From contig NZ_ATYJ01000014.1 of NCBI RefSeq assembly GCF_000427625.1, positions 248,001 through 312,000 of the forward strand: a stretch of 64,000 bases of DNA, in the 5' to 3' direction. Below, one piece after another: positions 1 through 64,000 of this stretch. Source of the DNA: Methylobacter luteus IMV-B-3098 (lineage in GTDB: Bacteria; Pseudomonadota; Gammaproteobacteria; Methylococcales; Methylomonadaceae). Numbering within the stretch: the first letter of the stretch is position 1; each line of letters begins with the position of its first letter. The translations under genes were made by a program, and so were the position numbers. The notes below the pieces were generated by a model, which was given only the letters and a program-made list of their open reading frames with translations, was not told where the DNA came from and did not search any database.

Positions 1-1225
1 TGGGCAAGAATTCGACGGCGTGCCTCGAGCCGCAGCGCTTGTAGCGTTGCAGGAATTGCACGGCTTTGGCGTCGGCGCAAAAAGGCATCGCATTGACCAG
101 CATCGGCAGCGTGACGTATTTGTCCTCCTTCATGTTCCAGCCCAGCTCGCTGAAATAGGTCTGGGCTTCCGTGAGCCGGGTACTGCTTTTTTCCAGCGAG
201 TCGGTAAACAACCCGACGCACAATTTGATTTTGAGTATCCGGTCGCCATCGTTGATGGATTGGAACAGCATATCCGCACTCTCTTTTTTAAAGAGCAGCC
301 TGGGATTGAATTTCAGCATCGGCCCGTAAGCCTGATAATTGATCGCATTGCGTTCCTTGTCGGCTTTCTGCTTTTCAGTGGCGTTATCCGGAATGAAGAT
401 ATTCAGGTTGATGAAAAAGTTACCGTGAATGCCGCGGTTGCCGGTCAGGGGATCGCCGATCAGCCGGCGCATGTTTTGCAGGCTCATCTTGCCGGGCAAC
501 CGCACCGGCGACAGGATGCGCAGCCGTTTATGGCCGAGCCAGGCGCCATTGGCCTCGATTTGCATCATGTCGTCGGATTCGCTGAGCTGCTCATTAATCG
601 GGGTCGTCGGGTCGTAGTAAGACGCCGCGCTACGCCAGTTGGCAGACGGGCTCCAGTGCAGGATTTGCCCGATCACGCGCAGGTAGCGTTCGGCATCCAT
701 CGATTGCGGTTCAAAGCCGGCCGATTTCAGCGTTTGTTCAAACGACAGGCGCAGATCCCGGGCTTGGGCAAATTCATGCTGGGTCGGGAGTTGGCCTTTT
801 TTCTCCAGCGGTAGCTTGATCGTGAAAACCACTTTATAGTCGCGGACAAAGGATTGGGCGTGCAGGCTGATGGCTTGACTCGCCCCTTCCGTCAGCATGT
901 TCAGGCGATTTTCCATGGACTCTTTCAGCGCCGGATCCTGGGTGGTGCGAAGCTGCTTGATCTGATCCAGCGTCGGACGAATGTCCTGTGAACCCATCAG
1001 CATGATCTGGATGAAGCTTGCTTTCGGGTAATCGAACGTGAACAACACGTTCAGTCGCTGAGTGACAGACTCATCGCCGGCAGGCAGTGGCTTGCTGACA
1101 AAGCCGAAGCCCAGGTACCCGTCGGCCATGAAAAACAACTGGTTGTTCTCGTCGAACGATTCGACCGGGACGAGTTCCCTTAGTGTATGTCGCTTGAGAT
1201 GCTTTTCATAAACCGATGCACTCAT
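1..1225 (-). CDS. traC: TraC-like type IV secretion ATPase, N-terminal part (cut by the window edge)
   Basis: The frame opens at an ATG at 1225 and stays open for 408 codons to the left edge, so the C-terminal part is missing. The visible part (MSASVYEKHLKRHTLRELVP...) has the character of the N-terminal domain of F-type TraC, the VirB4-like cytoplasmic ATPase that powers pilus assembly. The Walker motifs of this family lie further C-terminal and would be outside the window. A GGGGTA stretch precedes the start. The gene follows the pilin gene and a terminator-like hairpin, and it has its own copy of the conserved upstream element at 1291-1329, so it may be transcribed separately from the traL-traA block. 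The identification rests on sequence character and on the gene order traV-traA-traC, as in SXT-like elements. Confidence 0.82.
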   Translation of the reverse strand, partial: MSASVYEKHLKRHTLRELVPVESFDENNQLFFMADGYLGFGFVSKPLPAGDESVTQRLNVLFTFDYPKASFIQIMLMGSQDIRPTLDQIKQLRTTQDPALKESMENRLNMLTEGASQAISLHAQSFVRDYKVVFTIKLPLEKKGQLPTQHEFAQARDLRLSFEQTLKSAGFEPQSMDAERYLRVIGQILHWSPSANWRSAASYYDPTTPINEQLSESDDMMQIEANGAWLGHKRLRILSPVRLPGKMSLQNMRRLIGDPLTGNRGIHGNFFINLNIFIPDNATEKQKADKERNAINYQAYGPMLKFNPRLLFKKESADMLFQSINDGDRILKIKLCVGLFTDSLEKSSTRLTEAQTYFSELGWNMKEDKYVTLPMLVNAMPFCADAKAVQFLQRYKRCGSRHAVEFLP

Positions 1226-1290
1226 TTTTTTACCCCGTGTGTTAATAAAAAACAGAGCTGCTATTTTAGGGGGCGGAAAATTTTTCTGTC

Positions 1291-1329
1291 GGGTCGAAAG
1301 ACGCGCAAAAAACGCCTGTTTTAATTTTT
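1291..1329 (-). promoter_or_regulatory. Conserved upstream element, copy A (before traC)
   Basis: On the plus strand GGGTCGAAAGACGCGC followed by six A and CG occupies 1291-1314, then CCTGTTTTAATTTTT. It lies 66 bp upstream of the traC start. The same element recurs at 8145, 13064 and 21051, always on the upstream side of a minus-strand gene start. A role as activator-binding or promoter element is inferred from this placement. Confidence 0.55.
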
Positions 1330-1367
1330 TTTAGCCAAATCGGGCTTTTTTAAAGAAAATTCGGCAT

Positions 1368-1403
1368 AAAAAAAGGCCGCACATGTTTTCATGGGCAGCC
1401 TTT
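1368..1403 (-). terminator. Rho-independent terminator between traA and traC
   Basis: Read on the minus strand, AAGGCTGC and GCGGCCTT pair with one G-T pair. The inner CATG/CATG pairs around an AAAA loop, and a run of seven T follows. It would end transcripts coming from the pilin gene, or attenuate read-through into traC. Confidence 0.75.
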
Positions 1404-1418
1404 CAAGAATTCAAGCCT

Positions 1419-1446
1419 ATATCGCCCGTTGTGGAACAGGCGATAT
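1419..1446. repeat. Inverted repeat just after the pilin gene
   Basis: ATATCGCC at 1419-1426 and GGCGATAT at 1439-1446 form a perfect 8-bp stem with a 12-base loop. It lies 9 bases past the traA stop. No T-run follows, so it may stabilise the 3' end of the pilin mRNA rather than terminate. Confidence 0.5.
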
Positions 1447-1454
1447 GGGGGGCA

Positions 1455-1757
1455 TTAGACCAGCGCGGCTACCACACCGTTGATCACGGTCGGCGCGTAA
1501 TACAGGGCTAAAGCACCGCCGATGCCGATAACCACCGCGATGATGGATTGGTTAACGATACCCGCCGCCAGACCTACCAGGAACATGCCCAGCGCGATGA
1601 TTTTGCCCAAGGTGCCTTGAGTCCAGCCGACCAGCAGCGTGTAAATGTCGTCGAACTCAGTGCCCGCAGTACCGGCCATCGCGTCGTTAGACGCCAAGGC
1701 AACCGCAGCAACGGCAGCAGAGGTCAGAACTACTTTAGATTTCATTAAACGTTTCAT
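1455..1757 (-). CDS. traA: F-type pilin precursor (TraA-like)
   Basis: This encodes a 100-residue small hydrophobic protein, the likely major subunit of the conjugative pilus. Residues 1-28 look like a signal peptide with an AMA|G cleavage site, leaving a mature chain of about 72 residues, close to F pilin. Two hydrophobic stretches (about 53-68 and 72-90) form the usual hairpin. The ATG at 1757 is preferred because GGAG stands 9 bases before it. An in-frame TTG at 1772 overlaps that ribosome site and is unlikely. The gene lies after traV and is bounded on both sides by terminator-like hairpins (2011-2043 and 1368-1403), consistent with a separately tuned, abundant transcript. Upstream 1758-2010 holds its probable promoter region. 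Confidence 0.85.
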   Translation of the reverse strand: MKRLMKSKVVLTSAAVAAVALASNDAMAGTAGTEFDDIYTLLVGWTQGTLGKIIALGMFLVGLAAGIVNQSIIAVVIGIGGALALYYAPTVINGVVAALV

Positions 1758-2010
1758 GGGAACAAACTCCAAAAAAAATATGCTTAGGGTCTTGGCCAGC
1801 TATTGCAATTTACCGGCCGGGGTTCTGTTCCGGAACGGAAATCATTGTCTATAAATTTTTAAAAAATTTCAGATCGAAAGAGGCCCAAACACACTGACCT
1901 TTCAGTTGAAAAGTGAAAGGCGCGGTTTTTCGCTGACCTTTCGGGGGGATGGACGCCTAAAAAGGCCATTTTTTTAAAAATTTTTGGGTTTTTGGCGAAA
2001 AAAAATAGGC

Positions 2011-2043
2011 AAAAAAAAGCCCCGAGGCAATTTCGGGGCTCTT
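2011..2043 (-). terminator. Rho-independent terminator after traV
   Basis: On the minus strand AGCCCCGA and TCGGGGCT pair perfectly around a 7-base loop, followed by a run of eight T. It closes the transglycosylase-to-traV transcription unit and separates it from the pilin gene. Confidence 0.85.
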
Positions 2044-2066
2044 CTTTCGGCAACGGTTGCGGTTTT

Positions 2067-2546
2067 TTAGCGCGCCGAGGTCGGAACTGAGAGCGGCGCT
2101 ATCGCCGAGCCGGGTGATTTAAAACGATCGCCCAGATTCCATCGCCGGCTTTCTATCTCGGTATACAGATACCCGTCCGCATGCAGATCGCCATCGTCAT
2201 CCTCCCAGGGCGCCATCCAGATCCGCATCACTTTGGCCTGTGTCCGAATAGGCACCGGCTGTTCGATGCTGGGCACCGCCACCTGGCTTTTACCGGGTAT
2301 CTGTCCGGCTATGGGGGCGGCTTTCCCGGATTCTTTTTCTAATTCAGACGCCGTTTTCACATAATCCGACGATTCGGTCGCCTGATAGACCTGACGCGCG
2401 GACAAACAGCGCACGCCGTTGATTCCGCCTTTACAGCCGAAATCGCTGTCTCCAAGAGCCAGGAACGAACAGCCTGATAAATTGATGGCGGCGATTAAAG
2501 CCACCAGGATTAATGGTCCTTTAACGCCCGTTGATTTCGTCTTCAA
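2067..2546 (-). CDS. traV: TraV-like outer-membrane lipoprotein of the secretion core complex
   Basis: This encodes a 159-residue protein with an N-terminal signal and lipobox LSGC (acylated Cys26). After it comes the TraV-type signature with paired cysteines, FGCKG then GVRCLSARQVYQAT. TraV anchors the TraK secretin-like ring and TraB in the outer membrane. The C-terminal part is proline-rich and then carries a short conserved segment (VMRIWMAPWED). The start overlaps the dsbC stop by 26 bases, so translation is probably coupled. A strong terminator follows at 2011-2043. Confidence 0.85.
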   Translation of the reverse strand: MKTKSTGVKGPLILVALIAAINLSGCSFLALGDSDFGCKGGINGVRCLSARQVYQATESSDYVKTASELEKESGKAAPIAGQIPGKSQVAVPSIEQPVPIRTQAKVMRIWMAPWEDDDGDLHADGYLYTEIESRRWNLGDRFKSPGSAIAPLSVPTSAR

Positions 2547-3303
2547 GGTCTTTCTCCAGCAAGGTTTTGAATGATTGGGCGCCGCCTTTATAAGTATTTT
2601 TCGACGGCAGGAAAATGTAAGGCACGCCCTGAATATCCAGCAGCTTCGTAGCCACGACGGCTTTCTGCAACGGCTTCAGGCCGCAAGCGCCTTCTTTACG
2701 CTCCAGCGCGGGCAGTTTCGAATAATCCTTGGCGACCAGCGCTTTCAACGATTGTGCTTTGTCCTTGTTGCACATCAGTTTCTTGCTGATCTCGGCCGAT
2801 TCCTTGCCCAAGACCGGGATCAGAACCAGCTTAAACACATACTCTTTGCCCAATGGTTCAAGCTGGCCGATCAGGTTATGGCAATAAGGGCATTGCGGAT
2901 CGATAAAGATGACGACTTCTTTCTTGCCGGTGCCGATAGTGAACGTTGACAACTCATCCGGATTCAACCCGATCTTGCGCAGGTCGATTTTATCGATGCC
3001 TTGGGTATCGGCGACCGAGCCAATGAGCTTGCCCTGCCACATATCGACCAGCTTGAAATTGCCAGCGACGACGAAATGGCCGTTGTCCGTGATCAGGAAC
3101 GTCTTGTCGCCGGCTTTGACCAGCGACAGCCCCGTGACCGGCAGCCGCTTGACTTCATCCACGCTACGCATGAACTCTTTGACTTCCTTGGTCATTTCCG
3201 TGTCGGTTTTCGGTTGTTTTAGTTGAGAGTCATCGGGACCTGCCGCTTGCGTTTGAATCCATGCACCCGTCAGCGCCATGACTAATCCTAGTTTTTTAAG
3301 CAT
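2521..3303 (-). CDS. dsbC: Periplasmic DsbC-type disulfide isomerase
   Basis: This encodes a 260-residue protein with a signal peptide (1-20), an N-terminal dimerisation-like region, and a thioredoxin-fold domain with the active site CPYC at 138-141 in the context VVIFIDPQCPYC. Family members shuffle disulfide bonds in the periplasm. Here the likely clients are the cysteine-rich transfer proteins TraN, TraU and TraV. A DsbC homologue sits at the same place, between traB and traV, in SXT-like and gonococcal-island systems. The gene lies 29 bases after traB and overlaps traV, so it belongs to the same operon. Confidence 0.88.
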   Translation of the reverse strand: MLKKLGLVMALTGAWIQTQAAGPDDSQLKQPKTDTEMTKEVKEFMRSVDEVKRLPVTGLSLVKAGDKTFLITDNGHFVVAGNFKLVDMWQGKLIGSVADTQGIDKIDLRKIGLNPDELSTFTIGTGKKEVVIFIDPQCPYCHNLIGQLEPLGKEYVFKLVLIPVLGKESAEISKKLMCNKDKAQSLKALVAKDYSKLPALERKEGACGLKPLQKAVVATKLLDIQGVPYIFLPSKNTYKGGAQSFKTLLEKDLEDEINGR

Positions 3304-3332
3304 TATTTTTCTCCAACAAAGTATTAAAAAAA

Positions 3333-4901
3333 TTAACGGCCATAACCACCGTAGCCGCCCTGCCCGCCTCGGCCATACCCGCCTGAACCACCGCGGCCTC
3401 CCCCATAGCCCTGCATCATGCCATTCAGCACGTCGCCCATCATGTTGCCGCCGTAGCCGTTACGGTAGCCATCCTGATCGCCGCCTCCATAGGCGTTATT
3501 GGCATTACGGACCCCGCTTTGCCCGCCAGTCCCATGGCCTGATCTCGATTTAGGATTCAGCGACATGCCGCGGATCATGATGAAATCGATTTTCCGGCCG
3601 GCATCCACTTCAATGATCGGAAAAATGTTCTTGGCCATTTCCAGGTAGTAATCGGCAATTTGCTCAGCCGCGCCTTTGATGCCGCCCGTCAGCGCCTGAC
3701 CAGCCAGCATTTCGGGCGAGGGATACTGGAAGGGTTGTTGCTCGCCGGGCTGGGCGTTGTCCCGGTAGGCCAATACTTTTTGCGGTGCAAACGCCTGGCT
3801 GATGCCGGCCACGAAGCCCGACAACAGGGCATTGCCTATGATCTGGCCATTCTTGCTGACCAGCCGCCCCCTGACGCCCGCTTTGCCGTCTTCGCCGACC
3901 GAATAGGCATCGATGGCGGTTTCAATAACCGCGCCGTCTTTCTTGACGCAGGAAATACGCTCCGCTCTCATGTAGGCGCGTTCGGCGCTCAGGTCGCCGT
4001 AACCGCTGGCGATCAGGAAACACTCGCGAATATCCATGCGGTAACGGTTCGGCAAAATGGCTTCGTGCTTGACCCGCAACAGGGCCGGGAACGGATCGTT
4101 GCGCGACTGGTTGGCGGTCGGCGCATCAAGACCCGTTACCAGCGTGCCGCTCAAAATACTGCCGGCCGGCAGGAACATATCGGGCACGCCGGTTTTACCG
4201 GAGGGCTTTTTGATATTGACGAATTCGGTTATTTTTTTGCCGGCGATTTTTTGTGTGCCTTTATCGCTTTTTTTGCTCTCTTCTCCCTCTCCTGTCACGA
4301 CCCGTATCTTCGGCCCCGTTTCGGCGGGGGCGGTATCGCTTTCCGCCAGGGCGGGCGGCTGTTCGCCAAGCAGTTCCGGCTCTCCCGTGTTTTTTTTGCT
4401 TTTTCTGCCTTTGCCCGTGCGGGCCGGTTTCTCATCGAGCGGGATTTCAGGCAAAGGCACCTGGTTTTTCAGCGCCTCCTGCGCCGCGTCAATTTTCTGG
4501 TACAGATCATTGGTTTGTTGCGCCAATTTCTCCGTGCGCTTGTTCAGCTCTTCCGTCTGCAGCTTGATCATTTGCGAGGCTTCCTGGATTTTTTGATCCT
4601 GCCGCTGAAAGGTCGTGCGGATATCGGAAAAGTCTTCCGTCAGCTTTTTGATCTTGCCGGCCATCGCATCCATGGACACGTCCCGGGGACTTTTGCCATT
4701 AAATAAGGTGTATTCCACCTTGCGGGGTTTTTGCATGATCTTGGGCGTATCATCCGATGTCGCCGTGATAACAATCGCCGACAGCACAAAAAACAGGGCA
4801 CTGCCTCCAATTAGCGTCAGCTGCTTGCGCTTCGACGGGTCCAGCTTGGTATACCAGTCGATCAGTCTTTCCTGGGGTGTTTTCTTTTCAAGGTCGATCA
4901 C
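3333..4901 (-). CDS. traB: TraB-like inner-membrane scaffold protein (VirB10 family)
   Basis: This encodes a 522-residue protein. It has a single transmembrane segment at about 27-47, a coiled-coil stretch at about 80-145, a proline/charged linker, and then the conserved TraB/VirB10 beta-barrel domain (from about 240, SGTLVTGLDAP... to VAGISQAF). TraB spans the envelope, linking the inner membrane to TraK/TraV. From about residue 455 the protein ends in a long Gly/Tyr-rich tail with GGYGG- and GGRGG-like units, which is not typical of F TraB. The gene is 15 bases after traK and 29 before dsbC. Confidence 0.88.
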   Translation of the reverse strand: MIDLEKKTPQERLIDWYTKLDPSKRKQLTLIGGSALFFVLSAIVITATSDDTPKIMQKPRKVEYTLFNGKSPRDVSMDAMAGKIKKLTEDFSDIRTTFQRQDQKIQEASQMIKLQTEELNKRTEKLAQQTNDLYQKIDAAQEALKNQVPLPEIPLDEKPARTGKGRKSKKNTGEPELLGEQPPALAESDTAPAETGPKIRVVTGEGEESKKSDKGTQKIAGKKITEFVNIKKPSGKTGVPDMFLPAGSILSGTLVTGLDAPTANQSRNDPFPALLRVKHEAILPNRYRMDIRECFLIASGYGDLSAERAYMRAERISCVKKDGAVIETAIDAYSVGEDGKAGVRGRLVSKNGQIIGNALLSGFVAGISQAFAPQKVLAYRDNAQPGEQQPFQYPSPEMLAGQALTGGIKGAAEQIADYYLEMAKNIFPIIEVDAGRKIDFIMIRGMSLNPKSRSGHGTGGQSGVRNANNAYGGGDQDGYRNGYGGNMMGDVLNGMMQGYGGGRGGSGGYGRGGQGGYGGYGR

Positions 4902-4916
4902 AACAAGGCTCCTTTT

Positions 4917-5999
4917 TTACAGCAAGGCAGGTCTGATTTCTTCGCCGCTTTTCCCGTCGGGCAAGCGCATCAGCAGGTAGATTTCTGTTTTCTCGCCCGG
5001 CTCCAGACGGACTTTTGGCCAGGCGGCCACGGCCATCGTGTCATCGCTCGCGCAGGACGCTTCTTCGAATACTGCCGTGCTTGCACCGTTGTTTTGGGCA
5101 ATCAGGACCACAATTCTTGACTCATGTCCGGACAGCAGTTGGCCGGGCCAGTAAGTCAGGCTGGGATCGTGACAGAAAGTTATGCCGTGCAATTCTTCAG
5201 TGACTTCTTCGAGGGTAAAGCCTTGCGGGATCTGCTGTTTGCCCAGGTTTTGCATAATGGCTTTCATTTCCGTGATATACGGTGTGTCTTGCCGAAACAG
5301 CTTGTCGGTTTTGGATGAGGCCGCTTCGGTGGAATTGGCCTGGACGGGACCGCCTTCGATCCGGATTTCGACCGGCATGGCCATGTCCTGTGGCGCCAGC
5401 TGCAGGGAAGTCGCGCTGCCGGTTTCCGTATCAGAAATAAACAGGCTGACCGGTGCCTCGGAATCAGTGGCGATGTACACGGCCGAGCCGTCTATTTTGG
5501 TCTCGACCGGATCAACCGTCAGCACTTTCGGCTCGGGATAAGGCGTGACAATACGGTTCAACCGGCCTTTGGCAATGATCACGCTCTCCGTGCGCCCTGG
5601 TTTGGGCTTAAGGGTGATGCCGGATTGCAGCCCCGGCACACTGTCAGGGACATTCATCTCGGCTTGGGCTTTTTGGGCAGTCGGCGCTTTATCAAGGATT
5701 TTCGGTCTTTTCTTGAGTTTTGGCCTGGGCGCAGGTTCGACCGTTTCAGGCTGGGCAACCGTGGGCGTCTCCGGCGTGCCGTTGATGACTTGGCCGCTAG
5801 AGGGCGGAGCTGTATCCGGTGCGGGGGGGACGGGCAGCGCTGGCTTGCTGTCGCTCACGCCCAGATCGCCTGCCTCGCCATCCTGATAGGGTGTCAGTGA
5901 TGAGCCGTCCTGAGCTTGAAACGGCAGCTCGGGCGGCATGTCGTTCGCCAGCGCCGTTGTTGCCAGGGCCATCGAGAAAATCAGTGTTTTAACTTGCAT
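4917..5999 (-). CDS. traK: TraK-like secretin-domain protein of the core complex
   Basis: This encodes a 360-residue protein with a signal peptide (cleavage near ALA, residues 16-18). A Pro-rich linker region at about 35-115 is followed by a TraK/VirB9-like domain that begins around GRLNRIVTPYPEPKVLTVDP. TraK forms the periplasmic/outer-membrane ring with TraV and TraB. It is longer than F TraK (about 240 residues) because of the N-terminal Pro-rich extension. It lies between traE and traB in the standard order with gaps of 12-15 bases. Confidence 0.82.
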   Translation of the reverse strand: MQVKTLIFSMALATTALANDMPPELPFQAQDGSSLTPYQDGEAGDLGVSDSKPALPVPPAPDTAPPSSGQVINGTPETPTVAQPETVEPAPRPKLKKRPKILDKAPTAQKAQAEMNVPDSVPGLQSGITLKPKPGRTESVIIAKGRLNRIVTPYPEPKVLTVDPVETKIDGSAVYIATDSEAPVSLFISDTETGSATSLQLAPQDMAMPVEIRIEGGPVQANSTEAASSKTDKLFRQDTPYITEMKAIMQNLGKQQIPQGFTLEEVTEELHGITFCHDPSLTYWPGQLLSGHESRIVVLIAQNNGASTAVFEEASCASDDTMAVAAWPKVRLEPGEKTEIYLLMRLPDGKSGEEIRPALL

Positions 6000-6011
6000 G
6001 CGGGGTCGCTC

Positions 6012-6647
6012 CTATTTTTTCTGCATTTGTTTTTGACGTTCTTCGTCCGCTTTCCGCCTCGCCTCTTCCTTCTGCAGTACACTGAGCAATTTGGGCATGC
6101 CCTGATATGAGGCCATTTGCGTGATAATCGGCGAGTATTGTTTGACGTCGATCTTGAACTCGAAGGTCTGTTCGGTAGGCGATGATTTTCCGCCCGCCCC
6201 CATCAGCACATTGCGGCCGGTCACGAACACTTTGTCGGTTTCCGGTTCATAAGTGACGCGCACGATCTCGAAGCTGGATGTCACTTTTTCCTGCTTGAGC
6301 GTGTCGAGTTCCTGCGCCACTTGTTCGGCGACCAGGGAACGGATTTCGCCGGTCACCATGTTGCCGAATGAATCCAGTACAAAGTCGGCATTTTCCGGTG
6401 TGACATTACCGATCAAGGTGGCCGTGTACATAGCCCAGGCTTTCTTGTAACCTTCCGATGCCTTGTTTTTGGCGATTTCTGATTGCTCTGAGAGACTGGG
6501 CGGTATCAAGATGACCGCGGTGTCTTTTTTCAGCCAGCCGATCAGGGTTATCAAGAGCAGCGTCAGTTGAGCAAGGCAAACGATTTTCAGGAACCGATTT
6601 GAGGCTTGCAGGCTCAGCCAGGTTGAAGCGAAGTTTTTATAGTGCAT
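6012..6647 (-). CDS. traE: TraE-like pilus assembly protein (VirB5/TraE family)
   Basis: This encodes a 211-residue protein with one N-terminal membrane segment at about 20-40 (FLKIVCLAQLTLLLITLIGWL) and a periplasmic domain of the TraE type. The very C-terminus is a charged helix (KEEARRKADEERQKQMQKK). TraE is needed for pilus assembly at the inner membrane. It sits between traL and traK with 8- and 12-base gaps, which strongly supports the call. Confidence 0.85.
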   Translation of the reverse strand: MHYKNFASTWLSLQASNRFLKIVCLAQLTLLLITLIGWLKKDTAVILIPPSLSEQSEIAKNKASEGYKKAWAMYTATLIGNVTPENADFVLDSFGNMVTGEIRSLVAEQVAQELDTLKQEKVTSSFEIVRVTYEPETDKVFVTGRNVLMGAGGKSSPTEQTFEFKIDVKQYSPIITQMASYQGMPKLLSVLQKEEARRKADEERQKQMQKK

Positions 6648-6655
6648 AGGGAGTC

Positions 6656-6937
6656 CTAAAAGAATCTGCGAATAAAGGCAAGGGGTCTGGAGGTCGGCGG
6701 TGTCTCATCGCAGCCCAAGCCGGCATACCAGTACAGCGCATGCAGCAGAAAGCCATTCGCCTGCCGGTCCTTGATTCTCCGGTACACTTTGATGCCGGCG
6801 AGCCCTGACAGAATGAGCACGCCGAGATAATTCACCATGATGCCGACGCCAAACGCGATGGCCAGCAGAATGAATTCGTCGAACTCCCAGAACAGGATTT
6901 GTTGAGGGTCATCTATGTAATTCGGAATGTCACGCAT
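6656..6937 (-). CDS. traL: TraL-like small inner-membrane protein
   Basis: This encodes a 93-residue protein with the TraL signature at its N-terminus (IPNYIDDPQQILFWEFDEF) and hydrophobic segments at about 22-55. It is the VirB3-like component that binds the TraC ATPase to the membrane. It is 1 base downstream of the OmpA-like lipoprotein gene and 8 bases upstream of traE, placing it at the start of the L-E-K-B block. Confidence 0.88.
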   Translation of the reverse strand: MRDIPNYIDDPQQILFWEFDEFILLAIAFGVGIMVNYLGVLILSGLAGIKVYRRIKDRQANGFLLHALYWYAGLGCDETPPTSRPLAFIRRFF

Positions 6938-6938
6938 C

Positions 6939-7574
6939 TTAATTCCCCACGAAAGGAATCAGATCCGCCCGGCGATTCTTGATGCGGTGAGCCTCGGTAT
7001 CGTTAGGCACGACCGGATCGCTTTCGCCCAGGCCTTCGATCGAGATTTTACTGGCTTGAATGCCGCGCTGAATGAGATAGTTTTTGACGGCCTTGGCCCG
7101 CTTGATCGACAGTTTCTGGTTGTACCTGGCGGAACCTTTGCTATCGGTATGGCCTTCGATGCGAATGTGCATCAAGTGGGCGTTTTCAATCCGATGGAAC
7201 AGATGATCGAGCTTGTCCATTTCCACGGGATCAAGAGAAGCGTGGTCAAAGGCGAAAAGAACGGTTTCGGTGTCCGGAACGGCATTCGGCACGGGTGGCA
7301 GCGCAAAGGACTGCACGGGTTCTGTGACGGGTTGCAGCGTTTCCGGCCCAGGGACGGACAGGGCATGCTGGAAGCCGCTTTGCACGATCACCTGATTGCG
7401 GGAGCCTTGAATGTTTTTGTAGTTCAGTTCGGCGACCACGGGCGGCAAATAGGCCGTCACTATTATCCGGTCGCAGTCATCGCCCGACCGGTTAAAAGGG
7501 CCGCCGCCGGTTGTCGAGCAGCCTATCGCCAGGCTGGCCAATAGTGCGATCGGCACTTTATTTAAGTTTTTCAT
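6939..7574 (-). CDS. OmpA-family peptidoglycan-binding lipoprotein
   Basis: This encodes a 211-residue protein with a lipobox ending in Cys19 (SLAIGC) and a C-terminal OmpA-like domain (about 105-205, with IRIEGHTDSKGSARYNQKLSIKRA and NRRADLIPF). Such domains bind the diaminopimelate of peptidoglycan. The protein is therefore expected in the outer membrane, tethering it to the cell wall. It sits between the transglycosylase, which it overlaps by 17 bases, and traL. A cell-wall anchoring role for the secretion channel is therefore likely, though inferred. Confidence 0.8.
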   Translation of the reverse strand: MKNLNKVPIALLASLAIGCSTTGGGPFNRSGDDCDRIIVTAYLPPVVAELNYKNIQGSRNQVIVQSGFQHALSVPGPETLQPVTEPVQSFALPPVPNAVPDTETVLFAFDHASLDPVEMDKLDHLFHRIENAHLMHIRIEGHTDSKGSARYNQKLSIKRAKAVKNYLIQRGIQASKISIEGLGESDPVVPNDTEAHRIKNRRADLIPFVGN

Positions 7575-8109
7575 GGATGATCTTCTCGTAATGTTTGACG
7601 TGTTGGACGTAGGTTTTGCCGCGCGCGGGATTCGACGGCGCGTGATAGTCGGCGACTGTTTTGCTGACGTTATGTTTGTTGAGCGACTTCAAATAGCCTG
7701 CCGCTACCGTGATATTGGTCTTGGGATCTAACAGGGCGTAGGGGCTGGACACCTTGTGGCCGTGCCAATAGAAGTTGACTTGCATGAGCCCGATATCCAC
7801 GTTCGTCACGCCTTTGCTGAGCATTTCCTTAAGCGCTTGCGCAGCCGCTTCCTTGCTGGCGTAACGTCGGGGACCTGCCTTGATGCCGTTTTTCCCTTCA
7901 TTGACATTGAGGGTCCAAGGCCAGGGCCTGAAGGTGCCGTCACGCCAGCGCATGCCGCTTTCCTGGACGGCCATGCTGTAGAGCGTGGCGACATTAACGC
8001 CGGCCGAGGCCGCAGCGCGTCCCCAGACGCTGTTTTCCAGCGTCGGATTAGAATGCGCCCGGCTTGAAGCGAGTAGTAAGATAATGAGTAAAGTGATGCT
8101 CTTGTTCAT
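7558..8109 (-). CDS. Lytic transglycosylase of the conjugation system
   Basis: This encodes a 183-residue protein with signal peptide 1-20 and a single SLT domain. The catalytic Glu is Glu50 in AVQESGM, and the IGLMQVNFYWHG and TNITVAAGYLK motifs follow. It cleaves peptidoglycan strands to let the channel pass, like LtgX of the gonococcal island. It is the first gene of the ltg-ompA-traL-traE-traK-traB-dsbC-traV unit. The conserved upstream element (8145-8168) lies 36 bases before its start. Its N-terminal part and upstream region are duplicated at 12750-13275. Confidence 0.9.
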   Translation of the reverse strand: MNKSITLLIILLLASSRAHSNPTLENSVWGRAAASAGVNVATLYSMAVQESGMRWRDGTFRPWPWTLNVNEGKNGIKAGPRRYASKEAAAQALKEMLSKGVTNVDIGLMQVNFYWHGHKVSSPYALLDPKTNITVAAGYLKSLNKHNVSKTVADYHAPSNPARGKTYVQHVKHYEKIIHEKLK

Positions 8110-8354
8110 GCGGAATATGATAATCCGCAGAAAAAATTTGCATCGGGTCGAAAGACGCGCAAAAAACGACTGTTTTGATTTTTCTTTGCGTTTTGGTCGG
8201 TGTTTGCGAAGATATTTTAAGAAAAATTTAAGAATTGTCTTTTAGCGGAATAAAAAATGACCAAAACATGGACTAATGCCTTTGTAATCCTCGTCACTGT
8301 ACGTCTGATTTCAGGCTGCAGCACTTTCAAACCCTACGCGCAAAATCCGTTTGA
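7831..8354. repeat. Direct repeat, left copy, about 525 bp (transglycosylase N-terminus, promoter, lipoprotein N-terminus)
   Basis: This stretch matches 12750-13275 over its whole length with scattered substitutions. It spans the first part of the transglycosylase gene, the divergent intergenic region and the first ~33 codons of a lipoprotein gene. The left copy has an intact transglycosylase and a truncated lipoprotein; the right copy has the reverse. Similarity stops abruptly at both ends. Confidence 0.9.
8145..8183 (-). promoter_or_regulatory. Conserved upstream element, copy B (before the transglycosylase operon)
   Basis: GGGTCGAAAGACGCGC plus six A and CG lies at 8145-8168, followed by ACTGTTTTGATTTTT, and is preceded by TTTGCATC as in copies C and D. 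It stands 36 bases upstream of the transglycosylase ATG. The region also faces the lipoprotein start on the plus strand, so it may serve both directions. Confidence 0.6.
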
Positions 8355-8388
8355 TCAGAGAGACACCAAAAAAACGAACAAAGCTTAA
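8257..8388 (+). pseudogene. Truncated lipoprotein gene (copy of 13178-14020, first ~33 codons then foreign sequence)
   Basis: The frame gives 43 residues: a signal with lipobox LISGC (Cys21), then STFKPYAQNPF as in the intact lipoprotein at 13178. After that it diverges into QRDTKKTNKA and stops. The break coincides with the end of the 525-bp repeat at 8354. It is probably a remnant left by the insertion event, although the short peptide could still be made. Confidence 0.75.
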
Positions 8389-8605
8389 GCGAAGAATCCA
8401 GATAGCTTTGCTCATTATCAAAAACGTTACACCCATTCTGAATTAACCAAACTGAGTAGATTCAGCAACAGTTCATTTTCAATCGGATAAAAGTTAGAAG
8501 CTGAAAGTGGAAGATAGTGAGTGGATGCCGATTCACACGGTGACGCTTAATTGACGTAAAATGGCGAGCTCATACTTAACCTCCGCATTTAGTTGCATCA
8601 TAATT

Positions 8606-8643
8606 ATGACCATGATCTTTTATGTTAGATATCCTATGGTCAT
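8606..8643. promoter_or_regulatory. Inverted repeat upstream of the haem-motif protein gene
   Basis: ATGACCAT at 8606-8613 and ATGGTCAT at 8636-8643 are perfect inverted arms 22 bases apart. They end 35 bases before the start of the following gene. An operator role is a guess. The remaining sequence 8389-8605 shows nothing recognisable. Confidence 0.35.
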
Positions 8644-8678
8644 GACTTTCAATTTCAAGCCTACATAAAGATGAACCT

Positions 8679-9827
8679 ATGACTATAAAAAAATCATTAG
8701 TCCTGTTGTTTTCTTATCTTGCCACCAGCCATGTTTTAGCTATTGAGCCGGTATATGAAGGTCCCGACGGCATTCGAGCCAAGGTATTGGCTACCAACTG
8801 CCTAGCCTGCCATTCATTTGATAAGGTCGATGCAGACCGTAATGGCGCTCCGCCTGAAATTAACTTTGATACCTACAAGGCAACGCGACCACACGCAGAT
8901 CGTATTATCGACAAGGCCGTTGAAGAAATGACAATGCCGCCCGTTTCCAGCAGTATTCCAGCGCTGAATGAAGAACAAAAAGCTGCTATGCTCGCGTGGC
9001 AAAAGGCTGGTTTCCCGAGAATATCTACTTCTAACGCTTTCTTTGACGGGTCAACGCTGACAGTACCGGTCGTCAAGGTCGACGATCAAAAATTCAGAGC
9101 CACTCTGAGACGCATTCCACACGAGGGCAGTCCGGTGGGTTATGGATTCGTATTGGAAAGCGCCGAGCTGACCACGGCGGATTCGAACAATGCGGCAACT
9201 GTTTTGCCTAATGAAAGCTGGGCTTATTATGATTCTACTGGAAAGTTGCTTTATACCGTTGACAAAGGGAAACAAGTAATTCTACCCGTAGTAGATCAGC
9301 TATTAGACGACTGCCCTATTAATAATCAATTTGTATCTGTACAGATGAAACTAGTCGAAGGCTCTGATCCAATGGTATTTAACTTATATCCGGCAACGCA
9401 AGAGCGTATTTTCAAGGCACGGGCAAGGACTACATCTGATGCCTTCTACTCATACGATAATAATGTTCTATCACTTCCAATTATTGTTATTGGCAATCTA
9501 ATCGACAATCAAAGACTCAAGGCTACCCTGAAACTCGTTCCGCTCGAAAGTAGCCCCACTGGCATTGGCTTCGTACTGGAGAGCGTCTCGGAAAATACTC
9601 CGCTGGAAACAGCGTATTCGTCTAGTGTGGAGTTTGAACCTGAAACCGGCAAACTGCATCTGCACAGTGTAAGATTAATACAGAATTGCATTGACCAACA
9701 GACTGTAAGTGCCGAAATGGAATTAGTGCCCGGCTCTAATCCATGGGTGTTTAGCTTAACTAATTATGCCCCTATCCCTGAAGCAAGCATTACTGTCCCT
9801 CCAGGAGTGCCATCCACATCAAACTAG
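8679..9827 (+). CDS. Exported protein with a cytochrome-c-type haem motif and two repeated beta-type domains
   Basis: This encodes a 382-residue protein with signal peptide about 1-21. A short cytochrome-c-like segment carries CLACH at 41-45 (haem-binding CXXCH) and a possible Met ligand in EEMTMPP. Then come two similar regions, about 125-240 and 255-365, each with an RxKATLxxxPxExSPxGxGFVLES-like start and a C-terminal MxLVxGSxPxVFxL. The internal duplication is visible by eye. The product should be periplasmic or surface-attached. Its function is unknown and nothing ties it to conjugation; it is cargo of the inserted segment. The upstream AAAGATGAA is only a weak ribosome site. Confidence 0.7.
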   Translation: MTIKKSLVLLFSYLATSHVLAIEPVYEGPDGIRAKVLATNCLACHSFDKVDADRNGAPPEINFDTYKATRPHADRIIDKAVEEMTMPPVSSSIPALNEEQKAAMLAWQKAGFPRISTSNAFFDGSTLTVPVVKVDDQKFRATLRRIPHEGSPVGYGFVLESAELTTADSNNAATVLPNESWAYYDSTGKLLYTVDKGKQVILPVVDQLLDDCPINNQFVSVQMKLVEGSDPMVFNLYPATQERIFKARARTTSDAFYSYDNNVLSLPIIVIGNLIDNQRLKATLKLVPLESSPTGIGFVLESVSENTPLETAYSSSVEFEPETGKLHLHSVRLIQNCIDQQTVSAEMELVPGSNPWVFSLTNYAPIPEASITVPPGVPSTSN

Positions 9828-10646
9828 TAGTGAAGATTGTGTGCTGCTAATTTCCAGTTGATAAGACCTGTAAGGATAACGGAGAGTTTTGTTATTGATA
9901 GATGCATACTATTGAAACAACACTTGTGTATTTTCTCTACATCCATAATAGGCAATGCATAAGCTATGCTTTGTTTCGAGACTGACAGTTGATACTGAGA
10001 GAACTCTTGAAGATCAGCTAGCACAATACGCAAAGATCAAAGGCGTTATTTGGCTTAGAAAAATTTGGAGAAACACGTGAGGATTTGCCGGCAGTCTTTG
10101 CGTGTTTTTTCACTCAATGATCTGTTGACGAACCTGTTAACTTTTTTGATTTGGAAATCTTGTAAGCGACTAATTCTGAATGGAAATTGTGAAATGGTGG
10201 AGAGACAGAGACTTCGCAATTTATTTTCTAACTTATTGATTTATAGCTCATTTTACTAATAACAAAGAGAACTTTTGTAGCAGTTCTCTATTACAATTTT
10301 TATTGTATCGCCAGTTCAGGTAAAAAACCACCTTTACAAGTAGCGATCTTCAATTTTGTAATCTTTAACCGACATACTTCTTTAGTCATTTATTGCATAA
10401 TGGATGAGTTAGCGCTGACTAATTTAGCCTTATAAATAACATCAAATTTAGACGGCTGCTGGTTTTGGCTTATAGCAGCCGATCAATATGTAATTTTACA
10501 ATCTGAGGACTTGCGTGAGCGACACATATCTTATGAGTTGGCATCTAGACTAAGCTCACTCTTTACTATCACCTGCGACCACCCTATCCAATTTACAGGA
10601 CAAAGCCGAATATATCGCAATTTGCGTTTATCAATGGACTGAATTT
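9828..10646. other. Non-coding stretch of 0.8 kb
   Basis: This AT-rich stretch between the haem-motif gene and the RelA/SpoT gene contains only short open frames without ribosome sites or recognisable products. No RNA gene was recognised. It presumably holds the promoter of the RelA/SpoT-domain gene near its right end. Confidence 0.4.
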
Positions 10647-11795
10647 ATGAATAAAAAATATACAGGAAAACAAGTCATTAAAGCTGGTGAATTCCTTGAG
10701 GGCGACATTATTAACAGTGCTGACGAATTCGATCGAGCAATGGACATTTTGTCATATTGGCGTTTTAGTCATGAGGTGCCTCTTGGGGAAGCATTAGAAA
10801 TTCTTCGGGAAATAACGTTAAAAATAGATAAAACGGCCATCTTTGCAAAACGATTGAAGAGATATGTTTCTATTGTTCTTAAGCTAAAACGATTTAAGCA
10901 AATGAAACTTAAGAACATGCAAGATATTGGAGGATGTAGGGCTATCGTTTCAACCCCCAAAAAGCTATATAAAGTAGCAAGAGAGCTAAAAAGGAGGCCT
11001 GAATTTAAGAATTCACAAGGAAAGATCCGGTATAAAGATTATATAGTAAATCCAAAAGAAGATGGTTACAGAGGGTATCATATAGTTGGTCAATTTAAAG
11101 ATGAGCATGGAGACAAGAAAGATATAGAAGTCCAGCTAAGGACAAATATTCAGCATGATTGGGCTACAGCTTTGGAAATTGTTGATCTATTTACAGGTCA
11201 AGCATTAAAGTCTAATCGAGGAGATGAAAATTGGAAACGTTTTTTCTCAAGTGTTAGCGCACAGTTTGCTGTGATGGAAAGTATTCATTTGTTTAATGCG
11301 CTTGAGGATAAAGAAAAATATAAATTATATGTAAAACAATTGAATGCAAATCCAGAAGCTATTGAATCTTTTGATGCTACTCGGGAATATTCTGAAAAAT
11401 TAGGGGTAGTCGAAGTATTTGAAGCCTTTACTCATTCACTCAAAATAGTTGACGGGCATCTCGAAAAAAATTCAGAAGCTGGTTACGTCTTAGTTGAGGT
11501 CGACACAACAAAACAGGAAGTTAAAACAATTTTTTTTAAAGATAGTGCAAACAAAAATGCTGAGAAGATGTATATCGATGCAGAAAAACGAGCAACTGAA
11601 AAAAATGGCATTGTTGTAGCGCTTGTTTCTACTACAGCGGTTGGCGGTATTAAGGAGGCCTACCCGAACTACTTTGCTGATTCAACAGATTTTTTGAAAT
11701 ACTTGTTATTCATAACAAATGCCTCTGCCCCAAAAAATAAACGAAATACTTTCTCAGATGAGTCAGACAATAAAAAGCATACAACCGAATATTAG
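10647..11795 (+). CDS. RelA/SpoT-domain nucleotide pyrophosphotransferase, possible ToxSAS-like toxin
   Basis: This encodes a 382-residue protein with a RelA/SpoT synthetase domain at about 60-215. Visible motifs are RLKRYVSIVLKLKR (69-82, nucleotide-binding basic motif), MQDIGGCRAIV (91-101), NPKEDGYRGYH (135-145) and IEVQLRT (160-166), followed by QHDWATALEIVD. These positions are filled as in active (p)ppGpp synthetases. No hydrolase HD domain or TGS/ACT domains are present. A further domain of about 160 residues follows, of unknown role. In this family, stand-alone members act as alarmone synthetases, tRNA-modifying toxins or phage-sensing CapRel-type proteins. No separate antitoxin gene adjoins it in the same orientation. 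Codon use is AT-rich compared with the backbone. Confidence 0.75.
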   Translation: MNKKYTGKQVIKAGEFLEGDIINSADEFDRAMDILSYWRFSHEVPLGEALEILREITLKIDKTAIFAKRLKRYVSIVLKLKRFKQMKLKNMQDIGGCRAIVSTPKKLYKVARELKRRPEFKNSQGKIRYKDYIVNPKEDGYRGYHIVGQFKDEHGDKKDIEVQLRTNIQHDWATALEIVDLFTGQALKSNRGDENWKRFFSSVSAQFAVMESIHLFNALEDKEKYKLYVKQLNANPEAIESFDATREYSEKLGVVEVFEAFTHSLKIVDGHLEKNSEAGYVLVEVDTTKQEVKTIFFKDSANKNAEKMYIDAEKRATEKNGIVVALVSTTAVGGIKEAYPNYFADSTDFLKYLLFITNASAPKNKRNTFSDESDNKKHTTEY

Positions 11796-11806
11796 ATGCA
11801 GTTGAA

Positions 11807-12331
11807 CTAAGCAATCTGCGATACTGACTCTGCCAGAATTGACCGGACTGTTTCAATTGTCATCATGAGAGTCATCGGTTGTATAGGTGATTCCACGAAG
11901 CCGCGCGACAGATAGAACTGTTTGGCTTGGTCAGTAAGGGCATGAATGAGTATGGCGAACACTCCAGCATCCCCGGAGACGTTGATTGCCCGCAATAGCG
12001 CATCGCGCAACAATGCCTGACCGATACCCCTGTTGTGGTAACGCTTATCGACGGCAAGCCTGCCAAGCAGAATGACCGGCAACGGGTCAGGCATATTTCG
12101 CCTCATCGCCTTTGGCGCGGCTTCATGACTTATAGCGCCTGCGGATAAACTGTAGTAGCCAATGACAACCGTTCCGGAACACACCACAAAGCAGCGTGAA
12201 GCGCCAGTCGCTTGGTTTTTTAACGCACGTTTTTTAAGCCATTCGTTCAGGGACAATTCACCACTGTCGAAATTTGTTAACTTTTGATCAACTGTGATCG
12301 GCGAGGGCGGCTTGAGATTAAATTCGGTCAT
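11807..12331 (-). CDS. GNAT acetyltransferase toxin of a TacAT-type toxin-antitoxin pair
   Basis: This encodes a 174-residue GNAT-fold protein with an acetyl-CoA-binding loop RYHNRGIGQALL (97-108) and a likely catalytic Tyr140 in QFYLSRGF. Proteins of this size, paired with a DUF1778 antitoxin, acetylate aminoacyl-tRNA and stop translation. The gene overlaps the upstream antitoxin gene by 4 bases (ATGA), the normal order for TacA-TacT operons. Here it probably stabilises the inserted segment. Confidence 0.88.
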   Translation of the reverse strand: MTEFNLKPPSPITVDQKLTNFDSGELSLNEWLKKRALKNQATGASRCFVVCSGTVVIGYYSLSAGAISHEAAPKAMRRNMPDPLPVILLGRLAVDKRYHNRGIGQALLRDALLRAINVSGDAGVFAILIHALTDQAKQFYLSRGFVESPIQPMTLMMTIETVRSILAESVSQIA

Positions 12332-12615
12332 TTATCCCAAGGAGCCTTTGTCTTAAGTAACCGGCGTAATTTATCAGTCGGCGGTAACGGTTGGTCGAGA
12401 AGTGCTTGAAATTTAGCAAATGTGCCCGCGTCGACTGAGAAAAAAGCTTGATCTAGCAGTACATCTTCCGCTTCACGACAGGCTGCTTCAAGCATAAAAT
12501 CAGACCGGCTACGCCCTAAACGGTTCGCAGCTTGATCGATGAGATCGCGCTGCTTAGCTTTGGCACGGATATTTATGGAAACGGCTTCTTTGGTTCGTAT
12601 ATGTGACATGGTCAT
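12328..12615 (-). CDS. DUF1778 (ribbon-helix-helix) antitoxin
   Basis: This encodes a 95-residue protein with an N-terminal ribbon-helix-helix DNA-binding part (EAVSINIRAKAKQRDLIDQAANRLGRS) and a C-terminal toxin-binding tail. It neutralises the GNAT toxin encoded immediately downstream and represses the shared promoter. The upstream AT-rich sequence (about 12616-12660) is where the promoter and operator should lie. Confidence 0.88.
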   Translation of the reverse strand: MTMSHIRTKEAVSINIRAKAKQRDLIDQAANRLGRSRSDFMLEAACREAEDVLLDQAFFSVDAGTFAKFQALLDQPLPPTDKLRRLLKTKAPWDK

Positions 12616-12740
12616 ATTCCAATTTGTATATCATATTAATATACAATTTTGTATAGAAAACCTCAATACAATGAATTGTGATAGCTTAGGGATTCCTGTG
12701 GAATCATTGAGTGACTTACTATCACGATATCATCTGTTAG

Positions 12741-13028
12741 TCAGTCCTGAAGCGCTCGTGCAGCCGCTTCCTTGCTGGCGAAACGTCGGGGACCTGCCTT
12801 GATGCCGCTTTTCCTTTCATTGACATTGAGGGTCCAAGGCCAGGGCCTGAAGGCGCCGTCACGCAAGCGCATGCCGCTTTCCTGGACGGCTATGCTGTAG
12901 AGCGTAGTGGCATTAACGCCGGCCGAGGCCGCAGCGCGTCCCCAGACGCTGTTTTCCAGCGTCGGATTAGAATGCGCTCGGCCTGAAGCGAGTAGTAAGA
13001 TAATTAGTAAAATGATGCTCTTGTTCAT
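12741..13028 (-). pseudogene. Truncated second copy of the transglycosylase gene
   Basis: From an ATG at 13028 the frame repeats the first ~94 residues of the transglycosylase at 7558-8109. This includes the signal peptide and the catalytic Glu in AVQESGM. It then runs into unrelated DNA and stops at 12741. The IGLMQVN part of the SLT domain is missing, so it is almost certainly inactive. Several substitutions, such as SMAV to SIAV and RYAS to RFAS, show the copy is diverged, not freshly duplicated. Confidence 0.85.
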
Positions 13029-13275
13029 GCGGGATATGATAATCCGCCGAAAAAATTTGCATTGGGTCGAAAGACGCGCAAAAAACGCCTGTTTTGATTT
13101 TTCTTTGCGTTTTGGTCGGTGTTTGAGAAGATATTTTAAGAGTATCTTAAGAAATCTCTTTTTAATGGAGCAGCAACATGACTCAATCACGGACTAACGC
13201 TTTCGCAATCCTTCTTACTGCCTGCCTAATTTCGGGCTGCGGAACCTTCAAACCTTACGCACAGAATCCATTTAA
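12750..13275. repeat. Direct repeat, right copy, about 525 bp
   Basis: This matches 7831-8354. It contains the start of the transglycosylase gene (broken here), the divergent promoter region with element copy C, and the start of the lipoprotein gene (intact here). Similarity begins at AAGCGCT at 12750 and ends at the ATTTAA ending at 13275. Confidence 0.9.
13064..13102 (-). promoter_or_regulatory. Conserved upstream element, copy C (inside the duplicated region)
   Basis: The element at 13064-13087, then CCTGTTTTGATTTTT, is part of the 525-bp repeat. It stands 36 bases upstream of the broken transglycosylase start. On the other side it is 91 bases from the intact lipoprotein gene at 13178, which it might also serve. 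Confidence 0.5.
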
Positions 13276-14020
13276 CCCGGAAGCCAGAATCAAACCCACG
13301 CCTACGACGGCAAGCGCAGGCGGCGGAGGTAAGTCGCTTGCATCCCGGACAACGAATCTTGGTTTGGCCGCGGCTAGCCGCCCTATTCCCGGTGCGCTAC
13401 CGCACGGCGCCGGCGTGGGGATTGCCGCCGCAGCCCTGCTGCTGGGCGGGCCCTCCAGACCTAGTATCGTGCCGGACAATGACAACTATCTTATAATAGC
13501 CATGCCGCTGACCTATGCGAAAGATGAGGATGACGCCCAGTTGAAAATGAGCGCTTTGATGGAAAAAGCGATTATTCAAGCCTTGCCTCCAACATATCAG
13601 ACTAAAATTGTCGAATACGATGATCACTATGCTTTTGGCAGGGTGTCCAGGCCGCGCTGGATCCGCGTCGATGGTCCGTTGTGCGAAAACTGGTCATGCC
13701 AAATTAGCGGTCCCATACCGACCCAAAGTGCAGGGCAATGGGAAGGAGAAATAGTAAAAGCGAGGAATAGCGGCAGAGAAATTTACTGGTACACAAATAT
13801 TTTCAGGGAAAAAATAAGATTTGTAAAAATCACCAAGGAATACGACAAAAATGAAAAGCATTTTGTAGAAGGTCAGGAAATTCCTGATTTCGATTATCCA
13901 GGATTCTACCAGCGGATTTCAGCCAAACTTCCGGAGTGGGTGGGTTTTCGCATCACAAAAAAAGGTGAGAAGCCTTATTCACTAACCCAAGGTGGTAAAT
14001 ATGAGTTAGTCATAAAATAA
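13178..14020 (+). CDS. Lipoprotein of unknown function, encoded divergently within the transfer region
   Basis: This encodes a 280-residue protein with lipobox LISGC (Cys21), an Ala/Gly/Pro-rich stretch to about 90, and a globular domain with no recognised motif (NYLIIAMPLTYAKDEDDAQLKM... to the C-terminus). A GGAG ribosome site precedes the ATG. It is the only plus-strand gene within the secretion block and faces traN. It may be an accessory outer-membrane component or a surface/entry-exclusion protein; the sequence does not decide. A truncated duplicate of its start lies at 8257. Confidence 0.7.
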   Translation: MTQSRTNAFAILLTACLISGCGTFKPYAQNPFNPEARIKPTPTTASAGGGGKSLASRTTNLGLAAASRPIPGALPHGAGVGIAAAALLLGGPSRPSIVPDNDNYLIIAMPLTYAKDEDDAQLKMSALMEKAIIQALPPTYQTKIVEYDDHYAFGRVSRPRWIRVDGPLCENWSCQISGPIPTQSAGQWEGEIVKARNSGREIYWYTNIFREKIRFVKITKEYDKNEKHFVEGQEIPDFDYPGFYQRISAKLPEWVGFRITKKGEKPYSLTQGGKYELVIK

Positions 14021-14063
14021 TAGTTTGGCATTTTTCTTGTTGAATTAAGGAAGTCGGTAAATT

Positions 14064-14092
14064 GAGTTATCCACAAAATCTGTGGATAACTC
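14064..14092. repeat. Perfect inverted repeat containing two facing DnaA-box-like 9-mers
   Basis: GAGTTATCCACA (14064-14075) and TGTGGATAACTC (14081-14092) are perfect 12-bp arms around AAATC. Each arm contains TTATCCACA, the classical DnaA-box sequence. It lies between the convergent lipoprotein and traN genes and could simply be a bidirectional terminator stem. A second inverted repeat, TTCAGTC/GACTGAA, is at about 14131-14149. Confidence 0.6.
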
Positions 14093-14162
14093 TGTGAGAG
14101 GGTCCCTTTTGTCCGGCACTCTTCCTATTGTTCAGTCGAATTGACTGAAAAGTGGACAATAA

Positions 14163-16973
14163 TCACATATGGTCCAACAAATACTGCCGTTGAGCGTCAA
14201 TGTCTGATCCTTGGGTTTGGGTATTTAACCGATCCTGCACGTTGTTGGTTTGTGTGTTCGGTAAATTGCCCGTAGTAACCGTTCCAGAACTGTATAGCGA
14301 TTCCGCCACGGTACTGTTAAGCGGCATGACATTGGCCACTTTGAGCATATCGATCCATTCACTAAAATCCATCTGGTCAAAATCCAGACCGGCAATTTGG
14401 TCAACAGTGAATCCGTCGCAACTGGGTTCGCGTGGTAGACCAAAACTCATACTCAGCTGTTTCCGGGCCTGCTCCTGAAACACGCGTGCAAAAGGGCTGG
14501 TAAAACAACAGTAAGCTTGCTTTTCCGCCACGCACCCGAAGAATGTATCCGCTGAACAGTACGTCCCAATCTCATCAGGCTTGGTGCACATTTTTTGGTC
14601 TTTATACATAGCTAGCTTCATCTCTTCTTCGGTGCACGCAAAAATCAGTTGCACCACCATTTTCGCGATTTGATAGATCGCGTAAATGATGCCCACAACT
14701 GTCATAATCGAGGACAACATTGAGCCTGCCATTGTATAGCTTGTTTGTACGGCTGCTCCAGCTCCTGTCGTTGTCGCCGTAAGCAAGGTGGAGGCGGCCG
14801 TTTCCCCGAATGTCGATGCTATCCAGTGACCCAGCCAATTGGCCACTTGGTTTTTGATTGCTTCCATCGATAAATCGGTAAGCAGATTTTCACCCATCAT
14901 GGACAGCACAGAATCATACATGGATGAGAATGGTTGGGTTATAGCGGTATAGGTATCGGCTATCATGTTGACCGGAGTCTGAAATACCGTGCCGTTAGCC
15001 AGTAATTGCCAGGCGCCGGAAGCGGCCTCAGTACCTGCATTCGACAATCCAAATTGATAGACTTCAACGGACGTATCGGCCATATCCCATGTATTTTTGG
15101 CCAGCCAGATATAATCAATCCAACTACCCTGGATGGGCATGTTGCAGCAATCGACGTTACCCAGAATGGAAAGGTCCGCCATCTGGCACCACAAGGCTTC
15201 CCCTTTAAACAGCTCGCACTCGCTCGATGCCGGATCACAATCCTTGGCCTTTTGCGCCTCGTTCAGCGTCTGAAGCGCTGTGGCCGCCTTGATGAAATCT
15301 TCGTTGGATTCCTGCGGCGGATCAACGCACTCGCCGCCCATGCAGCGTATTTGGGCATCGCAAATGGTTTTTTCGCCGTTATTAGACAGATCACAGGTGG
15401 CTTCATGGTCAGTGCCGCAATCATAGGTGACGATAAATTCCTTGCAGGCGCCGGTAAGGGTATCTATACGGTCATTCCCGGCATCGTTTTTAGTGCATTC
15501 CTCCTTGACATAGGCACAGGACGGATTGGCTGCCAGTGACTCGCAGGTATCATGCGCACTGAGCGGATAATCGTACTCAGGACATATTTCATAGCCCTGG
15601 TAATCGGTATAGCAAGGCTCGATCACATGCGAGCTCGGCACTCGCGATTCCGCCTGATAGCAAATGGGCGCGGGCGGCGATGCCGGCGGATCGGGCAGTA
15701 TGGGCCCCGCTAATGCGCCGTATTCCTTGGGGGTAATGGTTACCGTGCCTACCACGCGATCATTCGATGCATCCAGGCACTGCCACCAATCGGTCGAGGC
15801 TTGATCATTCAGCGAATCTGTCGGAAACCAGAGCGGAGGCGACCAGCCTGGCGGCCATGCATTAAACACGCGTTCCCTGCAGCCGGGCGGATTGTCGATG
15901 AATTGCTCGGAAAGATCCGGTGAGGCCATGACCTTTAACGTCGCGGCGGCCTCGCCCAGTCCGCCGACCAGCGTTTCCTGCCGTACCACAACCGTTCCGC
16001 CTTGAGCCGCATTTTTAAACGCGGCAGTAATATCGGTGCCGGGGTTCTCGACCCAACTTTCACCGAGTTCGCAACCTCCACCGCCCCATCCTGTCCCACC
16101 GGTATAAACCAAGGTGTCGTTAATGTATATGCGCGTGTAATCGTCATATTTAACATTATCGATCGTGACCTGGATAATGGCATCCGGACGCATCACCACA
16201 TAACTCGCGTTCCAGTTAAAGACCGCGCAATCCCCTGCCAGGGTATTATTCGTATCAGGGCCTACATGCAAATACGTACACCCCGATCCGCAGCTGGCAA
16301 TCCTGCCGTTCCCTGATCCGAAGCCCATGATCGGCGTATAGGAAACCGCGCGCGTCACTTTGCACGTCTCGTTCCCCAAGACTTTTTTGCACGTTTTCAG
16401 GTCTTCCACATGGATTGGGCAGGAGGTCTCGGCCCAGTTCGTGGTTTTAGTGCAGCCGCTGAACAGATCGTCGATCAAAGGCGACTGCCGGGACAGCACC
16501 GCATCCGATTGTTGCCAGATCGGGTCGTTGTAGATGTTCGGCATCGCCGTATTGGCGCCCATCAGGGTCTGGTAGGCGTAAGCATGCGTGGACGATCCTG
16601 TGGACAGCGAGTTGATGGTATTGTTGACGTAAGTACCCTGAGCCGCCGAATTACCGTAGGCCGCTGCAGCCGCATCCATCGAGCCGGGCTGTATCTCCTG
16701 GAACATCTCGTTTTGCTGGATCTTCTGGCCCGCCACCGGTCCGTTGGTCAGCGTAATTTCCCCGGTTGCGGCATTGACATCCGGTATCGTAAACTCGGAC
16801 ATCAGGGTTCCGCCAAGCGCTTCGCCTTCAACCGCCTTGTCTATGAAGGCGTCCGCAAACGCTGGAAACGGCGTAAAGAAAGCGAATCGGGCCGCAATGT
16901 AAAATACGGCAACCGAATTATGGAAAATGCAGACGATGAGAATTTCTGCGACGGCTTTTGTAATTTTTTGCAT
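14163..16973 (-). CDS. traN: TraN-like outer-membrane mating-pair stabilisation protein
   Basis: This encodes a 936-residue protein with an N-terminal membrane/signal segment (cleavage near FADA, about residue 41). A cysteine-rich central and C-terminal region has many CXnC pairs (for example TCESLAANPSCAYVKEECTK and CCNMPIQGSW), typical of TraN. TraN contacts the recipient's outer membrane and stabilises mating pairs. A hydrophobic alanine/threonine-rich stretch occurs around 690-760. It lies directly after traU (52-base gap), the usual U-N order. Its disulfides presumably depend on the DsbC encoded in the next operon. Confidence 0.85.
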   Translation of the reverse strand: MQKITKAVAEILIVCIFHNSVAVFYIAARFAFFTPFPAFADAFIDKAVEGEALGGTLMSEFTIPDVNAATGEITLTNGPVAGQKIQQNEMFQEIQPGSMDAAAAAYGNSAAQGTYVNNTINSLSTGSSTHAYAYQTLMGANTAMPNIYNDPIWQQSDAVLSRQSPLIDDLFSGCTKTTNWAETSCPIHVEDLKTCKKVLGNETCKVTRAVSYTPIMGFGSGNGRIASCGSGCTYLHVGPDTNNTLAGDCAVFNWNASYVVMRPDAIIQVTIDNVKYDDYTRIYINDTLVYTGGTGWGGGGCELGESWVENPGTDITAAFKNAAQGGTVVVRQETLVGGLGEAAATLKVMASPDLSEQFIDNPPGCRERVFNAWPPGWSPPLWFPTDSLNDQASTDWWQCLDASNDRVVGTVTITPKEYGALAGPILPDPPASPPAPICYQAESRVPSSHVIEPCYTDYQGYEICPEYDYPLSAHDTCESLAANPSCAYVKEECTKNDAGNDRIDTLTGACKEFIVTYDCGTDHEATCDLSNNGEKTICDAQIRCMGGECVDPPQESNEDFIKAATALQTLNEAQKAKDCDPASSECELFKGEALWCQMADLSILGNVDCCNMPIQGSWIDYIWLAKNTWDMADTSVEVYQFGLSNAGTEAASGAWQLLANGTVFQTPVNMIADTYTAITQPFSSMYDSVLSMMGENLLTDLSMEAIKNQVANWLGHWIASTFGETAASTLLTATTTGAGAAVQTSYTMAGSMLSSIMTVVGIIYAIYQIAKMVVQLIFACTEEEMKLAMYKDQKMCTKPDEIGTYCSADTFFGCVAEKQAYCCFTSPFARVFQEQARKQLSMSFGLPREPSCDGFTVDQIAGLDFDQMDFSEWIDMLKVANVMPLNSTVAESLYSSGTVTTGNLPNTQTNNVQDRLNTQTQGSDIDAQRQYLLDHM

Positions 16974-17025
16974 GGCTGTCTATTCTTAATCTTAATCTGT
17001 TGAGCGAAGAAGGTGGGGTGCCGGA

Positions 17026-18168
17026 TTAGTCTTCATGGTCCGTCAAACAGCAATCCGTGTAACGCCAGATCAGGTAAACGAAGTCTTCGCCCGTGCCGGG
17101 GATATTCCGCCACTCGCCCCACGTGAACGGCGTCTCTCCAAGGTAATGGCAGCAATTCTCACCAGGAACCACTTTCTCCACTATGCGGGTATGCCCTTCG
17201 GCATCCGTTTCCTGCGTGCTGATTTTTTCCGCTTTGGCTTCGGTCACCGGAAACAGCATGCTCATCTTGTATTGCTGCTTGGGAATCATGGGATAGAGGG
17301 TGCCGCTGCACAGCGCGTCATTACCGTAGGTTTTGTGAGCAAGGCCACGCCGATGCAGGGCAGCCAGCACTCTCGCAGAAAGCAGGCTACTGTCCCTGAC
17401 CGGTGAGCCATCGGAGGCGATATTGCCCGTGAACGGGTATAAGTTGCCCCAGCAGCCTGCGCACCACCACAAGGAGGTCATCGGCTGTGTTGCCGTCGTG
17501 ACCGCGCAATCCACGGCGCAGGCCGCCACCGCCAACGGATTGGCAAACGCCACGGCCTCCGGATTCAGGAAGAAGGCCAGCTCGTCCACGTTCCAGGTCG
17601 GGTCGATTTCCGACATGTACATCATGTCCATGTTTCTGAAACCGCCGGCATTGCAGCTATTCTGCACGAACAGGTCCAGCATCACGTACAAAGGGAAAGC
17701 CCAGTAATGGTAGTTGTAGAAGGTCTTGTCGGTACCGTCGCCTTCTACTTCTTTATGCCCACCCCACAAACGGACGCTGTTGTTGAATGAAATGCCGCCC
17801 AGTGCCGGCGAGCAGTAAGGTTTACGCACGACCTCAATCAGCCTGGCCGGCAACCAGGCGCCGCCGGTGACGCCCAGCGAGGGGATGCCATCGGCGTCAT
17901 TGCAGAAACAAAAGCTCTGCTCAGCCACATCATCCGGCAGATCATTGTCGTCGTCATAAATGGTAAAACCCAGGAGCCTTACCGGAAACAAACAGGTCCA
18001 GCACACTCCGGTAATCATTTTTTTGCCCCATAAGTCCGCATCGGGACACAGCAATTTCTCAGCGGAAACAGACTGGCTTTCAGTCGTATTGATGGGATCG
18101 ACTGCCATGGTGTCCCAGCTTGCAATCATTCCAAACAGAAGCAGTAGGGTAGAAGTGATTGTTCTCAT
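17026..18168 (-). CDS. traU: TraU-like periplasmic pilus assembly protein
   Basis: This encodes a 380-residue protein with signal peptide 1-22 (ending TMA). The body is cysteine-rich with TraU features (CPDADLWGKKMITGVCWTCLFPVRLLG, CNAGG, WWCAGCWGNLYPFTGNI). TraU is needed for DNA transfer and is held by disulfides. The ATG at 18168 is chosen because it lies 1 base after the preceding stop, with GGGAG upstream. A longer frame to 18210 would overlap the preceding gene. Confidence 0.87.
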   Translation of the reverse strand: MRTITSTLLLLFGMIASWDTMAVDPINTTESQSVSAEKLLCPDADLWGKKMITGVCWTCLFPVRLLGFTIYDDDNDLPDDVAEQSFCFCNDADGIPSLGVTGGAWLPARLIEVVRKPYCSPALGGISFNNSVRLWGGHKEVEGDGTDKTFYNYHYWAFPLYVMLDLFVQNSCNAGGFRNMDMMYMSEIDPTWNVDELAFFLNPEAVAFANPLAVAACAVDCAVTTATQPMTSLWWCAGCWGNLYPFTGNIASDGSPVRDSSLLSARVLAALHRRGLAHKTYGNDALCSGTLYPMIPKQQYKMSMLFPVTEAKAEKISTQETDAEGHTRIVEKVVPGENCCHYLGETPFTWGEWRNIPGTGEDFVYLIWRYTDCCLTDHED

Positions 18169-18169
18169 C

Positions 18170-19342
18170 TCAATGAAGCTCCCGGGCAGCGATTTCCCTG
18201 ACGACCACATGATCGCCTTCCCCTTCTATGACGGAAGGCAGCGCCTGGATCTTGAAGCGGTTAATCATGTCCTGGTTCAGCTTGTACAGCGGGCCGTTCA
18301 AGACATCCCCGGTCTCGTTGAAGTGATCCCAGCCTCTGTCCTTGTCGATTTGTGAAAACAGATAAATAACGGGCTTGTGCTTTTTGAGCGCTTCATCGCC
18401 GGCTTTTTTGGCGATCGCCACCTGCTTTTGGCTGGTCGCATCAAAAACAATGTAGACATTTCGCATCGGCATGATGGCCTGCGGATTGATTCTATCCCCT
18501 CTGGCGATGATTAACCGGCCGTCGGGATGGAAAATAGCCTGCGTCGACACGATGCTCATATCGACGTGGCTGTCGCGGTTTTTCTCGGCCGCCGGCAAAT
18601 TGAACGCATCCTGTCTTTTCCAGAAATTGGCCATGGCCTCGCGTCTTTGCTTATCCCAGTCCATGTGCTCCATCCGGCGCTGGATCTCCTCGATCATGTC
18701 GGGCTCCAGGATCCCAAAGGTGGGGCCTCGCTGGCCATGATCGCCGGGCTCCTGCTTGCTGAGCCACTCAAAGCCGGGCAGGCCTCGCGCTATCCGGGTC
18801 TTTCCCTCGGCATCCGTCTCGATCATGGTAGGCACGACATTCACGTTGAATCTTGTGAAAAGCGTGGGATCGATCACGGTGCCCGGCACCGGCTTCAGGT
18901 CTTTGACGATCGGGATCAGTTTCTTTGTGATCGATCCGGTATGGGTTCCTGGTTCCACGCCCCGGAATACCAGTACGGATTTCGAGGTGGCCGCTTCTTC
19001 AGCGGCGGCTCTGATTTCATGCGCTGGCATTGAAAAGGACACAAAAATCCATTTTCCTTGCACAGTGACGGGTTGCGGTTTATTGGGATCTCCGCCCGGG
19101 ACTTGTGCATTTCCGCCTGCAATCTGATTGCCGTCTTTCAACAGTTTTTCGAAAACAGGGCTTAACTGGGCCGGCTGGGTTTTCAGCCAGTCGGGAATCC
19201 TGCGGTTCATGTTGGGTTGTTGTTCTTTCATAAGCTGTTTGAGAAAAAAATCGTCCTCGCCCGCCCCGGCGATTGAGGACGACAGCAGCACCATGGCCGC
19301 TAAAAGATAACTAGAAAATCGGGTAGGCGCGGCCAATGACAT
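18170..19342 (-). CDS. trbC: TrbC-TraW fused pilus assembly protein
   Basis: This encodes a 390-residue exported protein (signal about 1-27, ending AGA). Residues about 90-230 resemble TrbC (WIFVSFSMPAHEIRAAAEEAA..., thioredoxin-like fold). Residues about 250-390 resemble the TraW C-terminal domain (FHPDGRLIIARGDRINPQAIMPMRNVYIVFD... then FKIQALPSVIEGEG). In F the two functions are separate genes lying near traU. Here one gene upstream of traU carries both, and no separate traW is seen. Both proteins act in the periplasm in pilus extension. Confidence 0.78.
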   Translation of the reverse strand: MSLAAPTRFSSYLLAAMVLLSSSIAGAGEDDFFLKQLMKEQQPNMNRRIPDWLKTQPAQLSPVFEKLLKDGNQIAGGNAQVPGGDPNKPQPVTVQGKWIFVSFSMPAHEIRAAAEEAATSKSVLVFRGVEPGTHTGSITKKLIPIVKDLKPVPGTVIDPTLFTRFNVNVVPTMIETDAEGKTRIARGLPGFEWLSKQEPGDHGQRGPTFGILEPDMIEEIQRRMEHMDWDKQRREAMANFWKRQDAFNLPAAEKNRDSHVDMSIVSTQAIFHPDGRLIIARGDRINPQAIMPMRNVYIVFDATSQKQVAIAKKAGDEALKKHKPVIYLFSQIDKDRGWDHFNETGDVLNGPLYKLNQDMINRFKIQALPSVIEGEGDHVVVREIAARELH

Positions 19343-19880
19343 CTTTTTTATCCACTAATCCGAGTAGGTTGTAACGGGAATCGAGGCTGTATTCGTGATC
19401 GCCGGCGACGAAGTATTTGCCCAGCTGGAGGGTGTTTTTGCCTTCGTGAAGCTCATCGTTCGGGAACAGCTTTCTGAGGCTAAGGCCGACCTCCTTGCCG
19501 ATCAGCGTGCGGTCAACCACTGTGAAATCCCGGCCTTTTCGGGTCACGATGTCACCGGGGCCGGCCAGCAGCCGCTTGGTGAAGATGTAGCCGTCCGGAT
19601 AAGGAGCGCCGTTGTGCCAGCGGAATGCTATCAATCCGCCTGTTTCCACTTTTTCATCCAGCGAAATCAGAAACAATCTGTAAGGCAGGCTGGGAGTCTG
19701 GTTGATGGCCAGCCGGTAGTTGGCGTGAATCACGCCATACAGCGCAGCCAACAAGGCCCAGGTAATGGCATGACTCTTGAAATGGTTCAGCAAGATCGGG
19801 CCAAAAAATTTGCTGCGTTCGATAAAGAGATCAACGGTTAAAGGCTGTTTTATCGGCTGCGGTTTATTCAATGTTGACAT
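19311..19880 (-). CDS. S26-family signal peptidase of the conjugation system (TraF/TrhF type)
   Basis: This encodes a 189-residue protein with an N-terminal membrane segment (about 38-52) and S26 motifs. The candidate catalytic Ser is Ser64 in NQTPSLPYRLF, and the candidate Lys is Lys102 in FTKRLLAGPGD. The box GKYFVAGDHEYSLDSRY is near the C-terminus. In IncP, SXT and H-type elements such peptidases process the pilin or other transfer proteins. The ATG at 19880 has AGAGGAAG in front. A longer frame to 19928 is less likely. The gene overlaps both neighbours, so expression is coupled. Confidence 0.83.
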   Translation of the reverse strand: MSTLNKPQPIKQPLTVDLFIERSKFFGPILLNHFKSHAITWALLAALYGVIHANYRLAINQTPSLPYRLFLISLDEKVETGGLIAFRWHNGAPYPDGYIFTKRLLAGPGDIVTRKGRDFTVVDRTLIGKEVGLSLRKLFPNDELHEGKNTLQLGKYFVAGDHEYSLDSRYNLLGLVDKKDVIGRAYPIF

Positions 19881-20166
19881 AGGCTTCCTCTGGGGCATGC
19901 AGAACGGATTGGGCGTCGAAAATAACAATGCCCTGCTCGATTAGGGGTTGGGTCGCTGACTTGATTTTGGTCATGAGCGCTTTGGCATCGTCTTCGGTTT
20001 GCGCCTGGTTGTTTTCCACGGCTTTTTTAACCAGTGTCTGCACATCGACAACGGCGATCTGGGCCGGGACGGGCGAAAAGGCGGCGGCATAATAGCCGCC
20101 TAATGCGCCGCAGAAGCCGCAAGACAATAACAACATGACCAGTTTGACGGGAGATAGTGGATTCAT
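19864..20166 (-). CDS. trbI: TrbI-like small membrane protein (F type)
   Basis: This encodes a 100-residue protein with one N-terminal membrane segment (about 8-28) and a conserved periplasmic part (IAVVDVQTLVKKAV and IKSATQPLIEQGIVIFDAQSVLHAP) characteristic of F-type TrbI, which affects pilus length and retraction. It is preceded by the TerD-like gene with a 3-base gap and overlaps the peptidase gene. Confidence 0.82.
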   Translation of the reverse strand: MNPLSPVKLVMLLLSCGFCGALGGYYAAAFSPVPAQIAVVDVQTLVKKAVENNQAQTEDDAKALMTKIKSATQPLIEQGIVIFDAQSVLHAPEEAYVNIE

Positions 20167-20169
20167 GAG

Positions 20170-20763
20170 CTAGCCTGCCGATAGTCCGTGCATGCGAACG
20201 AATTCCAGCAGTCCGCCCGTTAAACCGGTGCCGATGGCTTTAAATTTCCAGTCGCCGTTGTAACGGTAGATTTCCCCGGTAAGGACTGCGGTGTACTTTG
20301 AGTAGTCTTCGGTCAGGTCGTAGCGCCTGATTTCCTGGTCCGTGTCAGCATTCAGTACGCGCATGTAAGCGTTCAGGACCTGGCCGAAGTTTTGTTTTTT
20401 CTCGAGCGCCTTGTAGATCGATACGCACACCACGAGCCGGTGCTTATCGGCTGGCACCTGATCCAGCTGGATAAGAATGGACTCATCGTCGCCCTCCCCT
20501 TCCCCGGTTCGGTTATCGCCGGTATGACGGACTGAGCCGCAAACCGAAACCTGGTGGGCGGGGTTGTAAAAGATCAAATCCCGCTCGCTGCTGGCTTTGC
20601 CATCAGCGCCGACCATGATTAACGACACGTCCAGATCAAAGGTTTCCTGGTCGGACGCCCTGATATCCCAGCCGCATCCGATAAGGATGTTTTTTAAGCT
20701 GGGTTCCTCTTTGGTCAGGTTGATGTTTTCGCCTTTTTCAAGGCTGATGACTGGCGTATTCAT
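20170..20763 (-). CDS. TerD-family calcium-binding stress protein inside the transfer operon
   Basis: This encodes a 197-residue protein with the TerD/TerE/CABP1 fold signature: ISLEKGENINLTKEEPSLKNILIGCGWD, then FDLDVSLIMV, the acidic loop GDNRTGEGEGDDESILIQLDQVP and RYDLTEDYSKYTAVLTGEIYR. Family members bind Ca2+ through such acidic loops and occur in tellurite-resistance and stress clusters. Lone TerD genes within a tra operon are unusual. Its start overlaps the preceding gene's stop (ATGA) and its stop is 3 bases before trbI, so it is co-transcribed with transfer genes. Its job here is unknown. Confidence 0.85.
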   Translation of the reverse strand: MNTPVISLEKGENINLTKEEPSLKNILIGCGWDIRASDQETFDLDVSLIMVGADGKASSERDLIFYNPAHQVSVCGSVRHTGDNRTGEGEGDDESILIQLDQVPADKHRLVVCVSIYKALEKKQNFGQVLNAYMRVLNADTDQEIRRYDLTEDYSKYTAVLTGEIYRYNGDWKFKAIGTGLTGGLLEFVRMHGLSAG

Positions 20764-21068
20764 ATGCTTTCGCTCCTTAAGTAAATAGAAGTTGTGGAAG
20801 GGGTAACTTGTTTAACTATTCGGCAGATCGGGTGAACTTGCCTTGTCTTTATTGGAAAAACCAGATAGCGGGTCAGCGCCTCCAGCACGAAATACAGGCT
20901 GCGCAAACCCAGGATGGCAAAGATGACACTGACAATGGCAAACAAAATGCCGTGTTTCGATAGATGATCCGAACTGGTCCAATTTTCCTCCTCGATAAAA
21001 TTCTTTAACTCAACAGCAGAAGATCTTACGGGAAAAAAAAATTTTGCATCGGGTCGAAAGACGCGCAA
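20760..21068 (-). CDS. Small membrane protein, first gene of the terD-trbI-traN operon (start uncertain)
   Basis: The frame yields up to 102 residues with a hydrophobic stretch GILFAIVSVIFAILGLRSLYFVLEAL and a basic, polar tail. Its stop overlaps the terD start. The furthest upstream start is a TTG at 21068, inside the conserved element, which cannot be right if that element is a promoter. No in-frame ATG or GTG lies further down. A GAGGAGG box at about 20989-20995 suggests initiation near there at a non-standard codon. Product unrecognised. Confidence 0.5.
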   Translation of the reverse strand: MRVFRPDAKFFFPVRSSAVELKNFIEEENWTSSDHLSKHGILFAIVSVIFAILGLRSLYFVLEALTRYLVFPIKTRQVHPICRIVKQVTPSTTSIYLRSESI

Positions 21069-21088
21069 AAAACGACTGTTTTGATTTT
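21051..21088 (-). promoter_or_regulatory. Conserved upstream element, copy D (before the terD-traN operon)
   Basis: The element at 21051-21074 is followed by ACTGTTTTGATTTT and preceded by TTTGCATC, identical to copy B across that stretch. It is placed upstream of the small membrane protein/terD/trbI/traN unit and about 400 bases from the divergent activator genes. Confidence 0.6.
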
Positions 21089-21485
21089 GGGAAGTTAAAT
21101 AGGGAGGAAAAATCCGGATTTTTGGGCCTGATCTAAAAAATCCACAGTGATCAAAAATTTAAGTACCAAGCATTTTTTTCGATTTGCCCCTTGCGTTATT
21201 TTTTTTGTGGTTATCATAGATTGGATGAAAACTCTGAAAGCTGTATTTCCCAAAGCTTCCGCCGGATCGTTGCGTTTTTTGCAATCTTTTGGCCTTTAGT
21301 TTTGCCGTGTTTTCATTCAGAATTTAAGCACTTTTTAAGGTTCTAATAAGTTATTGGGTAATAGAGACTCATATACCACTAAAACCGCCACGCCGAAATC
21401 AAGCCATTTGAGTCAGCCGGCAGCTTTGTTATTCGCTTGTAATGGAACCTTGAAGTAACTTTCGTTTTAGTAAGGGAGCAAAACT
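21089..21485. promoter_or_regulatory. Divergent intergenic region between the transfer operon and the activator genes
   Basis: This is 400 bases of AT-rich DNA with no open frame of note. It must contain the promoter for the plus-strand flhD/flhC-like genes. A clear ribosome site (AAGGGAGC) lies a few bases before the first start at 21486. I could not identify a convincing -35/-10 pair by eye. Confidence 0.4.
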
Positions 21486-21824
21486 ATGAACGCAATAAAC
21501 CGAGATCTAACCACCATCAATTTTCAATTTTTGATGTTGGTTCGTGAGTGTGCTAAACGTAATATTCTTGAAGCCATCTGGCGATTCCGAATGGATAAGT
21601 CTGATGCGGAAAGAATATCGGATATGTCTCTTGATCAGATCCAAGACCTGGCTGCCTGCGGCCGGTCCACTCTGGCCATATCACCGTTACCAGAAACGCC
21701 GGCCCATCATATACCGGCCAATGTTGTCGCTGCGTTATTGCCCATTCCGGAAGCACCGTCTTCCGAGCGGACCTCGGAAGACGCTGGCCTCCCATTCTCA
21801 GCTAACGGGGGCCATGCTGAATGA
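21486..21824 (+). CDS. FlhD-like transcriptional activator subunit (first pair)
   Basis: This encodes a 112-residue protein. Residues about 8-62 align in pattern with the FlhD core (NFQFLMLVRECAKRNILEAIWRFRMDKSDAERISDMSLDQIQDLAACGR). A proline-rich tail of unknown role follows. FlhD-type proteins pair with FlhC-type proteins. In SXT/R391 and IncC elements the homologues SetD/SetC and AcaD/AcaC are the master activators of transfer. The stop overlaps the start of the FlhC-like gene (ATGA), indicating a two-subunit complex. Confidence 0.8.
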   Translation: MNAINRDLTTINFQFLMLVRECAKRNILEAIWRFRMDKSDAERISDMSLDQIQDLAACGRSTLAISPLPETPAHHIPANVVAALLPIPEAPSSERTSEDAGLPFSANGGHAE

Positions 21825-22471
21825 ACGCTATACTGGCACGCGAAAATACTTTAGACGTTACGCATCTGCGTTTAACGCCCAAGGAGACTGATATCCTGGG
21901 GATGAAACGAAAGCTGAATCTGGCTACCGGCATTATAAAAAAGGAGGGGCGTCCGACGATCGTGCGAGCTGTTTGCCGAATCTCCAAAGCGTCAGCGGTG
22001 CAGCTGTATAAGGAAATACACGGTAAGGGCCCAAGTTCCGGCTTACTGCCCTACGATCCGGAATGGGTCATGAAATCGCCGGAAAATTGTCTGCACGCCT
22101 CCGTCTATTGCAACATTCATGAGACGTTGGTTCGTGCCGAGACAGATGCCTGGCGAGGGGAAATTTTTCTTGAAGCGTATGAACGCTATGAGGAAACGTT
22201 CGCCTTCAGGCGCCAACCGGTGCTGCTTAATATCAACCGTGCCTGGTTCATTGAGCGGCAAATCAGCCTGTCAGACGTTAGTCGAATGAGCTGCGGCCGA
22301 TGTAATTACACTTACGCCACCATCAAGGAATACCCGGAAGGCTACAAGTTCTGTCCGATCTGCGATGCCACTATCGATTCGCTCGGGCGCCAGAAATGGC
22401 GCAAGGTGAATTTTGGGGTATGCGGCGGTCACAACAGGATCAAAAAGTCTTTATATCTCGAAGCCGTTTAA
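21821..22471 (+). CDS. FlhC-like transcriptional activator subunit (first pair)
   Basis: This encodes a 216-residue protein with the FlhC layout. A helical DNA-contacting N-terminal half includes RPTIVRAVCRISKASAVQLYKEIHGKGPSSG. A C-terminal zinc site consists of Cys158, Cys161, Cys178 and Cys181 (CGRC...CPIC). It presumably forms a heteromultimer with the FlhD-like product encoded just upstream and activates the tra promoters. The C-terminus ends in a basic KWRKVNFGVCGGHNRIKK stretch. Confidence 0.85.
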   Translation: MNAILARENTLDVTHLRLTPKETDILGMKRKLNLATGIIKKEGRPTIVRAVCRISKASAVQLYKEIHGKGPSSGLLPYDPEWVMKSPENCLHASVYCNIHETLVRAETDAWRGEIFLEAYERYEETFAFRRQPVLLNINRAWFIERQISLSDVSRMSCGRCNYTYATIKEYPEGYKFCPICDATIDSLGRQKWRKVNFGVCGGHNRIKKSLYLEAV

Positions 22472-22485
22472 GAAAAGGATTGCTC

Positions 22486-23094
22486 ATGATTTCTTTGAAG
22501 GAGTTTTTCAAGCGAAACACAAAAAATGCCCACGGCTCACGGCTCGCCAAACTGGTATCGACAGAGCTGTACCTGTCAAAAGAGCCGTGCGAGATCGATT
22601 TTGCCGATGTCTCGCACTTGTCGCCTGTTTTTTTTCAGGATTTTATCTTTCCGCTAGTCCTTGAATTTGGCTCTCAAACGCTGAGCGCCCGGCTGAAATT
22701 TGCCAATCTGCGGGAGGAACATATAAACGCCTATCGGACAGCGTGTAATCAAACTACTGATCATATCGACAAGCTTTTGGCCCAGGACGTCCGGCCGTTT
22801 GGCGAGATTTCGGATCTAACCTGCGAACTGCTGATCAAGGCGCGGGAGTTGTCGAGAAACGATCCGGCCACGGCGAAAATCATTTTCGGCATCAACCACA
22901 GCATGATCGATTTTTTCGCCAACATGGACATGGAGCAAATCCGACGGGTGGCCGGCTCAGGCGTTATTTGCTTCGAGCCCCGGTTTACGCCTGAGTTTGC
23001 TGCGAAACTGGCTGCGCTTGAAGCGCATGAAATGGATGTTTTTCTGCATGTCGTGGGTGGACTGGAGGACACGTATGAGCCAGCCTACGCTTGA
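22486..23094 (+). CDS. STAS-like (DUF4325-type) domain fused to an FlhD-like domain (second pair)
   Basis: This encodes a 202-residue protein. Residues about 1-88 have the pattern of the STAS-like DUF4325 domain: a glycine/arginine start (NAHGSRLAKLVSTELYLSKEPCEIDFADVSHLSPVFFQDFIFPLV) ending in a hydrophobic strand and NLREEHI. Residues about 110-166 resemble the FlhD core (LTCELLIKARELSRNDPATAKIIFGINHSMIDFFANMDMEQIRRVAGSGVICFE). The fusion is unlike ordinary FlhD, SetD or AcaD. The ATG at 22486 follows AAAAGGA. The stop overlaps the following FlhC-like start. The STAS-like assignment is by eye and less certain than the FlhD part. Confidence 0.68.
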   Translation: MISLKEFFKRNTKNAHGSRLAKLVSTELYLSKEPCEIDFADVSHLSPVFFQDFIFPLVLEFGSQTLSARLKFANLREEHINAYRTACNQTTDHIDKLLAQDVRPFGEISDLTCELLIKARELSRNDPATAKIIFGINHSMIDFFANMDMEQIRRVAGSGVICFEPRFTPEFAAKLAALEAHEMDVFLHVVGGLEDTYEPAYA

Positions 23095-23536
23095 TCAGTA
23101 CCATTTGGCCTTGGAGATGCTGGCTTACAAGGCGCGCATCTCCATTGTGTCGAAGGCTACGGGCTTGCCGCCGGCCCTTTTGCGCCGGGAATATGTGCGA
23201 ATGCACCAGAAATCGCCGTCTTGTGGGGCGATGAAAACGACGCCCCAGTTTTTCTTCAAGAAGTTCTCACGCCATAAGGAAGCTACGCTGTTCACGTTCT
23301 TTTACAGTCTGGAGCCCGAATCGAACCTGTGTAAGAAGTTGATGAATGCCTATAAACGGTATACCGCTTACATCAAAGCCGTCTGGCACGACGAGCCACT
23401 GATCGATTTCTCGGATGCCTGGTTTATCTCAGGATGGCATGATTCCGGCGATCTGCGCTTGGTGCGTTGCAGTCATTGCCGCAGCATAAAGCTTATCAAT
23501 AAAGAATATAACCTTTGCTGCGTTTGTAGGTTTTAA
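23075..23536 (+). CDS. FlhC-like transcriptional activator subunit (second pair)
   Basis: This encodes a 153-residue protein with N-terminal helices (ISIVSKATGLPPALLRREYVRMHQKSPSCG, compare the first FlhC-like protein) and a C-terminal zinc site of Cys132, Cys135, Cys148 and Cys151. It is shorter than the first copy and than FlhC (about 190). The start at 23075 has GGAGG in front and overlaps the end of the STAS-FlhD gene by 20 bases. It is the last backbone gene before the island boundary at 23572. Confidence 0.82.
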   Translation: MSQPTLDQYHLALEMLAYKARISIVSKATGLPPALLRREYVRMHQKSPSCGAMKTTPQFFFKKFSRHKEATLFTFFYSLEPESNLCKKLMNAYKRYTAYIKAVWHDEPLIDFSDAWFISGWHDSGDLRLVRCSHCRSIKLINKEYNLCCVCRF

Positions 23537-23571
23537 TCGACTAGGTAACGAAGTCCTTGAACGAATATGGG

Positions 23572-23622
23572 TTTGTTGGTGGGCCGTGTGCGATTCGAAC
23601 GCACGACCATCGCATTAAAAGT
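23572..23622 (-). repeat. attL: Island attachment site, left: 3' part of a tRNA-Lys(TTT) gene
   Basis: On the minus strand this reads ACTTTTAATGCG (anticodon loop with TTT), variable loop, T-arm GTGCG-TTCGAAT-CGCAC, acceptor end and CCA. The 5' half of a tRNA is absent, so it is not a functional gene. It matches 57282-57332 over 51 bases with three differences. Two of these are a compensating pair in the T-stem. Confidence 0.85.
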
Positions 23623-23738
23623 TCGAGGCTAAAGTCTATTAGAAAACTGCATACTACTTATAACATCCTTTAATCAATAGGATAGATCACATTTAAAAGC
23701 GTGTAAAGTTGTTAAAAGTAGTATGAGGAAAAATAAAC

Positions 23739-23759
23739 TACTGTAGTTTTTACTGTAGT
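23739..23759 (+). promoter_or_regulatory. Putative integrase arm-type sites, left end
   Basis: TACTGTAGT occurs twice in tandem (23739-23747 and 23751-23759), just inside the left attachment repeat. Related 9-mers occur next to the integrase gene at 57196-57218. The 12-base spacing suggests cooperative integrase binding. This is inference from position and similarity. Confidence 0.4.
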
Positions 23760-24033
23760 TTTACTGGCATAAAAAACCAGCCTAAGCCGATTCTCTCTTT
23801 AGAGTTTGTGGTTTGTGCATATTCTGGCCCAACCTGAACACCTATTCTGATTCAATCTGAACACTGATTCTGATCGAAGTTGAACACTGATTCTGATTTC
23901 AAGCTGAACACTTTTTGGAGATTTTCCGGAATCAGTGTTCAAGATGCCGGAATCACTGTTCAGATTGCCAGAATCATTTCTAACGCATTGTTTTGTTCAA
24001 CCTTAGTATCCTGTTCCGATTTTTGGAAAGGAT

Positions 24034-25409
24034 ATGTCAGCCCAACGAATTGCAATGCGAAAAATCAGAGAAGTTTTACGACTGCGCCTCAGTGCCGAAT
24101 TGAGCATCCGGCAAATCAGCGCCGGCACCAAGATCAGTATCGGCAGTATCCAGAACATCCTCAAGCTGGCCGAACAGCACCAGCTCTGCTGGCCGCTGCC
24201 GGATGATCTGGACGACCAGGCCCTGGCGTTGAGGTTATATCCAGGATCCGATGCCCGGCCTGCCAGAAAATTTCAGCAGCCGGTGTGGTCGGAGATTCAT
24301 CAGGAACTGAAGAAAAAAGGCGTGACCAAGCAGTTGCTGTGGGAAGAATATACCCGACAGTATCCGAACCGCTGTTACAGCTACTCGCAGTTCTGCGCCC
24401 GCTATGCCGACTGGTTGAAGCGGCAGCAGCGCTCCATGCGGCAAACGCATCGGGCCGGCGACAAGCTGTTCATCGATTATGCCGGCCCGACCGTGCCCAT
24501 CATCTGCGCTGGCGGCGAGATCCGCCCGGCCAGTATCTTTGTCGCGGTGCTGGGCGCTTCCAGTTACACCTATGCCGAAGCCACCTGGAGCCAGAGTCTG
24601 CCGGACTGGCTGGGCAGCCATGTGCGGGCCTTCGAGTTTTTCGGCGGCTGTCCGGCACTGTTGGTGCCCGATAATCTGAAAAGCGGGGTCAGCAAGGCTT
24701 GCCGCTATGAGCCGGAGCTCAATCCGGCCTATCAGCAGCTGGCCGCCCATTACGGAGTGGCCGTGCTGCCGGCCCGGCCTTATAAGCCCAAAGACAAAGC
24801 CAAGGCCGAAGTCGGCGTGCAACTGGTCGAGCGCTGGATCCTGGCCCGGCTGCGCCATCAGACATTTTTCTCGCTGGCCGAACTGAATCAGTGCATCCGA
24901 GCCCGGCTGGCCGAACTGAACGATAAGCCGTTCAAGCAGTGGCCGGGCAGTCGCCGGCAATGGTTCGAGCAACTGGATCAACCGGCGCTGGCACCGTTGC
25001 CGAAACATGCCTATCGCTATATTGCGATCAAGACGGTCCGGGTCGCTATCGATTACCATGTCCCGTACGAGCAGCACTGGTATTCAGTCCCGCATCACTG
25101 CGTCGGCGAGCCGGTGGAGATTCATGCCGGCGAGCGCTTGTCTGGGTGAACGCTCAGTTAAACCGTCAACAGCATCCGGAACAGGCCTACCGCGTCTGTT
25201 TGGGTTTGCTGAATCTGCAGCGTAGCTATCCGCCCGAACGTTTGAACCGGGCCTGCGCCCTCGCCAATCGGGAGGGCCTGTATCGATTGAAAAACATCAA
25301 AGCCATTCTGCTCAGTCACCGTGATCAGTTACCGGATCCCATGTTTGTGCAAACCTCTTTACTTCCCCAGGATCATGAAAATATTCGCGGACCTGACAGT
25401 TTTCACTGA
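24034..25409 (+). pseudogene. istA: istA transposase gene with a frameshifting internal deletion
   Basis: The first 371 codons (to 25149) give an IS21 transposase. It has an N-terminal helix-turn-helix (AELSIRQISAGTKISIGSIQNIL) and a DDE core: Asp in KLFIDYAGP, Asp in LLVPDNLKSG, Glu in KAKAEVGVQ. At 25137-25147 the frame runs from HAGERL into an early stop. The true C-terminus (WVNAQLNRQQHPEQAYRVCLGLLNL...) continues in another frame to 25409. The join lacks the usual ~60 residues between these parts, so an internal deletion has occurred. The catalytic triad is intact but the C-terminal domain is not attached. Confidence 0.82.
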
Positions 25410-25453
25410 AGTCCGTTTGCCCCATAAACGATTAACCCAAGGATTACCCAAAA

Positions 25454-26209
25454 ATGATTGCACAAACCCTCAGCCAACTGCGGCAACTGAAACTGACCGG
25501 CATGGCCTCAGCCCTGCAAACGCAACAGGAGCAACCTGGCCCCTATGAAGGCCTGTCTTTTGCCGAACGCCTGCAACTGCTGGTCGACCAGGAAAACCAG
25601 GAACGCCAGCAACGCAAACAGGAACGACTGATCCGGACGGCCCAGTTTAAACTCAAAGCCCATGCCCAAGGCATTGATTACCAGCATCCCCGGGGGTTGC
25701 AGCAAAGCCAAATGGCGGCATTGCTGCAGTGCGACTGGATCCGCAAAGCGCAGAACCTGTTGCTGACCGGCCCCTGCGGCAGCGGCAAGACCTATCTCGC
25801 CTGTGCGCTGGGGCATCAGGCCTGCTTGAAAGAGTACAGCGTGCGCTATGTCCGGCTCTCCCGCCTCATCCTGGCGCTGACCCAGGCCAAAGCCGACGGC
25901 AGTTATGGCAAGCTGCTGAAGAACCTGGCCAGCTTCGATTTGCTGATCATCGACGACTGGGGGCTGGAGCCGTTAAAAGCTGCCACCCGCAATGACCTGA
26001 TGGAAATCATGGATGACCGGCATGACCAATCCGCCACCGCCATCCTCAGTCAATTGCCCACCGATCAATGGTATCAGTCGATCGGCGACAATACCTTGGC
26101 CGATGCCATTTTAGACCGGCTCATGCACAACGCGCACCGGATCAATTTGAAAGGTGAATCGATGCGTAAAAAATTGAATTCCTTGACCCAAGCTGAACAC
26201 TTGGGATAA
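25454..26209 (+). CDS. istB: IstB helper ATPase of the IS21 element
   Basis: This encodes a 251-residue AAA+ ATPase with Walker A GPCGSGKT (about 97-104) and Walker B DLLIIDDWG, in the standard IstB layout and length. IstB is the transposition helper that chooses target DNA and activates IstA. The gene appears intact, so it could assist transposition only if a functional IstA is supplied elsewhere. Confidence 0.9.
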   Translation: MIAQTLSQLRQLKLTGMASALQTQQEQPGPYEGLSFAERLQLLVDQENQERQQRKQERLIRTAQFKLKAHAQGIDYQHPRGLQQSQMAALLQCDWIRKAQNLLLTGPCGSGKTYLACALGHQACLKEYSVRYVRLSRLILALTQAKADGSYGKLLKNLASFDLLIIDDWGLEPLKAATRNDLMEIMDDRHDQSATAILSQLPTDQWYQSIGDNTLADAILDRLMHNAHRINLKGESMRKKLNSLTQAEHLG

Positions 26210-26383
26210 AAATTTACTGCCACGGATGCGTTAGGATTTTAACTGTTCAAATTGTCCAGAATCGGTGTTCAAATTAATCAGAATACGCAGTTTGTATAAC
26301 TCTGGGTTTGATCTAATGTCTATGAATCACACATCTAATGGTTTCCAAAATCGCCCTCAACTAAAAAGATAACTGGAATACTA

Positions 26384-29300
26384 TTACTTCTTTCGTTTTG
26401 CTAGCAATTCCCGCACAACCGCTTGCTTATCCTCTATTTTTTTAATCTGTTCTTTATTTTTAATCTGTTCATTATAAGAGTCGCCATCCTTAGCTATGTA
26501 ATTAGTACCATATCCCGTGGGATAACTCGACTTGAGACCACTCAATGCATGTTGATAAGCTTCTTCTGCCTCTTCCAAGCGTGCTGTCCCAGCTCTCCTT
26601 TCGCCTAATTTCTTCAGTAGATCACCCAAACCTTCCCATTGATATGGTGCCTCTCTTCCTTTAAGTTCTTTGAATTCCTCACGGTAGAGGATCAGGGTCT
26701 CCTCCAACTGGTCAGCATCAGTTTCTCGCTCACCCAAACTAATAAGCGTATGTAGAAGACTGATCCGCACATTTTGAATTTGCTGCTGAAGACCCAACAA
26801 TTTGTACTCCTGGAGAGCTTCCCGATAAGCCGCTACCGCTTCCTTTAGTTCCTTTATGTTATGCCGTACCCCATTTCTACTCAGCAAGTTTCCCAATGTC
26901 TCCTTTACTATCACATGTACAAACGGTGCTTGCTCACCTTTAGGTTTTTGAAGCCCTTTCAGTTCCTCAAGATAGGAAGCGCGTTCTTCTTCGTCCATAG
27001 ACTTGATCCGCACGTTGATTGCCGAGCAAAGCTTAAAATATATAAATGGAGAATCAGGATTGGGCTTTAATGCCGTCAGATAAACGTCTATAACTTCTTT
27101 GAGATGCGCTGTACAGCTACGCCCAGATATATCCCACCAGCAAATTATGAATAACGTATCACCTAATTGCTCCTTCAATCTCGCCCAATCATTCAGTTTT
27201 TTTTCTCGGTTTGTTTTTCTTAATGCCTCACGATAAGTAACAGCAGTTTGTTGCATGTAAGCTATCATCTTCTTTCTGTCCCTAGATGGAAGCAGTGCAT
27301 AGCTTCCTGGATATTGGCTATATATCGTTGGCAAACCAAATAAGCCCTTACCCCAATATACTTCCACATAAAGTAATAAAGCTTCGCTAAAACGCCTAAT
27401 ATTATTCTCTCGCAAACCTAGTTCACTCAGTACATTGGCCAGATTCCCTTGTACCTCTTCCCGATCGAATTGTGAGCCTCTTTCAATGACATTTTTAAGA
27501 GCTTCCCGATAAGTAACTACAGCTTGCAACAAGAACCCCATATCATTTTCACGCATGCCCCTGCGCGAGTACGCATTACCGAGCTTTTTATAAAGAATAA
27601 CCATTTGAAAGGGCTCTCTTGTTAATCTTTTTCCATCTCCCTCGGCTCTGATTTGCTCCTCGATGAATAAAGATCTTCGATAAGCTTTTATTCCTTGTTC
27701 AAGCCATGACGAATCCGCTTCTCTATCACTCAAAGTCATCAGCACGTCGCCTAGTGACTCCTCTAGAAATGATTGATTCCACAGATTAGAAGAGTTAGAA
27801 ATATTGCTGGATAAGCGGTATGCCTTAAGCGCTTCATGATAAGCCGTTACTGCTTCTTTTAAGTAAGAAGTACTGTTTTGCCTTCGGGTGTCTAACGTTA
27901 ACGTTACCAAGGCGTTACCTAAATTGGATTGCATTCTTGCCCATTCCAATGGATGTTTTTCCCGGAAATTCGCCTTTAGCGCTTCACGATAAACAGACAC
28001 CGCCTCTTCAGTCTTGCCTAAAGATAAGAGTGAGGAGCCCAGAGATAATTGTGCATCTGCCCAGTCGAAAAATGCATTTTCGGGTTTGTATACTTTCAAC
28101 GCCTCACGATAAGCAGATGCTGCTCCTTCAAAGAAATTAGCCGATTCAATACTATAGGGAGGAAAATATGTACGCACTATATTGGACCCCATATAGGACC
28201 CTATATGATCCCCCATATGGGACATTAAGTCCCCTAATCTGGATTGTATTTTTGCCCATTCTGATGGCGCTTTATCCTGCGTGAATAGGCCGAGTGCCTC
28301 GTAATAAGCCGCGCTCGCTTCTTTAAACACTCTTAGAAGTGTATTATCATCTGATACCCAAAAAAGCTCCTCTTCCAGAGCATCGCCCAAATCAATTTGC
28401 ACCTGTGCCCAGAGCCTAGGAGTCTCCGTTCGATCGTATACTTTTAGCAACTCTCTGTAGGCTTCTTCCACCTTCTTGATCGACTCTCGATAGGTGACCT
28501 TTACCTCTTCCATCTGCATCCTTGCGCCCTTGATACACAAAAGTTTTAGAGTGGAAGCCAAATTAATCTGCACATTTGCCCATTCTTCCGGTGTCTTTTC
28601 CCGCGAGAATACCTTTAAACTCTCCTGGTAGGCCACTTTAGCCTCCTCCAGAAGCTTCTCACTTCCTGTACGCTCGCCTTGCAATTGTAGAGTTACAGCT
28701 AGATCACTTTGTGCACGCGCCCATTCCAGCGGCACTCTCTCTCGAGTAAATTCCTGAAGTACTTCTCGGTAAAGGGATTCCGCTTCTTTTAGATGCACAA
28801 TGCCAGTCTCTTGCATACCTAAAGTACGTAATATTAGGGCTAAAATACTCTGAGCATTAGCCCAACGCAGTGGCGTTTTCTCCCTGGAAAGTTCTTTCAG
28901 TCCATCTCTAGCAGCAATTTCCGCCTGTTCCATTTTCTCACTGTTTAATTCCTGCTCACCAATTTTTAAGATGTCGGAACTCATTAAAAATTGCACTAAC
29001 GCCCATTCAAATGGGCTTTTGTCTCTTGGAAATCCCTTAATAGCTTCTTTAAAAGCAGCGATTGCCTCCTTTCTCCGCTCCGTACCGATTTCTCGATCCC
29101 CCATGATCATGAATGCCCCCCCTAAAATGGAGTTCGTCGCTCCCCATTCATATGGCGTTTTATCGAGTGTATAAAAGCGCAGGGCTTCTCGGCAGGCAGT
29201 AATCGCTCGCGCTATCGGTCTGTTTTTTCTTGTTTCTTCGCCCAAAGTAAATAATGAAGCTGCAAGAATCATTGAAGTGCGGGCACGATCTTCTTCTCTC

Positions 29301-30025
29301 CAGTCAAGTTTTTCATCACTTACCTCCAGAATCTTGCTCACTTTATCAATATATAACTTAAGTTTATCGGCTTGCAGGACACCTTCACGTTCTGAAACAA
29401 TTTCAACTTGCCTCTCAACCAACATTTGAATGACCTTAACTAAATCAGTCCAAAATAATTGGGGCAGACGAAAATTTGTCGGCATATATATGTCCCGACG
29501 CTTGCTCAGAGCAATATCTGAAGAAATTGTCCACCAAAGTTTGGGGCTAACCTTGTCTCCTTCCACCAGAACTGTGCCCCAAATCAAAACATCAGCGCCA
29601 GTTTTACGTAAATATTCCTTCGCTTCATCTTCAGCTGCTCTCTCAGCATCTTCAGGAATATTGCCTTTCGAAATCTTTATTGTGCGATCTACTCTCAGAA
29701 CCTGAACACCTTCAAAATCTCTTAGAGCTTCAATGAGCAGTTTTTCACTCTGCTGATCTAAGGTGTCGTTTTCAAGATGCGCTACTGCAATACTAAATCG
29801 GTTGGGGTCTGCGTGGGGCAGAGGATTTTGGATCAATGGGCGAGTAATGTTCGAGAAGAATGTATGAATGGAACTAGCAGGAACAAAGAAGCTAATCAAA
29901 GTAACAAGAGCAGCCAATACGACAATTGTTTGTGCAAATCCAAATCTGCTTAGTAACTTCCATAGTCGATTTATATCTGATCCCCAATTAGCAACTTTTT
30001 TTTTAAACCAGTGTTGAATGTTCAT
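26384..30025 (-). CDS. Large membrane-anchored TPR-repeat protein
   Basis: This encodes a 1213-residue protein. A short cytoplasmic N-terminus and one membrane segment (about 30-50) precede a globular domain (about 75-190, FSIAVAHLENDTLDQQSEKLLIEALRDFEGVQVLRV... ADVLIWGTVL), similar in character to TolB-N-like folds. From about 260 onward come many degenerate TPR-like units of 50-57 residues with the recurrent pattern EWAxxQxxLGxxLxxLGER...LEEAxxAYREALK. The start ATG is 8 bases inside the AT-rich intergenic region. Such TPR arrays are protein-interaction platforms; no enzymatic domain is visible. It lies alone between the IS21 element and the intron remnant. It may be a sensor or scaffold of the island; function unknown. 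Confidence 0.75.
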   Translation of the reverse strand: MNIQHWFKKKVANWGSDINRLWKLLSRFGFAQTIVVLAALVTLISFFVPASSIHTFFSNITRPLIQNPLPHADPNRFSIAVAHLENDTLDQQSEKLLIEALRDFEGVQVLRVDRTIKISKGNIPEDAERAAEDEAKEYLRKTGADVLIWGTVLVEGDKVSPKLWWTISSDIALSKRRDIYMPTNFRLPQLFWTDLVKVIQMLVERQVEIVSEREGVLQADKLKLYIDKVSKILEVSDEKLDWREEDRARTSMILAASLFTLGEETRKNRPIARAITACREALRFYTLDKTPYEWGATNSILGGAFMIMGDREIGTERRKEAIAAFKEAIKGFPRDKSPFEWALVQFLMSSDILKIGEQELNSEKMEQAEIAARDGLKELSREKTPLRWANAQSILALILRTLGMQETGIVHLKEAESLYREVLQEFTRERVPLEWARAQSDLAVTLQLQGERTGSEKLLEEAKVAYQESLKVFSREKTPEEWANVQINLASTLKLLCIKGARMQMEEVKVTYRESIKKVEEAYRELLKVYDRTETPRLWAQVQIDLGDALEEELFWVSDDNTLLRVFKEASAAYYEALGLFTQDKAPSEWAKIQSRLGDLMSHMGDHIGSYMGSNIVRTYFPPYSIESANFFEGAASAYREALKVYKPENAFFDWADAQLSLGSSLLSLGKTEEAVSVYREALKANFREKHPLEWARMQSNLGNALVTLTLDTRRQNSTSYLKEAVTAYHEALKAYRLSSNISNSSNLWNQSFLEESLGDVLMTLSDREADSSWLEQGIKAYRRSLFIEEQIRAEGDGKRLTREPFQMVILYKKLGNAYSRRGMRENDMGFLLQAVVTYREALKNVIERGSQFDREEVQGNLANVLSELGLRENNIRRFSEALLLYVEVYWGKGLFGLPTIYSQYPGSYALLPSRDRKKMIAYMQQTAVTYREALRKTNREKKLNDWARLKEQLGDTLFIICWWDISGRSCTAHLKEVIDVYLTALKPNPDSPFIYFKLCSAINVRIKSMDEEERASYLEELKGLQKPKGEQAPFVHVIVKETLGNLLSRNGVRHNIKELKEAVAAYREALQEYKLLGLQQQIQNVRISLLHTLISLGERETDADQLEETLILYREEFKELKGREAPYQWEGLGDLLKKLGERRAGTARLEEAEEAYQHALSGLKSSYPTGYGTNYIAKDGDSYNEQIKNKEQIKKIEDKQAVVRELLAKRKK

Positions 30026-30799
30026 AATTAATTCTGGAAGAACTAAATCAGTTAAAGTGACAACTAAAAATGACTATTGTTTTATTTTTGAGTTTTTCTT
30101 GCCCACCAGTCTTTATTCAGAACTATTGAAAAATATGAAAATATTTCTGACGTTTGTAAATCAACGCTCAATCTTTTCCAGCTATCAACGCTGCTTTTCT
30201 CAGCTTAATATGGCATAATATTTTGATTTCATAAGCAATACTTTGGCATCTGGAAAATTTTCAATGTTGATTGCTATTAGTTATCTGGTAAGTTTTGCAT
30301 GGTGATTAACACTGGAACCACTCTAAATCAAGCAGCAACCTTGGGGTTTAGTGCTAATTTGGCCTATTCGGTTAGTCGTTGTGAAACCTTTTACTCGTAT
30401 TACAGCGGGAAGATGGCGTTATTGAATGACCGATTTTCTTCTGGGCCAGGTTTTTATCTTCATGAAGTTAGCCCAGGGAAGGAATCTAAAGGGCCATTGA
30501 GACAACTGACGCGTCCGTTCGAGATCGTGTGGGACATCTTGACCAAAGCGATGGGAATATGACTATAAGGCCTTTTATGCGACACTCACCATTTAAAACC
30601 CATGGGAATCTCATCCCTCAGATGTGCGCATTTGTGAGTGGTCGCAAGCTGAAAACTACGGCAAGTTAACGATTGGCACCTCCGCCTCAGATAGCAGACC
30701 TTCATGACACAGAAAGCCAGACGACTCTTCTGGGTAGATTTTAGCCTGTGGACTGACTGACGAATCCGGCAACAACCGGTCGATTATAAATGGCGTAGA
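30026..30799. other. Intergenic stretch of 0.8 kb with an unrecognised 87-codon frame
   Basis: The only longer plus-strand frame is 30299-30562 (87 codons, ending GPLRQLTRPFEIVWDILTKAMGI), which I do not recognise. Near 30568-30645, GCGACACTCAC and GTGAGTGGTCGC can pair almost perfectly across 50 bases. This suggests a decayed mobile-element or intron structure continuous with the remnant to the right. Confidence 0.35.
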
Positions 30800-31079
30800 A
30801 TGGTCGGTGAATCTCGGAAAGCGGTCCCTCATAACGCTAGGCATGAGCCGCGAACTCGAATACGCGACCTGATCAAGCTGGGTGTCGGCAAACGACAGGC
30901 CATTCTCTTGGGGCTCAGTTCCAAAGGGTACTATCGGTTGGCGAAAACCTATGCAGTGCAACGCGGACTCAGCGATCAATGGCTTAAGGATCAGGGTCTC
31001 ATCTCGGTCAGAGAACAGTGGATCAAGTTTCATTATAACTGATGAATCGCCCGGTGCAGACTTGCATGTCAGGTAGTGT
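30800..31079 (+). pseudogene. Remnant of a group II intron reverse transcriptase/maturase (C-terminal end) and intron 3' tail
   Basis: The frame 30800-31042 encodes IRDLIKLGVGKRQAILLGL, then SSKGYYRLAKTYAVQRGL and QWLKDQGLISVREQWIKFHY. This is the typical C-terminal segment of group II intron-encoded proteins; the reverse transcriptase and most of the maturase are missing. After the stop, GAATCGCCCGGTGCAGAC and GCATGTCAGGTAGTGTGG resemble the 3' tail seen after such genes. It is a dead fragment. Confidence 0.75.
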
Positions 31080-31109
31080 GGTAACTGGGGCTAAATAGCC
31101 CCAGTTACC
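31080..31109. terminator. Perfect 14-bp hairpin between the intron remnant and the SLATT-like gene
   Basis: GGTAACTGGGGCTA and TAGCCCCAGTTACC pair perfectly around AA. It lies 3 bases beyond the stop of the minus-strand gene at 31113. It may act as that gene's terminator, although no T-run follows, or may be the intron's terminal structure. Confidence 0.55.
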
Positions 31110-31112
31110 CGA

Positions 31113-31733
31113 TTATGTGCCACCGCCTTCCGCTCTCCGCTTTTCAAGTTCCGTCCGGGCATCATCAAGCGTTCCTAAATTATCTGTCTCTGCATTCCTT
31201 ACAAAACGCCTTATTCGGGCAACTTCTTCAAAATAGGCATCTATCTGTTCAGATTGCGTTTTTCCCAAAGAGTTCGGTCGATCAAGAAGGCGCCTCATCA
31301 AATCATAGAATTCGGATTCACCGTGCCGAAAAGCCTTTAGATTATCTTCGACCTTGAGACCCTGATGAAATGCCAACAGAACTGCCGTTATGGCCGAAAG
31401 AATGGTAACGGCTTCCTTCGAAAAGTTACTATCTACAATGAACGGGGTGAGAACCGGGATCACTACCGCCGAAGGGATGGTCCATAGCAGAAGGTAGTAA
31501 TGCAAGGATTTGTATAGCTCTGCTAGGTTCTTCCAATATCCCAACGTCCCTTGAATTCTCGAATAGTGCTGCAAAAGCAGCTTCTTGTGCTTTTCATCGA
31601 AGTGAGAGCTTTCTTGAAATCCTTCACCGCCAGGCTTCAACTCGACCTTTCGGGCAATGGCCTTTGCAACTGGAAGGAAGGTCGCAATCAATGTGATCAG
31701 GTAAACAACTATCCCAATCTTCCAAGCATCCAC
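31113..31733 (-). CDS. SLATT-like membrane protein, possibly N-terminally altered by an IS
   Basis: This encodes a 206-residue protein with hydrophobic segments at about 5-25, 75-95 and 105-125. The C-terminal soluble part (FRHGESEFYDLMRRLLDRP...EQIDAYFEEVARIRRFVRN) resembles SLATT/DUF4231 proteins, predicted pore-formers of nucleotide-signal-dependent conflict systems. The only start is a GTG at 31733, 10 bases from the IS630 end at 31743. The frame is closed by a stop at the IS junction. Either the IS sits just upstream and supplies the promoter, or it removed the original N-terminus. No partner sensor or nucleotide cyclase gene adjoins it. Confidence 0.6.
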   Translation of the reverse strand: MDAWKIGIVVYLITLIATFLPVAKAIARKVELKPGGEGFQESSHFDEKHKKLLLQHYSRIQGTLGYWKNLAELYKSLHYYLLLWTIPSAVVIPVLTPFIVDSNFSKEAVTILSAITAVLLAFHQGLKVEDNLKAFRHGESEFYDLMRRLLDRPNSLGKTQSEQIDAYFEEVARIRRFVRNAETDNLGTLDDARTELEKRRAEGGGT

Positions 31734-31742
31734 GGGCCTTTA

Positions 31743-32814
31743 AGCGCTTCGCAATAAATCCATTTGCGTTATGCTATTGAGCATTTGGATGCGATGAAAG
31801 AACAAAACGTGGCACGGGTTGCACGGATAGAGTTAATGGAAATTGAGGGTGATGATCTGCGGCTGATCATCAAAAAAGGCGCTAATTGGCATGAACGAGA
31901 GCGAGCCGAAACCATATTATTACTGGCTTCGGGGAAAACCGTAAAAGAGGTTGCCGAACAACAAGGCCTGTGCCTTGAAGCGGTCCGAATTCGGCGACGC
32001 AACTGGTTGAAGTTCGGTTTAGCCAGTTTGCCGGATCAGCCACGGAGTGGTGCACCGCGTAAACTGACGGATGAACACCGTCAGCAATTAGGTCAATGGG
32101 TTGAAGCCGAAGCGTTATCATCCCGGGAATTATTAACACGCTTGGCTGAACAATATCAAGTCCAAATTGGACCGACTACCTTGCGAACTGAGCTCAAGCG
32201 CTTGGGCTATGTGTGGAAACGAACACGCTACAGTTTAAAAAAAAGCGCGACCCCGAACGCTTCGAACAATCCCGTCAGGACATCGACCGATTGATTCAGC
32301 AAGCGCAGGCGGGTGAAATCGAATTGGCTTACGTGGACGAGGCAGGGTTTGCGCCACAACCGCCGAATCGTTCAGCCTGGACGAAACGCGGCGAAACCCA
32401 TGCTGTCACGGCAAAACGGGCGCAGCGATTAAATGTGATTGGCGCTCTCTTGTCTTCGGGAGAATTGATGTTGGCAAAATTATGGAAAAGCGTGAACGGT
32501 TTGTGGTTCTTTGGTTTTTTGATGGCATTGGTTGAGCGCATCAATAAGCCATTAGTGGTGATCCTGGATAATGCCTCGATTCATACTACTAAAAAGCTCG
32601 CCCCCTATTGGGAGCTACTGAAAAACAAAGGTATGCAGTTTTACTTCCTGCCGCCTTACAGTCCAGAGTTAAATCGCATTGAAATGTTATGGTACAAAAT
32701 GAAATACGAGTGGTTGCCTTTCAAATCATTTACGCCAGCTGAACTTGAACAGGCCATTGATGAAATTACAGTTGGTTTCGGCTCTCAATACCAACTAACT
32801 TTCTGCTAGGCGCT
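31743..32814 (+). mobile_element. IS630-family insertion sequence (about 1.07 kb)
   Basis: TA dinucleotides flank it at 31741-31742 and 32815-32816, as expected for IS630 target duplication. The imperfect terminal inverted repeats read AGCGCTTCGCAATAAAT at the left and AGCGCCTAGCAGAAAGT at the right (minus strand). It carries one transposase split into two overlapping frames. Confidence 0.75.
31794..32809 (+). CDS. IS630-family transposase in two frames joined by slippage on A8
   Basis: The first frame (to 32294) holds the helix-turn-helix half (GKTVKEVAEQQGLCLEAVRIRRRNWLKFG). The second (to 32809) holds the DDE half: Asp in LAYVDEAGFAPQ, Asp in VVILDNASIH, Glu in YSPELNRIE. The frames meet at TTT followed by eight A (32237-32244), where a -1 shift gives a continuous ...YSLKK/KRDPERFEQ protein. 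Such slippage is used by several IS630 members, so the element may be active and not mutated. The ATG at 31794 is the first plausible start. Confidence 0.8.
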
Positions 32815-33323
32815 TACCTCTTTTGCACATAACAAATGATTAAATAATTTTCTGTATATCATCCATGATTACCTCATTCTGGGCAATAAATTCAGCGCAT
32901 GCCATCAAAACGCTAATAGTGTATCTTCTCGTATCGGATGATATAGGGTTTTTTCTTATCTTATCGATTGTCTGTTATCCGCTAATAAACCAGTCATTCA
33001 AACAATTGAGATAAAAGACCAATTTTGGGTCGACTGCGATTACCCAACCTGACCCATATATACCTAGGCCACCACGGCCATTGTTAGCATGATGAAAACG
33101 ATAGTGTAGTCGTGCCAGTTTGCTTTCCGATATATTTGCGACACTGACAGTTGCGACTATTGCGACAGTTACTCAGGTAAAAGGATTGATTTGGATGATG
33201 GTATCAAAGATGAGCTGCAACCAATCTATCATTAATTGAATGAATTCGTTCCTGCCGATACTATATTTATGATCATAAATCGCAAATCCAACTCGTAAAC
33301 ATCTTAGCGTATGATCAATATTA
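32815..33323. other. Non-coding stretch of 0.5 kb
   Basis: No open frame or RNA gene was recognised here. At 33037-33052 CGATTACCCAACCTGA resembles a motif at 47684 and, in part, 47790, so this is one copy of a weak dispersed repeat. The rest looks like decayed DNA between the IS630 element and the split ATPase gene. Confidence 0.35.
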
Positions 33324-34355
33324 TTATGCTTTCCTAGCAACAGAGCACTCTACATTAATATCTTCATCGACTACCTTGCCCACATTTCTCATTTCCTTCG
33401 TCCATTTAACATTGGACCATGTTTGCTGAAAACATTGATTTATAGCGGATATAATATTTCTTGGGGACTCGGGTGTTTCTGGCAACTGGGAGCTAACCCA
33501 CTCACCCCAGCCAAAATCTTGGCGTTCAGTAAAAGAGCCAAGCACGAACGCATCATCAGATAATTTAAATTGACTATCAAAGTCTGCTTTAGATATTGAG
33601 GCAGGGCATTTAAGATTCTCCGACCATACCAGCACAATCTCTTCAGTTCCATCTCGCCGCAAGTACGCCTTAAATTCTTCTGCAGTAATATACTTACTAG
33701 CTAACATTATTATAGGTAAATGTTCTGCGGATACTCCCAGACTAAGCAGTTTACTAGTCATCCATGGGGAAGAATGTTTTATATTCTCATGAACAGTTTG
33801 CGCCCAAGTAGTTAAAGCTTCTGCTGAACAAATTGGTTTAGCAAGGCTGCGAGCTAAGTCTACATTATTGCTAGAAAGCAATATACCGCACATATTATCC
33901 AACTTGCTCATTGAAATCCCTTTATGGGCAAGTACACCGAGCTCATATCCGAAACTGCTAATCGATGGCGAATCTATGCCGATGCGTCCAACAATAGTTC
34001 CATTATTCTCGCTTACATTATAAAAACTTTCTGTGTACTGCAGTAAATCAGTTTCTGGGTATGCTGGAGCCAAACGTTGCAGCAATTTGATAGGGGACAA
34101 TTTTTCCCAGTCATTGGCTTCGATTGTTTTAGTTTTCTGACCCACCCCATCTTGGCACCACACATCTATATCAAGCGCTGGGGCTAATATACCGACAGTT
34201 TGAGCCAGTGTCATTTCTTGAGCAGGACTTGAACTTGACAACATATATCTGATCCCCCCAGTGTGAAATTCTTCTAAGAGAGAAGCACGGCCATTCCTTA
34301 ATCGGACTGATACACAAGTGCCGGGTTCGTCCAGTTTTAGCTCTGTGGGAGTGTT
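33324..34355 (-). pseudogene. C-terminal part of the HD/Hsp90-like ATPase gene, separated by an IS1595 insertion
   Basis: This frame begins inside the IS and reads into the host gene at LLNTPTELKLDEPG. Removing the IS and one copy of the 8-bp duplication joins it in frame to the 35395-36939 part (…RPILL then NTPTEL…). It supplies about 343 residues with no motif that I recognise. In an intact protein these would follow the GHKL domain, where Hsp90-like proteins carry middle and C-terminal domains. Confidence 0.82.
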
Positions 34356-34363
34356 TAATAAAA

Positions 34364-35394
34364 GGCTCTTATTGGATTCCAGGGAGATACCCAACCATTG
34401 CTGAAAGCTTGAATTTGAGGTTCAGTATCCCCAGATAGGACGGATGATTACCTTACCTCAACTATTAGACAATGCCAAATGCTTTGAAACGATTCGCGTC
34501 CTGCGCTGGCCGGATAAAGTCTCTTGTCCCCATTGCGGCTCAGAAGCCATAATCAAGCAGGGCAAGGATGATACCCAGTCTGAAAGGCAGCGTTACAGCT
34601 GCAAGGCCTGTCAGCGCAAATTCGACGATTTAACCGGTACGATTTTCGCGGGTCACCATCAACCCTTGAAGATCTGGGTGCTGTGCTTGTATTTTATGGG
34701 CTTGAACTTATCGAACGCGCAGATTGCCCGTGAGCTGGATTTAAATGAAACGGACGTTCAGCCAATGACCCAGCAGTTGCGGTCAGGGATCGTCAGCAAA
34801 AGACCAGTGGTGGTGCTGGAAGGCGAAGTCGAATGCGACGAAGTTTATGTGGTAGCCGGGCATAAAGGCCAACCGGAAGCCGTAAAAAAAAGGCCGAAAA
34901 GGTCGGCGTAACCGCTTAAAAGGTGCGCGTGGACGCGGTACGCTGGCCAAGGAAAAGCCGCCGATATTGGGCATGATTCAACGCGGCGGACCAGTGGTCA
35001 TTCAGATGCTGGACAATGTTCAGCAAACGACCATCCAGCCTGTGATTCAAAGCACCATAGCGCCGGGTACGCTCATTTACACCGATGAATATGCGATTTA
35101 TGACCGCCTGGAGTCATGGGGATACGCGCGAAAAAGCGTTTGCCATGGTGCCGGGGAATATGCGCGCGATGAGGACGGTGATGGGTTTTATGAAGTGCAT
35201 GTGAACACAATGGAAGGGTTTTGGTCGCTGCTGCGTTCCTGGTTACGCCCGCATCGCGGGATTTCTCAAGCGCATCTGCCCATTTATTTAGGCTTTTTCG
35301 AGTTTGTCCATAACGCCAGAAAACGCGGTAAAGCGTTATTAAGTTCTCTGTTGGAGCTGATTATCAGCTAACTCCCTGGAATCCATTATGAGCC
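34364..35394 (+). mobile_element. IS1595-family insertion sequence (1031 bp) with 8-bp target duplication
   Basis: The terminal inverted repeats are 23 bp with two mismatches (34364-34386 and 35372-35394). Their inner 13 bases, GGATTCCAGGGAG, are perfect. TAATAAAA flanks both ends (34356-34363 and 35395-35402), the 8-bp duplication typical of the family. The insertion splits the HD/Hsp90-like ATPase gene, which is on the opposite strand. Confidence 0.9.
34444..35371 (+). CDS. IS1595-family transposase, interrupted by a shift at an A8 run
   Basis: The first frame (34444-34911) has an N-terminal zinc-ribbon (CPHCGS...CKACQRKF) and the start of the ISXO2-like catalytic domain (VVLEGEVECDEVYVVAGHKGQ, Asp-Glu). 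The second (to 35371) continues with IYTDEYAIYDRLESWGY, then VHVNTMEGFWSLLRSWLRPHRG (Asn/Glu) and FVHNARKRGKALL. They join near eight A at about 34886-34893. This may be a frameshift mutation or translational slippage. Together they would make about 308 residues, a normal length. Confidence 0.75.
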
Positions 35395-36939
35395 TAATAA
35401 AATTGGTCTAGCATTGGTACGCTGCCGCAAATATAGTGTAGCCTGATTAGATTCAGCATCACCGTCCCGCCAAGTAGTTACCTTGATCTCATCACCAAGC
35501 ATAAATACTGAGAAAAAACCAATGCCGAATTGCCCAACAGCTTCAAAACCTTTCCCTGCTAAGCCTGTCCATTGTTCGCGCAAAGCAGCATCTCGCCACA
35601 AAGACCGGCCAAAATCGAGTAAAACATCAGTCAGCACATAACGGCTCATACCGATGCCATTATCTTGAACATGTAACCACCATGCTCCATCTTCTTCTTT
35701 CAGAAAAATATCGATGCGTCCATGTTCCGGCTTGTTTCTGTATAAGCGACGTGCACGAATAGCATCAGCCGCATTCTGGATAAGTTCTCTCAGAGCCAGA
35801 TGAGGTTCATCGCCATAAAGCTTTGCACCACCGAATCTCTCAATCACACTGCCAACATTTCTTATTTGAAAACTTACATCAACTGGACGCCAGCCTTGCA
35901 CCGGCACATTCTGTACAAATATTGACAAATCTTGTGCCCCTGCCACTCCTTTTGCAAGTAACTCATTCCGGCCATTGTTTTTTAAAATACGATTAGCAGT
36001 ACGAATTTCACGGTCAATCATTGTCATGGTGTCGTAACAACGCCACCATGCATCTGAATCTTTCTCTTCAAAAGCTCGACTGGACCAGTAAAGCTCGTCT
36101 TGGTCATTGATTGCTAAAGACCCTAAATGATTTTGAAAAAGCCAGTGCTCTCTTGATATGCCCGTGGGCTGAATTAAGCTCGTCAACATATCAGGAGCAC
36201 GGCGACTATCAATATGTGCAGCATCAATACAACGAAGCAACATCGCTATTTTTAGACGATCAACTTTCCACTGTGCACTTGCATCCAGACCTAGTGAGCT
36301 AGGTGGAGTAAGAGGTGCGGCATTAGCCCATTCTTGTTCAGCAACAGCCGCATCTTTACCATGACTAGCGGCGATTCTTCCTATATGGGGACCATAGTAA
36401 TTCCGCAGCTCTATATCTTCCATCAAATTGCGCGATTCGCCATCTAGACCTGGCCAGCATTGCATCAGTAATTTCTCAGCTTGTCGAGAATGCAAAAGCC
36501 TGAGAGTCTCAAAGAGCGTCATTTGATATTCTAATACCCCCTTTTTCATTGCATCTTCATCAAAACTTTTTTGTGCAACAAAATCCTTCCATTCTGAAGT
36601 AGCACGCAAACCATCTATGCCATTGGGAAATGCAAAGGTGGAGCAAGCAGCGTCGTGCAACAGGAACGCCATACCGAGAACAAAAGTTTCAGCTGGGTTT
36701 ATATCGAATTCATCACCAATCAATTCATCAGCTATATCCCATAGGCTATCTAAGTGAGTGATATCATGCATCGTCAGATCTGGAAGCTCTTTGGCTATAA
36801 GACCTACAAGCGGCTCCACCGCTGATCGGGCTTTAATAAAAGCTTGACGTAGACGCTCACGCGCTGCTGTATAAGGATCACTATCTCCTTGGTTAGCTAA
36901 ATTTTTCTTCCAAAGATTCGATTGTTTAAAAGTATCCAA
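35395..36939 (-). pseudogene. N-terminal part of an HD-domain plus Hsp90-like (GHKL) ATPase, split by IS1595
   Basis: These 515 codons encode first an HD-type domain with candidate metal ligands His62 (HDITHLDSL), His95-Asp96 (LLHDAAC), His193 (SHGKD) and Asp239 (CIDAAHID). Then comes a GHKL ATPase domain with Glu385/Asn389 (ELIQNAADA), Asp426 in DNGIGMS and GQFGIGFFSVF at 469-479. The IS adds a few foreign codons and a stop at 35386. Without the IS the protein would be 858 residues. Its start is 65 bases downstream of the 296-residue gene, likely one operon. HD-plus-GHKL proteins occur in defence islands, but I know of no established mechanism. Confidence 0.82.
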
Positions 36940-37004
36940 GCTGAGTTTTATCCTAAATTGATCGATGACTAATAATTAAATAGTGATTGTGCATACTAAA
37001 TTAA

Positions 37005-37895
37005 CTACTTATATTTTTCATGCAATGCGGTGAATTTTTTATGGGCATTTTCTCGGTAATACCCCGTTTCCATGTAGCCTTTATCAAAATAATATAGCCA
37101 CCGATCAAGCGCACTAGTTATACCAAAATTATCTCTTTCAGCATCAACACCTTTTAAAAATGCCGCAGGATCATATACCCAATCTTCAGGGTGCCAGGAC
37201 TGATCTCGTCGTCGAAAAAGCCAGCCACGTCCAGATGCCCAAGGTAAATCATAAAGATCCTTAATGAATCCCTCTCCCGCACAAAAAACATCAATTGCTG
37301 GTCGCTTTTTCCATCCATGAATATGAACGGACCGATTAAGTGTAATGGCAATACATGCCGTTAAGTCTGCTCGTGATTTCCAGTACTTGTTAACCCAGCC
37401 ACTACATAAATGATAACGAACCACTGGTTCATTACCGATATAATCAATTTCTTCTTCCAAAACTAACAAGGCATCATTTTGCTTTGAAGAATCAGCCGAT
37501 AGCACCAACTTGGCCATTACTCGATGCTTATCATCGGCAATAAGTTGATCAAGAAACTCGGCATAATCTTCCGGATGTTTATAAAAGTCGTGTGTCTTAT
37601 ATATTTCTTCGTCAACACCTTCCAGCCATTCCAATCGAACCGCAAAAAGCTCACTGACAGATTGCAGCATTTCATGCGTTAGTTTGAGCAAAAGCTTTTC
37701 ATTGCTTGCAACATCAGCCAGCGTTAAGCCATGCCCAAAAAAACGTGGAATTTGATTGCGATGAATACCATGTTTTTCGAATAGGCGGACAAATCGGCTA
37801 GCGATTGAATCAATTTCATGGGATTGTCTATCAGGCATAAAAAGATTCTTAAGACGCTCCAAAATAGATAAGGCGGCATCAATCTGATCAAGCAT
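37005..37895 (-). CDS. Protein of unknown function, partner of the HD/Hsp90-like ATPase
   Basis: This encodes a 296-residue soluble protein without signal or membrane segments. The N-terminal half is helical (IPRFFGHGLTLADVASNEKLLLKLTHEMLQSVSELFAVRLEWLEGVDEEIYKTHDFYK). The C-terminal half is rich in aromatic residues (YHLCSGWVNKYWKSRADL, WASGRGWLFRRRDQSWHPEDWVYDPAAFLKGVDAERDNF). I recognise no catalytic motif. It lies upstream of and co-directional with the split ATPase gene, and about 100 bases after hsdR. A two-gene module with the ATPase is likely by position only. Confidence 0.65.
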   Translation of the reverse strand: MLDQIDAALSILERLKNLFMPDRQSHEIDSIASRFVRLFEKHGIHRNQIPRFFGHGLTLADVASNEKLLLKLTHEMLQSVSELFAVRLEWLEGVDEEIYKTHDFYKHPEDYAEFLDQLIADDKHRVMAKLVLSADSSKQNDALLVLEEEIDYIGNEPVVRYHLCSGWVNKYWKSRADLTACIAITLNRSVHIHGWKKRPAIDVFCAGEGFIKDLYDLPWASGRGWLFRRRDQSWHPEDWVYDPAAFLKGVDAERDNFGITSALDRWLYYFDKGYMETGYYRENAHKKFTALHEKYK

Positions 37896-37994
37896 GATCT
37901 TATACCTTCCCTTTTCTCACGTTACTATCCATAAATTCTTTACCAGCCCCGGCATCAGTTTTTTACCAAACCATACACAAATAACGGACGATCA

Positions 37995-40900
37995 TCATCC
38001 CCTCGTCAACAAATCAAACACAATCTGTGAAAATTTCGCCGCTTTGGCCGGATCGGATAACAACTGCATCATCTGGTTCTGATGCGCCGCACTGCTATCC
38101 AGTATCGCGTCGTCAATAGCCTTTGGAAAGTCACCCAACATGGCCTGTTCAGGGGTATTATTGTCGATCTGCTTCATGACCAGTTCGTTTTCACGGACCT
38201 TGTCTCTGATGGTATAGGCGTAATTGACCAGATCTTTTTCAGTGAGCTGATCGGTAATAAACAGATCATTCAATCGGCTGATAATCTGCGAGAGAAATTC
38301 TTCCTTTTTATCTTTTGGTTTCGCACTACCCAAGCCATCGCCCGGTTGCAGATATTCAGCTGAATCTTCTTTCAGCTTTAAATCCTGTTGGTGAATTTTT
38401 GACAGGCGGTAATGGCTCAGCAGTACGTTATCCAGATCAATTTCATCGTCATCAGGCACTGTTTCACGCAACAGGGGACGCAGATGCCGCGCATATAAGC
38501 TCAGTTTTTCCAACTCCTTGTCATCATAATCCACGATCTGCGACATAAACTCATAAAAGCGCACAAACGTGCCCAAGTCCTTCTTAAATATTTCCAAGGC
38601 ATCCTTCTCCTGCTTACATGACTTAAAGCTGTTCTCCGCATTGGTAATTAATACCGCATCCCCTGTTTTTTTAGTGCGCTCAAACATGTCCTTGGCTTGC
38701 TTGTACGCAGAAACCGCTGACTTATAGCGTTGTTGCCAGCGTTCGACTGCCGGTTTGCAGATATTGGCAATCGCCGCATTGCTTTTACTTTTCTGTAAAA
38801 ATGCCGCACAGAACTGCTCGACCTCATGCCAGTGAAAAATCCCTGCCGCACGCAGTTTATCGAACAGGTCAAAGATGAGATTAGGATCGGAAACATCCGC
38901 TAATTCAGCCGTTTGATAGTAAGGCTGAAATGATTTGAGAATGTCTTCAGGCTCATTAAAGAAATCCAGTACAAAAGTGCCGATTTCCGCCTTGCCAGGA
39001 TAGGTACGGTTTAATCGCGACAGGGTCTGCACGCATTCCACGCCCCCCAGTTTTTTATCCACATACATGGCGCAAAGCTTGGGTTGATCAAACCCGGTCT
39101 GAAACTTATTAGCAACAATCATGACCTGATAGTCGTCAGAATCAAAGGCTTTTCGCATATCACGGCCTTTAAGATTCGGATTCATATTATGCTCGGTAAA
39201 TTTTTGGCCCAGTAAATCTTCGGCATCAGGGTCTTTATCGCTAAATTCGACTTCACTGGAAAATGCCACCATGGCATGAATCTTTTTATAGTCTTTATCA
39301 GCAATATACTTATCGAAAGCCAATTTATAGCGTACCGCCTCTTTGCGTGAACTGGTTACGACCATCGCCTTAGCCTGGCCGCCTAACAACCCCATCACAT
39401 GGTTTTTAAAATGTTCAACAATCACCTGTACTTTTTGTGAAATGTTGTAATCATGCAGGCGTACCCATTGATTGAGTTTGACTCTGGCTTTTTTACTTTC
39501 AACTTCCTGGTCGGCTGCCTGAATTTTTAACGCCAGGTTATAGGCCACTTTATAGTTGATGTAATTTTTCAACACATCCAGAATAAAGCCTTCTTCTATT
39601 GCCTGACGCATGCTGTAGACATGAAAGGCTTCCGGTTTATTGGTTTTAGATGGCGCTTCGTTCGGGTTCGGCAATCGGCCAAATAATTCCAGCGTTTTGG
39701 TTTTGGGTGTTGCGGTGAAAGCGAAATAGCTCAGGTTATTGGAAGCGGGCCGTGCAGCAACAGTAGCATCCAGAATATCTTCGGTGGAAAGCTCTTCATC
39801 CCCTTCCTTGGCCTCCAGCATCAACACTTCCTTTAATTGGCGTGCCGTAGAACCGGTTTGTGAGGAATGCGCCTCATCGGCAATGATCGCGTAATGCCGT
39901 TGTTTTAAGCTGATGCTGTTCTCGATCGCTTTTAAGACATAGGGAAAGGTTTGAATCGTGACAATAATAATTGGTTGTGTGTTTTCCAATGCGGCTGCCA
40001 GCTTTTCTGATTTGGAACCCTCGCCTTCCTTGTTATTGATGCGCCCGACTACGCCATCCACATGCTCAAACTGATAGATCGTATCCTGCAACTGGGCATC
40101 CAGCACTGTTCTATCCGTAACGATAATCACCGAATCAAACTGTTTATTGCCTTTCTGATCATAAAGTGACGATAACTGATGCGCGGTCCAGGCAATGGAA
40201 TTGGATTTACCGGAACCGGCACTGTGCTGAATCAGGTATTTATGCCCAGGACCTTCCGTTCGTGCCGCATTGATCAGTTTGTTAACGACATCCCATTGAT
40301 GATAACGCGGAAAAATCAGCGCTTCTTTTTTATATTTACGTCCATCCCACTCTTCTTTTTCTTCAATCTCTAAATGGACAAAGCGGGCAAGAATATTGAG
40401 CAGATTGTCGGGCAATAACACCTCGTTCCATAAATAATCCGTGGCGTATTGGTTAACATCCTGCGGCACATCATTACCGGCACCGCCATCTTTAGTGCCC
40501 TTGTTAAACGGCAAAAAGAATGTCTTTGCGCCTTCCAGTCGCGTTGTCATGTAGACTTCGTACTGGCTGACCGCAAAATGTACCAAGGCACCGCGTTTAA
40601 ACGTCAGTAACGGCTCCGGGTTTTTAGTGACGGGATCGACAGGAAGGCGCGTAGTCTTGTATTGCTTAATGGCATTCTGTACCGCCTGCTTGAACTCCGA
40701 CTTCAATTCCAATGTGGCCACCGGTAAACCGTTCACAAACAGCACCAGGTCAATACGCCAGGCTTTGGCTTTAGTGTCGGTTTGTGCCAACTGCTCTTCA
40801 GTCGCCCAAGGGCTGTAGACTAGCTCCGGCACGACACGGAGACGGTTCTTTTTATAGCGCGCCCAGGTATCGGGATTTAATTCATGTTCCGGCTTAAACT

Positions 40901-41240
40901 GGCACAGGCTGAAACGAGTACCACGATCACGCAATTCATGCCGCAACACACCCAGAGTGCCAAAGGTACGCATCTCTTTATTGACGGCATTGGGGTCGGC
41001 TTTATTCAGCTGCGAGGCGACACGCTCCAAGAACTTCTGCTCGGGGTTATGAGGGTATAAGGCGCAGAATTTCTGCCACTGCGCATCCTGAGTCTCTTGC
41101 ACAAAGCCTAACAGGTCTTCCGCATACAAAGCCAATTCTCGGTTGTAGTTTTCAGGTTTGCCCAATAACCAGCCATTAGCGGCTAAATGACTAGTTATTT
41201 CATTCTGAAATATAAATTCATTAGCTTTGTTGCTCATCAA
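37995..41240 (-). CDS. hsdR: Type I restriction endonuclease subunit R
   Basis: This encodes a 1081-residue protein. The N-terminal nuclease domain has the PD-(D/E)XK pattern WRIDLVLFVNGLPVATLELK. A superfamily II translocase follows, with Walker A HSAGSGKSNSI and DEAH-type IIADEAHSSQTG, then FTATP and QTGFDQP/QTLSRLNR in the second RecA lobe. HsdR translocates and cleaves unmodified DNA when bound to HsdM2S. The start overlaps the preceding accessory gene by 4 bases, so hsdM-hsdS-accessory-hsdR is one operon transcribed leftward. No break is apparent. Confidence 0.95.
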   Translation of the reverse strand: MMSNKANEFIFQNEITSHLAANGWLLGKPENYNRELALYAEDLLGFVQETQDAQWQKFCALYPHNPEQKFLERVASQLNKADPNAVNKEMRTFGTLGVLRHELRDRGTRFSLCQFKPEHELNPDTWARYKKNRLRVVPELVYSPWATEEQLAQTDTKAKAWRIDLVLFVNGLPVATLELKSEFKQAVQNAIKQYKTTRLPVDPVTKNPEPLLTFKRGALVHFAVSQYEVYMTTRLEGAKTFFLPFNKGTKDGGAGNDVPQDVNQYATDYLWNEVLLPDNLLNILARFVHLEIEEKEEWDGRKYKKEALIFPRYHQWDVVNKLINAARTEGPGHKYLIQHSAGSGKSNSIAWTAHQLSSLYDQKGNKQFDSVIIVTDRTVLDAQLQDTIYQFEHVDGVVGRINNKEGEGSKSEKLAAALENTQPIIIVTIQTFPYVLKAIENSISLKQRHYAIIADEAHSSQTGSTARQLKEVLMLEAKEGDEELSTEDILDATVAARPASNNLSYFAFTATPKTKTLELFGRLPNPNEAPSKTNKPEAFHVYSMRQAIEEGFILDVLKNYINYKVAYNLALKIQAADQEVESKKARVKLNQWVRLHDYNISQKVQVIVEHFKNHVMGLLGGQAKAMVVTSSRKEAVRYKLAFDKYIADKDYKKIHAMVAFSSEVEFSDKDPDAEDLLGQKFTEHNMNPNLKGRDMRKAFDSDDYQVMIVANKFQTGFDQPKLCAMYVDKKLGGVECVQTLSRLNRTYPGKAEIGTFVLDFFNEPEDILKSFQPYYQTAELADVSDPNLIFDLFDKLRAAGIFHWHEVEQFCAAFLQKSKSNAAIANICKPAVERWQQRYKSAVSAYKQAKDMFERTKKTGDAVLITNAENSFKSCKQEKDALEIFKKDLGTFVRFYEFMSQIVDYDDKELEKLSLYARHLRPLLRETVPDDDEIDLDNVLLSHYRLSKIHQQDLKLKEDSAEYLQPGDGLGSAKPKDKKEEFLSQIISRLNDLFITDQLTEKDLVNYAYTIRDKVRENELVMKQIDNNTPEQAMLGDFPKAIDDAILDSSAAHQNQMMQLLSDPAKAAKFSQIVFDLLTRG

Positions 41241-42487
41241 AATTCCATGGATACCCCAAGTGACTGGAGTTCAAGCTCTTCATTGATAATATATTTCTCA
41301 AGCTCTTTTGCTAGACTGAGCTTACCAATTTTTCCTAACCCACCCACCACTTCATTTATAAAGTTTGATTTAGAAAACACATGAAAAAAGCTTTGTTTTT
41401 TCGCTTTTTCCAATCGTTCACCAGTCAAACCCTTAAAGTCACGCTGATGATAGTTATACACAAAATCAAATTCCTCACTGTAGCGATGATCACGCGATAT
41501 ATAGAAAATTGCGCTTAGTTCAGCAATAGCATCTGCACTTAACTTATCAGTCAACGCTGCTAAATATTTATAAGAAGGATCTGGTTTTATCATTCGAGCA
41601 AAACCTTCAATCTCTCTATCAGCTATACGTTCTTTTTTAACATCATAGGCTGTTGCCATTACTTCACGTAATAACTCTTCATTTAAAGAAATAAAGTCAT
41701 GTTCTATGCCAATATTTCCTGCAAATTCTCTATGATTCTTAATGAAATTAACTGCTCTTGAAAATGCGTTATTACTTAAACCCAAGTTTTTACGCCAAAG
41801 TTGTTTAACCTTTTCGAAGTCTTCACTTTTAGCCCAAGTTTTATACGATGGCAGTTCAATTGAAAGTTGTCGCAGTTCATCACGATTCATCTCTTTAGTA
41901 AAAGCATTGAGATTGCGCTCATCAACGATAATTCTGATAAGTTCAAAGAGTTTTAGAATTTTCTCGTCTAAATAATAGACCAGCTTGCCCACTGTAATAA
42001 GATCAACAATGAATTTGCCCTCTAACGTTTGCACACCTTCAACATTTTTAGGGTAACGAAAATCCTGCGCATCTGGATCTGCTTCGTCAAACTGCTTAAC
42101 AATCGGTTTTACGTTTTCAACAATTATTTTCAAACGACGATCGAACTGTGTTTGTATCTCAAATAAATGCCAAAGCTCTTTTAAACTATGGCCATGCAAT
42201 TGCTTTTCATCTGTTTTAATATCACATTCATTTAGCTTGGTAAGAACATGCTTAATACTCAGCTCGATTGCATGCCTGGCAGAGTAAAGAATCGGATGAA
42301 CCAATGTATCTCTCTCATATAACAATTGTTTTTCAAAAATTTGGCTGAGCAATATTTTTGCTGCTTGTAAATAACCCTCAGCATATGTGTGCAGATTATG
42401 AAGACTATTATTCCCCACACAGGCGTTATAAAGACTTGAATGTGTTGGTGTAAAAATATCTAATTTTGTTGGATCAATTTCAGACAT
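41237..42487 (-). CDS. Accessory protein of unknown function between hsdS and hsdR
   Basis: This encodes a 416-residue mostly helical soluble protein. The region around 45-75 ([29 protein letters not shown]) has a HEPN-like feel but lacks a clear R-x4-6-H motif. A C-terminal region ([25 protein letters not shown]) is also unassigned. The ATG at 42487 overlaps the hsdS stop by 8 bases, and its own stop overlaps hsdR. It is therefore translationally embedded in the restriction operon. An accessory role (control of restriction, or an extra effector) is inferred from that alone. Confidence 0.7.
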
Positions 42488-43829
42488 CAGACTGCCCATA
42501 TTTGCTTTTTGGCTTCCAATTGCGCACATCAATTTTACCGGTAACAGCAGCGGAGATTAAGGCAGTGCGGCGTTCATTCAATAATTGAATTTGCTTGTCG
42601 CAGTTTTCAGCAAGCTTATTCATTTTTACCAAAACTTTTTCAATAAAATCTGCTATTTCTAACATCTCAGATTCTGGGGGTTGCGGCAGAATTGCCTTTT
42701 TAAGATCACGGATATTTATACCTTTTACCGCTGCGCCTAATGATCCAATCTCCAGCTGGGAAAATACCGGCGTAGATTCCATTACATATTTCAACCAAAT
42801 ATTGTGAACTCCTTTTTTGGGAGAAATTCTTGCTGCATCTTGTGTTAAATTAGCGCCTTCAATTTCCTTGGGGACAATTTCAACATCACCTATTGTTCCT
42901 CGAATAGAGTAAACCAAATCACCTTCAGCAAGACGACTTCTTGCATAATTTGACTCAATTTCATACGTTGTTTTACACAAAGAATCCAGATTTAACCTTC
43001 CAGGTTTAACGTCCCCCCCTTTAACAATTGCCACGCCATCATCAACATTAGGGCCTGGTAAAACAATTCCGTACATTATTCTTCTGTTCTGATCTACCAA
43101 GTGAGTTAAGTATGTAACACCCCAATGCTCTGGTATTTCACCCAACCATTCAACACCTGAATCACGCATGGGGACATTAGGATGTAAACCCTTGGTCACC
43201 GCATGACTAATGACCACTTGGCGTTTTTCCTTGAGCAGTTGGATCAGCTGCTGTTGTTTTTCGATCAGGACATCGATTTTGGCGGTTTCATGATCGAGGA
43301 AATTGGCGATAGCTTCTTGTTCAAAAACCGAAGGCAGCACTAGAGGTATAGCCCCAAATTGCTCATATGTAATGGATTTGCCGTCCCTTAAGCTATCTGT
43401 TGTTGACTGTAAGGCCGATATAAATGGCTTACTCTTAAACAAGTATCGATAAAATGCAGAAGCAATGTCTTTGATCGCATTTAATACTGTGTAGGCAGGT
43501 GAAACACATCCTTTGTAGCTACTATATTCAATCCCGCCCTCAAAACTTCTTAAGCTTATTACAAAATCATTTTTCTCAACATGCCTGAAAGAGCTTGTCC
43601 CGTTTAACGCAAGCATCACCTTAGAGTCATTCAGCTTCATCATCAGTGACTGAGGTATCACGCCATATTTCTGGCTGGCGGCAAGTTGCTCATCCTGATC
43701 TAAAGCCAACTCACGGCGATTCTTAAAAACTCTTTTACCATCAAAAACATTCCAATGATTCGGAATATTGCCCAACCACTCAACCCTTGATTCCTTATAT
43801 TCAGGATATGTCTGATATTTCCCTGACAT
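42480..43829 (-). CDS. hsdS: Type I restriction-modification specificity subunit S
   Basis: This encodes a 449-residue protein with the two-repeat HsdS layout. The first target-recognition domain begins [21 protein letters not shown] central helical spacer [43 protein letters not shown] follows. The second domain starts [20 protein letters not shown], and the C-terminal helix has [24 protein letters not shown]. It sets the recognition site for HsdM and HsdR. The start overlaps the hsdM stop by 1 base (TAATG-type junction). Both TRDs look complete. Confidence 0.93.
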
Positions 43830-46150
43830 TATGAATGCACCTCTTGCAGTAGCTTCATAATATCGGCTGAAACCGCGTCCAGATCCGCATCAATATCGGC
43901 TAAATCCCGTGGCAGCTGATACTGGTAGAAGTGCCGATTAAACGATATTTCATAACCGACGATACCGATCTCCTGATCCTTGTCGTCTTTTTTACCAGCA
44001 TCTATCCAGGCATCGGGCACATGCGGTTGTACTTCTTTGGCAAAGTAGGCTTCATTAACTTCATTAACTGATCTGGAAGGATCAAGGACAACATTTTCAT
44101 TATCGCGCAGGTCACCATCAGCCTGGTATTCGAGCACTTGGCCATTGACTTCAAACAGACCATAGATCGGATTGGCTTTGCCCTTATGCACTTTTTTGAT
44201 GACTTTTTCGGCAACTGGGTTTTTCCAGCTCACCGCATCCGTTATTTGTTTTTTCTCTTTGGCATCTAAGGTAATGGATTGTTTTTTACAGGCGGCTTTT
44301 ACGGCATCATCAAAACCGTTCATATCATCGTGCTGCGCTGTGCCAATAGCCTGTTGCAATTGTCTGACTTTCAGCAGGACTTGTTTTTGGTCTAGCCAGG
44401 TTTTGCGATCCAGCAAGTCTTTAATCTGTTTTTCTTTGAGCTCGGCAAAATGTGTTTTGATGTAGTTGCGGATGGCCTCTTGATGCTCTGTCAAATCACC
44501 ATACAGTTCGCAACCTCCATCATCTGACCAGCTTGTGCCGTACTCGTTATACGCCCATTTCATGGCTGCATTTAAGGGGCCAGGGGCAAAGCGACACTCG
44601 GCAATGCGTTCATCATTGAACTGATACGATAAGCGCAGAGGACGCTCAATGGTGATACGCCGATAGCCGAATTCATAGGTGTTAAAAATTTTGCTGGCAA
44701 AGGTTTTGGGCACTTCGGTTTTTGCGCTGTCTGATTGGCGACCGCGATTGCTTTTCTGTTCAGCAGGTTTATTCAGCTCACGGGCATCAACCGCTTCAAA
44801 ATGCCCAAAAGCACGGGTAATGGTGGCGATGTCTTCTTCATCCATGACATTGCGTTTAGAGCCTAAAGACTTGCGCATTTTGCCGCATAGGTTGACACCA
44901 TTGATCAGCTGCACTTTGCCTTTGCGCTGTGGATCTTTTTTGTTGGATAGCACCCAGACATAAGTAGAAATGCCGGTGTTGTAGAACATGTCGGTGGGCA
45001 GCGCGACAATGGCTTCCAACAGGTCGGCTTCGAGAATATAACGGCGGATTTCCGACTCACCGGAACCAGCGCCACCGGTAAACAGCGGTGAGCCGTTCAG
45101 GATAATGCCGATACGGGCACCTCCTTCCGAGGCATCTCTTAGCTTATTGATCAGGTGCAACAGGAATAACAACGAACCGTCCGATACTCTGGGCAGGCCC
45201 GGCCCAAAGCGACCCTCAAAACCTTTAAGTGTGTATTCGTCTTTGATGTCCTGCTCAATCTTTTTCCAGTCAACACCAAACGGTGGATTGGAAAGCATGT
45301 AATCGAATTTATTGGTGTAGAGTTGATCATTCGACAGGGTATTGCCCAGTTTGATATTGCTAACATCCTGGCCTTTGATCAACATGTCGGCTTTACAGAT
45401 GGCATAACTCTCAGGGTTGAGTTCCTGGCCAAAAGCGCGCATGACTGCCTGCGGATTTAACTCATGTACATATTCCATGCCCGAGGAAAGAAAGCCGCCC
45501 GTGCCTGCGGTGGGATCATAGATAGTGCGGATAATGCCCGGCTTGGTTAAGGCGTCATCATCTTCCATAAACACCAGTGAAGTGGTCAGACGGACAATAT
45601 CACGCGGGGTAAAGTGTTCTCCGGCTGTTTCATTCGAGCCTTCCGCAAAACGACGGATCAGTTCTTCAAATACCAAGCCCATCTCATAATTGGAGATTGC
45701 CTTGGGGCTTAAATCGGTTTGCCTGACCTTTTGCACGATTTTGTAGAGCAGGTTGGCATCGTTCAGCTGACCGATAAACTCGGCAAACTTGAAGTGCTCA
45801 AAAATCTCGCGAGCATCTTTAGAGAAACCTTGAATATAGGATTCCAGGTTGCTCTTGATACCGGACTCACCCAGTTTGGAAAGATCCATTTTTGAGATGT
45901 TAAAAAATGACAAACCTCCGGTGGCGCGTAATAGCAATTTCTCCTGCACCTCTTCCGGCAAGCCCATTTTCAGGACTTTATCATGCTCGGCCAACACCTG
46001 CTCCTTGCTTTCTTCCAATACACATTCAAGGCGGCGCAATAGGGTAAACGGCAGGATGATACGACCGTACTGGCTTTGCTTAAAATCACCGCGTAATAAA
46101 TCGGCTAGGGACCAGATATAGGCCGCGAGATTGTTGGTTCTTTGAGTCAT
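43829..46150 (-). CDS. hsdM: Type I restriction-modification N6-adenine methyltransferase subunit M
   Basis: This encodes a 773-residue protein. The N-terminal HsdM helical domain ([35 protein letters not shown]) is followed by the methyltransferase domain with the SAM motif [10 protein letters not shown] and the catalytic NPPFG. The C-terminal extension (about 480-773) is longer than in the classical EcoKI subunit and has charged, helical character. It is the first gene of the operon. The upstream non-coding 46151-46300 region should hold the promoter. Confidence 0.94.
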
Positions 46151-46690
46151 TACTACCTTTCCAATAAATACTAAGTCCAGTCTGGTTATTTTTCCGTAGA
46201 CGCTGGGATTTGTTGTTGGCTCACTTCAGGGCAATACCCTTCCATAGTGTTTTGATGCTTAATCAATTCCATTTAAACTGAGTTTAGCCAATCAGGGATA
46301 CTGTTATCATGAGGATGCATCATTCTGTTCAAATGATGCAGCTTGAATTAGTCTTGATACCGAGATTTAAATTTATAGGTATGAATATCAAATACTGCAC
46401 AGACTGCTCTCTCTTGCTTTGGAATTACGTGAATCAGAACTACCGCAATTTTTTCATATTTATCTAAAAATTGCTGAGTAATTACTATTTTCCCAAGCAA
46501 AGCCTTTTTATTTAGTTAATGTGTTTACAGACCGCACAATCAATGTCTGTATAGGGCTCATGTCGGAAGATTCAGCCTACCTATCGTTGATAGACTTTAA
46601 TCTCGCTTTCATGCTTTTTAGGGATGAGTACGGTAATAAGGCTACGAGCGGGTGGAGTTGACTGCCAGCCTTCCAGCCTATTTTAAGCGT
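46151..46690. other. Non-coding stretch of 0.5 kb upstream of hsdM
   Basis: This AT-rich stretch has no supported gene. It should contain the promoter of the hsdMSR operon near 46151-46250. I see no convincing RNA gene or repeat. Confidence 0.35.
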
Positions 46691-46858
46691 TTAAGTGCTA
46701 TCTAATTTCTTTTCTGGCTTACTCCTGTTGTCATTCAACTGTTGAATGATATCGTTTAGCCACTGCTTAGTAGCTTCGCAACTTTCCTGTGACGGCTGCT
46801 GTTCATTCTTTTCTAGCTGATGAACTTCAAGCTTTGCCAATCTAGTTTTTAGGCTCAT
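46691..46858 (-). CDS. Small hypothetical protein downstream of the DUF5681 gene
   Basis: This encodes a 55-residue charged, helical protein (MSLKTRLAKLEVHQLEKNEQQP...), coiled-coil-like. The ATG at 46858 overlaps the end of the upstream DUF5681-type gene by 17 bases, which is the best evidence that it is real. Function unknown. Confidence 0.5.
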   Translation of the reverse strand: MSLKTRLAKLEVHQLEKNEQQPSQESCEATKQWLNDIIQQLNDNRSKPEKKLDST

Positions 46859-47249
46859 TTTTTGACTCCAAAGCTTCAACTCGTTTGATTAGTTCATCAA
46901 TTTCAATGAGCTTCGCCTGATATGATAAAGTCGTAATCAGCTGACTACCTATGTCCGGTGGAATCTGTCCTGCCAGGGTGGCATTAATGATTTCATGACC
47001 TTGCTCTGTCAGTGAACCATTTACTGGTAAGGATATGGGCATGGCTTGAGGCTTCAAGGATGGACATACTCTATCGAGCAATACTTTTGCTGCAGTTACA
47101 TCACCACTCTTGGCAAGATTGACCAGGGTGTTGATGATATCAGGCATATCCTCAGCGATAGCTTTTCTAAGCAAGGTGGCGTGGGTTTTATCTTTCGGCC
47201 TACCCGCTGGATTTCCGCTTTGACCGGGCTTAAATTTTTGTGCTGCCAT
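46842..47249 (-). CDS. DUF5681-type small protein
   Basis: This encodes a 135-residue protein starting with the basic, glycine-rich signature FKPGQSGNPAGRPKDKTHATLLRKAI typical of DUF5681 proteins found in phages and integrative elements. A helical C-terminus follows (QAKLIEIDELIKRVEALESK). DNA association is plausible from the basic N-terminus. It is typical cargo of integrative elements. Confidence 0.72.
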   Translation of the reverse strand: MAAQKFKPGQSGNPAGRPKDKTHATLLRKAIAEDMPDIINTLVNLAKSGDVTAAKVLLDRVCPSLKPQAMPISLPVNGSLTEQGHEIINATLAGQIPPDIGSQLITTLSYQAKLIEIDELIKRVEALESKNEPKN

Positions 47250-48189
47250 ATCTGTTCTGCTTCTGCATTTATCAGGGAATGATCAATTTACCTGACATAT
47301 TAAAGTTGGTTTTTCATTGCCATCAGTAAAAACCGAAGGTATCAGCCAGCGCGATGAACACTCCCAGCCAAGCGCTAGTGTAAAAAAACAGCGAGACCAT
47401 TTGCCATAATTCCCACAATTGACCGTGGAGTCCCTGCTTGATGATGGTGAAGAGATCGACCGGTACATGAACGGATGTTTGCATAGATTTTTGCATGACG
47501 CATGCCTATGGTTAGATAGGCTATATTATAACATAATAATATTATTATGTTTAGCATAAGCAAAACCAATAAAGCTTAACAAAGCACCTATTCCGACCCG
47601 TTTTAGTTTAGCTATTGGTGTGATATGGCTACACTAAACCGGACACAACATGCCATCACAATAGGAGCATGTATTCCGTTCTACGATTACCCAATCTGAT
47701 TACTTTGCCCCATCCAGGAAAAGTAATGGCTCTTATTCTACCTGGACGGACTCATTGCCACTCATAGCTGGAACTTGTGTTATGTTCTACGATTACCCGT
47801 AGTGTTGATTACCTTGTCCTTGCCAAGAATGAATATCATTAGCTGTTCCATTGCATGCAACATTAATCCTGTTTTACCGGCACAATTACATCACATAAAT
47901 ATTTTTCTGAAGAATGCAATAATTTACTTTCACCCCTACCACTCTCTAACACTTACTGTATATGAATAATGTTATTGGAATGATAGGGAGTAATTGCTGA
48001 CTTCCAATGGGAAAAATTTACCTATTTTAATTAGTTAGTTGGGTAAATTTTACTCATCTTAATTGATGGTATTTTAGCGATGATAGGATTGATGCAAGCC
48101 TTAGCTACTGATATACAGCAGTTTAGATAATAGACAACGCCAGATTAGAACTGCTGCCATCGGCCAGGAACGAACGGTCCAATTTCGGA
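47250..48189. other. Non-coding stretch of 0.9 kb with an AT palindrome and weak repeats
   Basis: No supported gene lies here. At 47531-47550 there is a perfect 20-bp palindrome, ACATAATAATATTATTATGT. At 47684 and 47790 the motif CGATTACCC recurs within a longer degenerate unit that ends in TTGCCC/TTGTCC-like sequence. Short minus-strand frames at 47283-47569 look random. Confidence 0.4.
47531..47550. repeat. Perfect 20-bp AT-rich palindrome
   Basis: ACATAATAATATTATTATGT is identical on both strands. It could be a cruciform-prone or protein-binding site. No neighbouring gene start identifies a regulator. Confidence 0.6.
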
Positions 48190-51100
48190 TTAATCGTTGG
48201 GACGAGTAACATCAATCACAACAACTGCAAGTCTGATTTGGTCATCAACCTTTATGAGTGACTGCAAAGCATTTTCTAATTCTTGTGCAGTATTCGGTTT
48301 TTTTAGCGGTTGCGGCGGCTTAGGCATACGAGATAGACGTTTATCGCCAAACCAAAATACCAAATAAATACCATAACCTTGGGCCAGTGGATCGCGGGTA
48401 TATAATCCACCAAGTTGGTTTTCGCATGCTTCCCATATATCCGGATGGTAGTCTCGCTTTATTTCAATCGGTAATTTTTGCTTAGCTGAATCTAACAAAA
48501 CTATGTCAGCGCGCTTATCGAGAACCATATGACCTTCAGGTTCTACACTAATTTCTAAAGGCGAAAATCTTGGCCTCAACAAATCGATCAATCGATCTCG
48601 ACAGCTTTCTTCAGATTTTGGAGTGGTAATCTTCCCGTAAGAATCCTCATTCCAAAAACCTTTAAAAATATCGGTATTTTCAGTACGAATTCTGTTCGCC
48701 ACATCTTTTAGATGCTCAATAGTTAAGGCATGAAGGTCGGCAATATTCGCCGGTTTGCGATTAGATAGTACGTCAATGGCTTGTTGCCAACTGAGTTGAA
48801 CAAATAGCTGCTTCCTATGCAAAGCCGCTTGATTGGTAGACGCATGCTTTAAATAGTCCCGATAGCTATCCAATCCTGATTCATGGACTAATCGATTTAA
48901 AGCGCCAATTGACTCGTTATCAATTTGTGTAGACAGCTGATTTATTCTTTTTTTTACAAAATCTGCAGCATCCCATGGATTTTGAGTACCATGCGTTATA
49001 CCAGTCGGATGCTCAACATTAGGGAACCGCTTACCAACTAAACGAATAATAAAGTCAATTTGTGCAGTTGAAAGTTTATAAGGTTGGTTACTGTCGTCAT
49101 CGGAGCGGGCATGACCAATAATCCCTATTAATGTCCGGATAAAATGCTCACGCTTTGCCACGCACTGAGCAACCATCTCTTCAAATTGATTAAAATCAAT
49201 TAGAAAGCCGGCGCATAGCCACAATGCTTTTTGCTTTAACCGGACTCTGGCAAATGGTTTCAGTACGGATTGGATAAGTAACAGCAGGTCTTCTTTAATT
49301 TCAGGAAGAGTAATAGCTGTTAAAAGCAGAGTTTCTAGGGCTTCTGGTATGGCGTTGGGATAATCGGTTAATAATCGTAGAACGATTGGCGCTCTGGTAT
49401 CTGCGAGTTGCGAATGCTGGCAAATCTCCCTAATACCATACACATAATCTCTTTTCGTTTTTAACAAAATTTCTATGACTTCCAGATAGACAGCTTGCAC
49501 TAATTCCGGTCTGCATTGAAAAAGAGCTTGTTGCCAATCTGGTTCAATTTGTCTATGTGTATTGCCTTCCATCTGATAAAAAGGCGAAAAAAGCAGATTT
49601 ATGGCTAAAACAGCTTTTAGCACCTGTTCCGAATAAGCAGTGAGATCATCCTGTTTGCGCCAACATTCAGACATTCCAGCTAAAATAGAATACCACCAAT
49701 GCTGGTATTTACCTTGACTATATAAGTTTGCTATTTCCAACGGCGTAGGCAGATCATTCCGGTTAAGAACGGCTTGTAGCCCCTCCACAGCAACATCTAC
49801 ATTTTGCCTTCCTAGTTGCTGTTCTAAGCGTTCTTCAGGTGTTAAAGTACGATCAACATCTGTAAATCTTGCAAAATAAACTTTTGCTAACCACTCCGCC
49901 CAGCCCAAATGCTGACCAGTGCGAATTAAATCCAGTTCTTGCTCAAAATTACTGCGATTTTTTCGTTGGGTGTTTCGCTGTTTTTTCTTGCGATCAAAAG
50001 CTTGATTAATATGTTTCCAACGCCAATCATGAACTTCTGAGCAACAGGAACGTAACAATATGTCAGCTAATTCGGGATGTGAACTACCATAATCAAATAA
50101 CAAATTAAAAAGTTCGAGATTCGTTGTATTCTTAACTATCAAATTCAAGGCCAGCTCAAAAATGAATTGTTCTTTTTCATTACAGTATTCTTTTTCGGCA
50201 ATTATAGAAAATGCCGCATTGATAATTAGCTCTATATCAAATGCGCATCTAACTGATTCCTGAAAGTCATACCAAAATCCCCAGATACTGGTTAGGTCAT
50301 TCAGATCGCACAAGGCGATGTTGAACAGAGCTATCACATATTGTTGAATCGCGTTAAGCCAATCTCTATCTTCATCTTTATTGATACTGGGGCTCGGGCT
50401 GCATTTGAGCTTTGAAAGCCATAACCAAAGCCTGTTAACGTCGATTTTGTCTGTACCCAATAATGTACGTTTTAAGATTTCATAGACAAAATACTCGACT
50501 TGATAATTTTCTGTAAATTTATCCGAATCAACCTGCGTTAGCCGATCAAGAAGTGCCGGTAGCTCAGCAAGTGGCAAAGAATGACTTAAGTCCCACAGCT
50601 CGCTTATTGAGTAATTTTGAAAGTCTCGGTGATCAATGCAATCGCTAATAAGTTGAGCGATGTCTTCAACGTTAAAATGCCCTTCATAAATCCAGGTCAT
50701 CGCTTTTGCTTTTAAACGAAGATTGTTATCACTGGTTTGAAGCTCTTTAATTGTTTTAACGACAAGGCGCTCTCCATCCGGAATAGCATTTATTAACCCT
50801 TCAAGAGCACCAGATCGTTCGGCATAATGTGCATTGTTATCGCAAAGAATTCGCAGTAATTCATCTTTAAGTTCCGGCTGTTGCTCACCATGTTGGATAG
50901 CATTTAGAACAATAGAGAGCAAATGAAATTGTCGAGGTTGTCCTGATAATATGGCTTTAAATTCGCTCGCCATGTCCGGTGTCGATAACACTCCCAGCGG
51001 TTCACTTGTCCAATCTTGGGCGCGAAACCAGGGATCTTTCTCTGAAAGCTTCACCAGCGCATTAAGGAGCATTTTGCGACTGGACTTTGAAAGACAACTG

Positions 51101-52209
51101 ACATCACCAAGCACTAAAACACCATAAGGGTCACTGACCAGCAAAGCATCGGTATGTTCAGGTAGCAATTGCACGAGCCACGCATACAAGCCCCGCAATT
51201 CCGGTGCCGGATAATTATCAATGCCTAGCCAGCAACGGACACGGCTAATCGGTAATCCCCCTTCCCGAATAGATTTCACTAACCAGCATGCGGCTAAATA
51301 TTCAGCGATAGTCCGGTGGGAATAATTAACATACTCTTGCTGTTGATTCACTATGACAAAGGCGCGCTTAGTTAGCGCAGCTAAGACAGCATCTGAATCT
51401 GCCGAATAAGGAATGTCTGTATAAGAATTATTGCCACTTTCTAATAAAGAAATCCCCTCAACATCAGCAATCAACAAGGCAGCACATGCCGCACCCGCTG
51501 CATCTTTAAGTTCATTAAGTTTATAACTCGCCAATGGTTTACGCTTGTGCATATCGTTATGTTCAGTCAGCAGTAAACGAGTAGCGTTCTCATACAATTC
51601 TTTTTTACTATTCGGCCATCGCCCATCTTTTATTACTAGATCGGATAGCATTATCAGTGTTTGCGGATTGGCCAGCAGTGTGCTTACGCCTTTTTCACAA
51701 GCTTTTTCCCTAAATTCGTACGGATCATCAATGCCTTTTCCGCTCAGTATCTGGTCTATTTCTTTCTCAGTAAGTGCTTCAAGCGCTACTACACAATAGC
51801 CGCCGTTAGCTTCAAAGTAGGGTTTAAATAATTCGAGATCTGTCTCACCAAGCCAATCCGCTGCCCGGCAAGATAACCGAACTTTTGATGGCTTAATTTG
51901 TTTGATATTCCTGATTATCTCGTCGATTGAATTAGACTGATCGACACGTGATCGTTTTTCATCGAGCGCATCAATATACAGAGGCTTATTGGCATAGGAC
52001 TCATCGGCATAAACTGTAAAGTTTCTTGCGGTTATGCAATTACCATGTTCATATTGGCTTGCATTATTAAAGAGATAAGTCTTGCCAGCACCTGGTTCAC
52101 CTAACAATACGATATTAGGTATTTTTAGAATATCGCCAAAAGTCAGAGCATTATTATTTTCAATAGAGCTATCATCTAGCTGAATTTTTTTAACTGGGCG
52201 ATTTAACAT
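48190..52209 (-). CDS. NACHT/STAND-like ATPase with C-terminal PD-(D/E)XK nuclease motif
   Basis: This encodes a 1339-residue protein. The N-terminus holds a P-loop (LLGEPGAGKT, 35-44) and a NACHT-type Walker B (LYIDALDE, 77-84), then an arginine-containing VRLSCRAADW. A helical bundle (YVNYSHRTIAEYLAACWLV) matches the arm after NACHT domains. About 800 residues of helical repeat-like sequence follow. Near the C-terminus ADIVLLDSAKQKLPIEIKR places Asp1235 and Glu1249-x-Lys1251 as in PD-(D/E)XK nucleases. STAND proteins of bacterial immunity sense a phage product and then unleash an effector. Here the effector would be a C-terminal DNase, with an unusually N-terminal ATPase. The gene stands alone with its own upstream region. 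Confidence 0.75.
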   Translation of the reverse strand: MLNRPVKKIQLDDSSIENNNALTFGDILKIPNIVLLGEPGAGKTYLFNNASQYEHGNCITARNFTVYADESYANKPLYIDALDEKRSRVDQSNSIDEIIRNIKQIKPSKVRLSCRAADWLGETDLELFKPYFEANGGYCVVALEALTEKEIDQILSGKGIDDPYEFREKACEKGVSTLLANPQTLIMLSDLVIKDGRWPNSKKELYENATRLLLTEHNDMHKRKPLASYKLNELKDAAGAACAALLIADVEGISLLESGNNSYTDIPYSADSDAVLAALTKRAFVIVNQQQEYVNYSHRTIAEYLAACWLVKSIREGGLPISRVRCWLGIDNYPAPELRGLYAWLVQLLPEHTDALLVSDPYGVLVLGDVSCLSKSSRKMLLNALVKLSEKDPWFRAQDWTSEPLGVLSTPDMASEFKAILSGQPRQFHLLSIVLNAIQHGEQQPELKDELLRILCDNNAHYAERSGALEGLINAIPDGERLVVKTIKELQTSDNNLRLKAKAMTWIYEGHFNVEDIAQLISDCIDHRDFQNYSISELWDLSHSLPLAELPALLDRLTQVDSDKFTENYQVEYFVYEILKRTLLGTDKIDVNRLWLWLSKLKCSPSPSINKDEDRDWLNAIQQYVIALFNIALCDLNDLTSIWGFWYDFQESVRCAFDIELIINAAFSIIAEKEYCNEKEQFIFELALNLIVKNTTNLELFNLLFDYGSSHPELADILLRSCCSEVHDWRWKHINQAFDRKKKQRNTQRKNRSNFEQELDLIRTGQHLGWAEWLAKVYFARFTDVDRTLTPEERLEQQLGRQNVDVAVEGLQAVLNRNDLPTPLEIANLYSQGKYQHWWYSILAGMSECWRKQDDLTAYSEQVLKAVLAINLLFSPFYQMEGNTHRQIEPDWQQALFQCRPELVQAVYLEVIEILLKTKRDYVYGIREICQHSQLADTRAPIVLRLLTDYPNAIPEALETLLLTAITLPEIKEDLLLLIQSVLKPFARVRLKQKALWLCAGFLIDFNQFEEMVAQCVAKREHFIRTLIGIIGHARSDDDSNQPYKLSTAQIDFIIRLVGKRFPNVEHPTGITHGTQNPWDAADFVKKRINQLSTQIDNESIGALNRLVHESGLDSYRDYLKHASTNQAALHRKQLFVQLSWQQAIDVLSNRKPANIADLHALTIEHLKDVANRIRTENTDIFKGFWNEDSYGKITTPKSEESCRDRLIDLLRPRFSPLEISVEPEGHMVLDKRADIVLLDSAKQKLPIEIKRDYHPDIWEACENQLGGLYTRDPLAQGYGIYLVFWFGDKRLSRMPKPPQPLKKPNTAQELENALQSLIKVDDQIRLAVVVIDVTRPND

Positions 52210-53417
52210 GAGCCAAATTTAATGGTGGTTATTACAAACTGCGACAAATACTATGAATGATATACCATAGCTTGTTTCAAAATATAACTTTGCCTGACCT
52301 TTAAGCGAACTGAGACGGTCAATGTTAGATTCAATCCAGACTAATGTTTAAAACTGTCAGATCAAGTTCAGAGTTTTACAAAAAGCCTGTTGCCGTCATA
52401 CAGCCACCGGATAAATTAACAACGGCATTACCTAATAAATTTATCCTAAAATGTGCTACGCTCTACGTTATAGATCAGGTGTCGGGTCTGAACCGATAAA
52501 AAAAATAAGTATGACATACTGTTCTTCATAACATCATGAGTCGTTAATTTGCTTTATGGCATAATTAAATTGTTCTTCTGATAAAGTGCAGATTCATTTT
52601 CTAGAGCCAATCTGCAACAATTACACTGCGATTATTTGCAAGCCACCCATCCCTGTTGCTTTTCAATTATCGCAGCTTAAACGCGACCTAGAGCGTCTGT
52701 TTCGCCAATAAAACTAGCCACTAACGGAATACCATACATTTTTGAGCAATATTGATTAAAAAATCATATGCCGACAACGTCAGGTTTTCTATAAAAATGG
52801 CTGTAATTTTATTGGGCCTTTTGCCGTCAATATCATCTCAACCCTTTTCATTCGAGTCAGTCTACCGCTGTTTTTGAAGTGACATTCCAACCATTGAAAT
52901 CCGTGAAAAACCACCGTCAGCACTGGCGGGTTCACTTTGCGTTCATAAACATACCGGCCTTAATTCCAATTTCGTATCGGCATTGAGTAATCTACCCGCT
53001 AACCATCTACAGCAAGAACAGGCACTCTACCCTAGCTATGATTATCGGTATTGAACCTTGTCCCATCCAGGTAAGGTATCCCCTAACCATGACCTACAGC
53101 CACTTCAATTCGACAATGATTGGCGGTGCTGTTGATGTATTGCCATGATTTATCTTCGGTTAATACATTTCGATGGTATAGCACTGGCTTCATGCTCATT
53201 GACAATGCTTAGCATTAAGTCTGTTGCCTTTGCTTATTTATCTCCTGTCCCTATGGTAGATATATATAAAGGTGTCCTGATAATGACAACAAAACAGCTG
53301 AAAAACACCCTGACTTGTCCGAATAGCGACCAGTTTATTCTAGTATTACCTCACTTAATTTAATGACTTGTCTTGATAGCGACATCGTTTGTCCTCATAT
53401 TGGCAACTGTTTTTAAT
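52210..53417. other. Non-coding stretch of 1.2 kb
   Basis: No supported gene lies here. It contains the promoter region of the NACHT-like gene at its left end. At about 53311 and 53362 TGACTTGTC followed by GATAGCGAC or a close variant occurs twice about 50 bases apart. At about 53045-53080 a sequence related to the 47684/47790 repeats occurs (TTGTCCCATCCAGGTAAGG). A 72-codon frame at 53145 has no supporting feature. Confidence 0.35.
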
Positions 53418-53930
53418 TTAAGCAGCTTGTGTTTTTAATTTGAGTTGCTTGTTCGACTTGGATTTCTGCTGTCGTTCATGCCAGGCTTTCACGAAACGTG
53501 GATCAATTTTTTCCTGGTTTTCAGGTTTCCATAAGTTAGATGCAACTCGAGTGGGCTTCACATCCAGCTTGCTATTGCACTCATCGATTGGTAACCAGGT
53601 CACGGCATACAGTGAGCACTGATTCCTACCGCCCTGCCTGGTCTGTTCTATGAAGCCCAGAGCCAGTAGTTCAGTTAAAGCACTATGTATCGATCCCTGC
53701 GAACGCCAGCCGTACAGCCGCATAGTTTTCGGTGCCGCAGAAAGATCGCCGTTGTTTTTGCCGTTGAACTGAGAGATAAGATTGTCGAGCAGGTGTGCCG
53801 CTTTATGACTTAATACCGAAGCGGGTGATGGCTTTTGGTTTTTACAATCGGCCCTGAAAATATGATGAGGCTTGGCTGCATATGTAGGGCTACTGCGCCG
53901 GCCTTTCATCTTTTGTCGTTTATCCACCAT
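53418..53930 (-). CDS. Winged-helix DNA-binding protein, island maintenance/replication type
   Basis: This encodes a 170-residue basic protein. Residues about 40-115 form a winged-helix-like domain (SHKAAHLLDNLISQFNGKNNGDLSAAPKTMRLYGWRSQGSIHSALTELLALGFIEQTRQGG). The C-terminus is lysine-rich. Proteins of this type are common next to integrases in genomic islands, and some serve in replication or regulation. The start abuts the upstream gene (1-base overlap), so the two are co-transcribed. Confidence 0.65.
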   Translation of the reverse strand: MVDKRQKMKGRRSSPTYAAKPHHIFRADCKNQKPSPASVLSHKAAHLLDNLISQFNGKNNGDLSAAPKTMRLYGWRSQGSIHSALTELLALGFIEQTRQGGRNQCSLYAVTWLPIDECNSKLDVKPTRVASNLWKPENQEKIDPRFVKAWHERQQKSKSNKQLKLKTQAA

Positions 53931-54520
53931 CAGTTAGCCCCTAAAACTCTGGTTCTGGCTACACTAAAAATTCCCAACTCCTTTTTAACTTCCTGAAAAA
54001 TATCTTTGTAGGGTAGCTTGTTTTCCATACCTTGAGTCAGCACATTAGCAGCAACCAGCTCAGCAGTTTCCAGCGTGTAAAGCTGTTCTGGCGTCAACCG
54101 TTCACGAATATTCTTGGCTTTTGTCTCAATAATAAAACATGAATGATTAATAGTGTTGGTAACGAGCGAATAATATCGGTCAGCGTTTTGACTCCCGTTT
54201 GATTTTGCGTAGCCTACAAATACTTGAATAGCATCGGTCAAAATCGTACGCGTGCTTTTACCAGAACATGTTACGTCCTGATACGACAGATTGGCTTCCT
54301 CTGCCATTTGCTGTTCAAGTTGTTTCCGTAGCATGATTAATTTAATGTGTGAGCCGAGGCACCAATCCGATAAGGCAAGCGGTACATCGATTTCCATAAT
54401 GGTACGCGGTATCTCGACTTCTATACCGGATAAGCTTGGGTCAAAATATTGTTCTGAAATTGCATTGTTTGAAGCTGCTTGGATCTCATCACAACCAGCG
54501 GTTTTATTCTTTTCGGTCAT
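53930..54520 (-). CDS. Island protein of unknown function
   Basis: This encodes a 196-residue acidic, mostly helical protein (LALSDWCLGSHIKLIMLRKQLEQQMAEE... LTPEQLYTLETAELVAANVLTQG). No motif is recognised. It overlaps the winged-helix gene by 1 base, suggesting joint function, probably in island maintenance. Confidence 0.6.
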   Translation of the reverse strand: MTEKNKTAGCDEIQAASNNAISEQYFDPSLSGIEVEIPRTIMEIDVPLALSDWCLGSHIKLIMLRKQLEQQMAEEANLSYQDVTCSGKSTRTILTDAIQVFVGYAKSNGSQNADRYYSLVTNTINHSCFIIETKAKNIRERLTPEQLYTLETAELVAANVLTQGMENKLPYKDIFQEVKKELGIFSVARTRVLGAN

Positions 54521-54744
54521 TTTTCCTCTGTGCGCTAACGGTAGCGCTGAGCCGGTGTAAGACTGCTATAAAAACCAGCGCCGATTTAAAAACCGACGCT
54601 GTTTTCATAAATTAACTGTAGTTATTGGCTGTAGGCTGCATAACCCCTGCATGTCATCCGCATTTACCATGCGATACCGGCTATGTCTGTGCCCGATCAT
54701 CCGAATCAGGAGCCGATAGCATAGGCGCGCGGATTCATGCCGAA

Positions 54745-54969
54745 TTACGCGCCTCTGCGATCAGCTAAGCATTGAATAAAAGTTGGAATATGGACTAGAA
54801 AACTTCTTGAGCTGACTTTAACGAATGCTTTCGCAAATCCGTTGTAGTAGCGGTTCTTGAACAGCCAGTAAAATTCCGATTCCCCCAAAGGGTTATCTGG
54901 ATGTCTGGCAAATTTGTTTTTGGGACAATACTCGCTTAGTGAAGCTTTACAGGTGTCTATATGATTCAT
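54745..54969 (-). CDS. AlpA-like/excisionase-type small DNA-binding protein
   Basis: This encodes a 74-residue protein whose C-terminal part (ESEFYWLFKNRYYNGFAKAFVKVSSRSFLVHIPTFIQCLADR) follows the MerR-like helix-turn-helix pattern of AlpA/Xis proteins encoded near integrases. Its likely role is to direct excision or to control the integrase. An inverted repeat lies upstream at 55034-55068. Confidence is limited by its small size. Confidence 0.55.
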   Translation of the reverse strand: MNHIDTCKASLSEYCPKNKFARHPDNPLGESEFYWLFKNRYYNGFAKAFVKVSSRSFLVHIPTFIQCLADRRGA

Positions 54970-55033
54970 TTAGGTCTCATGAAATTGATTAAGATCATGA
55001 GGGCATGATATAGACCGTGCCTTTTATTGTCGT

Positions 55034-55068
55034 CTCGCTAAAACGACTTTTTTAGCGTGATTAGCGAG
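55034..55068. promoter_or_regulatory. Inverted repeat upstream of the AlpA-like gene
   Basis: CTCGCTAA (55034-55041) and TTAGCGAG (55061-55068) are perfect 8-bp arms, and an extra TTAGCG lies between them. It lies 65 bases before the AlpA-like start, a likely operator or excisionase-binding region. Confidence 0.45.
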
Positions 55069-55088
55069 TATCGCTTAATACAATGCTT

Positions 55089-56012
55089 TCATTCTATTAG
55101 CAATATCTTTGATTTACAGTGACTTTGCCAACAAATAAGCAGTTCCTTTTCATGCCGGGCTATCTCAGCTTGCATAATTTTACGAACATTACCTTCTGTT
55201 ATTGGATTGTCAAAACAGTCAAAACTTAGTAATTCCATTACAAACTCCAAAACATCCATAAATAAGTAACCTAATCCGTTATTGGAGTCTAATAAATCAT
55301 TAACCAGAAATTTCCTAACGACTGCCACAATAAACATTCGAATTTCATTCCGATCTTTTACACGCTGCACCGGGAATAATTTATGGTTTTTTATTGCAAT
55401 ATACTTTTCAAGTTCTTTGGAGATTGGTTCTATGCCCGCTGATAGATTCTTATGAAAAGAAACATCTTTATAGCGGCCAAGAGCATTCATACCTTTCATA
55501 GCATTTTCAAGGTTTTTAATCAGCTTATCAACAATAGTATAAAATTCTACTGGACTCACATTCTCCTTGGGACTAGGGCATAAGCAGTTCATAAAGCAAT
55601 TTGCTATGTGCCCTATCATGCGCTCTTTTTCTTGCATTGCTTCGGCCCAAAAGAGAATATCGCTTCTCGATTGATGTAGAAGATCGCTGTTATCAGCGCA
55701 TCTACATTCTTTGAAATATCGATATGAGTCGATAATTTGATCAAGGTAGAAGTTAAAACGTGCTTGTTCATCATGACACGGCCATAAGCACTCCATTGCT
55801 CTGTTATACTGTGCCTCATTGGTTACAGTAATCCACTCATAAGCACGTAACGATTTGAATTCTTTAAATGCTTTTTCTCTTGCACTAGATAAAGAAGCAA
55901 GAGCATTGTATATATCATCTGCTAGATTATTTATATCGATTGAGGGTAGTGAGAATCGGTTCTTATTACACTCATCAATCAACTTCTGAAATTCATCTTT
56001 AGTAGGCGTCAT
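55089..56012 (-). CDS. Hypothetical island protein between the integrase and AlpA-like genes
   Basis: This encodes a 307-residue soluble, mostly helical protein with no recognised motif (LYAFKEFKSL-like charged helices; CLCPSPKENVSPVEFYTIVDKLIKNLENAMKGMNALGRYKD). Low GC and neutral composition suggest foreign origin. No ribosome site stands out. Function unknown. Confidence 0.6.
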   Translation of the reverse strand: MTPTKDEFQKLIDECNKNRFSLPSIDINNLADDIYNALASLSSAREKAFKEFKSLRAYEWITVTNEAQYNRAMECLWPCHDEQARFNFYLDQIIDSYRYFKECRCADNSDLLHQSRSDILFWAEAMQEKERMIGHIANCFMNCLCPSPKENVSPVEFYTIVDKLIKNLENAMKGMNALGRYKDVSFHKNLSAGIEPISKELEKYIAIKNHKLFPVQRVKDRNEIRMFIVAVVRKFLVNDLLDSNNGLGYLFMDVLEFVMELLSFDCFDNPITEGNVRKIMQAEIARHEKELLICWQSHCKSKILLIE

Positions 56013-56121
56013 TAATTACCCTTCTGTCAAAGTACAGCTATAGGAAAGGTAACCAATCAGGCAGTATGACTCCGCTTTTCTCCCATCGGGATAGACTGGT
56101 TAAATTGTGATTTAAGTCAAA

Positions 56122-57162
56122 CTATAGTTTGACAGCTTTCGACATTGTATCGTTCAATACTTGGGATTTATGTGCCGTCGATAGATGCGTATAACGATCG
56201 GTACTGGCCAAACTTTTATGCCCTAAGATCTCAGCGATTTCTTTCATGGTACGGCCAGCCCTAGCCAGTGTCGAGGCAGTGTCATGTCGCATGTCGTGCC
56301 AGCGAAAATTCTTGATGTTAGCTGCTTTTAGGCAACTAGCCCACTGCTTCCTAAAATCGAAGGGCTTGTTTGGATCTGTACTGGAAGGGAACAGCAGACC
56401 ATTGCCAATTTCCCGATGTTTTTTGAGCTCGTCCATGATAATGCTCGGGATTGGCGTATGACGTGGCGTACCGTTTTTGGTGTCGGCTAACAATGCCAGC
56501 TCTTTATCAAAATCGATGTCACACCAGCGCAACCAATCGAGTTCGCCTTTACGCATGCCGGTGGTCAACGCCATCAGGACTTTCAGATAAAACTTGCCAC
56601 CAATGGCTTTGGCCGCTTTCAACAACCGAGGCTTTTCTTCATCGGAAAGGTAGCGGACGATCTTATTATCGACCTTCAGGGAACGGACGCGCTTGCAGGG
56701 GTTGTCATCGATGTACTGCTCCAGGATACTGTCATCTTCCTGCTGCAGAGTGGCATAGTCCAGAATGGCCGATAAGACAGCCAGATGTTTATTGTAGGTC
56801 GCCGGGGCTTGTGCTTTTTTCGGCTTGAGGGTATCGCGGATCAATTCGGGCGTAATGTCGCTGAGCAGATATTTGCCCAAGCGTTTTTCCCACCATAACA
56901 CCAGCCTGACGCGATCATGATCTTTGCCGGTCCACCAGCTCATATATTCATCGGCTGAGCGACTGAAGGTGATGGTGCAGGGTTTAATGCCTTTGGCAAC
57001 TTGTTCCTGAGATTCCAGAACGGCACGATTGCCCCAAATACGAGCATCTTGCTTGCGTCGGAAGGTTTTGGTTTTGATGTCTTTACCGGATTTGGTAAGT
57101 ACGGTGCGGTAACGGGTTTCCCCGCTCTTGAGATCAACTTTTCTGATGTAGAAATTGAGCAT
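56122..57162 (-). CDS. int: Tyrosine recombinase (island integrase)
   Basis: This encodes a 346-residue phage-type integrase with all catalytic positions: Arg204 (TTGMRKGELDWLRW), Lys229, His289-x-x-Arg292 (RWHDMRHDTAS), His315 (ILGHKS) and Tyr324 (STDRYTHLS). Residues 1-60 form an arm-binding-like N-terminus and about 65-160 the core-binding domain. It lies 120 bases from the right attachment repeat with its 5' end facing it, the normal place for an island integrase. Candidate arm sites are between the two. It should integrate the island into the 3' end of a tRNA-Lys-type target. Confidence 0.93.
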   Translation of the reverse strand: MLNFYIRKVDLKSGETRYRTVLTKSGKDIKTKTFRRKQDARIWGNRAVLESQEQVAKGIKPCTITFSRSADEYMSWWTGKDHDRVRLVLWWEKRLGKYLLSDITPELIRDTLKPKKAQAPATYNKHLAVLSAILDYATLQQEDDSILEQYIDDNPCKRVRSLKVDNKIVRYLSDEEKPRLLKAAKAIGGKFYLKVLMALTTGMRKGELDWLRWCDIDFDKELALLADTKNGTPRHTPIPSIIMDELKKHREIGNGLLFPSSTDPNKPFDFRKQWASCLKAANIKNFRWHDMRHDTASTLARAGRTMKEIAEILGHKSLASTDRYTHLSTAHKSQVLNDTMSKAVKL

Positions 57163-57195
57163 CTGTGTATTCTCGTTCTCGAGATTAAAAACAAG

Positions 57196-57218
57196 ACTAC
57201 CGTAAAAATCACTGTAGT
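57196..57218. promoter_or_regulatory. Putative integrase arm-type sites, right end
   Basis: ACTACCGTA (57196-57204, inverted form TACGGTAGT) and CACTGTAGT (57210-57218) resemble the TACTGTAGT pair at the left end. They sit between the integrase start and the right attachment repeat and may overlap the int promoter. Confidence 0.4.
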
Positions 57219-57281
57219 CGATGGTTTTAGTACACAGTTACTAAGGCTTGATGTCCTTCTAAGCCCTTGACTTGCTTGAGT

Positions 57282-57332
57282 TTTGTTGGTGGGTCGTGAG
57301 CGATTCGAACGCTCGACCATCGCATTAAAAGT
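57282..57332 (-). repeat. attR: Island attachment site, right: 3' part of a tRNA-Lys(TTT) gene
   Basis: It matches 23572-23622 in 48 of 51 bases. On the minus strand the anticodon stem-loop CGCA-CTTTTAA-TGCG is well paired here. The T-arm is GAGCG-TTCGAAT-CGCTC and the end is ACCA. The D-arm and 5' acceptor strand are missing, so this is not a tRNA gene. Confidence 0.85.
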
Positions 57333-57475
57333 GCGTTGATTTCATCAGTAGCAATTTCTTGTTCAGGGAAATTAGTGTCGACAACTTATTATCTCTTTCT
57401 GTAACCCAAAACCTGCTCTCTTTGCTTATTCCGAATTCAGGGCAACTCACAAGCCTGCTTCCTGATTTGCTCTCT

Positions 57476-58093
57476 TCAGTAATTCGGATAATGCGTGACC
57501 GCCAGGCTGATTAATATGCTGGCAAAAATAAACGCTGTCGGTATGATCGACAAGGGGATGGGCAGCGGACAGACAAGCCACAGGATCAGGAAGCCACCCA
57601 ATGCCAGCAGCATATGCGCCGAGGTATTGTAAAGCGGAGGGAACGGTGGACTGAAGGTTTCGGCTTTCAACCGACGCCCCAGCAGACCGGCCACAAAGCC
57701 CATGGCAATAGGCGCCAGAAACCAAATCCCATACTGTGAAATGATGACTATGCGCAGCGCCAGGTTATAGGCTTGCAGTTTGACGGAAGCCGCCCAATCG
57801 CCGGGAATATCCGCGATGGCCTCACCGATGTGGTCGCCGCTCCGCCTGAATTTGTCGGAATCGTCCCCTTTGTCTCTGAACTCATTTACCACTTTCGCTA
57901 TCAAGGCCAGGTTGTCCCGGTAGAATGCGATTAGCTCATGATCGAGCGCACCTTTGTTGCCAAAGGTGGCGACAGCCTCTTGATAATCTCTCTGGATATG
58001 GGTCGATATGGTTTGGGGACTTAACAGCATGGGCAAAACCAAGGGCGTGAAAAACATGATCATCAGCCAAATGAGAAAATGCTTGCCGATCAT
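57476..58093 (-). CDS. DUF4400-type integral membrane protein of the conjugative element
   Basis: This encodes a 205-residue protein with membrane segments at about 5-25, 120-140 and 155-195 and a periplasmic middle (QRDYQEAVATFGNKGALDHELIAFYRDNLALIAKVVNEF). It has the character of the DUF4400/integrating-element membrane family found directly after traD in SXT-like, gonococcal-island and related ICEs. It probably works with the coupling protein. The start is 3 bases after the stop of the preceding gene, in the traI-traD operon. Confidence 0.75.
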   Translation of the reverse strand: MIGKHFLIWLMIMFFTPLVLPMLLSPQTISTHIQRDYQEAVATFGNKGALDHELIAFYRDNLALIAKVVNEFRDKGDDSDKFRRSGDHIGEAIADIPGDWAASVKLQAYNLALRIVIISQYGIWFLAPIAMGFVAGLLGRRLKAETFSPPFPPLYNTSAHMLLALGGFLILWLVCPLPIPLSIIPTAFIFASILISLAVTHYPNY

Positions 58094-58096
58094 GCC

Positions 58097-58645
58097 TTAA
58101 ATCAATCCCGCCAGCTTGAGTTCGCTCATGGTAAACACCCGTGACGCGCATAACACCTTGGCCACCGGACTCTTGAACGCCGCCTGCGGCTTTTCGATCC
58201 AGTTCAATTCCTCGCTCATGGACGAATTCACAATCCCATCAAGATAGCCATGGGTGATGACGTCATGAGGAGTCCATGACCCTCTAACCTTCATCATGAG
58301 CGTTAACGCCAGGCAATGGACCAGTTCTTCGGACACCCGGCCAATAAAGGCTTTTTGCTCGGCGAGATCGTCATTGTTTTTCAGGATCGCTTTTTCGGCA
58401 TCGATCAATCCACTGGCTAAACAATTAACCAGCAGGCTTTCGCCTTCTTTTCTCGGATCCGGGTAATGCAACGTCAGCAACGACGTCAGTCGCTGCGAGG
58501 ATTCGCGCAGATTAGGCCAACGGGCGAACAGTTCCTGCGCGGCATAATTCAAACGGGTGTTTTTGCAGGCTTTCTTCAATTCCATCGGCGCCGACAAAAT
58601 GGGCGCCTCACGTCTTAAATAATGTACGTTTTTTGGGTCTGTCAT
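58097..58645 (-). CDS. Hypothetical protein between traD and the DUF4400 gene
   Basis: This encodes a 182-residue soluble helical protein (MTDPKNVHYLRREAPILSAPMELKKACKNTRLNYAAQELFARW...). The ATG at 58645 has AGGAAA in front and follows the traD stop by 7 bases. A longer frame to 58771 would overlap traD and is unlikely. No motif is recognised. Position suggests an accessory transfer role. Confidence 0.65.
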   Translation of the reverse strand: MTDPKNVHYLRREAPILSAPMELKKACKNTRLNYAAQELFARWPNLRESSQRLTSLLTLHYPDPRKEGESLLVNCLASGLIDAEKAILKNNDDLAEQKAFIGRVSEELVHCLALTLMMKVRGSWTPHDVITHGYLDGIVNSSMSEELNWIEKPQAAFKSPVAKVLCASRVFTMSELKLAGLI

Positions 58646-58652
58646 GAGTTTC

Positions 58653-60473
58653 CTAGTGAGTGATAATGGGCAGCCGTCCCTTGATGACTCGGCCGCCGGC
58701 GATGGATGCGATGTAATGAAAATTCGGCAAATGCCCCAGCAAGTGTTGGGGGAACAGCTCGTGATCCCCATAAATCAACGACTGGCCGCTATTGCCGGAG
58801 TAATTGATAATGTTCTCGGCGGAATTAACCGCGTTGGAAATATTTTGTTGTACGGTCTTGATCCAGGTCTGCCCGAAGGCCTCGACCACGAATTTTTGGG
58901 TTTCGCCATCCTTGATGCGGAAAGTGATCAGGTTGTTGCAGTTACCGACTATCTGCCTGGCGCGCGCTTCATCGCCCAGCCTGGCGATGATATCCGGCAA
59001 GGTCTGGGTCGCCATGACCACCTGGAATCCGGCGCCGCGGCCTTTGTTGAGAATCTGGATAAACGGCAGGTTGACCACCTCGGCCGCCTCGTCGACAAAC
59101 ATCGAGATGCGCCCGGGCTTATTGCCGCTGTTGTAAATCATCCCGGCGACCGAGGCGAAGTCAGCCAGCACAATCGAGCCGATGGCCGATGACACGATAG
59201 AGTCCGACAAGGAATCCAGGCCCACGTACAGGACGTGGTTACCTGAAATGATCGTCGACGTGTCCATGATAGGCCGGGGATCGTTAGCATCTTCCTCATC
59301 CGGTGACAGCAGGCCGCCCAGTTCCCCCGAGGTCAGCATGTTCAAGACCGGAATCAATGACGCAATCATTTTGGAAAAGTGCATGCGGTTGTGTTCGACC
59401 AGCGACAGCAACCCATCGATGCCCTCCGACCCTTTCGGGCCATTGCTCCAGGTTGCCCGGTACCATTCGATGATGGCCAGCCAATCCGGATTGGCAATGG
59501 TCTCCATTTTCTTGGCTTTCCCGCCCCGCGCTTTGGTAAAGAACGGTTCCGCGCTGATTTTCCATTCCGGATCCGTGCGCTCGGCGTGCGCCTCTATGGC
59601 TTTGACCAGGAGCGATTCAGCGCCGCCTTCGATAAAATAGCGCAATTGCTTGATCGACGGCCGTTTGCCGGTTTCGATGAGGCCTTGCGCGACCAGATTT
59701 AATGTCCGGAACGCAAACGCCGTGAAGGCATCAGAGCCGCCGGTCTGCGACGGCATCAAGGCCGCGATGCGTGAGGCAAGCTCGGTCGCTCGGGTGAAAT
59801 TGCGCATAGTATCGAGGCGGATCGAGGAGCGGGGAAACGCCGGATGGAAAAACAGATAGGCAGTGGTACGGCCGGCTCTTTTGCACTCGAGTTCCATGCG
59901 GTCGCGCAGTTCCTTGTCCCCCTTCGGGTCGATGACGATCACGATGTCGCCCCGGTGAATGGCTTGGGTTATCATCACCTCGAACGCGCGCGTTTTTCCT
60001 GCCCCCGTCGTCCCGAACACGATCGTGTGCCCTTCCAGGGATTTAAGGGGTATCAGAACCTCTTCTTCCTTGCCCTTATTCAAGCCATGAATCCAGGGGC
60101 CGCCCGGGTGTTCCTGATCGTGACTCATCTTCGCACCGGACAGCATGTAATCGACCGCCCGCTGCGTATGCGTAGGCGTCCAGTCAAAGCCCCAGCCAAA
60201 CCACATCTTTTCCGGCTTGGCCAGATTCAGCAGCGCAGCGACTTCCAAAAAGGTCAGCATTTCACCGAGTTTGCCCCGCCCTATCAGGCTCATCCCGTTT
60301 ACCGCCGACCGCAGTGCCATCGCTGCAAATATGCCGCTGGCGGTCAACAGGGAGCTGGCGCCAGGCAGTATCAAATAGCCTGCCAAGGTAACGGCCACCG
60401 CTATGAACCAGGTGCCGGCGATATAAAACTCGTAAGGCTTCCGGATATAAGGATCAAAATTATCGCTGGCCAT
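58653..60473 (-). CDS. traD: TraD-like type IV coupling protein
   Basis: This encodes a 606-residue protein with two N-terminal membrane segments (about 17-36 and 41-58), a Walker A VFGTTGAGKT (152-161) and a Walker B ISMFVDEAAEV, followed by the VMATQTLPDI motif of the VirD4/TraD family. It couples the relaxase-bound DNA to the secretion channel as a hexameric ATPase at the inner membrane. Its start overlaps the traI stop by 14 bases. The length matches the TraD of MobH-type ICEs. Confidence 0.92.
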   Translation of the reverse strand: MASDNFDPYIRKPYEFYIAGTWFIAVAVTLAGYLILPGASSLLTASGIFAAMALRSAVNGMSLIGRGKLGEMLTFLEVAALLNLAKPEKMWFGWGFDWTPTHTQRAVDYMLSGAKMSHDQEHPGGPWIHGLNKGKEEEVLIPLKSLEGHTIVFGTTGAGKTRAFEVMITQAIHRGDIVIVIDPKGDKELRDRMELECKRAGRTTAYLFFHPAFPRSSIRLDTMRNFTRATELASRIAALMPSQTGGSDAFTAFAFRTLNLVAQGLIETGKRPSIKQLRYFIEGGAESLLVKAIEAHAERTDPEWKISAEPFFTKARGGKAKKMETIANPDWLAIIEWYRATWSNGPKGSEGIDGLLSLVEHNRMHFSKMIASLIPVLNMLTSGELGGLLSPDEEDANDPRPIMDTSTIISGNHVLYVGLDSLSDSIVSSAIGSIVLADFASVAGMIYNSGNKPGRISMFVDEAAEVVNLPFIQILNKGRGAGFQVVMATQTLPDIIARLGDEARARQIVGNCNNLITFRIKDGETQKFVVEAFGQTWIKTVQQNISNAVNSAENIINYSGNSGQSLIYGDHELFPQHLLGHLPNFHYIASIAGGRVIKGRLPIITH

Positions 60474-62934
60474 TTATCAGATCCGCCTTGACCAGGAAAT
60501 AACGGGATTTGCCTGTGCCATCCAGCCCTGTCTCATAGCCGTCTATTAATTCAAGCAGGCCTGCTTCCCTTAATACCGCCATACACTCCTTCAGTTCCAG
60601 CTTGGTGTTTTTTAGTCCTATCGCGGCTACTTGGGTGATGCCGCCGGGTCGGGCGTCAAGGTACTCGACCGGCAGTTTTTTCAGCCGGTTTATGATCAGG
60701 TTGGCCCTCCCGGATTGATCGCCACGGCTCTTTTGGGGCGTGTTGCCGAACAAATTCTCCACCCCCAAAGCGTCATGACGTTGGGACGCTTCTTGTGGTT
60801 TTACCGGGTCGGTTTTAGACGCTTTTGAGGAGGAGCCGATTAATGCGCCCAACAGATCCTCATGATCACCGGTGTTATTTTTGCCAGCCTGAACGATCTC
60901 GCCGACCTGTGTTTGGGCTGGCTTTTTGGCTTTCGTATTTTTTCCTGACTGTCTATGGTCATTGTGCTTGGGGGGCTTTCTTTCCTGTACGACTTCAGCT
61001 ACATCTGGCTTTACAGGTTCAGGAGTCTCATCGGCTTTTGTCGATACGGAAGACTGGGCAGCTGCTGGCTGAGACAATAAAGCGGCCGCATCAGGCGTTT
61101 CTCCTTGCGGTTCGGGCATCGAGTGCGCCTGCAGGTCGATTTCAGGTTCGAGCGTCTCTGCTGATGAGTCTTGGGATTGGCTTTGATCAGCCAAGCCACT
61201 CTCTACCGAATCTTGCGCGCTAGTCGCTTCAGAGGGAAAATCACGGTAATCGATCGCTTCGCTCTGGTAGTCGGACGCATAATCCGCATCGTACAAGTTC
61301 ACCGCCGATGGATCGGTTTCATCATTGAACAGCGCCTCAAGATCGGGATCTTCTTCACGGACAGGCGGCGGCAGCTCTTCTTTTTGCTCGACGGCTGGCG
61401 CTTCAGGTTTTCCAAACAGAATATTGAGATCGATCTCTTCTGTGCTTTGAACCGACGATTCCGTAACGGATTTTGTCGTGACGTTCGTATCATAATCGGC
61501 ATCCGGGTCATACTCATCGTATGAATCCAGCGTGCTTGCTGTGCCTTGCGTCGGCATTATGCCATGAGAATCGCTGGCTGCATGATCCTGGCTTGGCGCC
61601 GCTACAGCCGGTGATGTCTGCGATGATCCCGCGGTTGGCTTGCTGGCCGATCCGTTACCCGCCAGATCCTCATCATCGCCCTCCTCCTCTTCCATCTCGA
61701 CGATCAGGTTGTCTTCGATCGGTTTATGCTGGTCTTTGACGAACAGAATTTCATAGCGGGCCAGCTTAAGTGCCTCCAGATGTTTCTTTTCGGCGCTTTC
61801 GGCGACCGGTATCGCGATATCGAACAGATAGCTTCCCAGGGCGTTTGCGACAATGATGCCGGCATCGAGCATGATTTCGGCCAGAATTTCCTGCGTGCTG
61901 GGAATGAACGGGCTTTCTGCTGCCTTGAGTTCATGCTGCATATCGTTTGCGGCCAGCGGCCAGACGAGAAAAACACCGTCTAGGCCGTGCCATATCCGGC
62001 CGTTTTCTTCGTTAGACACCCAGCGTTTCTTCTGCACCAGATGCCGCATGGCATCGATCAGCCAAGGCTCAAGATGCATGCCGGCCAACGGTTTGCCATA
62101 GCGGTCCGCATAGCTCCACGCGTCACGCTCCATGAGTTTGTATTTGACCTTATCGTTGATCCTGGCCAGCGGGTTGTTGAAGTTTTGCTGCTCGCACAAG
62201 GCCGAAAACAGCGTGGTGTAAATCGCTTTCTCACCCTTCGCCAGAATTTCCACTTGCTCAGTCTTGATCGCCTTGCCGGCCAGCGTGAAGATCATCGAGC
62301 TGCTTTCCGTATTGCTCCAGCGGATCTGGTAGCGTTTTAAATTGTTGCGCTGCAGCCATTCATATAGCGATTCGATACCCGGATGCCAGTCAATGCCACG
62401 CTCGTCAGAGTAGACGGCTATTTTCGAGACGGTCGTGATCGCCTCACTGAACAAGCCCGTCAGAAACGCCGCATGCGCCCAGAGCGATTCCTCCTCTTTT
62501 CGGATCTCAGGCGTTGCTCGGGTCAGGATGCGCCGCTCCGCATAGCGGATGGAAAACAAAGCCACCTCCAGGCAAAATGTGAACAAGCCGCCCGGCAGCT
62601 TGAAATGATTTTTTTCCGATGCCGGCAGCAAGTGCGTCATTTCGGCCAGGTGCCGTATTGGCGCCATGATTTTGGCGTTCACTTCCGCTTTGTTATGCGG
62701 TCCTGACAGCCCTCTGGCCAGGATGATCTGATTGATCATGTCCTCATTTTTCTGTATCAGAAGCTCGACAGGAATAACCGGCAAACCTTGCGGAAAGCCG
62801 GGCAAGCGGTGAAAATACTCATCAAAAAGTGGCTTGCTGGTGGCTTCAAAATCTTTTTCCAGGCTCAGCGCACTTTTCGGCTGAGACTTCTTTCTGAAGA
62901 GCGAAGTTGTGAGAGAGGCGATTTTTTTACGCAT
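60460..62934 (-). CDS. traI: TraI-like protein of the MobH relaxase family
   Basis: This encodes an 824-residue protein. Residues about 50-400 match the TraI_2 pattern: IPVELLIQKNEDMINQI, HLLPASEKNHFKLPGGLFTFCLEVA, WAHAAFLTGLFSEA, RYQIRWSNT, WHGLDGVFLVWP. An acidic, Pro/Ser-rich linker (about 420-690) follows, then a winged-helix TraI_2_C-like domain (about 710-824, ending in GTGKSRYFLVKADLINGQR). In MobH relaxases the conserved His cluster and HD motif are thought to act in nicking. Here those places read NHF (109-111) and FSEA (162-165), so activity is uncertain. The gene overlaps traD. Confidence 0.82.
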   Translation of the reverse strand: MRKKIASLTTSLFRKKSQPKSALSLEKDFEATSKPLFDEYFHRLPGFPQGLPVIPVELLIQKNEDMINQIILARGLSGPHNKAEVNAKIMAPIRHLAEMTHLLPASEKNHFKLPGGLFTFCLEVALFSIRYAERRILTRATPEIRKEEESLWAHAAFLTGLFSEAITTVSKIAVYSDERGIDWHPGIESLYEWLQRNNLKRYQIRWSNTESSSMIFTLAGKAIKTEQVEILAKGEKAIYTTLFSALCEQQNFNNPLARINDKVKYKLMERDAWSYADRYGKPLAGMHLEPWLIDAMRHLVQKKRWVSNEENGRIWHGLDGVFLVWPLAANDMQHELKAAESPFIPSTQEILAEIMLDAGIIVANALGSYLFDIAIPVAESAEKKHLEALKLARYEILFVKDQHKPIEDNLIVEMEEEEGDDEDLAGNGSASKPTAGSSQTSPAVAAPSQDHAASDSHGIMPTQGTASTLDSYDEYDPDADYDTNVTTKSVTESSVQSTEEIDLNILFGKPEAPAVEQKEELPPPVREEDPDLEALFNDETDPSAVNLYDADYASDYQSEAIDYRDFPSEATSAQDSVESGLADQSQSQDSSAETLEPEIDLQAHSMPEPQGETPDAAALLSQPAAAQSSVSTKADETPEPVKPDVAEVVQERKPPKHNDHRQSGKNTKAKKPAQTQVGEIVQAGKNNTGDHEDLLGALIGSSSKASKTDPVKPQEASQRHDALGVENLFGNTPQKSRGDQSGRANLIINRLKKLPVEYLDARPGGITQVAAIGLKNTKLELKECMAVLREAGLLELIDGYETGLDGTGKSRYFLVKADLINGQR

Positions 62935-62940
62935 GCAATG

Positions 62941-63642
62941 TTAACCGCGCTGTCTGGTATACTGATCGATCAGTTGCTGGATGCGGCGGCGCATGTGAGC
63001 CGGGTTATGCATGTTTCTTAGTTCGATATCGACCGTGCCGTTGGTTCCTGCCGAGTCAAGATGCACGGTGCCGATACCGAGCAGCCGGTCCAAAACGCTC
63101 TGCTCCACGCCCACCGTTTTAATATCATTAAAGCGAATCTGTACATGGGATTGCGCGATAATCCCTTTCTTCAGCATGACGCCGTCATGGTCGAAAACCA
63201 TTTTCACGGCAAAGTAGCTGTAGATGAAACGCAGCCCATAGAGGGTTAACGCAAGGCCGGCAAACACATATATCGTCCCCAGGTCTTTTAAGTCCATCCA
63301 GTCGGGTATGTTCTGAATGTTGAGCAGATCAAATAGCCAGCCAGTGACTTTAAAGGGGTAAGCCATTAGCAGGGCGCCTGCCGCTATTTCCAGATAATGC
63401 GGAACGAATCCCCTGAACGCCTGGCGGTATTCCGTTACTTCGGGTCTTTGCCTGTCAGCCAGTGCTGGCTGCGGTTGAGCCGCTTGCGTCCTGCTCCGTC
63501 GGGTCGTGAAACCCAGATGACTATCCGACATGACGGTATACGCCGAGCCAGTCTCGCGATACAGCAGCTCGCACATGGCCTGGGCATCGTCGAAGCGCGC
63601 AAAAGAATTTGCGGCAAGGTCAATGGGGCTTGTTGTTCTCAT
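62941..63642 (-). CDS. Membrane protein with bacterial PH (YdbS/YdbT-like) domain
   Basis: This encodes a 233-residue protein. A polar N-terminus is followed by two membrane segments (about 100-120 and 137-160). The C-terminal bacterial PH domain (about 155-215) carries VMLKKGIIAQSHVQIRFNDIKTVGVEQSVLDRLLGIGTVHLDSAG, the usual signature. The last residues are a basic helix. It lies 6 bases upstream of traI in the same operon and overlaps the preceding gene by 23 bases. Association with conjugation is by position. Confidence 0.78.
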   Translation of the reverse strand: MRTTSPIDLAANSFARFDDAQAMCELLYRETGSAYTVMSDSHLGFTTRRSRTQAAQPQPALADRQRPEVTEYRQAFRGFVPHYLEIAAGALLMAYPFKVTGWLFDLLNIQNIPDWMDLKDLGTIYVFAGLALTLYGLRFIYSYFAVKMVFDHDGVMLKKGIIAQSHVQIRFNDIKTVGVEQSVLDRLLGIGTVHLDSAGTNGTVDIELRNMHNPAHMRRRIQQLIDQYTRQRG

Positions 63643-63901
63643 AGATTGCTATTGCCTTTTGTCTAAGTTGTTGGAGATAAGGTCCTGTGTAATCAATGTC
63701 GAGCCAAGACAGCCACAACCAGAGCGTGGTGTCCTCCGGCGGTGCCGTAAAAAATCGCAAGGCTCTGTCGCGGATATGCCGATCGGGCGATCGCAGATCC
63801 GACTGGGCAGTGGAAATGACCGAAAAAGCCAGGGTTTTGTAGAGTGCGATTTCCTGAGCGTACATTGAGGCGCTGTGAGTTCCTGATTGGCTGTTTGTCA
63901 T
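63620..63901 (-). CDS. Small hypothetical protein upstream of the PH-domain gene
   Basis: This encodes a 93-residue soluble helical protein (IALYKTLAFSVISTAQSDLRSPDRHIRDRALRFFTAPPEDTTLWLWLSWLDIDYTG). Start and stop both overlap neighbouring genes (ATGA at the start), consistent with a tight operon. Similar small proteins accompany transfer genes in related elements, but I do not recognise the family with confidence. Confidence 0.65.
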   Translation of the reverse strand: MTNSQSGTHSASMYAQEIALYKTLAFSVISTAQSDLRSPDRHIRDRALRFFTAPPEDTTLWLWLSWLDIDYTGPYLQQLRQKAIAIYENNKPH

Positions 63902-64000
63902 TGTTCTTTCGGCACCCTGACCATGGTGAATTTGGAGCGAGTATCGCCTTTGTTGCTCATCTGCACGCCGATCACATGGAAAGGCCTGATGTACTGCATC
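63898..64000 (-). CDS. C-terminal end of an upstream transfer-operon gene (cut by the window edge)
   Basis: The frame that stops with TGA at 63898-63900 reads back to the window edge without interruption and ends ...GVQMSNKGDTRSKFTMVRVPKEQ. The stop overlaps the next start. An ATG exists at 63999, so a very short protein is possible, but a longer gene extending to the right is more likely. Product unknown. Confidence 0.5.
   Translation of the reverse strand, partial: MQYIRPFHVIGVQMSNKGDTRSKFTMVRVPKEQ

Follow-up and report, generated by a model that had tools for sequence, protein, structure and literature searches.

Two distant FlhDC-type pairs, one with a STAS-like fusion, form a conserved four-gene module beside conjugation genes of methanotroph mobile elements

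Our analysis of the window, by which we mean the whole 64,000-nucleotide stretch of the Methylobacter luteus IMV-B-3098 genome under study, revealed a four-gene module, D1-C1-SD2-C2, at positions 21486-23536, with all four open reading frames where a prior reading, made from the sequence alone, had placed them (Table 1). That sequence-only reading described four overlapping genes; overlaps do exist between D1 and C1 (4 nt) and between SD2 and C2 (20 nt), but a gap of 14 nt separates C1 from SD2. The module is carried by a 318-kb replicon (contig C2) whose F-type/MobH transfer genes have relatives on IncA/C plasmids. F-type tra genes stand beside the module in 8 elements (the window, Methylobacter YRD-M1, AM2-LC and five others); mobH was seen in the window, YRD-M1 and AM2-LC, and not within the stretches covered of the five other tra-linked elements.

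Table 1. Genes, promoter elements and tra boxes in the window
Feature	Positions	Strand	Basis or detail
tra box of traC	1283..1327	-	PWM 52.9; -10 TAAAAT
tra box before slt-traL-traE-traK-traB-dsbC-traV-traA	8137..8181	-	PWM 63.2; -10 TATCAT
tra box before second, short transglycosylase-like gene	13056..13100	-	PWM 60.6; -10 TATCAT
traN, traU, trbC, S26 peptidase, 100-aa protein, terD; divergent, adjoining the module	14163..20763	-	phmmer against annotated Methylobacter YRD-M1 and pRA1 proteins
tra box of the terD-100 aa-S26-trbC-traU-traN genes	21043..21087	-	PWM 63.2; -10 TAAGAT at 21028-21023
Conserved promoter element of the four-gene operon	21248..21323	+	Upstream half AAGCTTCCGCCGG; boundaries by inspection
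Same element, downstream half TCTTTT and -10-like CAGAAT	21285; 21318-21323	+	Inspection
D1 (FlhD1), FlhD-like subunit, 112 aa	21486..21824	+	Pfam FlhD; conserved with partner genes
C1 (FlhC1), FlhC-like subunit, 216 aa	21821..22471	+	Pfam FlhC; C-x2-C...C-x2-C motif; own clade
SD2, STAS-like DUF4325 (residues 17-77) and FlhD-like domain (107-174), 202 aa	22486..23094	+	Pfam, relatives, model/Foldseek
C2 (FlhC2), FlhC-like subunit, 153 aa	23075..23536	+	Pfam FlhC; same cysteine motif as C1; separate clade
DUF4400, hypothetical, traD, mobH and PH-domain genes (relaxase/coupling)	57476..63642	-	phmmer against annotated YRD-M1 and pRA1 proteins

C1 and C2 match Pfam FlhC (83.9 bits, E 1.4e-23, and 44.4 bits, E 2e-11, respectively), and D1 matches Pfam FlhD with 25.0 bits (E 2.3e-5), just missing the cut-off of 27. 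SD2 passes the gathering cut-off of DUF4325 (27.7 bits against 23) in its N-terminal part and matches FlhD in its C-terminal part below the cut-off (19.1 bits against 27, E 0.0016). The assignment of both SD2 domains is firm because relatives carry them: in an alignment of 23 SD2 proteins that contains the one from the window, all 23 match DUF4325 (E<=0.01; best 1.8e-12) and 17 match FlhD (E<=0.01; best 4.2e-7). An AlphaFold model of SD2 (mean pLDDT 67.8) adds moderate structural support for the fusion. Its six best Foldseek matches are FlhD structures (probability 0.99-1.00, E 0.11-0.4), and STAS domains appear later (prestin 0.57, RsbS 0.54) amid unrelated low-probability folds; no match with this model reaches E 0.001. 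The four identities proposed from the sequence alone, including the STAS-like/FlhD fusion, are thereby upheld, and the two features on which the fusion had been staked, a STAS-like N-terminal part and FlhD similarity in the C-terminal part, were both found. Residue F49 of SD2 is invariant in the SD2 alignment (A3).

The cysteine motif, to which a zinc role is ascribed in flagellar FlhC, is present in 33 of 33 C1 and 33 of 35 C2 proteins. In a tree of FlhC proteins, from which 19 of 94 rows had been dropped beforehand (11 loci, removed entirely as near copies), C1 forms one clade (SH-aLRT 98) and C2 a separate one (SH-aLRT 99). The two are therefore not products of a recent duplication, and by this phylogeny the two pairs are old separate lineages. 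All four genes look selected for, with NG86 dN/dS of 0.06-0.17 in two pairs of elements, D1 of YRD-M1 contributing over 64 codons only and the second pair standing near saturation at dS 1.1-1.8. The proteins share FlhD and FlhC domains and the FlhC cysteine motif with flagellar FlhDC (FlhD4C2), and they miss the NCBIfam equivalog cut-offs for it (FlhC, 84 and 45 bits versus 216; FlhD, 21 and 17 versus 90).

Comparison of tra promoters uncovered a 45-bp box, scored by PWM, whose half-sites AAAGAgGC and GCGTCTTT flank an A/T tract. The four boxes in the window score 52.9-63.2 against a shuffled maximum of 14.4 (3.19 Mb); one of them precedes the slt-to-traA genes, which we infer to form one operon. 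A -10 hexamer lies exactly 14 nt downstream in 35 of 39 distinct boxes (score >=20), and at any other offset from 0 to 29 in at most 2 of the 39. The tra-linked elements thus have a recurrent box at a fixed distance from the -10 hexamer, and the spacing is that of class II activator promoters, a geometry described for SetCD, AcaCD and FlhDC promoters (PMC4542580). The window's genome contains 7 box sites, all on the 318-kb replicon, among them one beyond the window, upstream of the DUF4400-traD-mobH-PH genes (contig C2:313326, in L139). Together with the tra neighbourhood, this class II-type box before the tra operons bears out the link to conjugation control drawn in the sequence-only reading.

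How closely does the box follow the module? The order-wide search covered 80 selected genomes of the 311, namely 41 SD2-positive genomes from the window's family and 39 without an SD2 match, and left aside 7 further SD2-match genomes (family f4). Ten genomes, whose best SD2 is at least 52% identical to that of the window (52-100%), are termed window-type, and all ten have the box; it occurs in 3 of the 39 SD2-less genomes and, within 3 mismatches, in none of the 31 genomes with other SD2 matches. A reversed control pattern gave 1 match in the 80 genomes (G110). On the AM2-LC plasmid, boxes beside the tra genes are strongly diverged (scores 12-19); they stand outside the co-occurrence and -10 spacing counts, and this genome (G190, Methylomonas AM2-LC) is tallied among the 31. 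One might argue from these 31 genomes, and from an SD2-less genome (G149) with a single box site at 3 mismatches and no FlhC match, that the box belongs to another regulator, perhaps one encoded by the element itself, and that the four proteins control something else, such as a host regulon. We consider this improbable, given that in the window's own genome the box is found on the carrying replicon only, that the geometry is class II, and that the only FlhD or FlhC matches of that genome at E<=0.001 are those of the module.

Because two draft genomes (G080 and G098; 160 and 240 contigs) have the tra box with a lone D1-C1 pair and no SD2 match, D1-C1 is probably the box reader, and we infer from this co-occurrence that it binds there; SD2-C2 would then supplement it as an extra pair that may contain an input domain. 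The traU gene of G080 has a box on either side. Among the 39 SD2-less genomes, 9 have an FlhC match. In G080 and G098 it is of the D1-C1 type, with the box; in G103, G116, G136 and G138 it is flagellar-type by score (256-266 bits) with no box, and G166, G181 and G196 likewise have a match and no box. The lone D1-C1 pairs accompanied by the box suggest one core activator and an addition, rather than two equal activators. The absence of SD2-C2 from some elements with the box would also suit an antagonist that holds transfer down by titrating D1 or C1, or a functionless remnant; FlhD-binding proteins are known from enteric bacteria, and the YdiV-FlhD and STM1697-FlhD structures are among the Foldseek matches of the SD2 model. 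Either role seems rather unlikely to us, and a remnant sits poorly with the conservation of both SD2 domains and of the C2 cysteine motif and with the dN/dS of SD2 and C2 (0.07-0.15).

The four-gene operon has a promoter element of its own, aligned upstream of D1 in 8 loci and occurring once per element within the scanned stretches; its upstream half differs from that of the tra box. As a regulon box it was rejected, because a scan of tra-linked stretches with a 64-bp profile turned up no further copy. Distant modules have a counterpart of similar geometry, and a separate profile built from it matched a single site in each of 15 of the 16 loci, G190a being the exception with no match. By inspection, a like element precedes the lone D1-C1 of G098, and none was seen before those of G080 and G078; since it is present at a lone D1-C1, the element does not mark a target of SD2-C2. 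In distant modules D1 is preceded by long open frames that might have encoded an N-terminal extension of the protein; inspection led us to reject this, as D1 begins at a conserved MSTLDEDL-type start preceded by conserved promoter DNA.

Related methanotrophs have the module too, on plasmids as well as on integrative elements. Of 311 genomes of the order, 48 contain an SD2 match, which in 5 is confined to the FlhD part; no match over both SD2 domains was found in 368 other genomes sampled from the class, and a search of a viral collection yielded no relative. In the 7 genomes of family f4, 5 match the FlhD part only, and G049 and G050 match most of both domains (E 1.8e-7); G078 and G079 contain both SD2 types, window-type and other. 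A contig scan gave 28 loci, of which 2 without the STAS-like domain were set aside. The remaining 26 comprise 20 with all four genes in order (C2 shortened in L095), 4 cut by contig ends (C2 also split in L113), one (L115) with all four genes and with D1, C1 and SD2 split over frames, and one truncated locus (L116) without D1-C1. The two pairs in one operon, seen once in the sequence-only reading, are hence no oddity of a single plasmid but a conserved unit in the order D1-C1-SD2-C2. Beside the distant modules, whose neighbouring gene families were named by Pfam from one member each, an integrase adjoins in 10 of 16 loci and an AlpA-like gene in 5, and a RecT/exonuclease/AAA/DUF3150/CobT cluster lies near in 5. 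The association of distant modules with conjugation genes is less direct: G185 has four modules, with a traU 33-91 kb from each.

These arrangements bear on whether the pairs work independently, D1-C1 on the tra operons and SD2-C2 on other promoters, for instance of integration/excision or cargo genes, and never in mixed complexes. The distant clades of C1 and C2, each retaining its cysteine motif, would agree with this, as would the abutment of the module on AlpA-like and integrase genes in some integrative elements and the occurrence of both lone D1-C1 and solo SD2-C2 (L006, L074-L075 and L116, without neighbouring D1-C1). However, the genomes of the solo loci that we looked at (AM2-LC, M. 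fluvii) also have complete modules, and in two tra-linked loci an unbiased repeat search recovered the tra box, joined in one of them by tRNA-like repeats, and no second multi-site box. Joint use of the two pairs is favoured by the conserved operon order. We therefore treat independent action as a serious contender that is nonetheless more probably wrong than right. Applied to 13 of the 16 distant loci, the same search yielded other repeats and no equivalent multi-site box.

Among known systems the closest parallel is AcaCD, an FlhD/FlhC-like pair on a MobH, F-type element with the same S26-trbC-traU-traN order as the window, which activates tra operons in class II fashion (PMC4207636), as does SetCD at tra promoters (PMC4542580, PMC4207636). 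Adjacent FlhD-like and FlhC-like genes on an element with conjugation genes, as in systems of the AcaCD/SetCD kind, were found in eight elements; the one D and one C gene per locus of that kind are replaced here by two pairs in one operon. AcaD shows no STAS-like match, the pair in pRA1 is preceded by an HTH and an SLT gene, and the comparison of the AcaCD-system box with the 45-bp tra box is one of promoter class as described. SetCD of SXT/R391 ICEs, SgaCD, AqaCD and AsaCD are demonstrated or putative FlhDC-type regulators of mobile elements, set apart by one C and one D per element, with no STAS fusion mentioned where PMC4542580 deals with them. AcaCD and FlhDC(SGI1) are both required for SGI1 replication (PMC7826253) and are close homologues on two different elements (PMC4605294), whereas the two pairs of the module are distant from each other and lie in a single operon. 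In ICEclc, transfer is activated by the heteromeric BisDC, which has an FlhC-like subunit and a positive feedback (PMC7423338); it differs in the ParB domain of BisD. Within the literature searched we found no description of a two-pair, STAS-fused FlhDC form; the earlier impression of novelty holds to that extent, and the arrangement appears undescribed.

The statement that IncC uses one FlhDC-type pair is accurate for the genes, one D and one C, but AcaD itself is a tandem of two FlhD domains. By hhalign its halves match each other (probability 96.6); the N half is D1-like (86.9 with the D1 profile versus 41.6 with the SD2 FlhD profile) and the C half D2-like (95.3 with the SD2 FlhD profile versus 68.3 with D1). 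The SD2 N domain matches neither half (probability 0.1-0.2). This tandem is a precedent for D-type pairing, and one could extend it to a single obligate hetero-oligomer of D1, SD2, C1 and C2; lone D1-C1 pairs with the box occur in two genomes without an SD2 match, and SD2-C2 therefore does not look obligatory, which makes such an oligomer quite improbable.

What might the second pair contribute? We propose, with somewhat more confidence than doubt, that the module is an FlhDC-type activator switching on the element's conjugation genes through D1-C1, with SD2-C2 as a second, modulating complex. D1 and C1 would assemble into the core activator, bind the box just upstream of the -10 hexamer of each tra operon and, in class II fashion, recruit RNA polymerase. 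SD2 and C2 would form a second FlhDC-type complex in most elements examined, and the STAS-like domain would probably take a protein or metabolic signal and adjust the output. SD2-C2 may join D1-C1 in a mixed complex, D1 pairing with SD2 like the two FlhD domains of AcaD, or it may act on promoters of its own; the mixed complexes and the intake of a signal by the STAS-like domain are both speculative. It is conceivable, though we would sooner bet against it, that the whole acts as a switchable mixed activator, in which D1 and SD2 pair like the AcaD halves, C1 and C2 provide two DNA-reading arms, and the STAS-like domain, via a partner-switching protein, selects the mixed or the simple D1-C1 form and so gates conjugation by a signal.

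IncC plasmids and SXT elements spread under the control of FlhDC-type activators, whose intake of signals is, to our knowledge, poorly understood. The methane oxidisers offer a conserved system with a candidate input domain built into one D subunit, present in several copies in isolates such as Methylomonas. With a probable operator mapped, and with natural elements that carry one pair or two, the box reader and the role of the second pair are directly testable, and the tandem make-up of AcaD suggests a possible D-subunit arrangement in the IncC activator.

STAS-like DUF4325 domains are known in partnership with GHKL-type kinases/ATPases, and anti-sigma antagonists of the STAS kind have a phosphorylatable Ser or Thr. 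A second 'ATP-binding protein' of YRD-M1 has a GHKL domain; a tblastn search of other loci gave no match to it. A GHKL ATPase, considered as a candidate partner of the STAS-like domain, is found in 27 of 41 SD2 genomes versus 4 of 39 without SD2; 14 SD2 genomes are without one, and one lone-D1-C1 replicon has it.

D1, C1, SD2 and C2 encode two FlhDC-type pairs with a STAS-like domain fused to the second FlhD, as the sequence-only reading had described them. The window belongs to the 317,982-bp contig C2 of a 5.03-Mb genome in four contigs, in which a genome-wide search at E<=0.001 located FlhD in one place, D1, and FlhC in two, C1 and the C2 protein; the FlhD part of SD2 lay above this limit. 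Among 23 SD2 proteins, all match DUF4325 and 17 match FlhD at E<=0.01. The predicted SD2 model (mean pLDDT 67.8) comprises an alpha/beta N domain, a low-confidence linker and a helical C domain, and retrieves FlhD structures best with Foldseek, followed by STAS domains at a probability of at most 0.57, with no E value below 0.001. The N domain bears no resemblance to FlhD (hhalign probability 0.8). The STAS-like/FlhD fusion in SD2 is real. Across two pairs of elements, all four genes have dN/dS values of 0.06-0.17. The closest relative among plasmid records, the plasmid of Methylobacter sp. YRD-M1, carries the same four genes, with SD2 92% identical. The D1 annotated there (L004:19134-19373), a hypothetical protein of 79 aa, begins within the open frame and is probably missing the FlhD domain's first half.

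Module genes and tra boxes (45-bp elements before tra operons; profile scores)
Feature	Position	Strand	Details
D1	part of 21486-23536	+	112 aa; Pfam FlhD
C1	part of 21486-23536	+	216 aa; Pfam FlhC
SD2	part of 21486-23536	+	202 aa; Pfam DUF4325+FlhD
C2 protein	part of 21486-23536	+	153 aa; Pfam FlhC
tra box	window 1327	minus	52.9
tra box	window 8181	minus	63.2
tra box	window 13100	minus	60.6
tra box	window 21087	minus	63.2
tra box	contig C2:313326		60.9

The module D1-C1-SD2-C2 is conserved. SD2 had protein matches in 48 of 311 genomes of the order (five in the FlhD part only), and six-frame profile scans recovered the same gene order in most loci. A scan of genome contigs, sharing many records with the protein search and hence not independent of it, yielded 28 loci, 26 with the fusion. 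The complete gene order is present in 20 of these (the C2 protein shortened in one, L095), and contig ends truncate four, the C2 protein being also split in L113; one (L115) contains every gene of the module, D1, C1 and SD2 each spread over more than one frame, and one (L116) is without D1-C1. Records that name a host give Methylobacter, Methylomonas, Methylovulum, Methylomicrobium, Crenothrix and MAGs identified to higher ranks only. A sample of 368 further genomes of the class, three of them of the same order, included none that matched both SD2 domains and ten that matched one part. The two remaining loci of the 28, in gammaproteobacterial MAGs (L117:8407-11587, L119:2227-5333), have two FlhDC-like D-C pairs that lack the STAS-like domain; by inspection, a REC/HD-GYP-like, response-regulator-like gene lies between the pairs, and a small HTH-like gene and an integrase-like one come after them. 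Among the papers listed by the literature searches, no title or abstract opening reports two FlhDC pairs in one operon or a STAS-FlhD fusion; the module appears to be an undescribed form of FlhDC-type transfer activator.

What is the genetic setting of the module? It is a conjugative one. In the window the module is oriented away from terD, a 100-aa gene, S26 peptidase, trbC, traU and traN, with traC-A-V-dsbC-B-K-E-L-slt and mobH-traD at greater distance. The order S26-trbC-traU-traN is that of the IncA plasmid pRA1, which differs in having an EAL-domain gene between trbC and traU. The terD-to-traN genes lie beside the module in YRD-M1, Methylomonas AM2-LC, G113, G078, G215, G069 and G096; only the window's element, YRD-M1 and AM2-LC showed mobH, with short stretches covered for the other five. 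Integrase genes adjoin the module in 10 of 16 distant loci (mostly Methylomonas) and an AlpA-like gene in five; five have an upstream cluster of RecT, YqaJ exonuclease, AAA ATPase, DUF3150 and CobT/VWA genes. On pRA1 there are genes for AAA ATPase, bet, exonuclease, DUF3150 and VWA. Genome G185 has four traU copies, 33-91 kb from its four modules. Four distant loci (L062 near 7840 and 16880; G173 and G184 loci) have a further, separate repeat, GACGGAACGCCGACCgAAGTCGGATTCA, at two sites some 9 kb from each other, in one instance ahead of the RecT cluster.

Between the C2 gene and DUF4400-traD-mobH, the window has about 34 kb (23537-57475), against 35 bp on the YRD-M1 plasmid; this stretch, in which inspection shows transposase-like genes at 24034-26209 and which also encodes a TPR protein of 1213 aa, is a cargo insertion beside the regulator. 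Just past the C2 gene lies a degenerate tRNA-like sequence (23580-23652, minus strand; Rfam tRNA 17.4 bits, cut-off 29, E 0.58), in which ARAGORN found no tRNA; it is possibly the trace of an integration site.

Aligning tra promoters revealed a common element, the tra box, from five examples of which a profile was built. The best score in 3.19 Mb of block-shuffled sequence was 14.4, and the fifth window match, 16.9 at 34948, is near chance. By inspection the box contains an inverted repeat, AAAGAgGC and GCGTCTTT, whose arms enclose an A or T tract. Among 39 distinct sites scoring at least 20 in the window replicon and relatives (AM2-LC sites, at 12-19, fall below), the -10 hexamer TA..[AT]T begins exactly 14 nt past the 45-mer in 35, and no more than two have it at any one of the other offsets between 0 and 29. 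The boxes precede traC, slt-traL, a second short slt-like gene, terD-to-traN, and an ATPase gene that has mobH-traD after it. PMC4542580 describes AcaCD, SetCD and FlhDC as activators of class II, with motifs that overlap the -35 region, and the tra box has this geometry. Directly behind one box is a short remnant (20760-21068, minus strand) resembling a TerC-family gene (E 9e-8), which YRD-M1 has at full length.

Which pair reads the box? Allowing three mismatches at most, an initial pattern found seven sites in the genome itself, all on contig C2 in one orientation, and its reversed control none; among four relatives, the two with the module (G082, G083) had seven each and G081 and G080 none. 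A broader pattern, run on 80 chosen genomes, occurred in all 10 with window-type SD2 (at least 52% identical to the window's; 3-12 sites each), in none of 31 with other SD2 matches, and in three of 39 without SD2 (G080, six sites; G098, three; G149, one); its reversed control matched once, in G110. Lone D1-C1 pairs occur in G080, in G098 and on a 535-kb replicon of G078. That replicon carries a traU of its own between two boxes, and contig C91 of G080 likewise has traU between two boxes. Since G080 and G098 combine the box and a lone pair without SD2, the simplest reading is that D1-C1 reads the tra box and that SD2-C2 is an addition. SD2-C2 alone was seen at two AM2-LC loci (L006, L074-L075) and as one truncated M. 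fluvii copy (L116), both hosts having complete modules elsewhere.

After near copies were dropped, 75 of 94 FlhC-type proteins went into a quickly searched tree with many long branches. In it, C1 (24 rows, SH-aLRT 98) and the C2 protein (25 rows, 99) each form one clade, the former adjoining flagellar FlhC (84) and the latter placed elsewhere, with AcaC outside both. C1 and C2 are thus two old lineages. AcaD, which PMC4207636 describes as weakly FlhD-like, is in pRA1 (L040:32679-33287) a tandem of two FlhD domains. In hhalign comparisons resting on three AcaD sequences, its two halves match each other (probability 96.6), the D1 profile fits the N half better, and the SD2 FlhD profile fits the C half better. 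We infer that D1-type and D2-type FlhD domains work side by side in IncA/C and that D1 may pair here with SD2, like the two AcaD halves; the D1-SD2 complex would in that case carry the STAS-like domain as an input. As a candidate for a conserved partner of the STAS-like domain, a GHKL-type ATPase (L142:8598-10187; contig C2:216595-218187) was considered, which is common to this plasmid and many Methylomonas elements and present in 27 of 41 genomes with SD2 versus 4 of 39 without; but 14 genomes with SD2 do not have it, and a replicon with a lone D1-C1 pair does.

Upstream of D1, eight aligned loci share an element whose downstream half, TCTTTCG or TCTTTTG, is that of the tra box and whose upstream half is unlike it, with a -10-like hexamer 33 nt from the start (spacing by inspection). 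The scanned stretches contain it once per element, and distant modules have a counterpart. It could serve feedback, but the lone D1-C1 of G098 is also preceded by a like element. The earlier interpretation is right in part. D1-C1 and the box have good computational support; a function of SD2-C2, a STAS input and mixed complexes are put forward as proposals. In two G185 modules (L065:2448-3319, L067:2443-3323), a third, divergent FlhD-FlhC pair adjoins a transglycosylase gene, as the pRA1 pair does.
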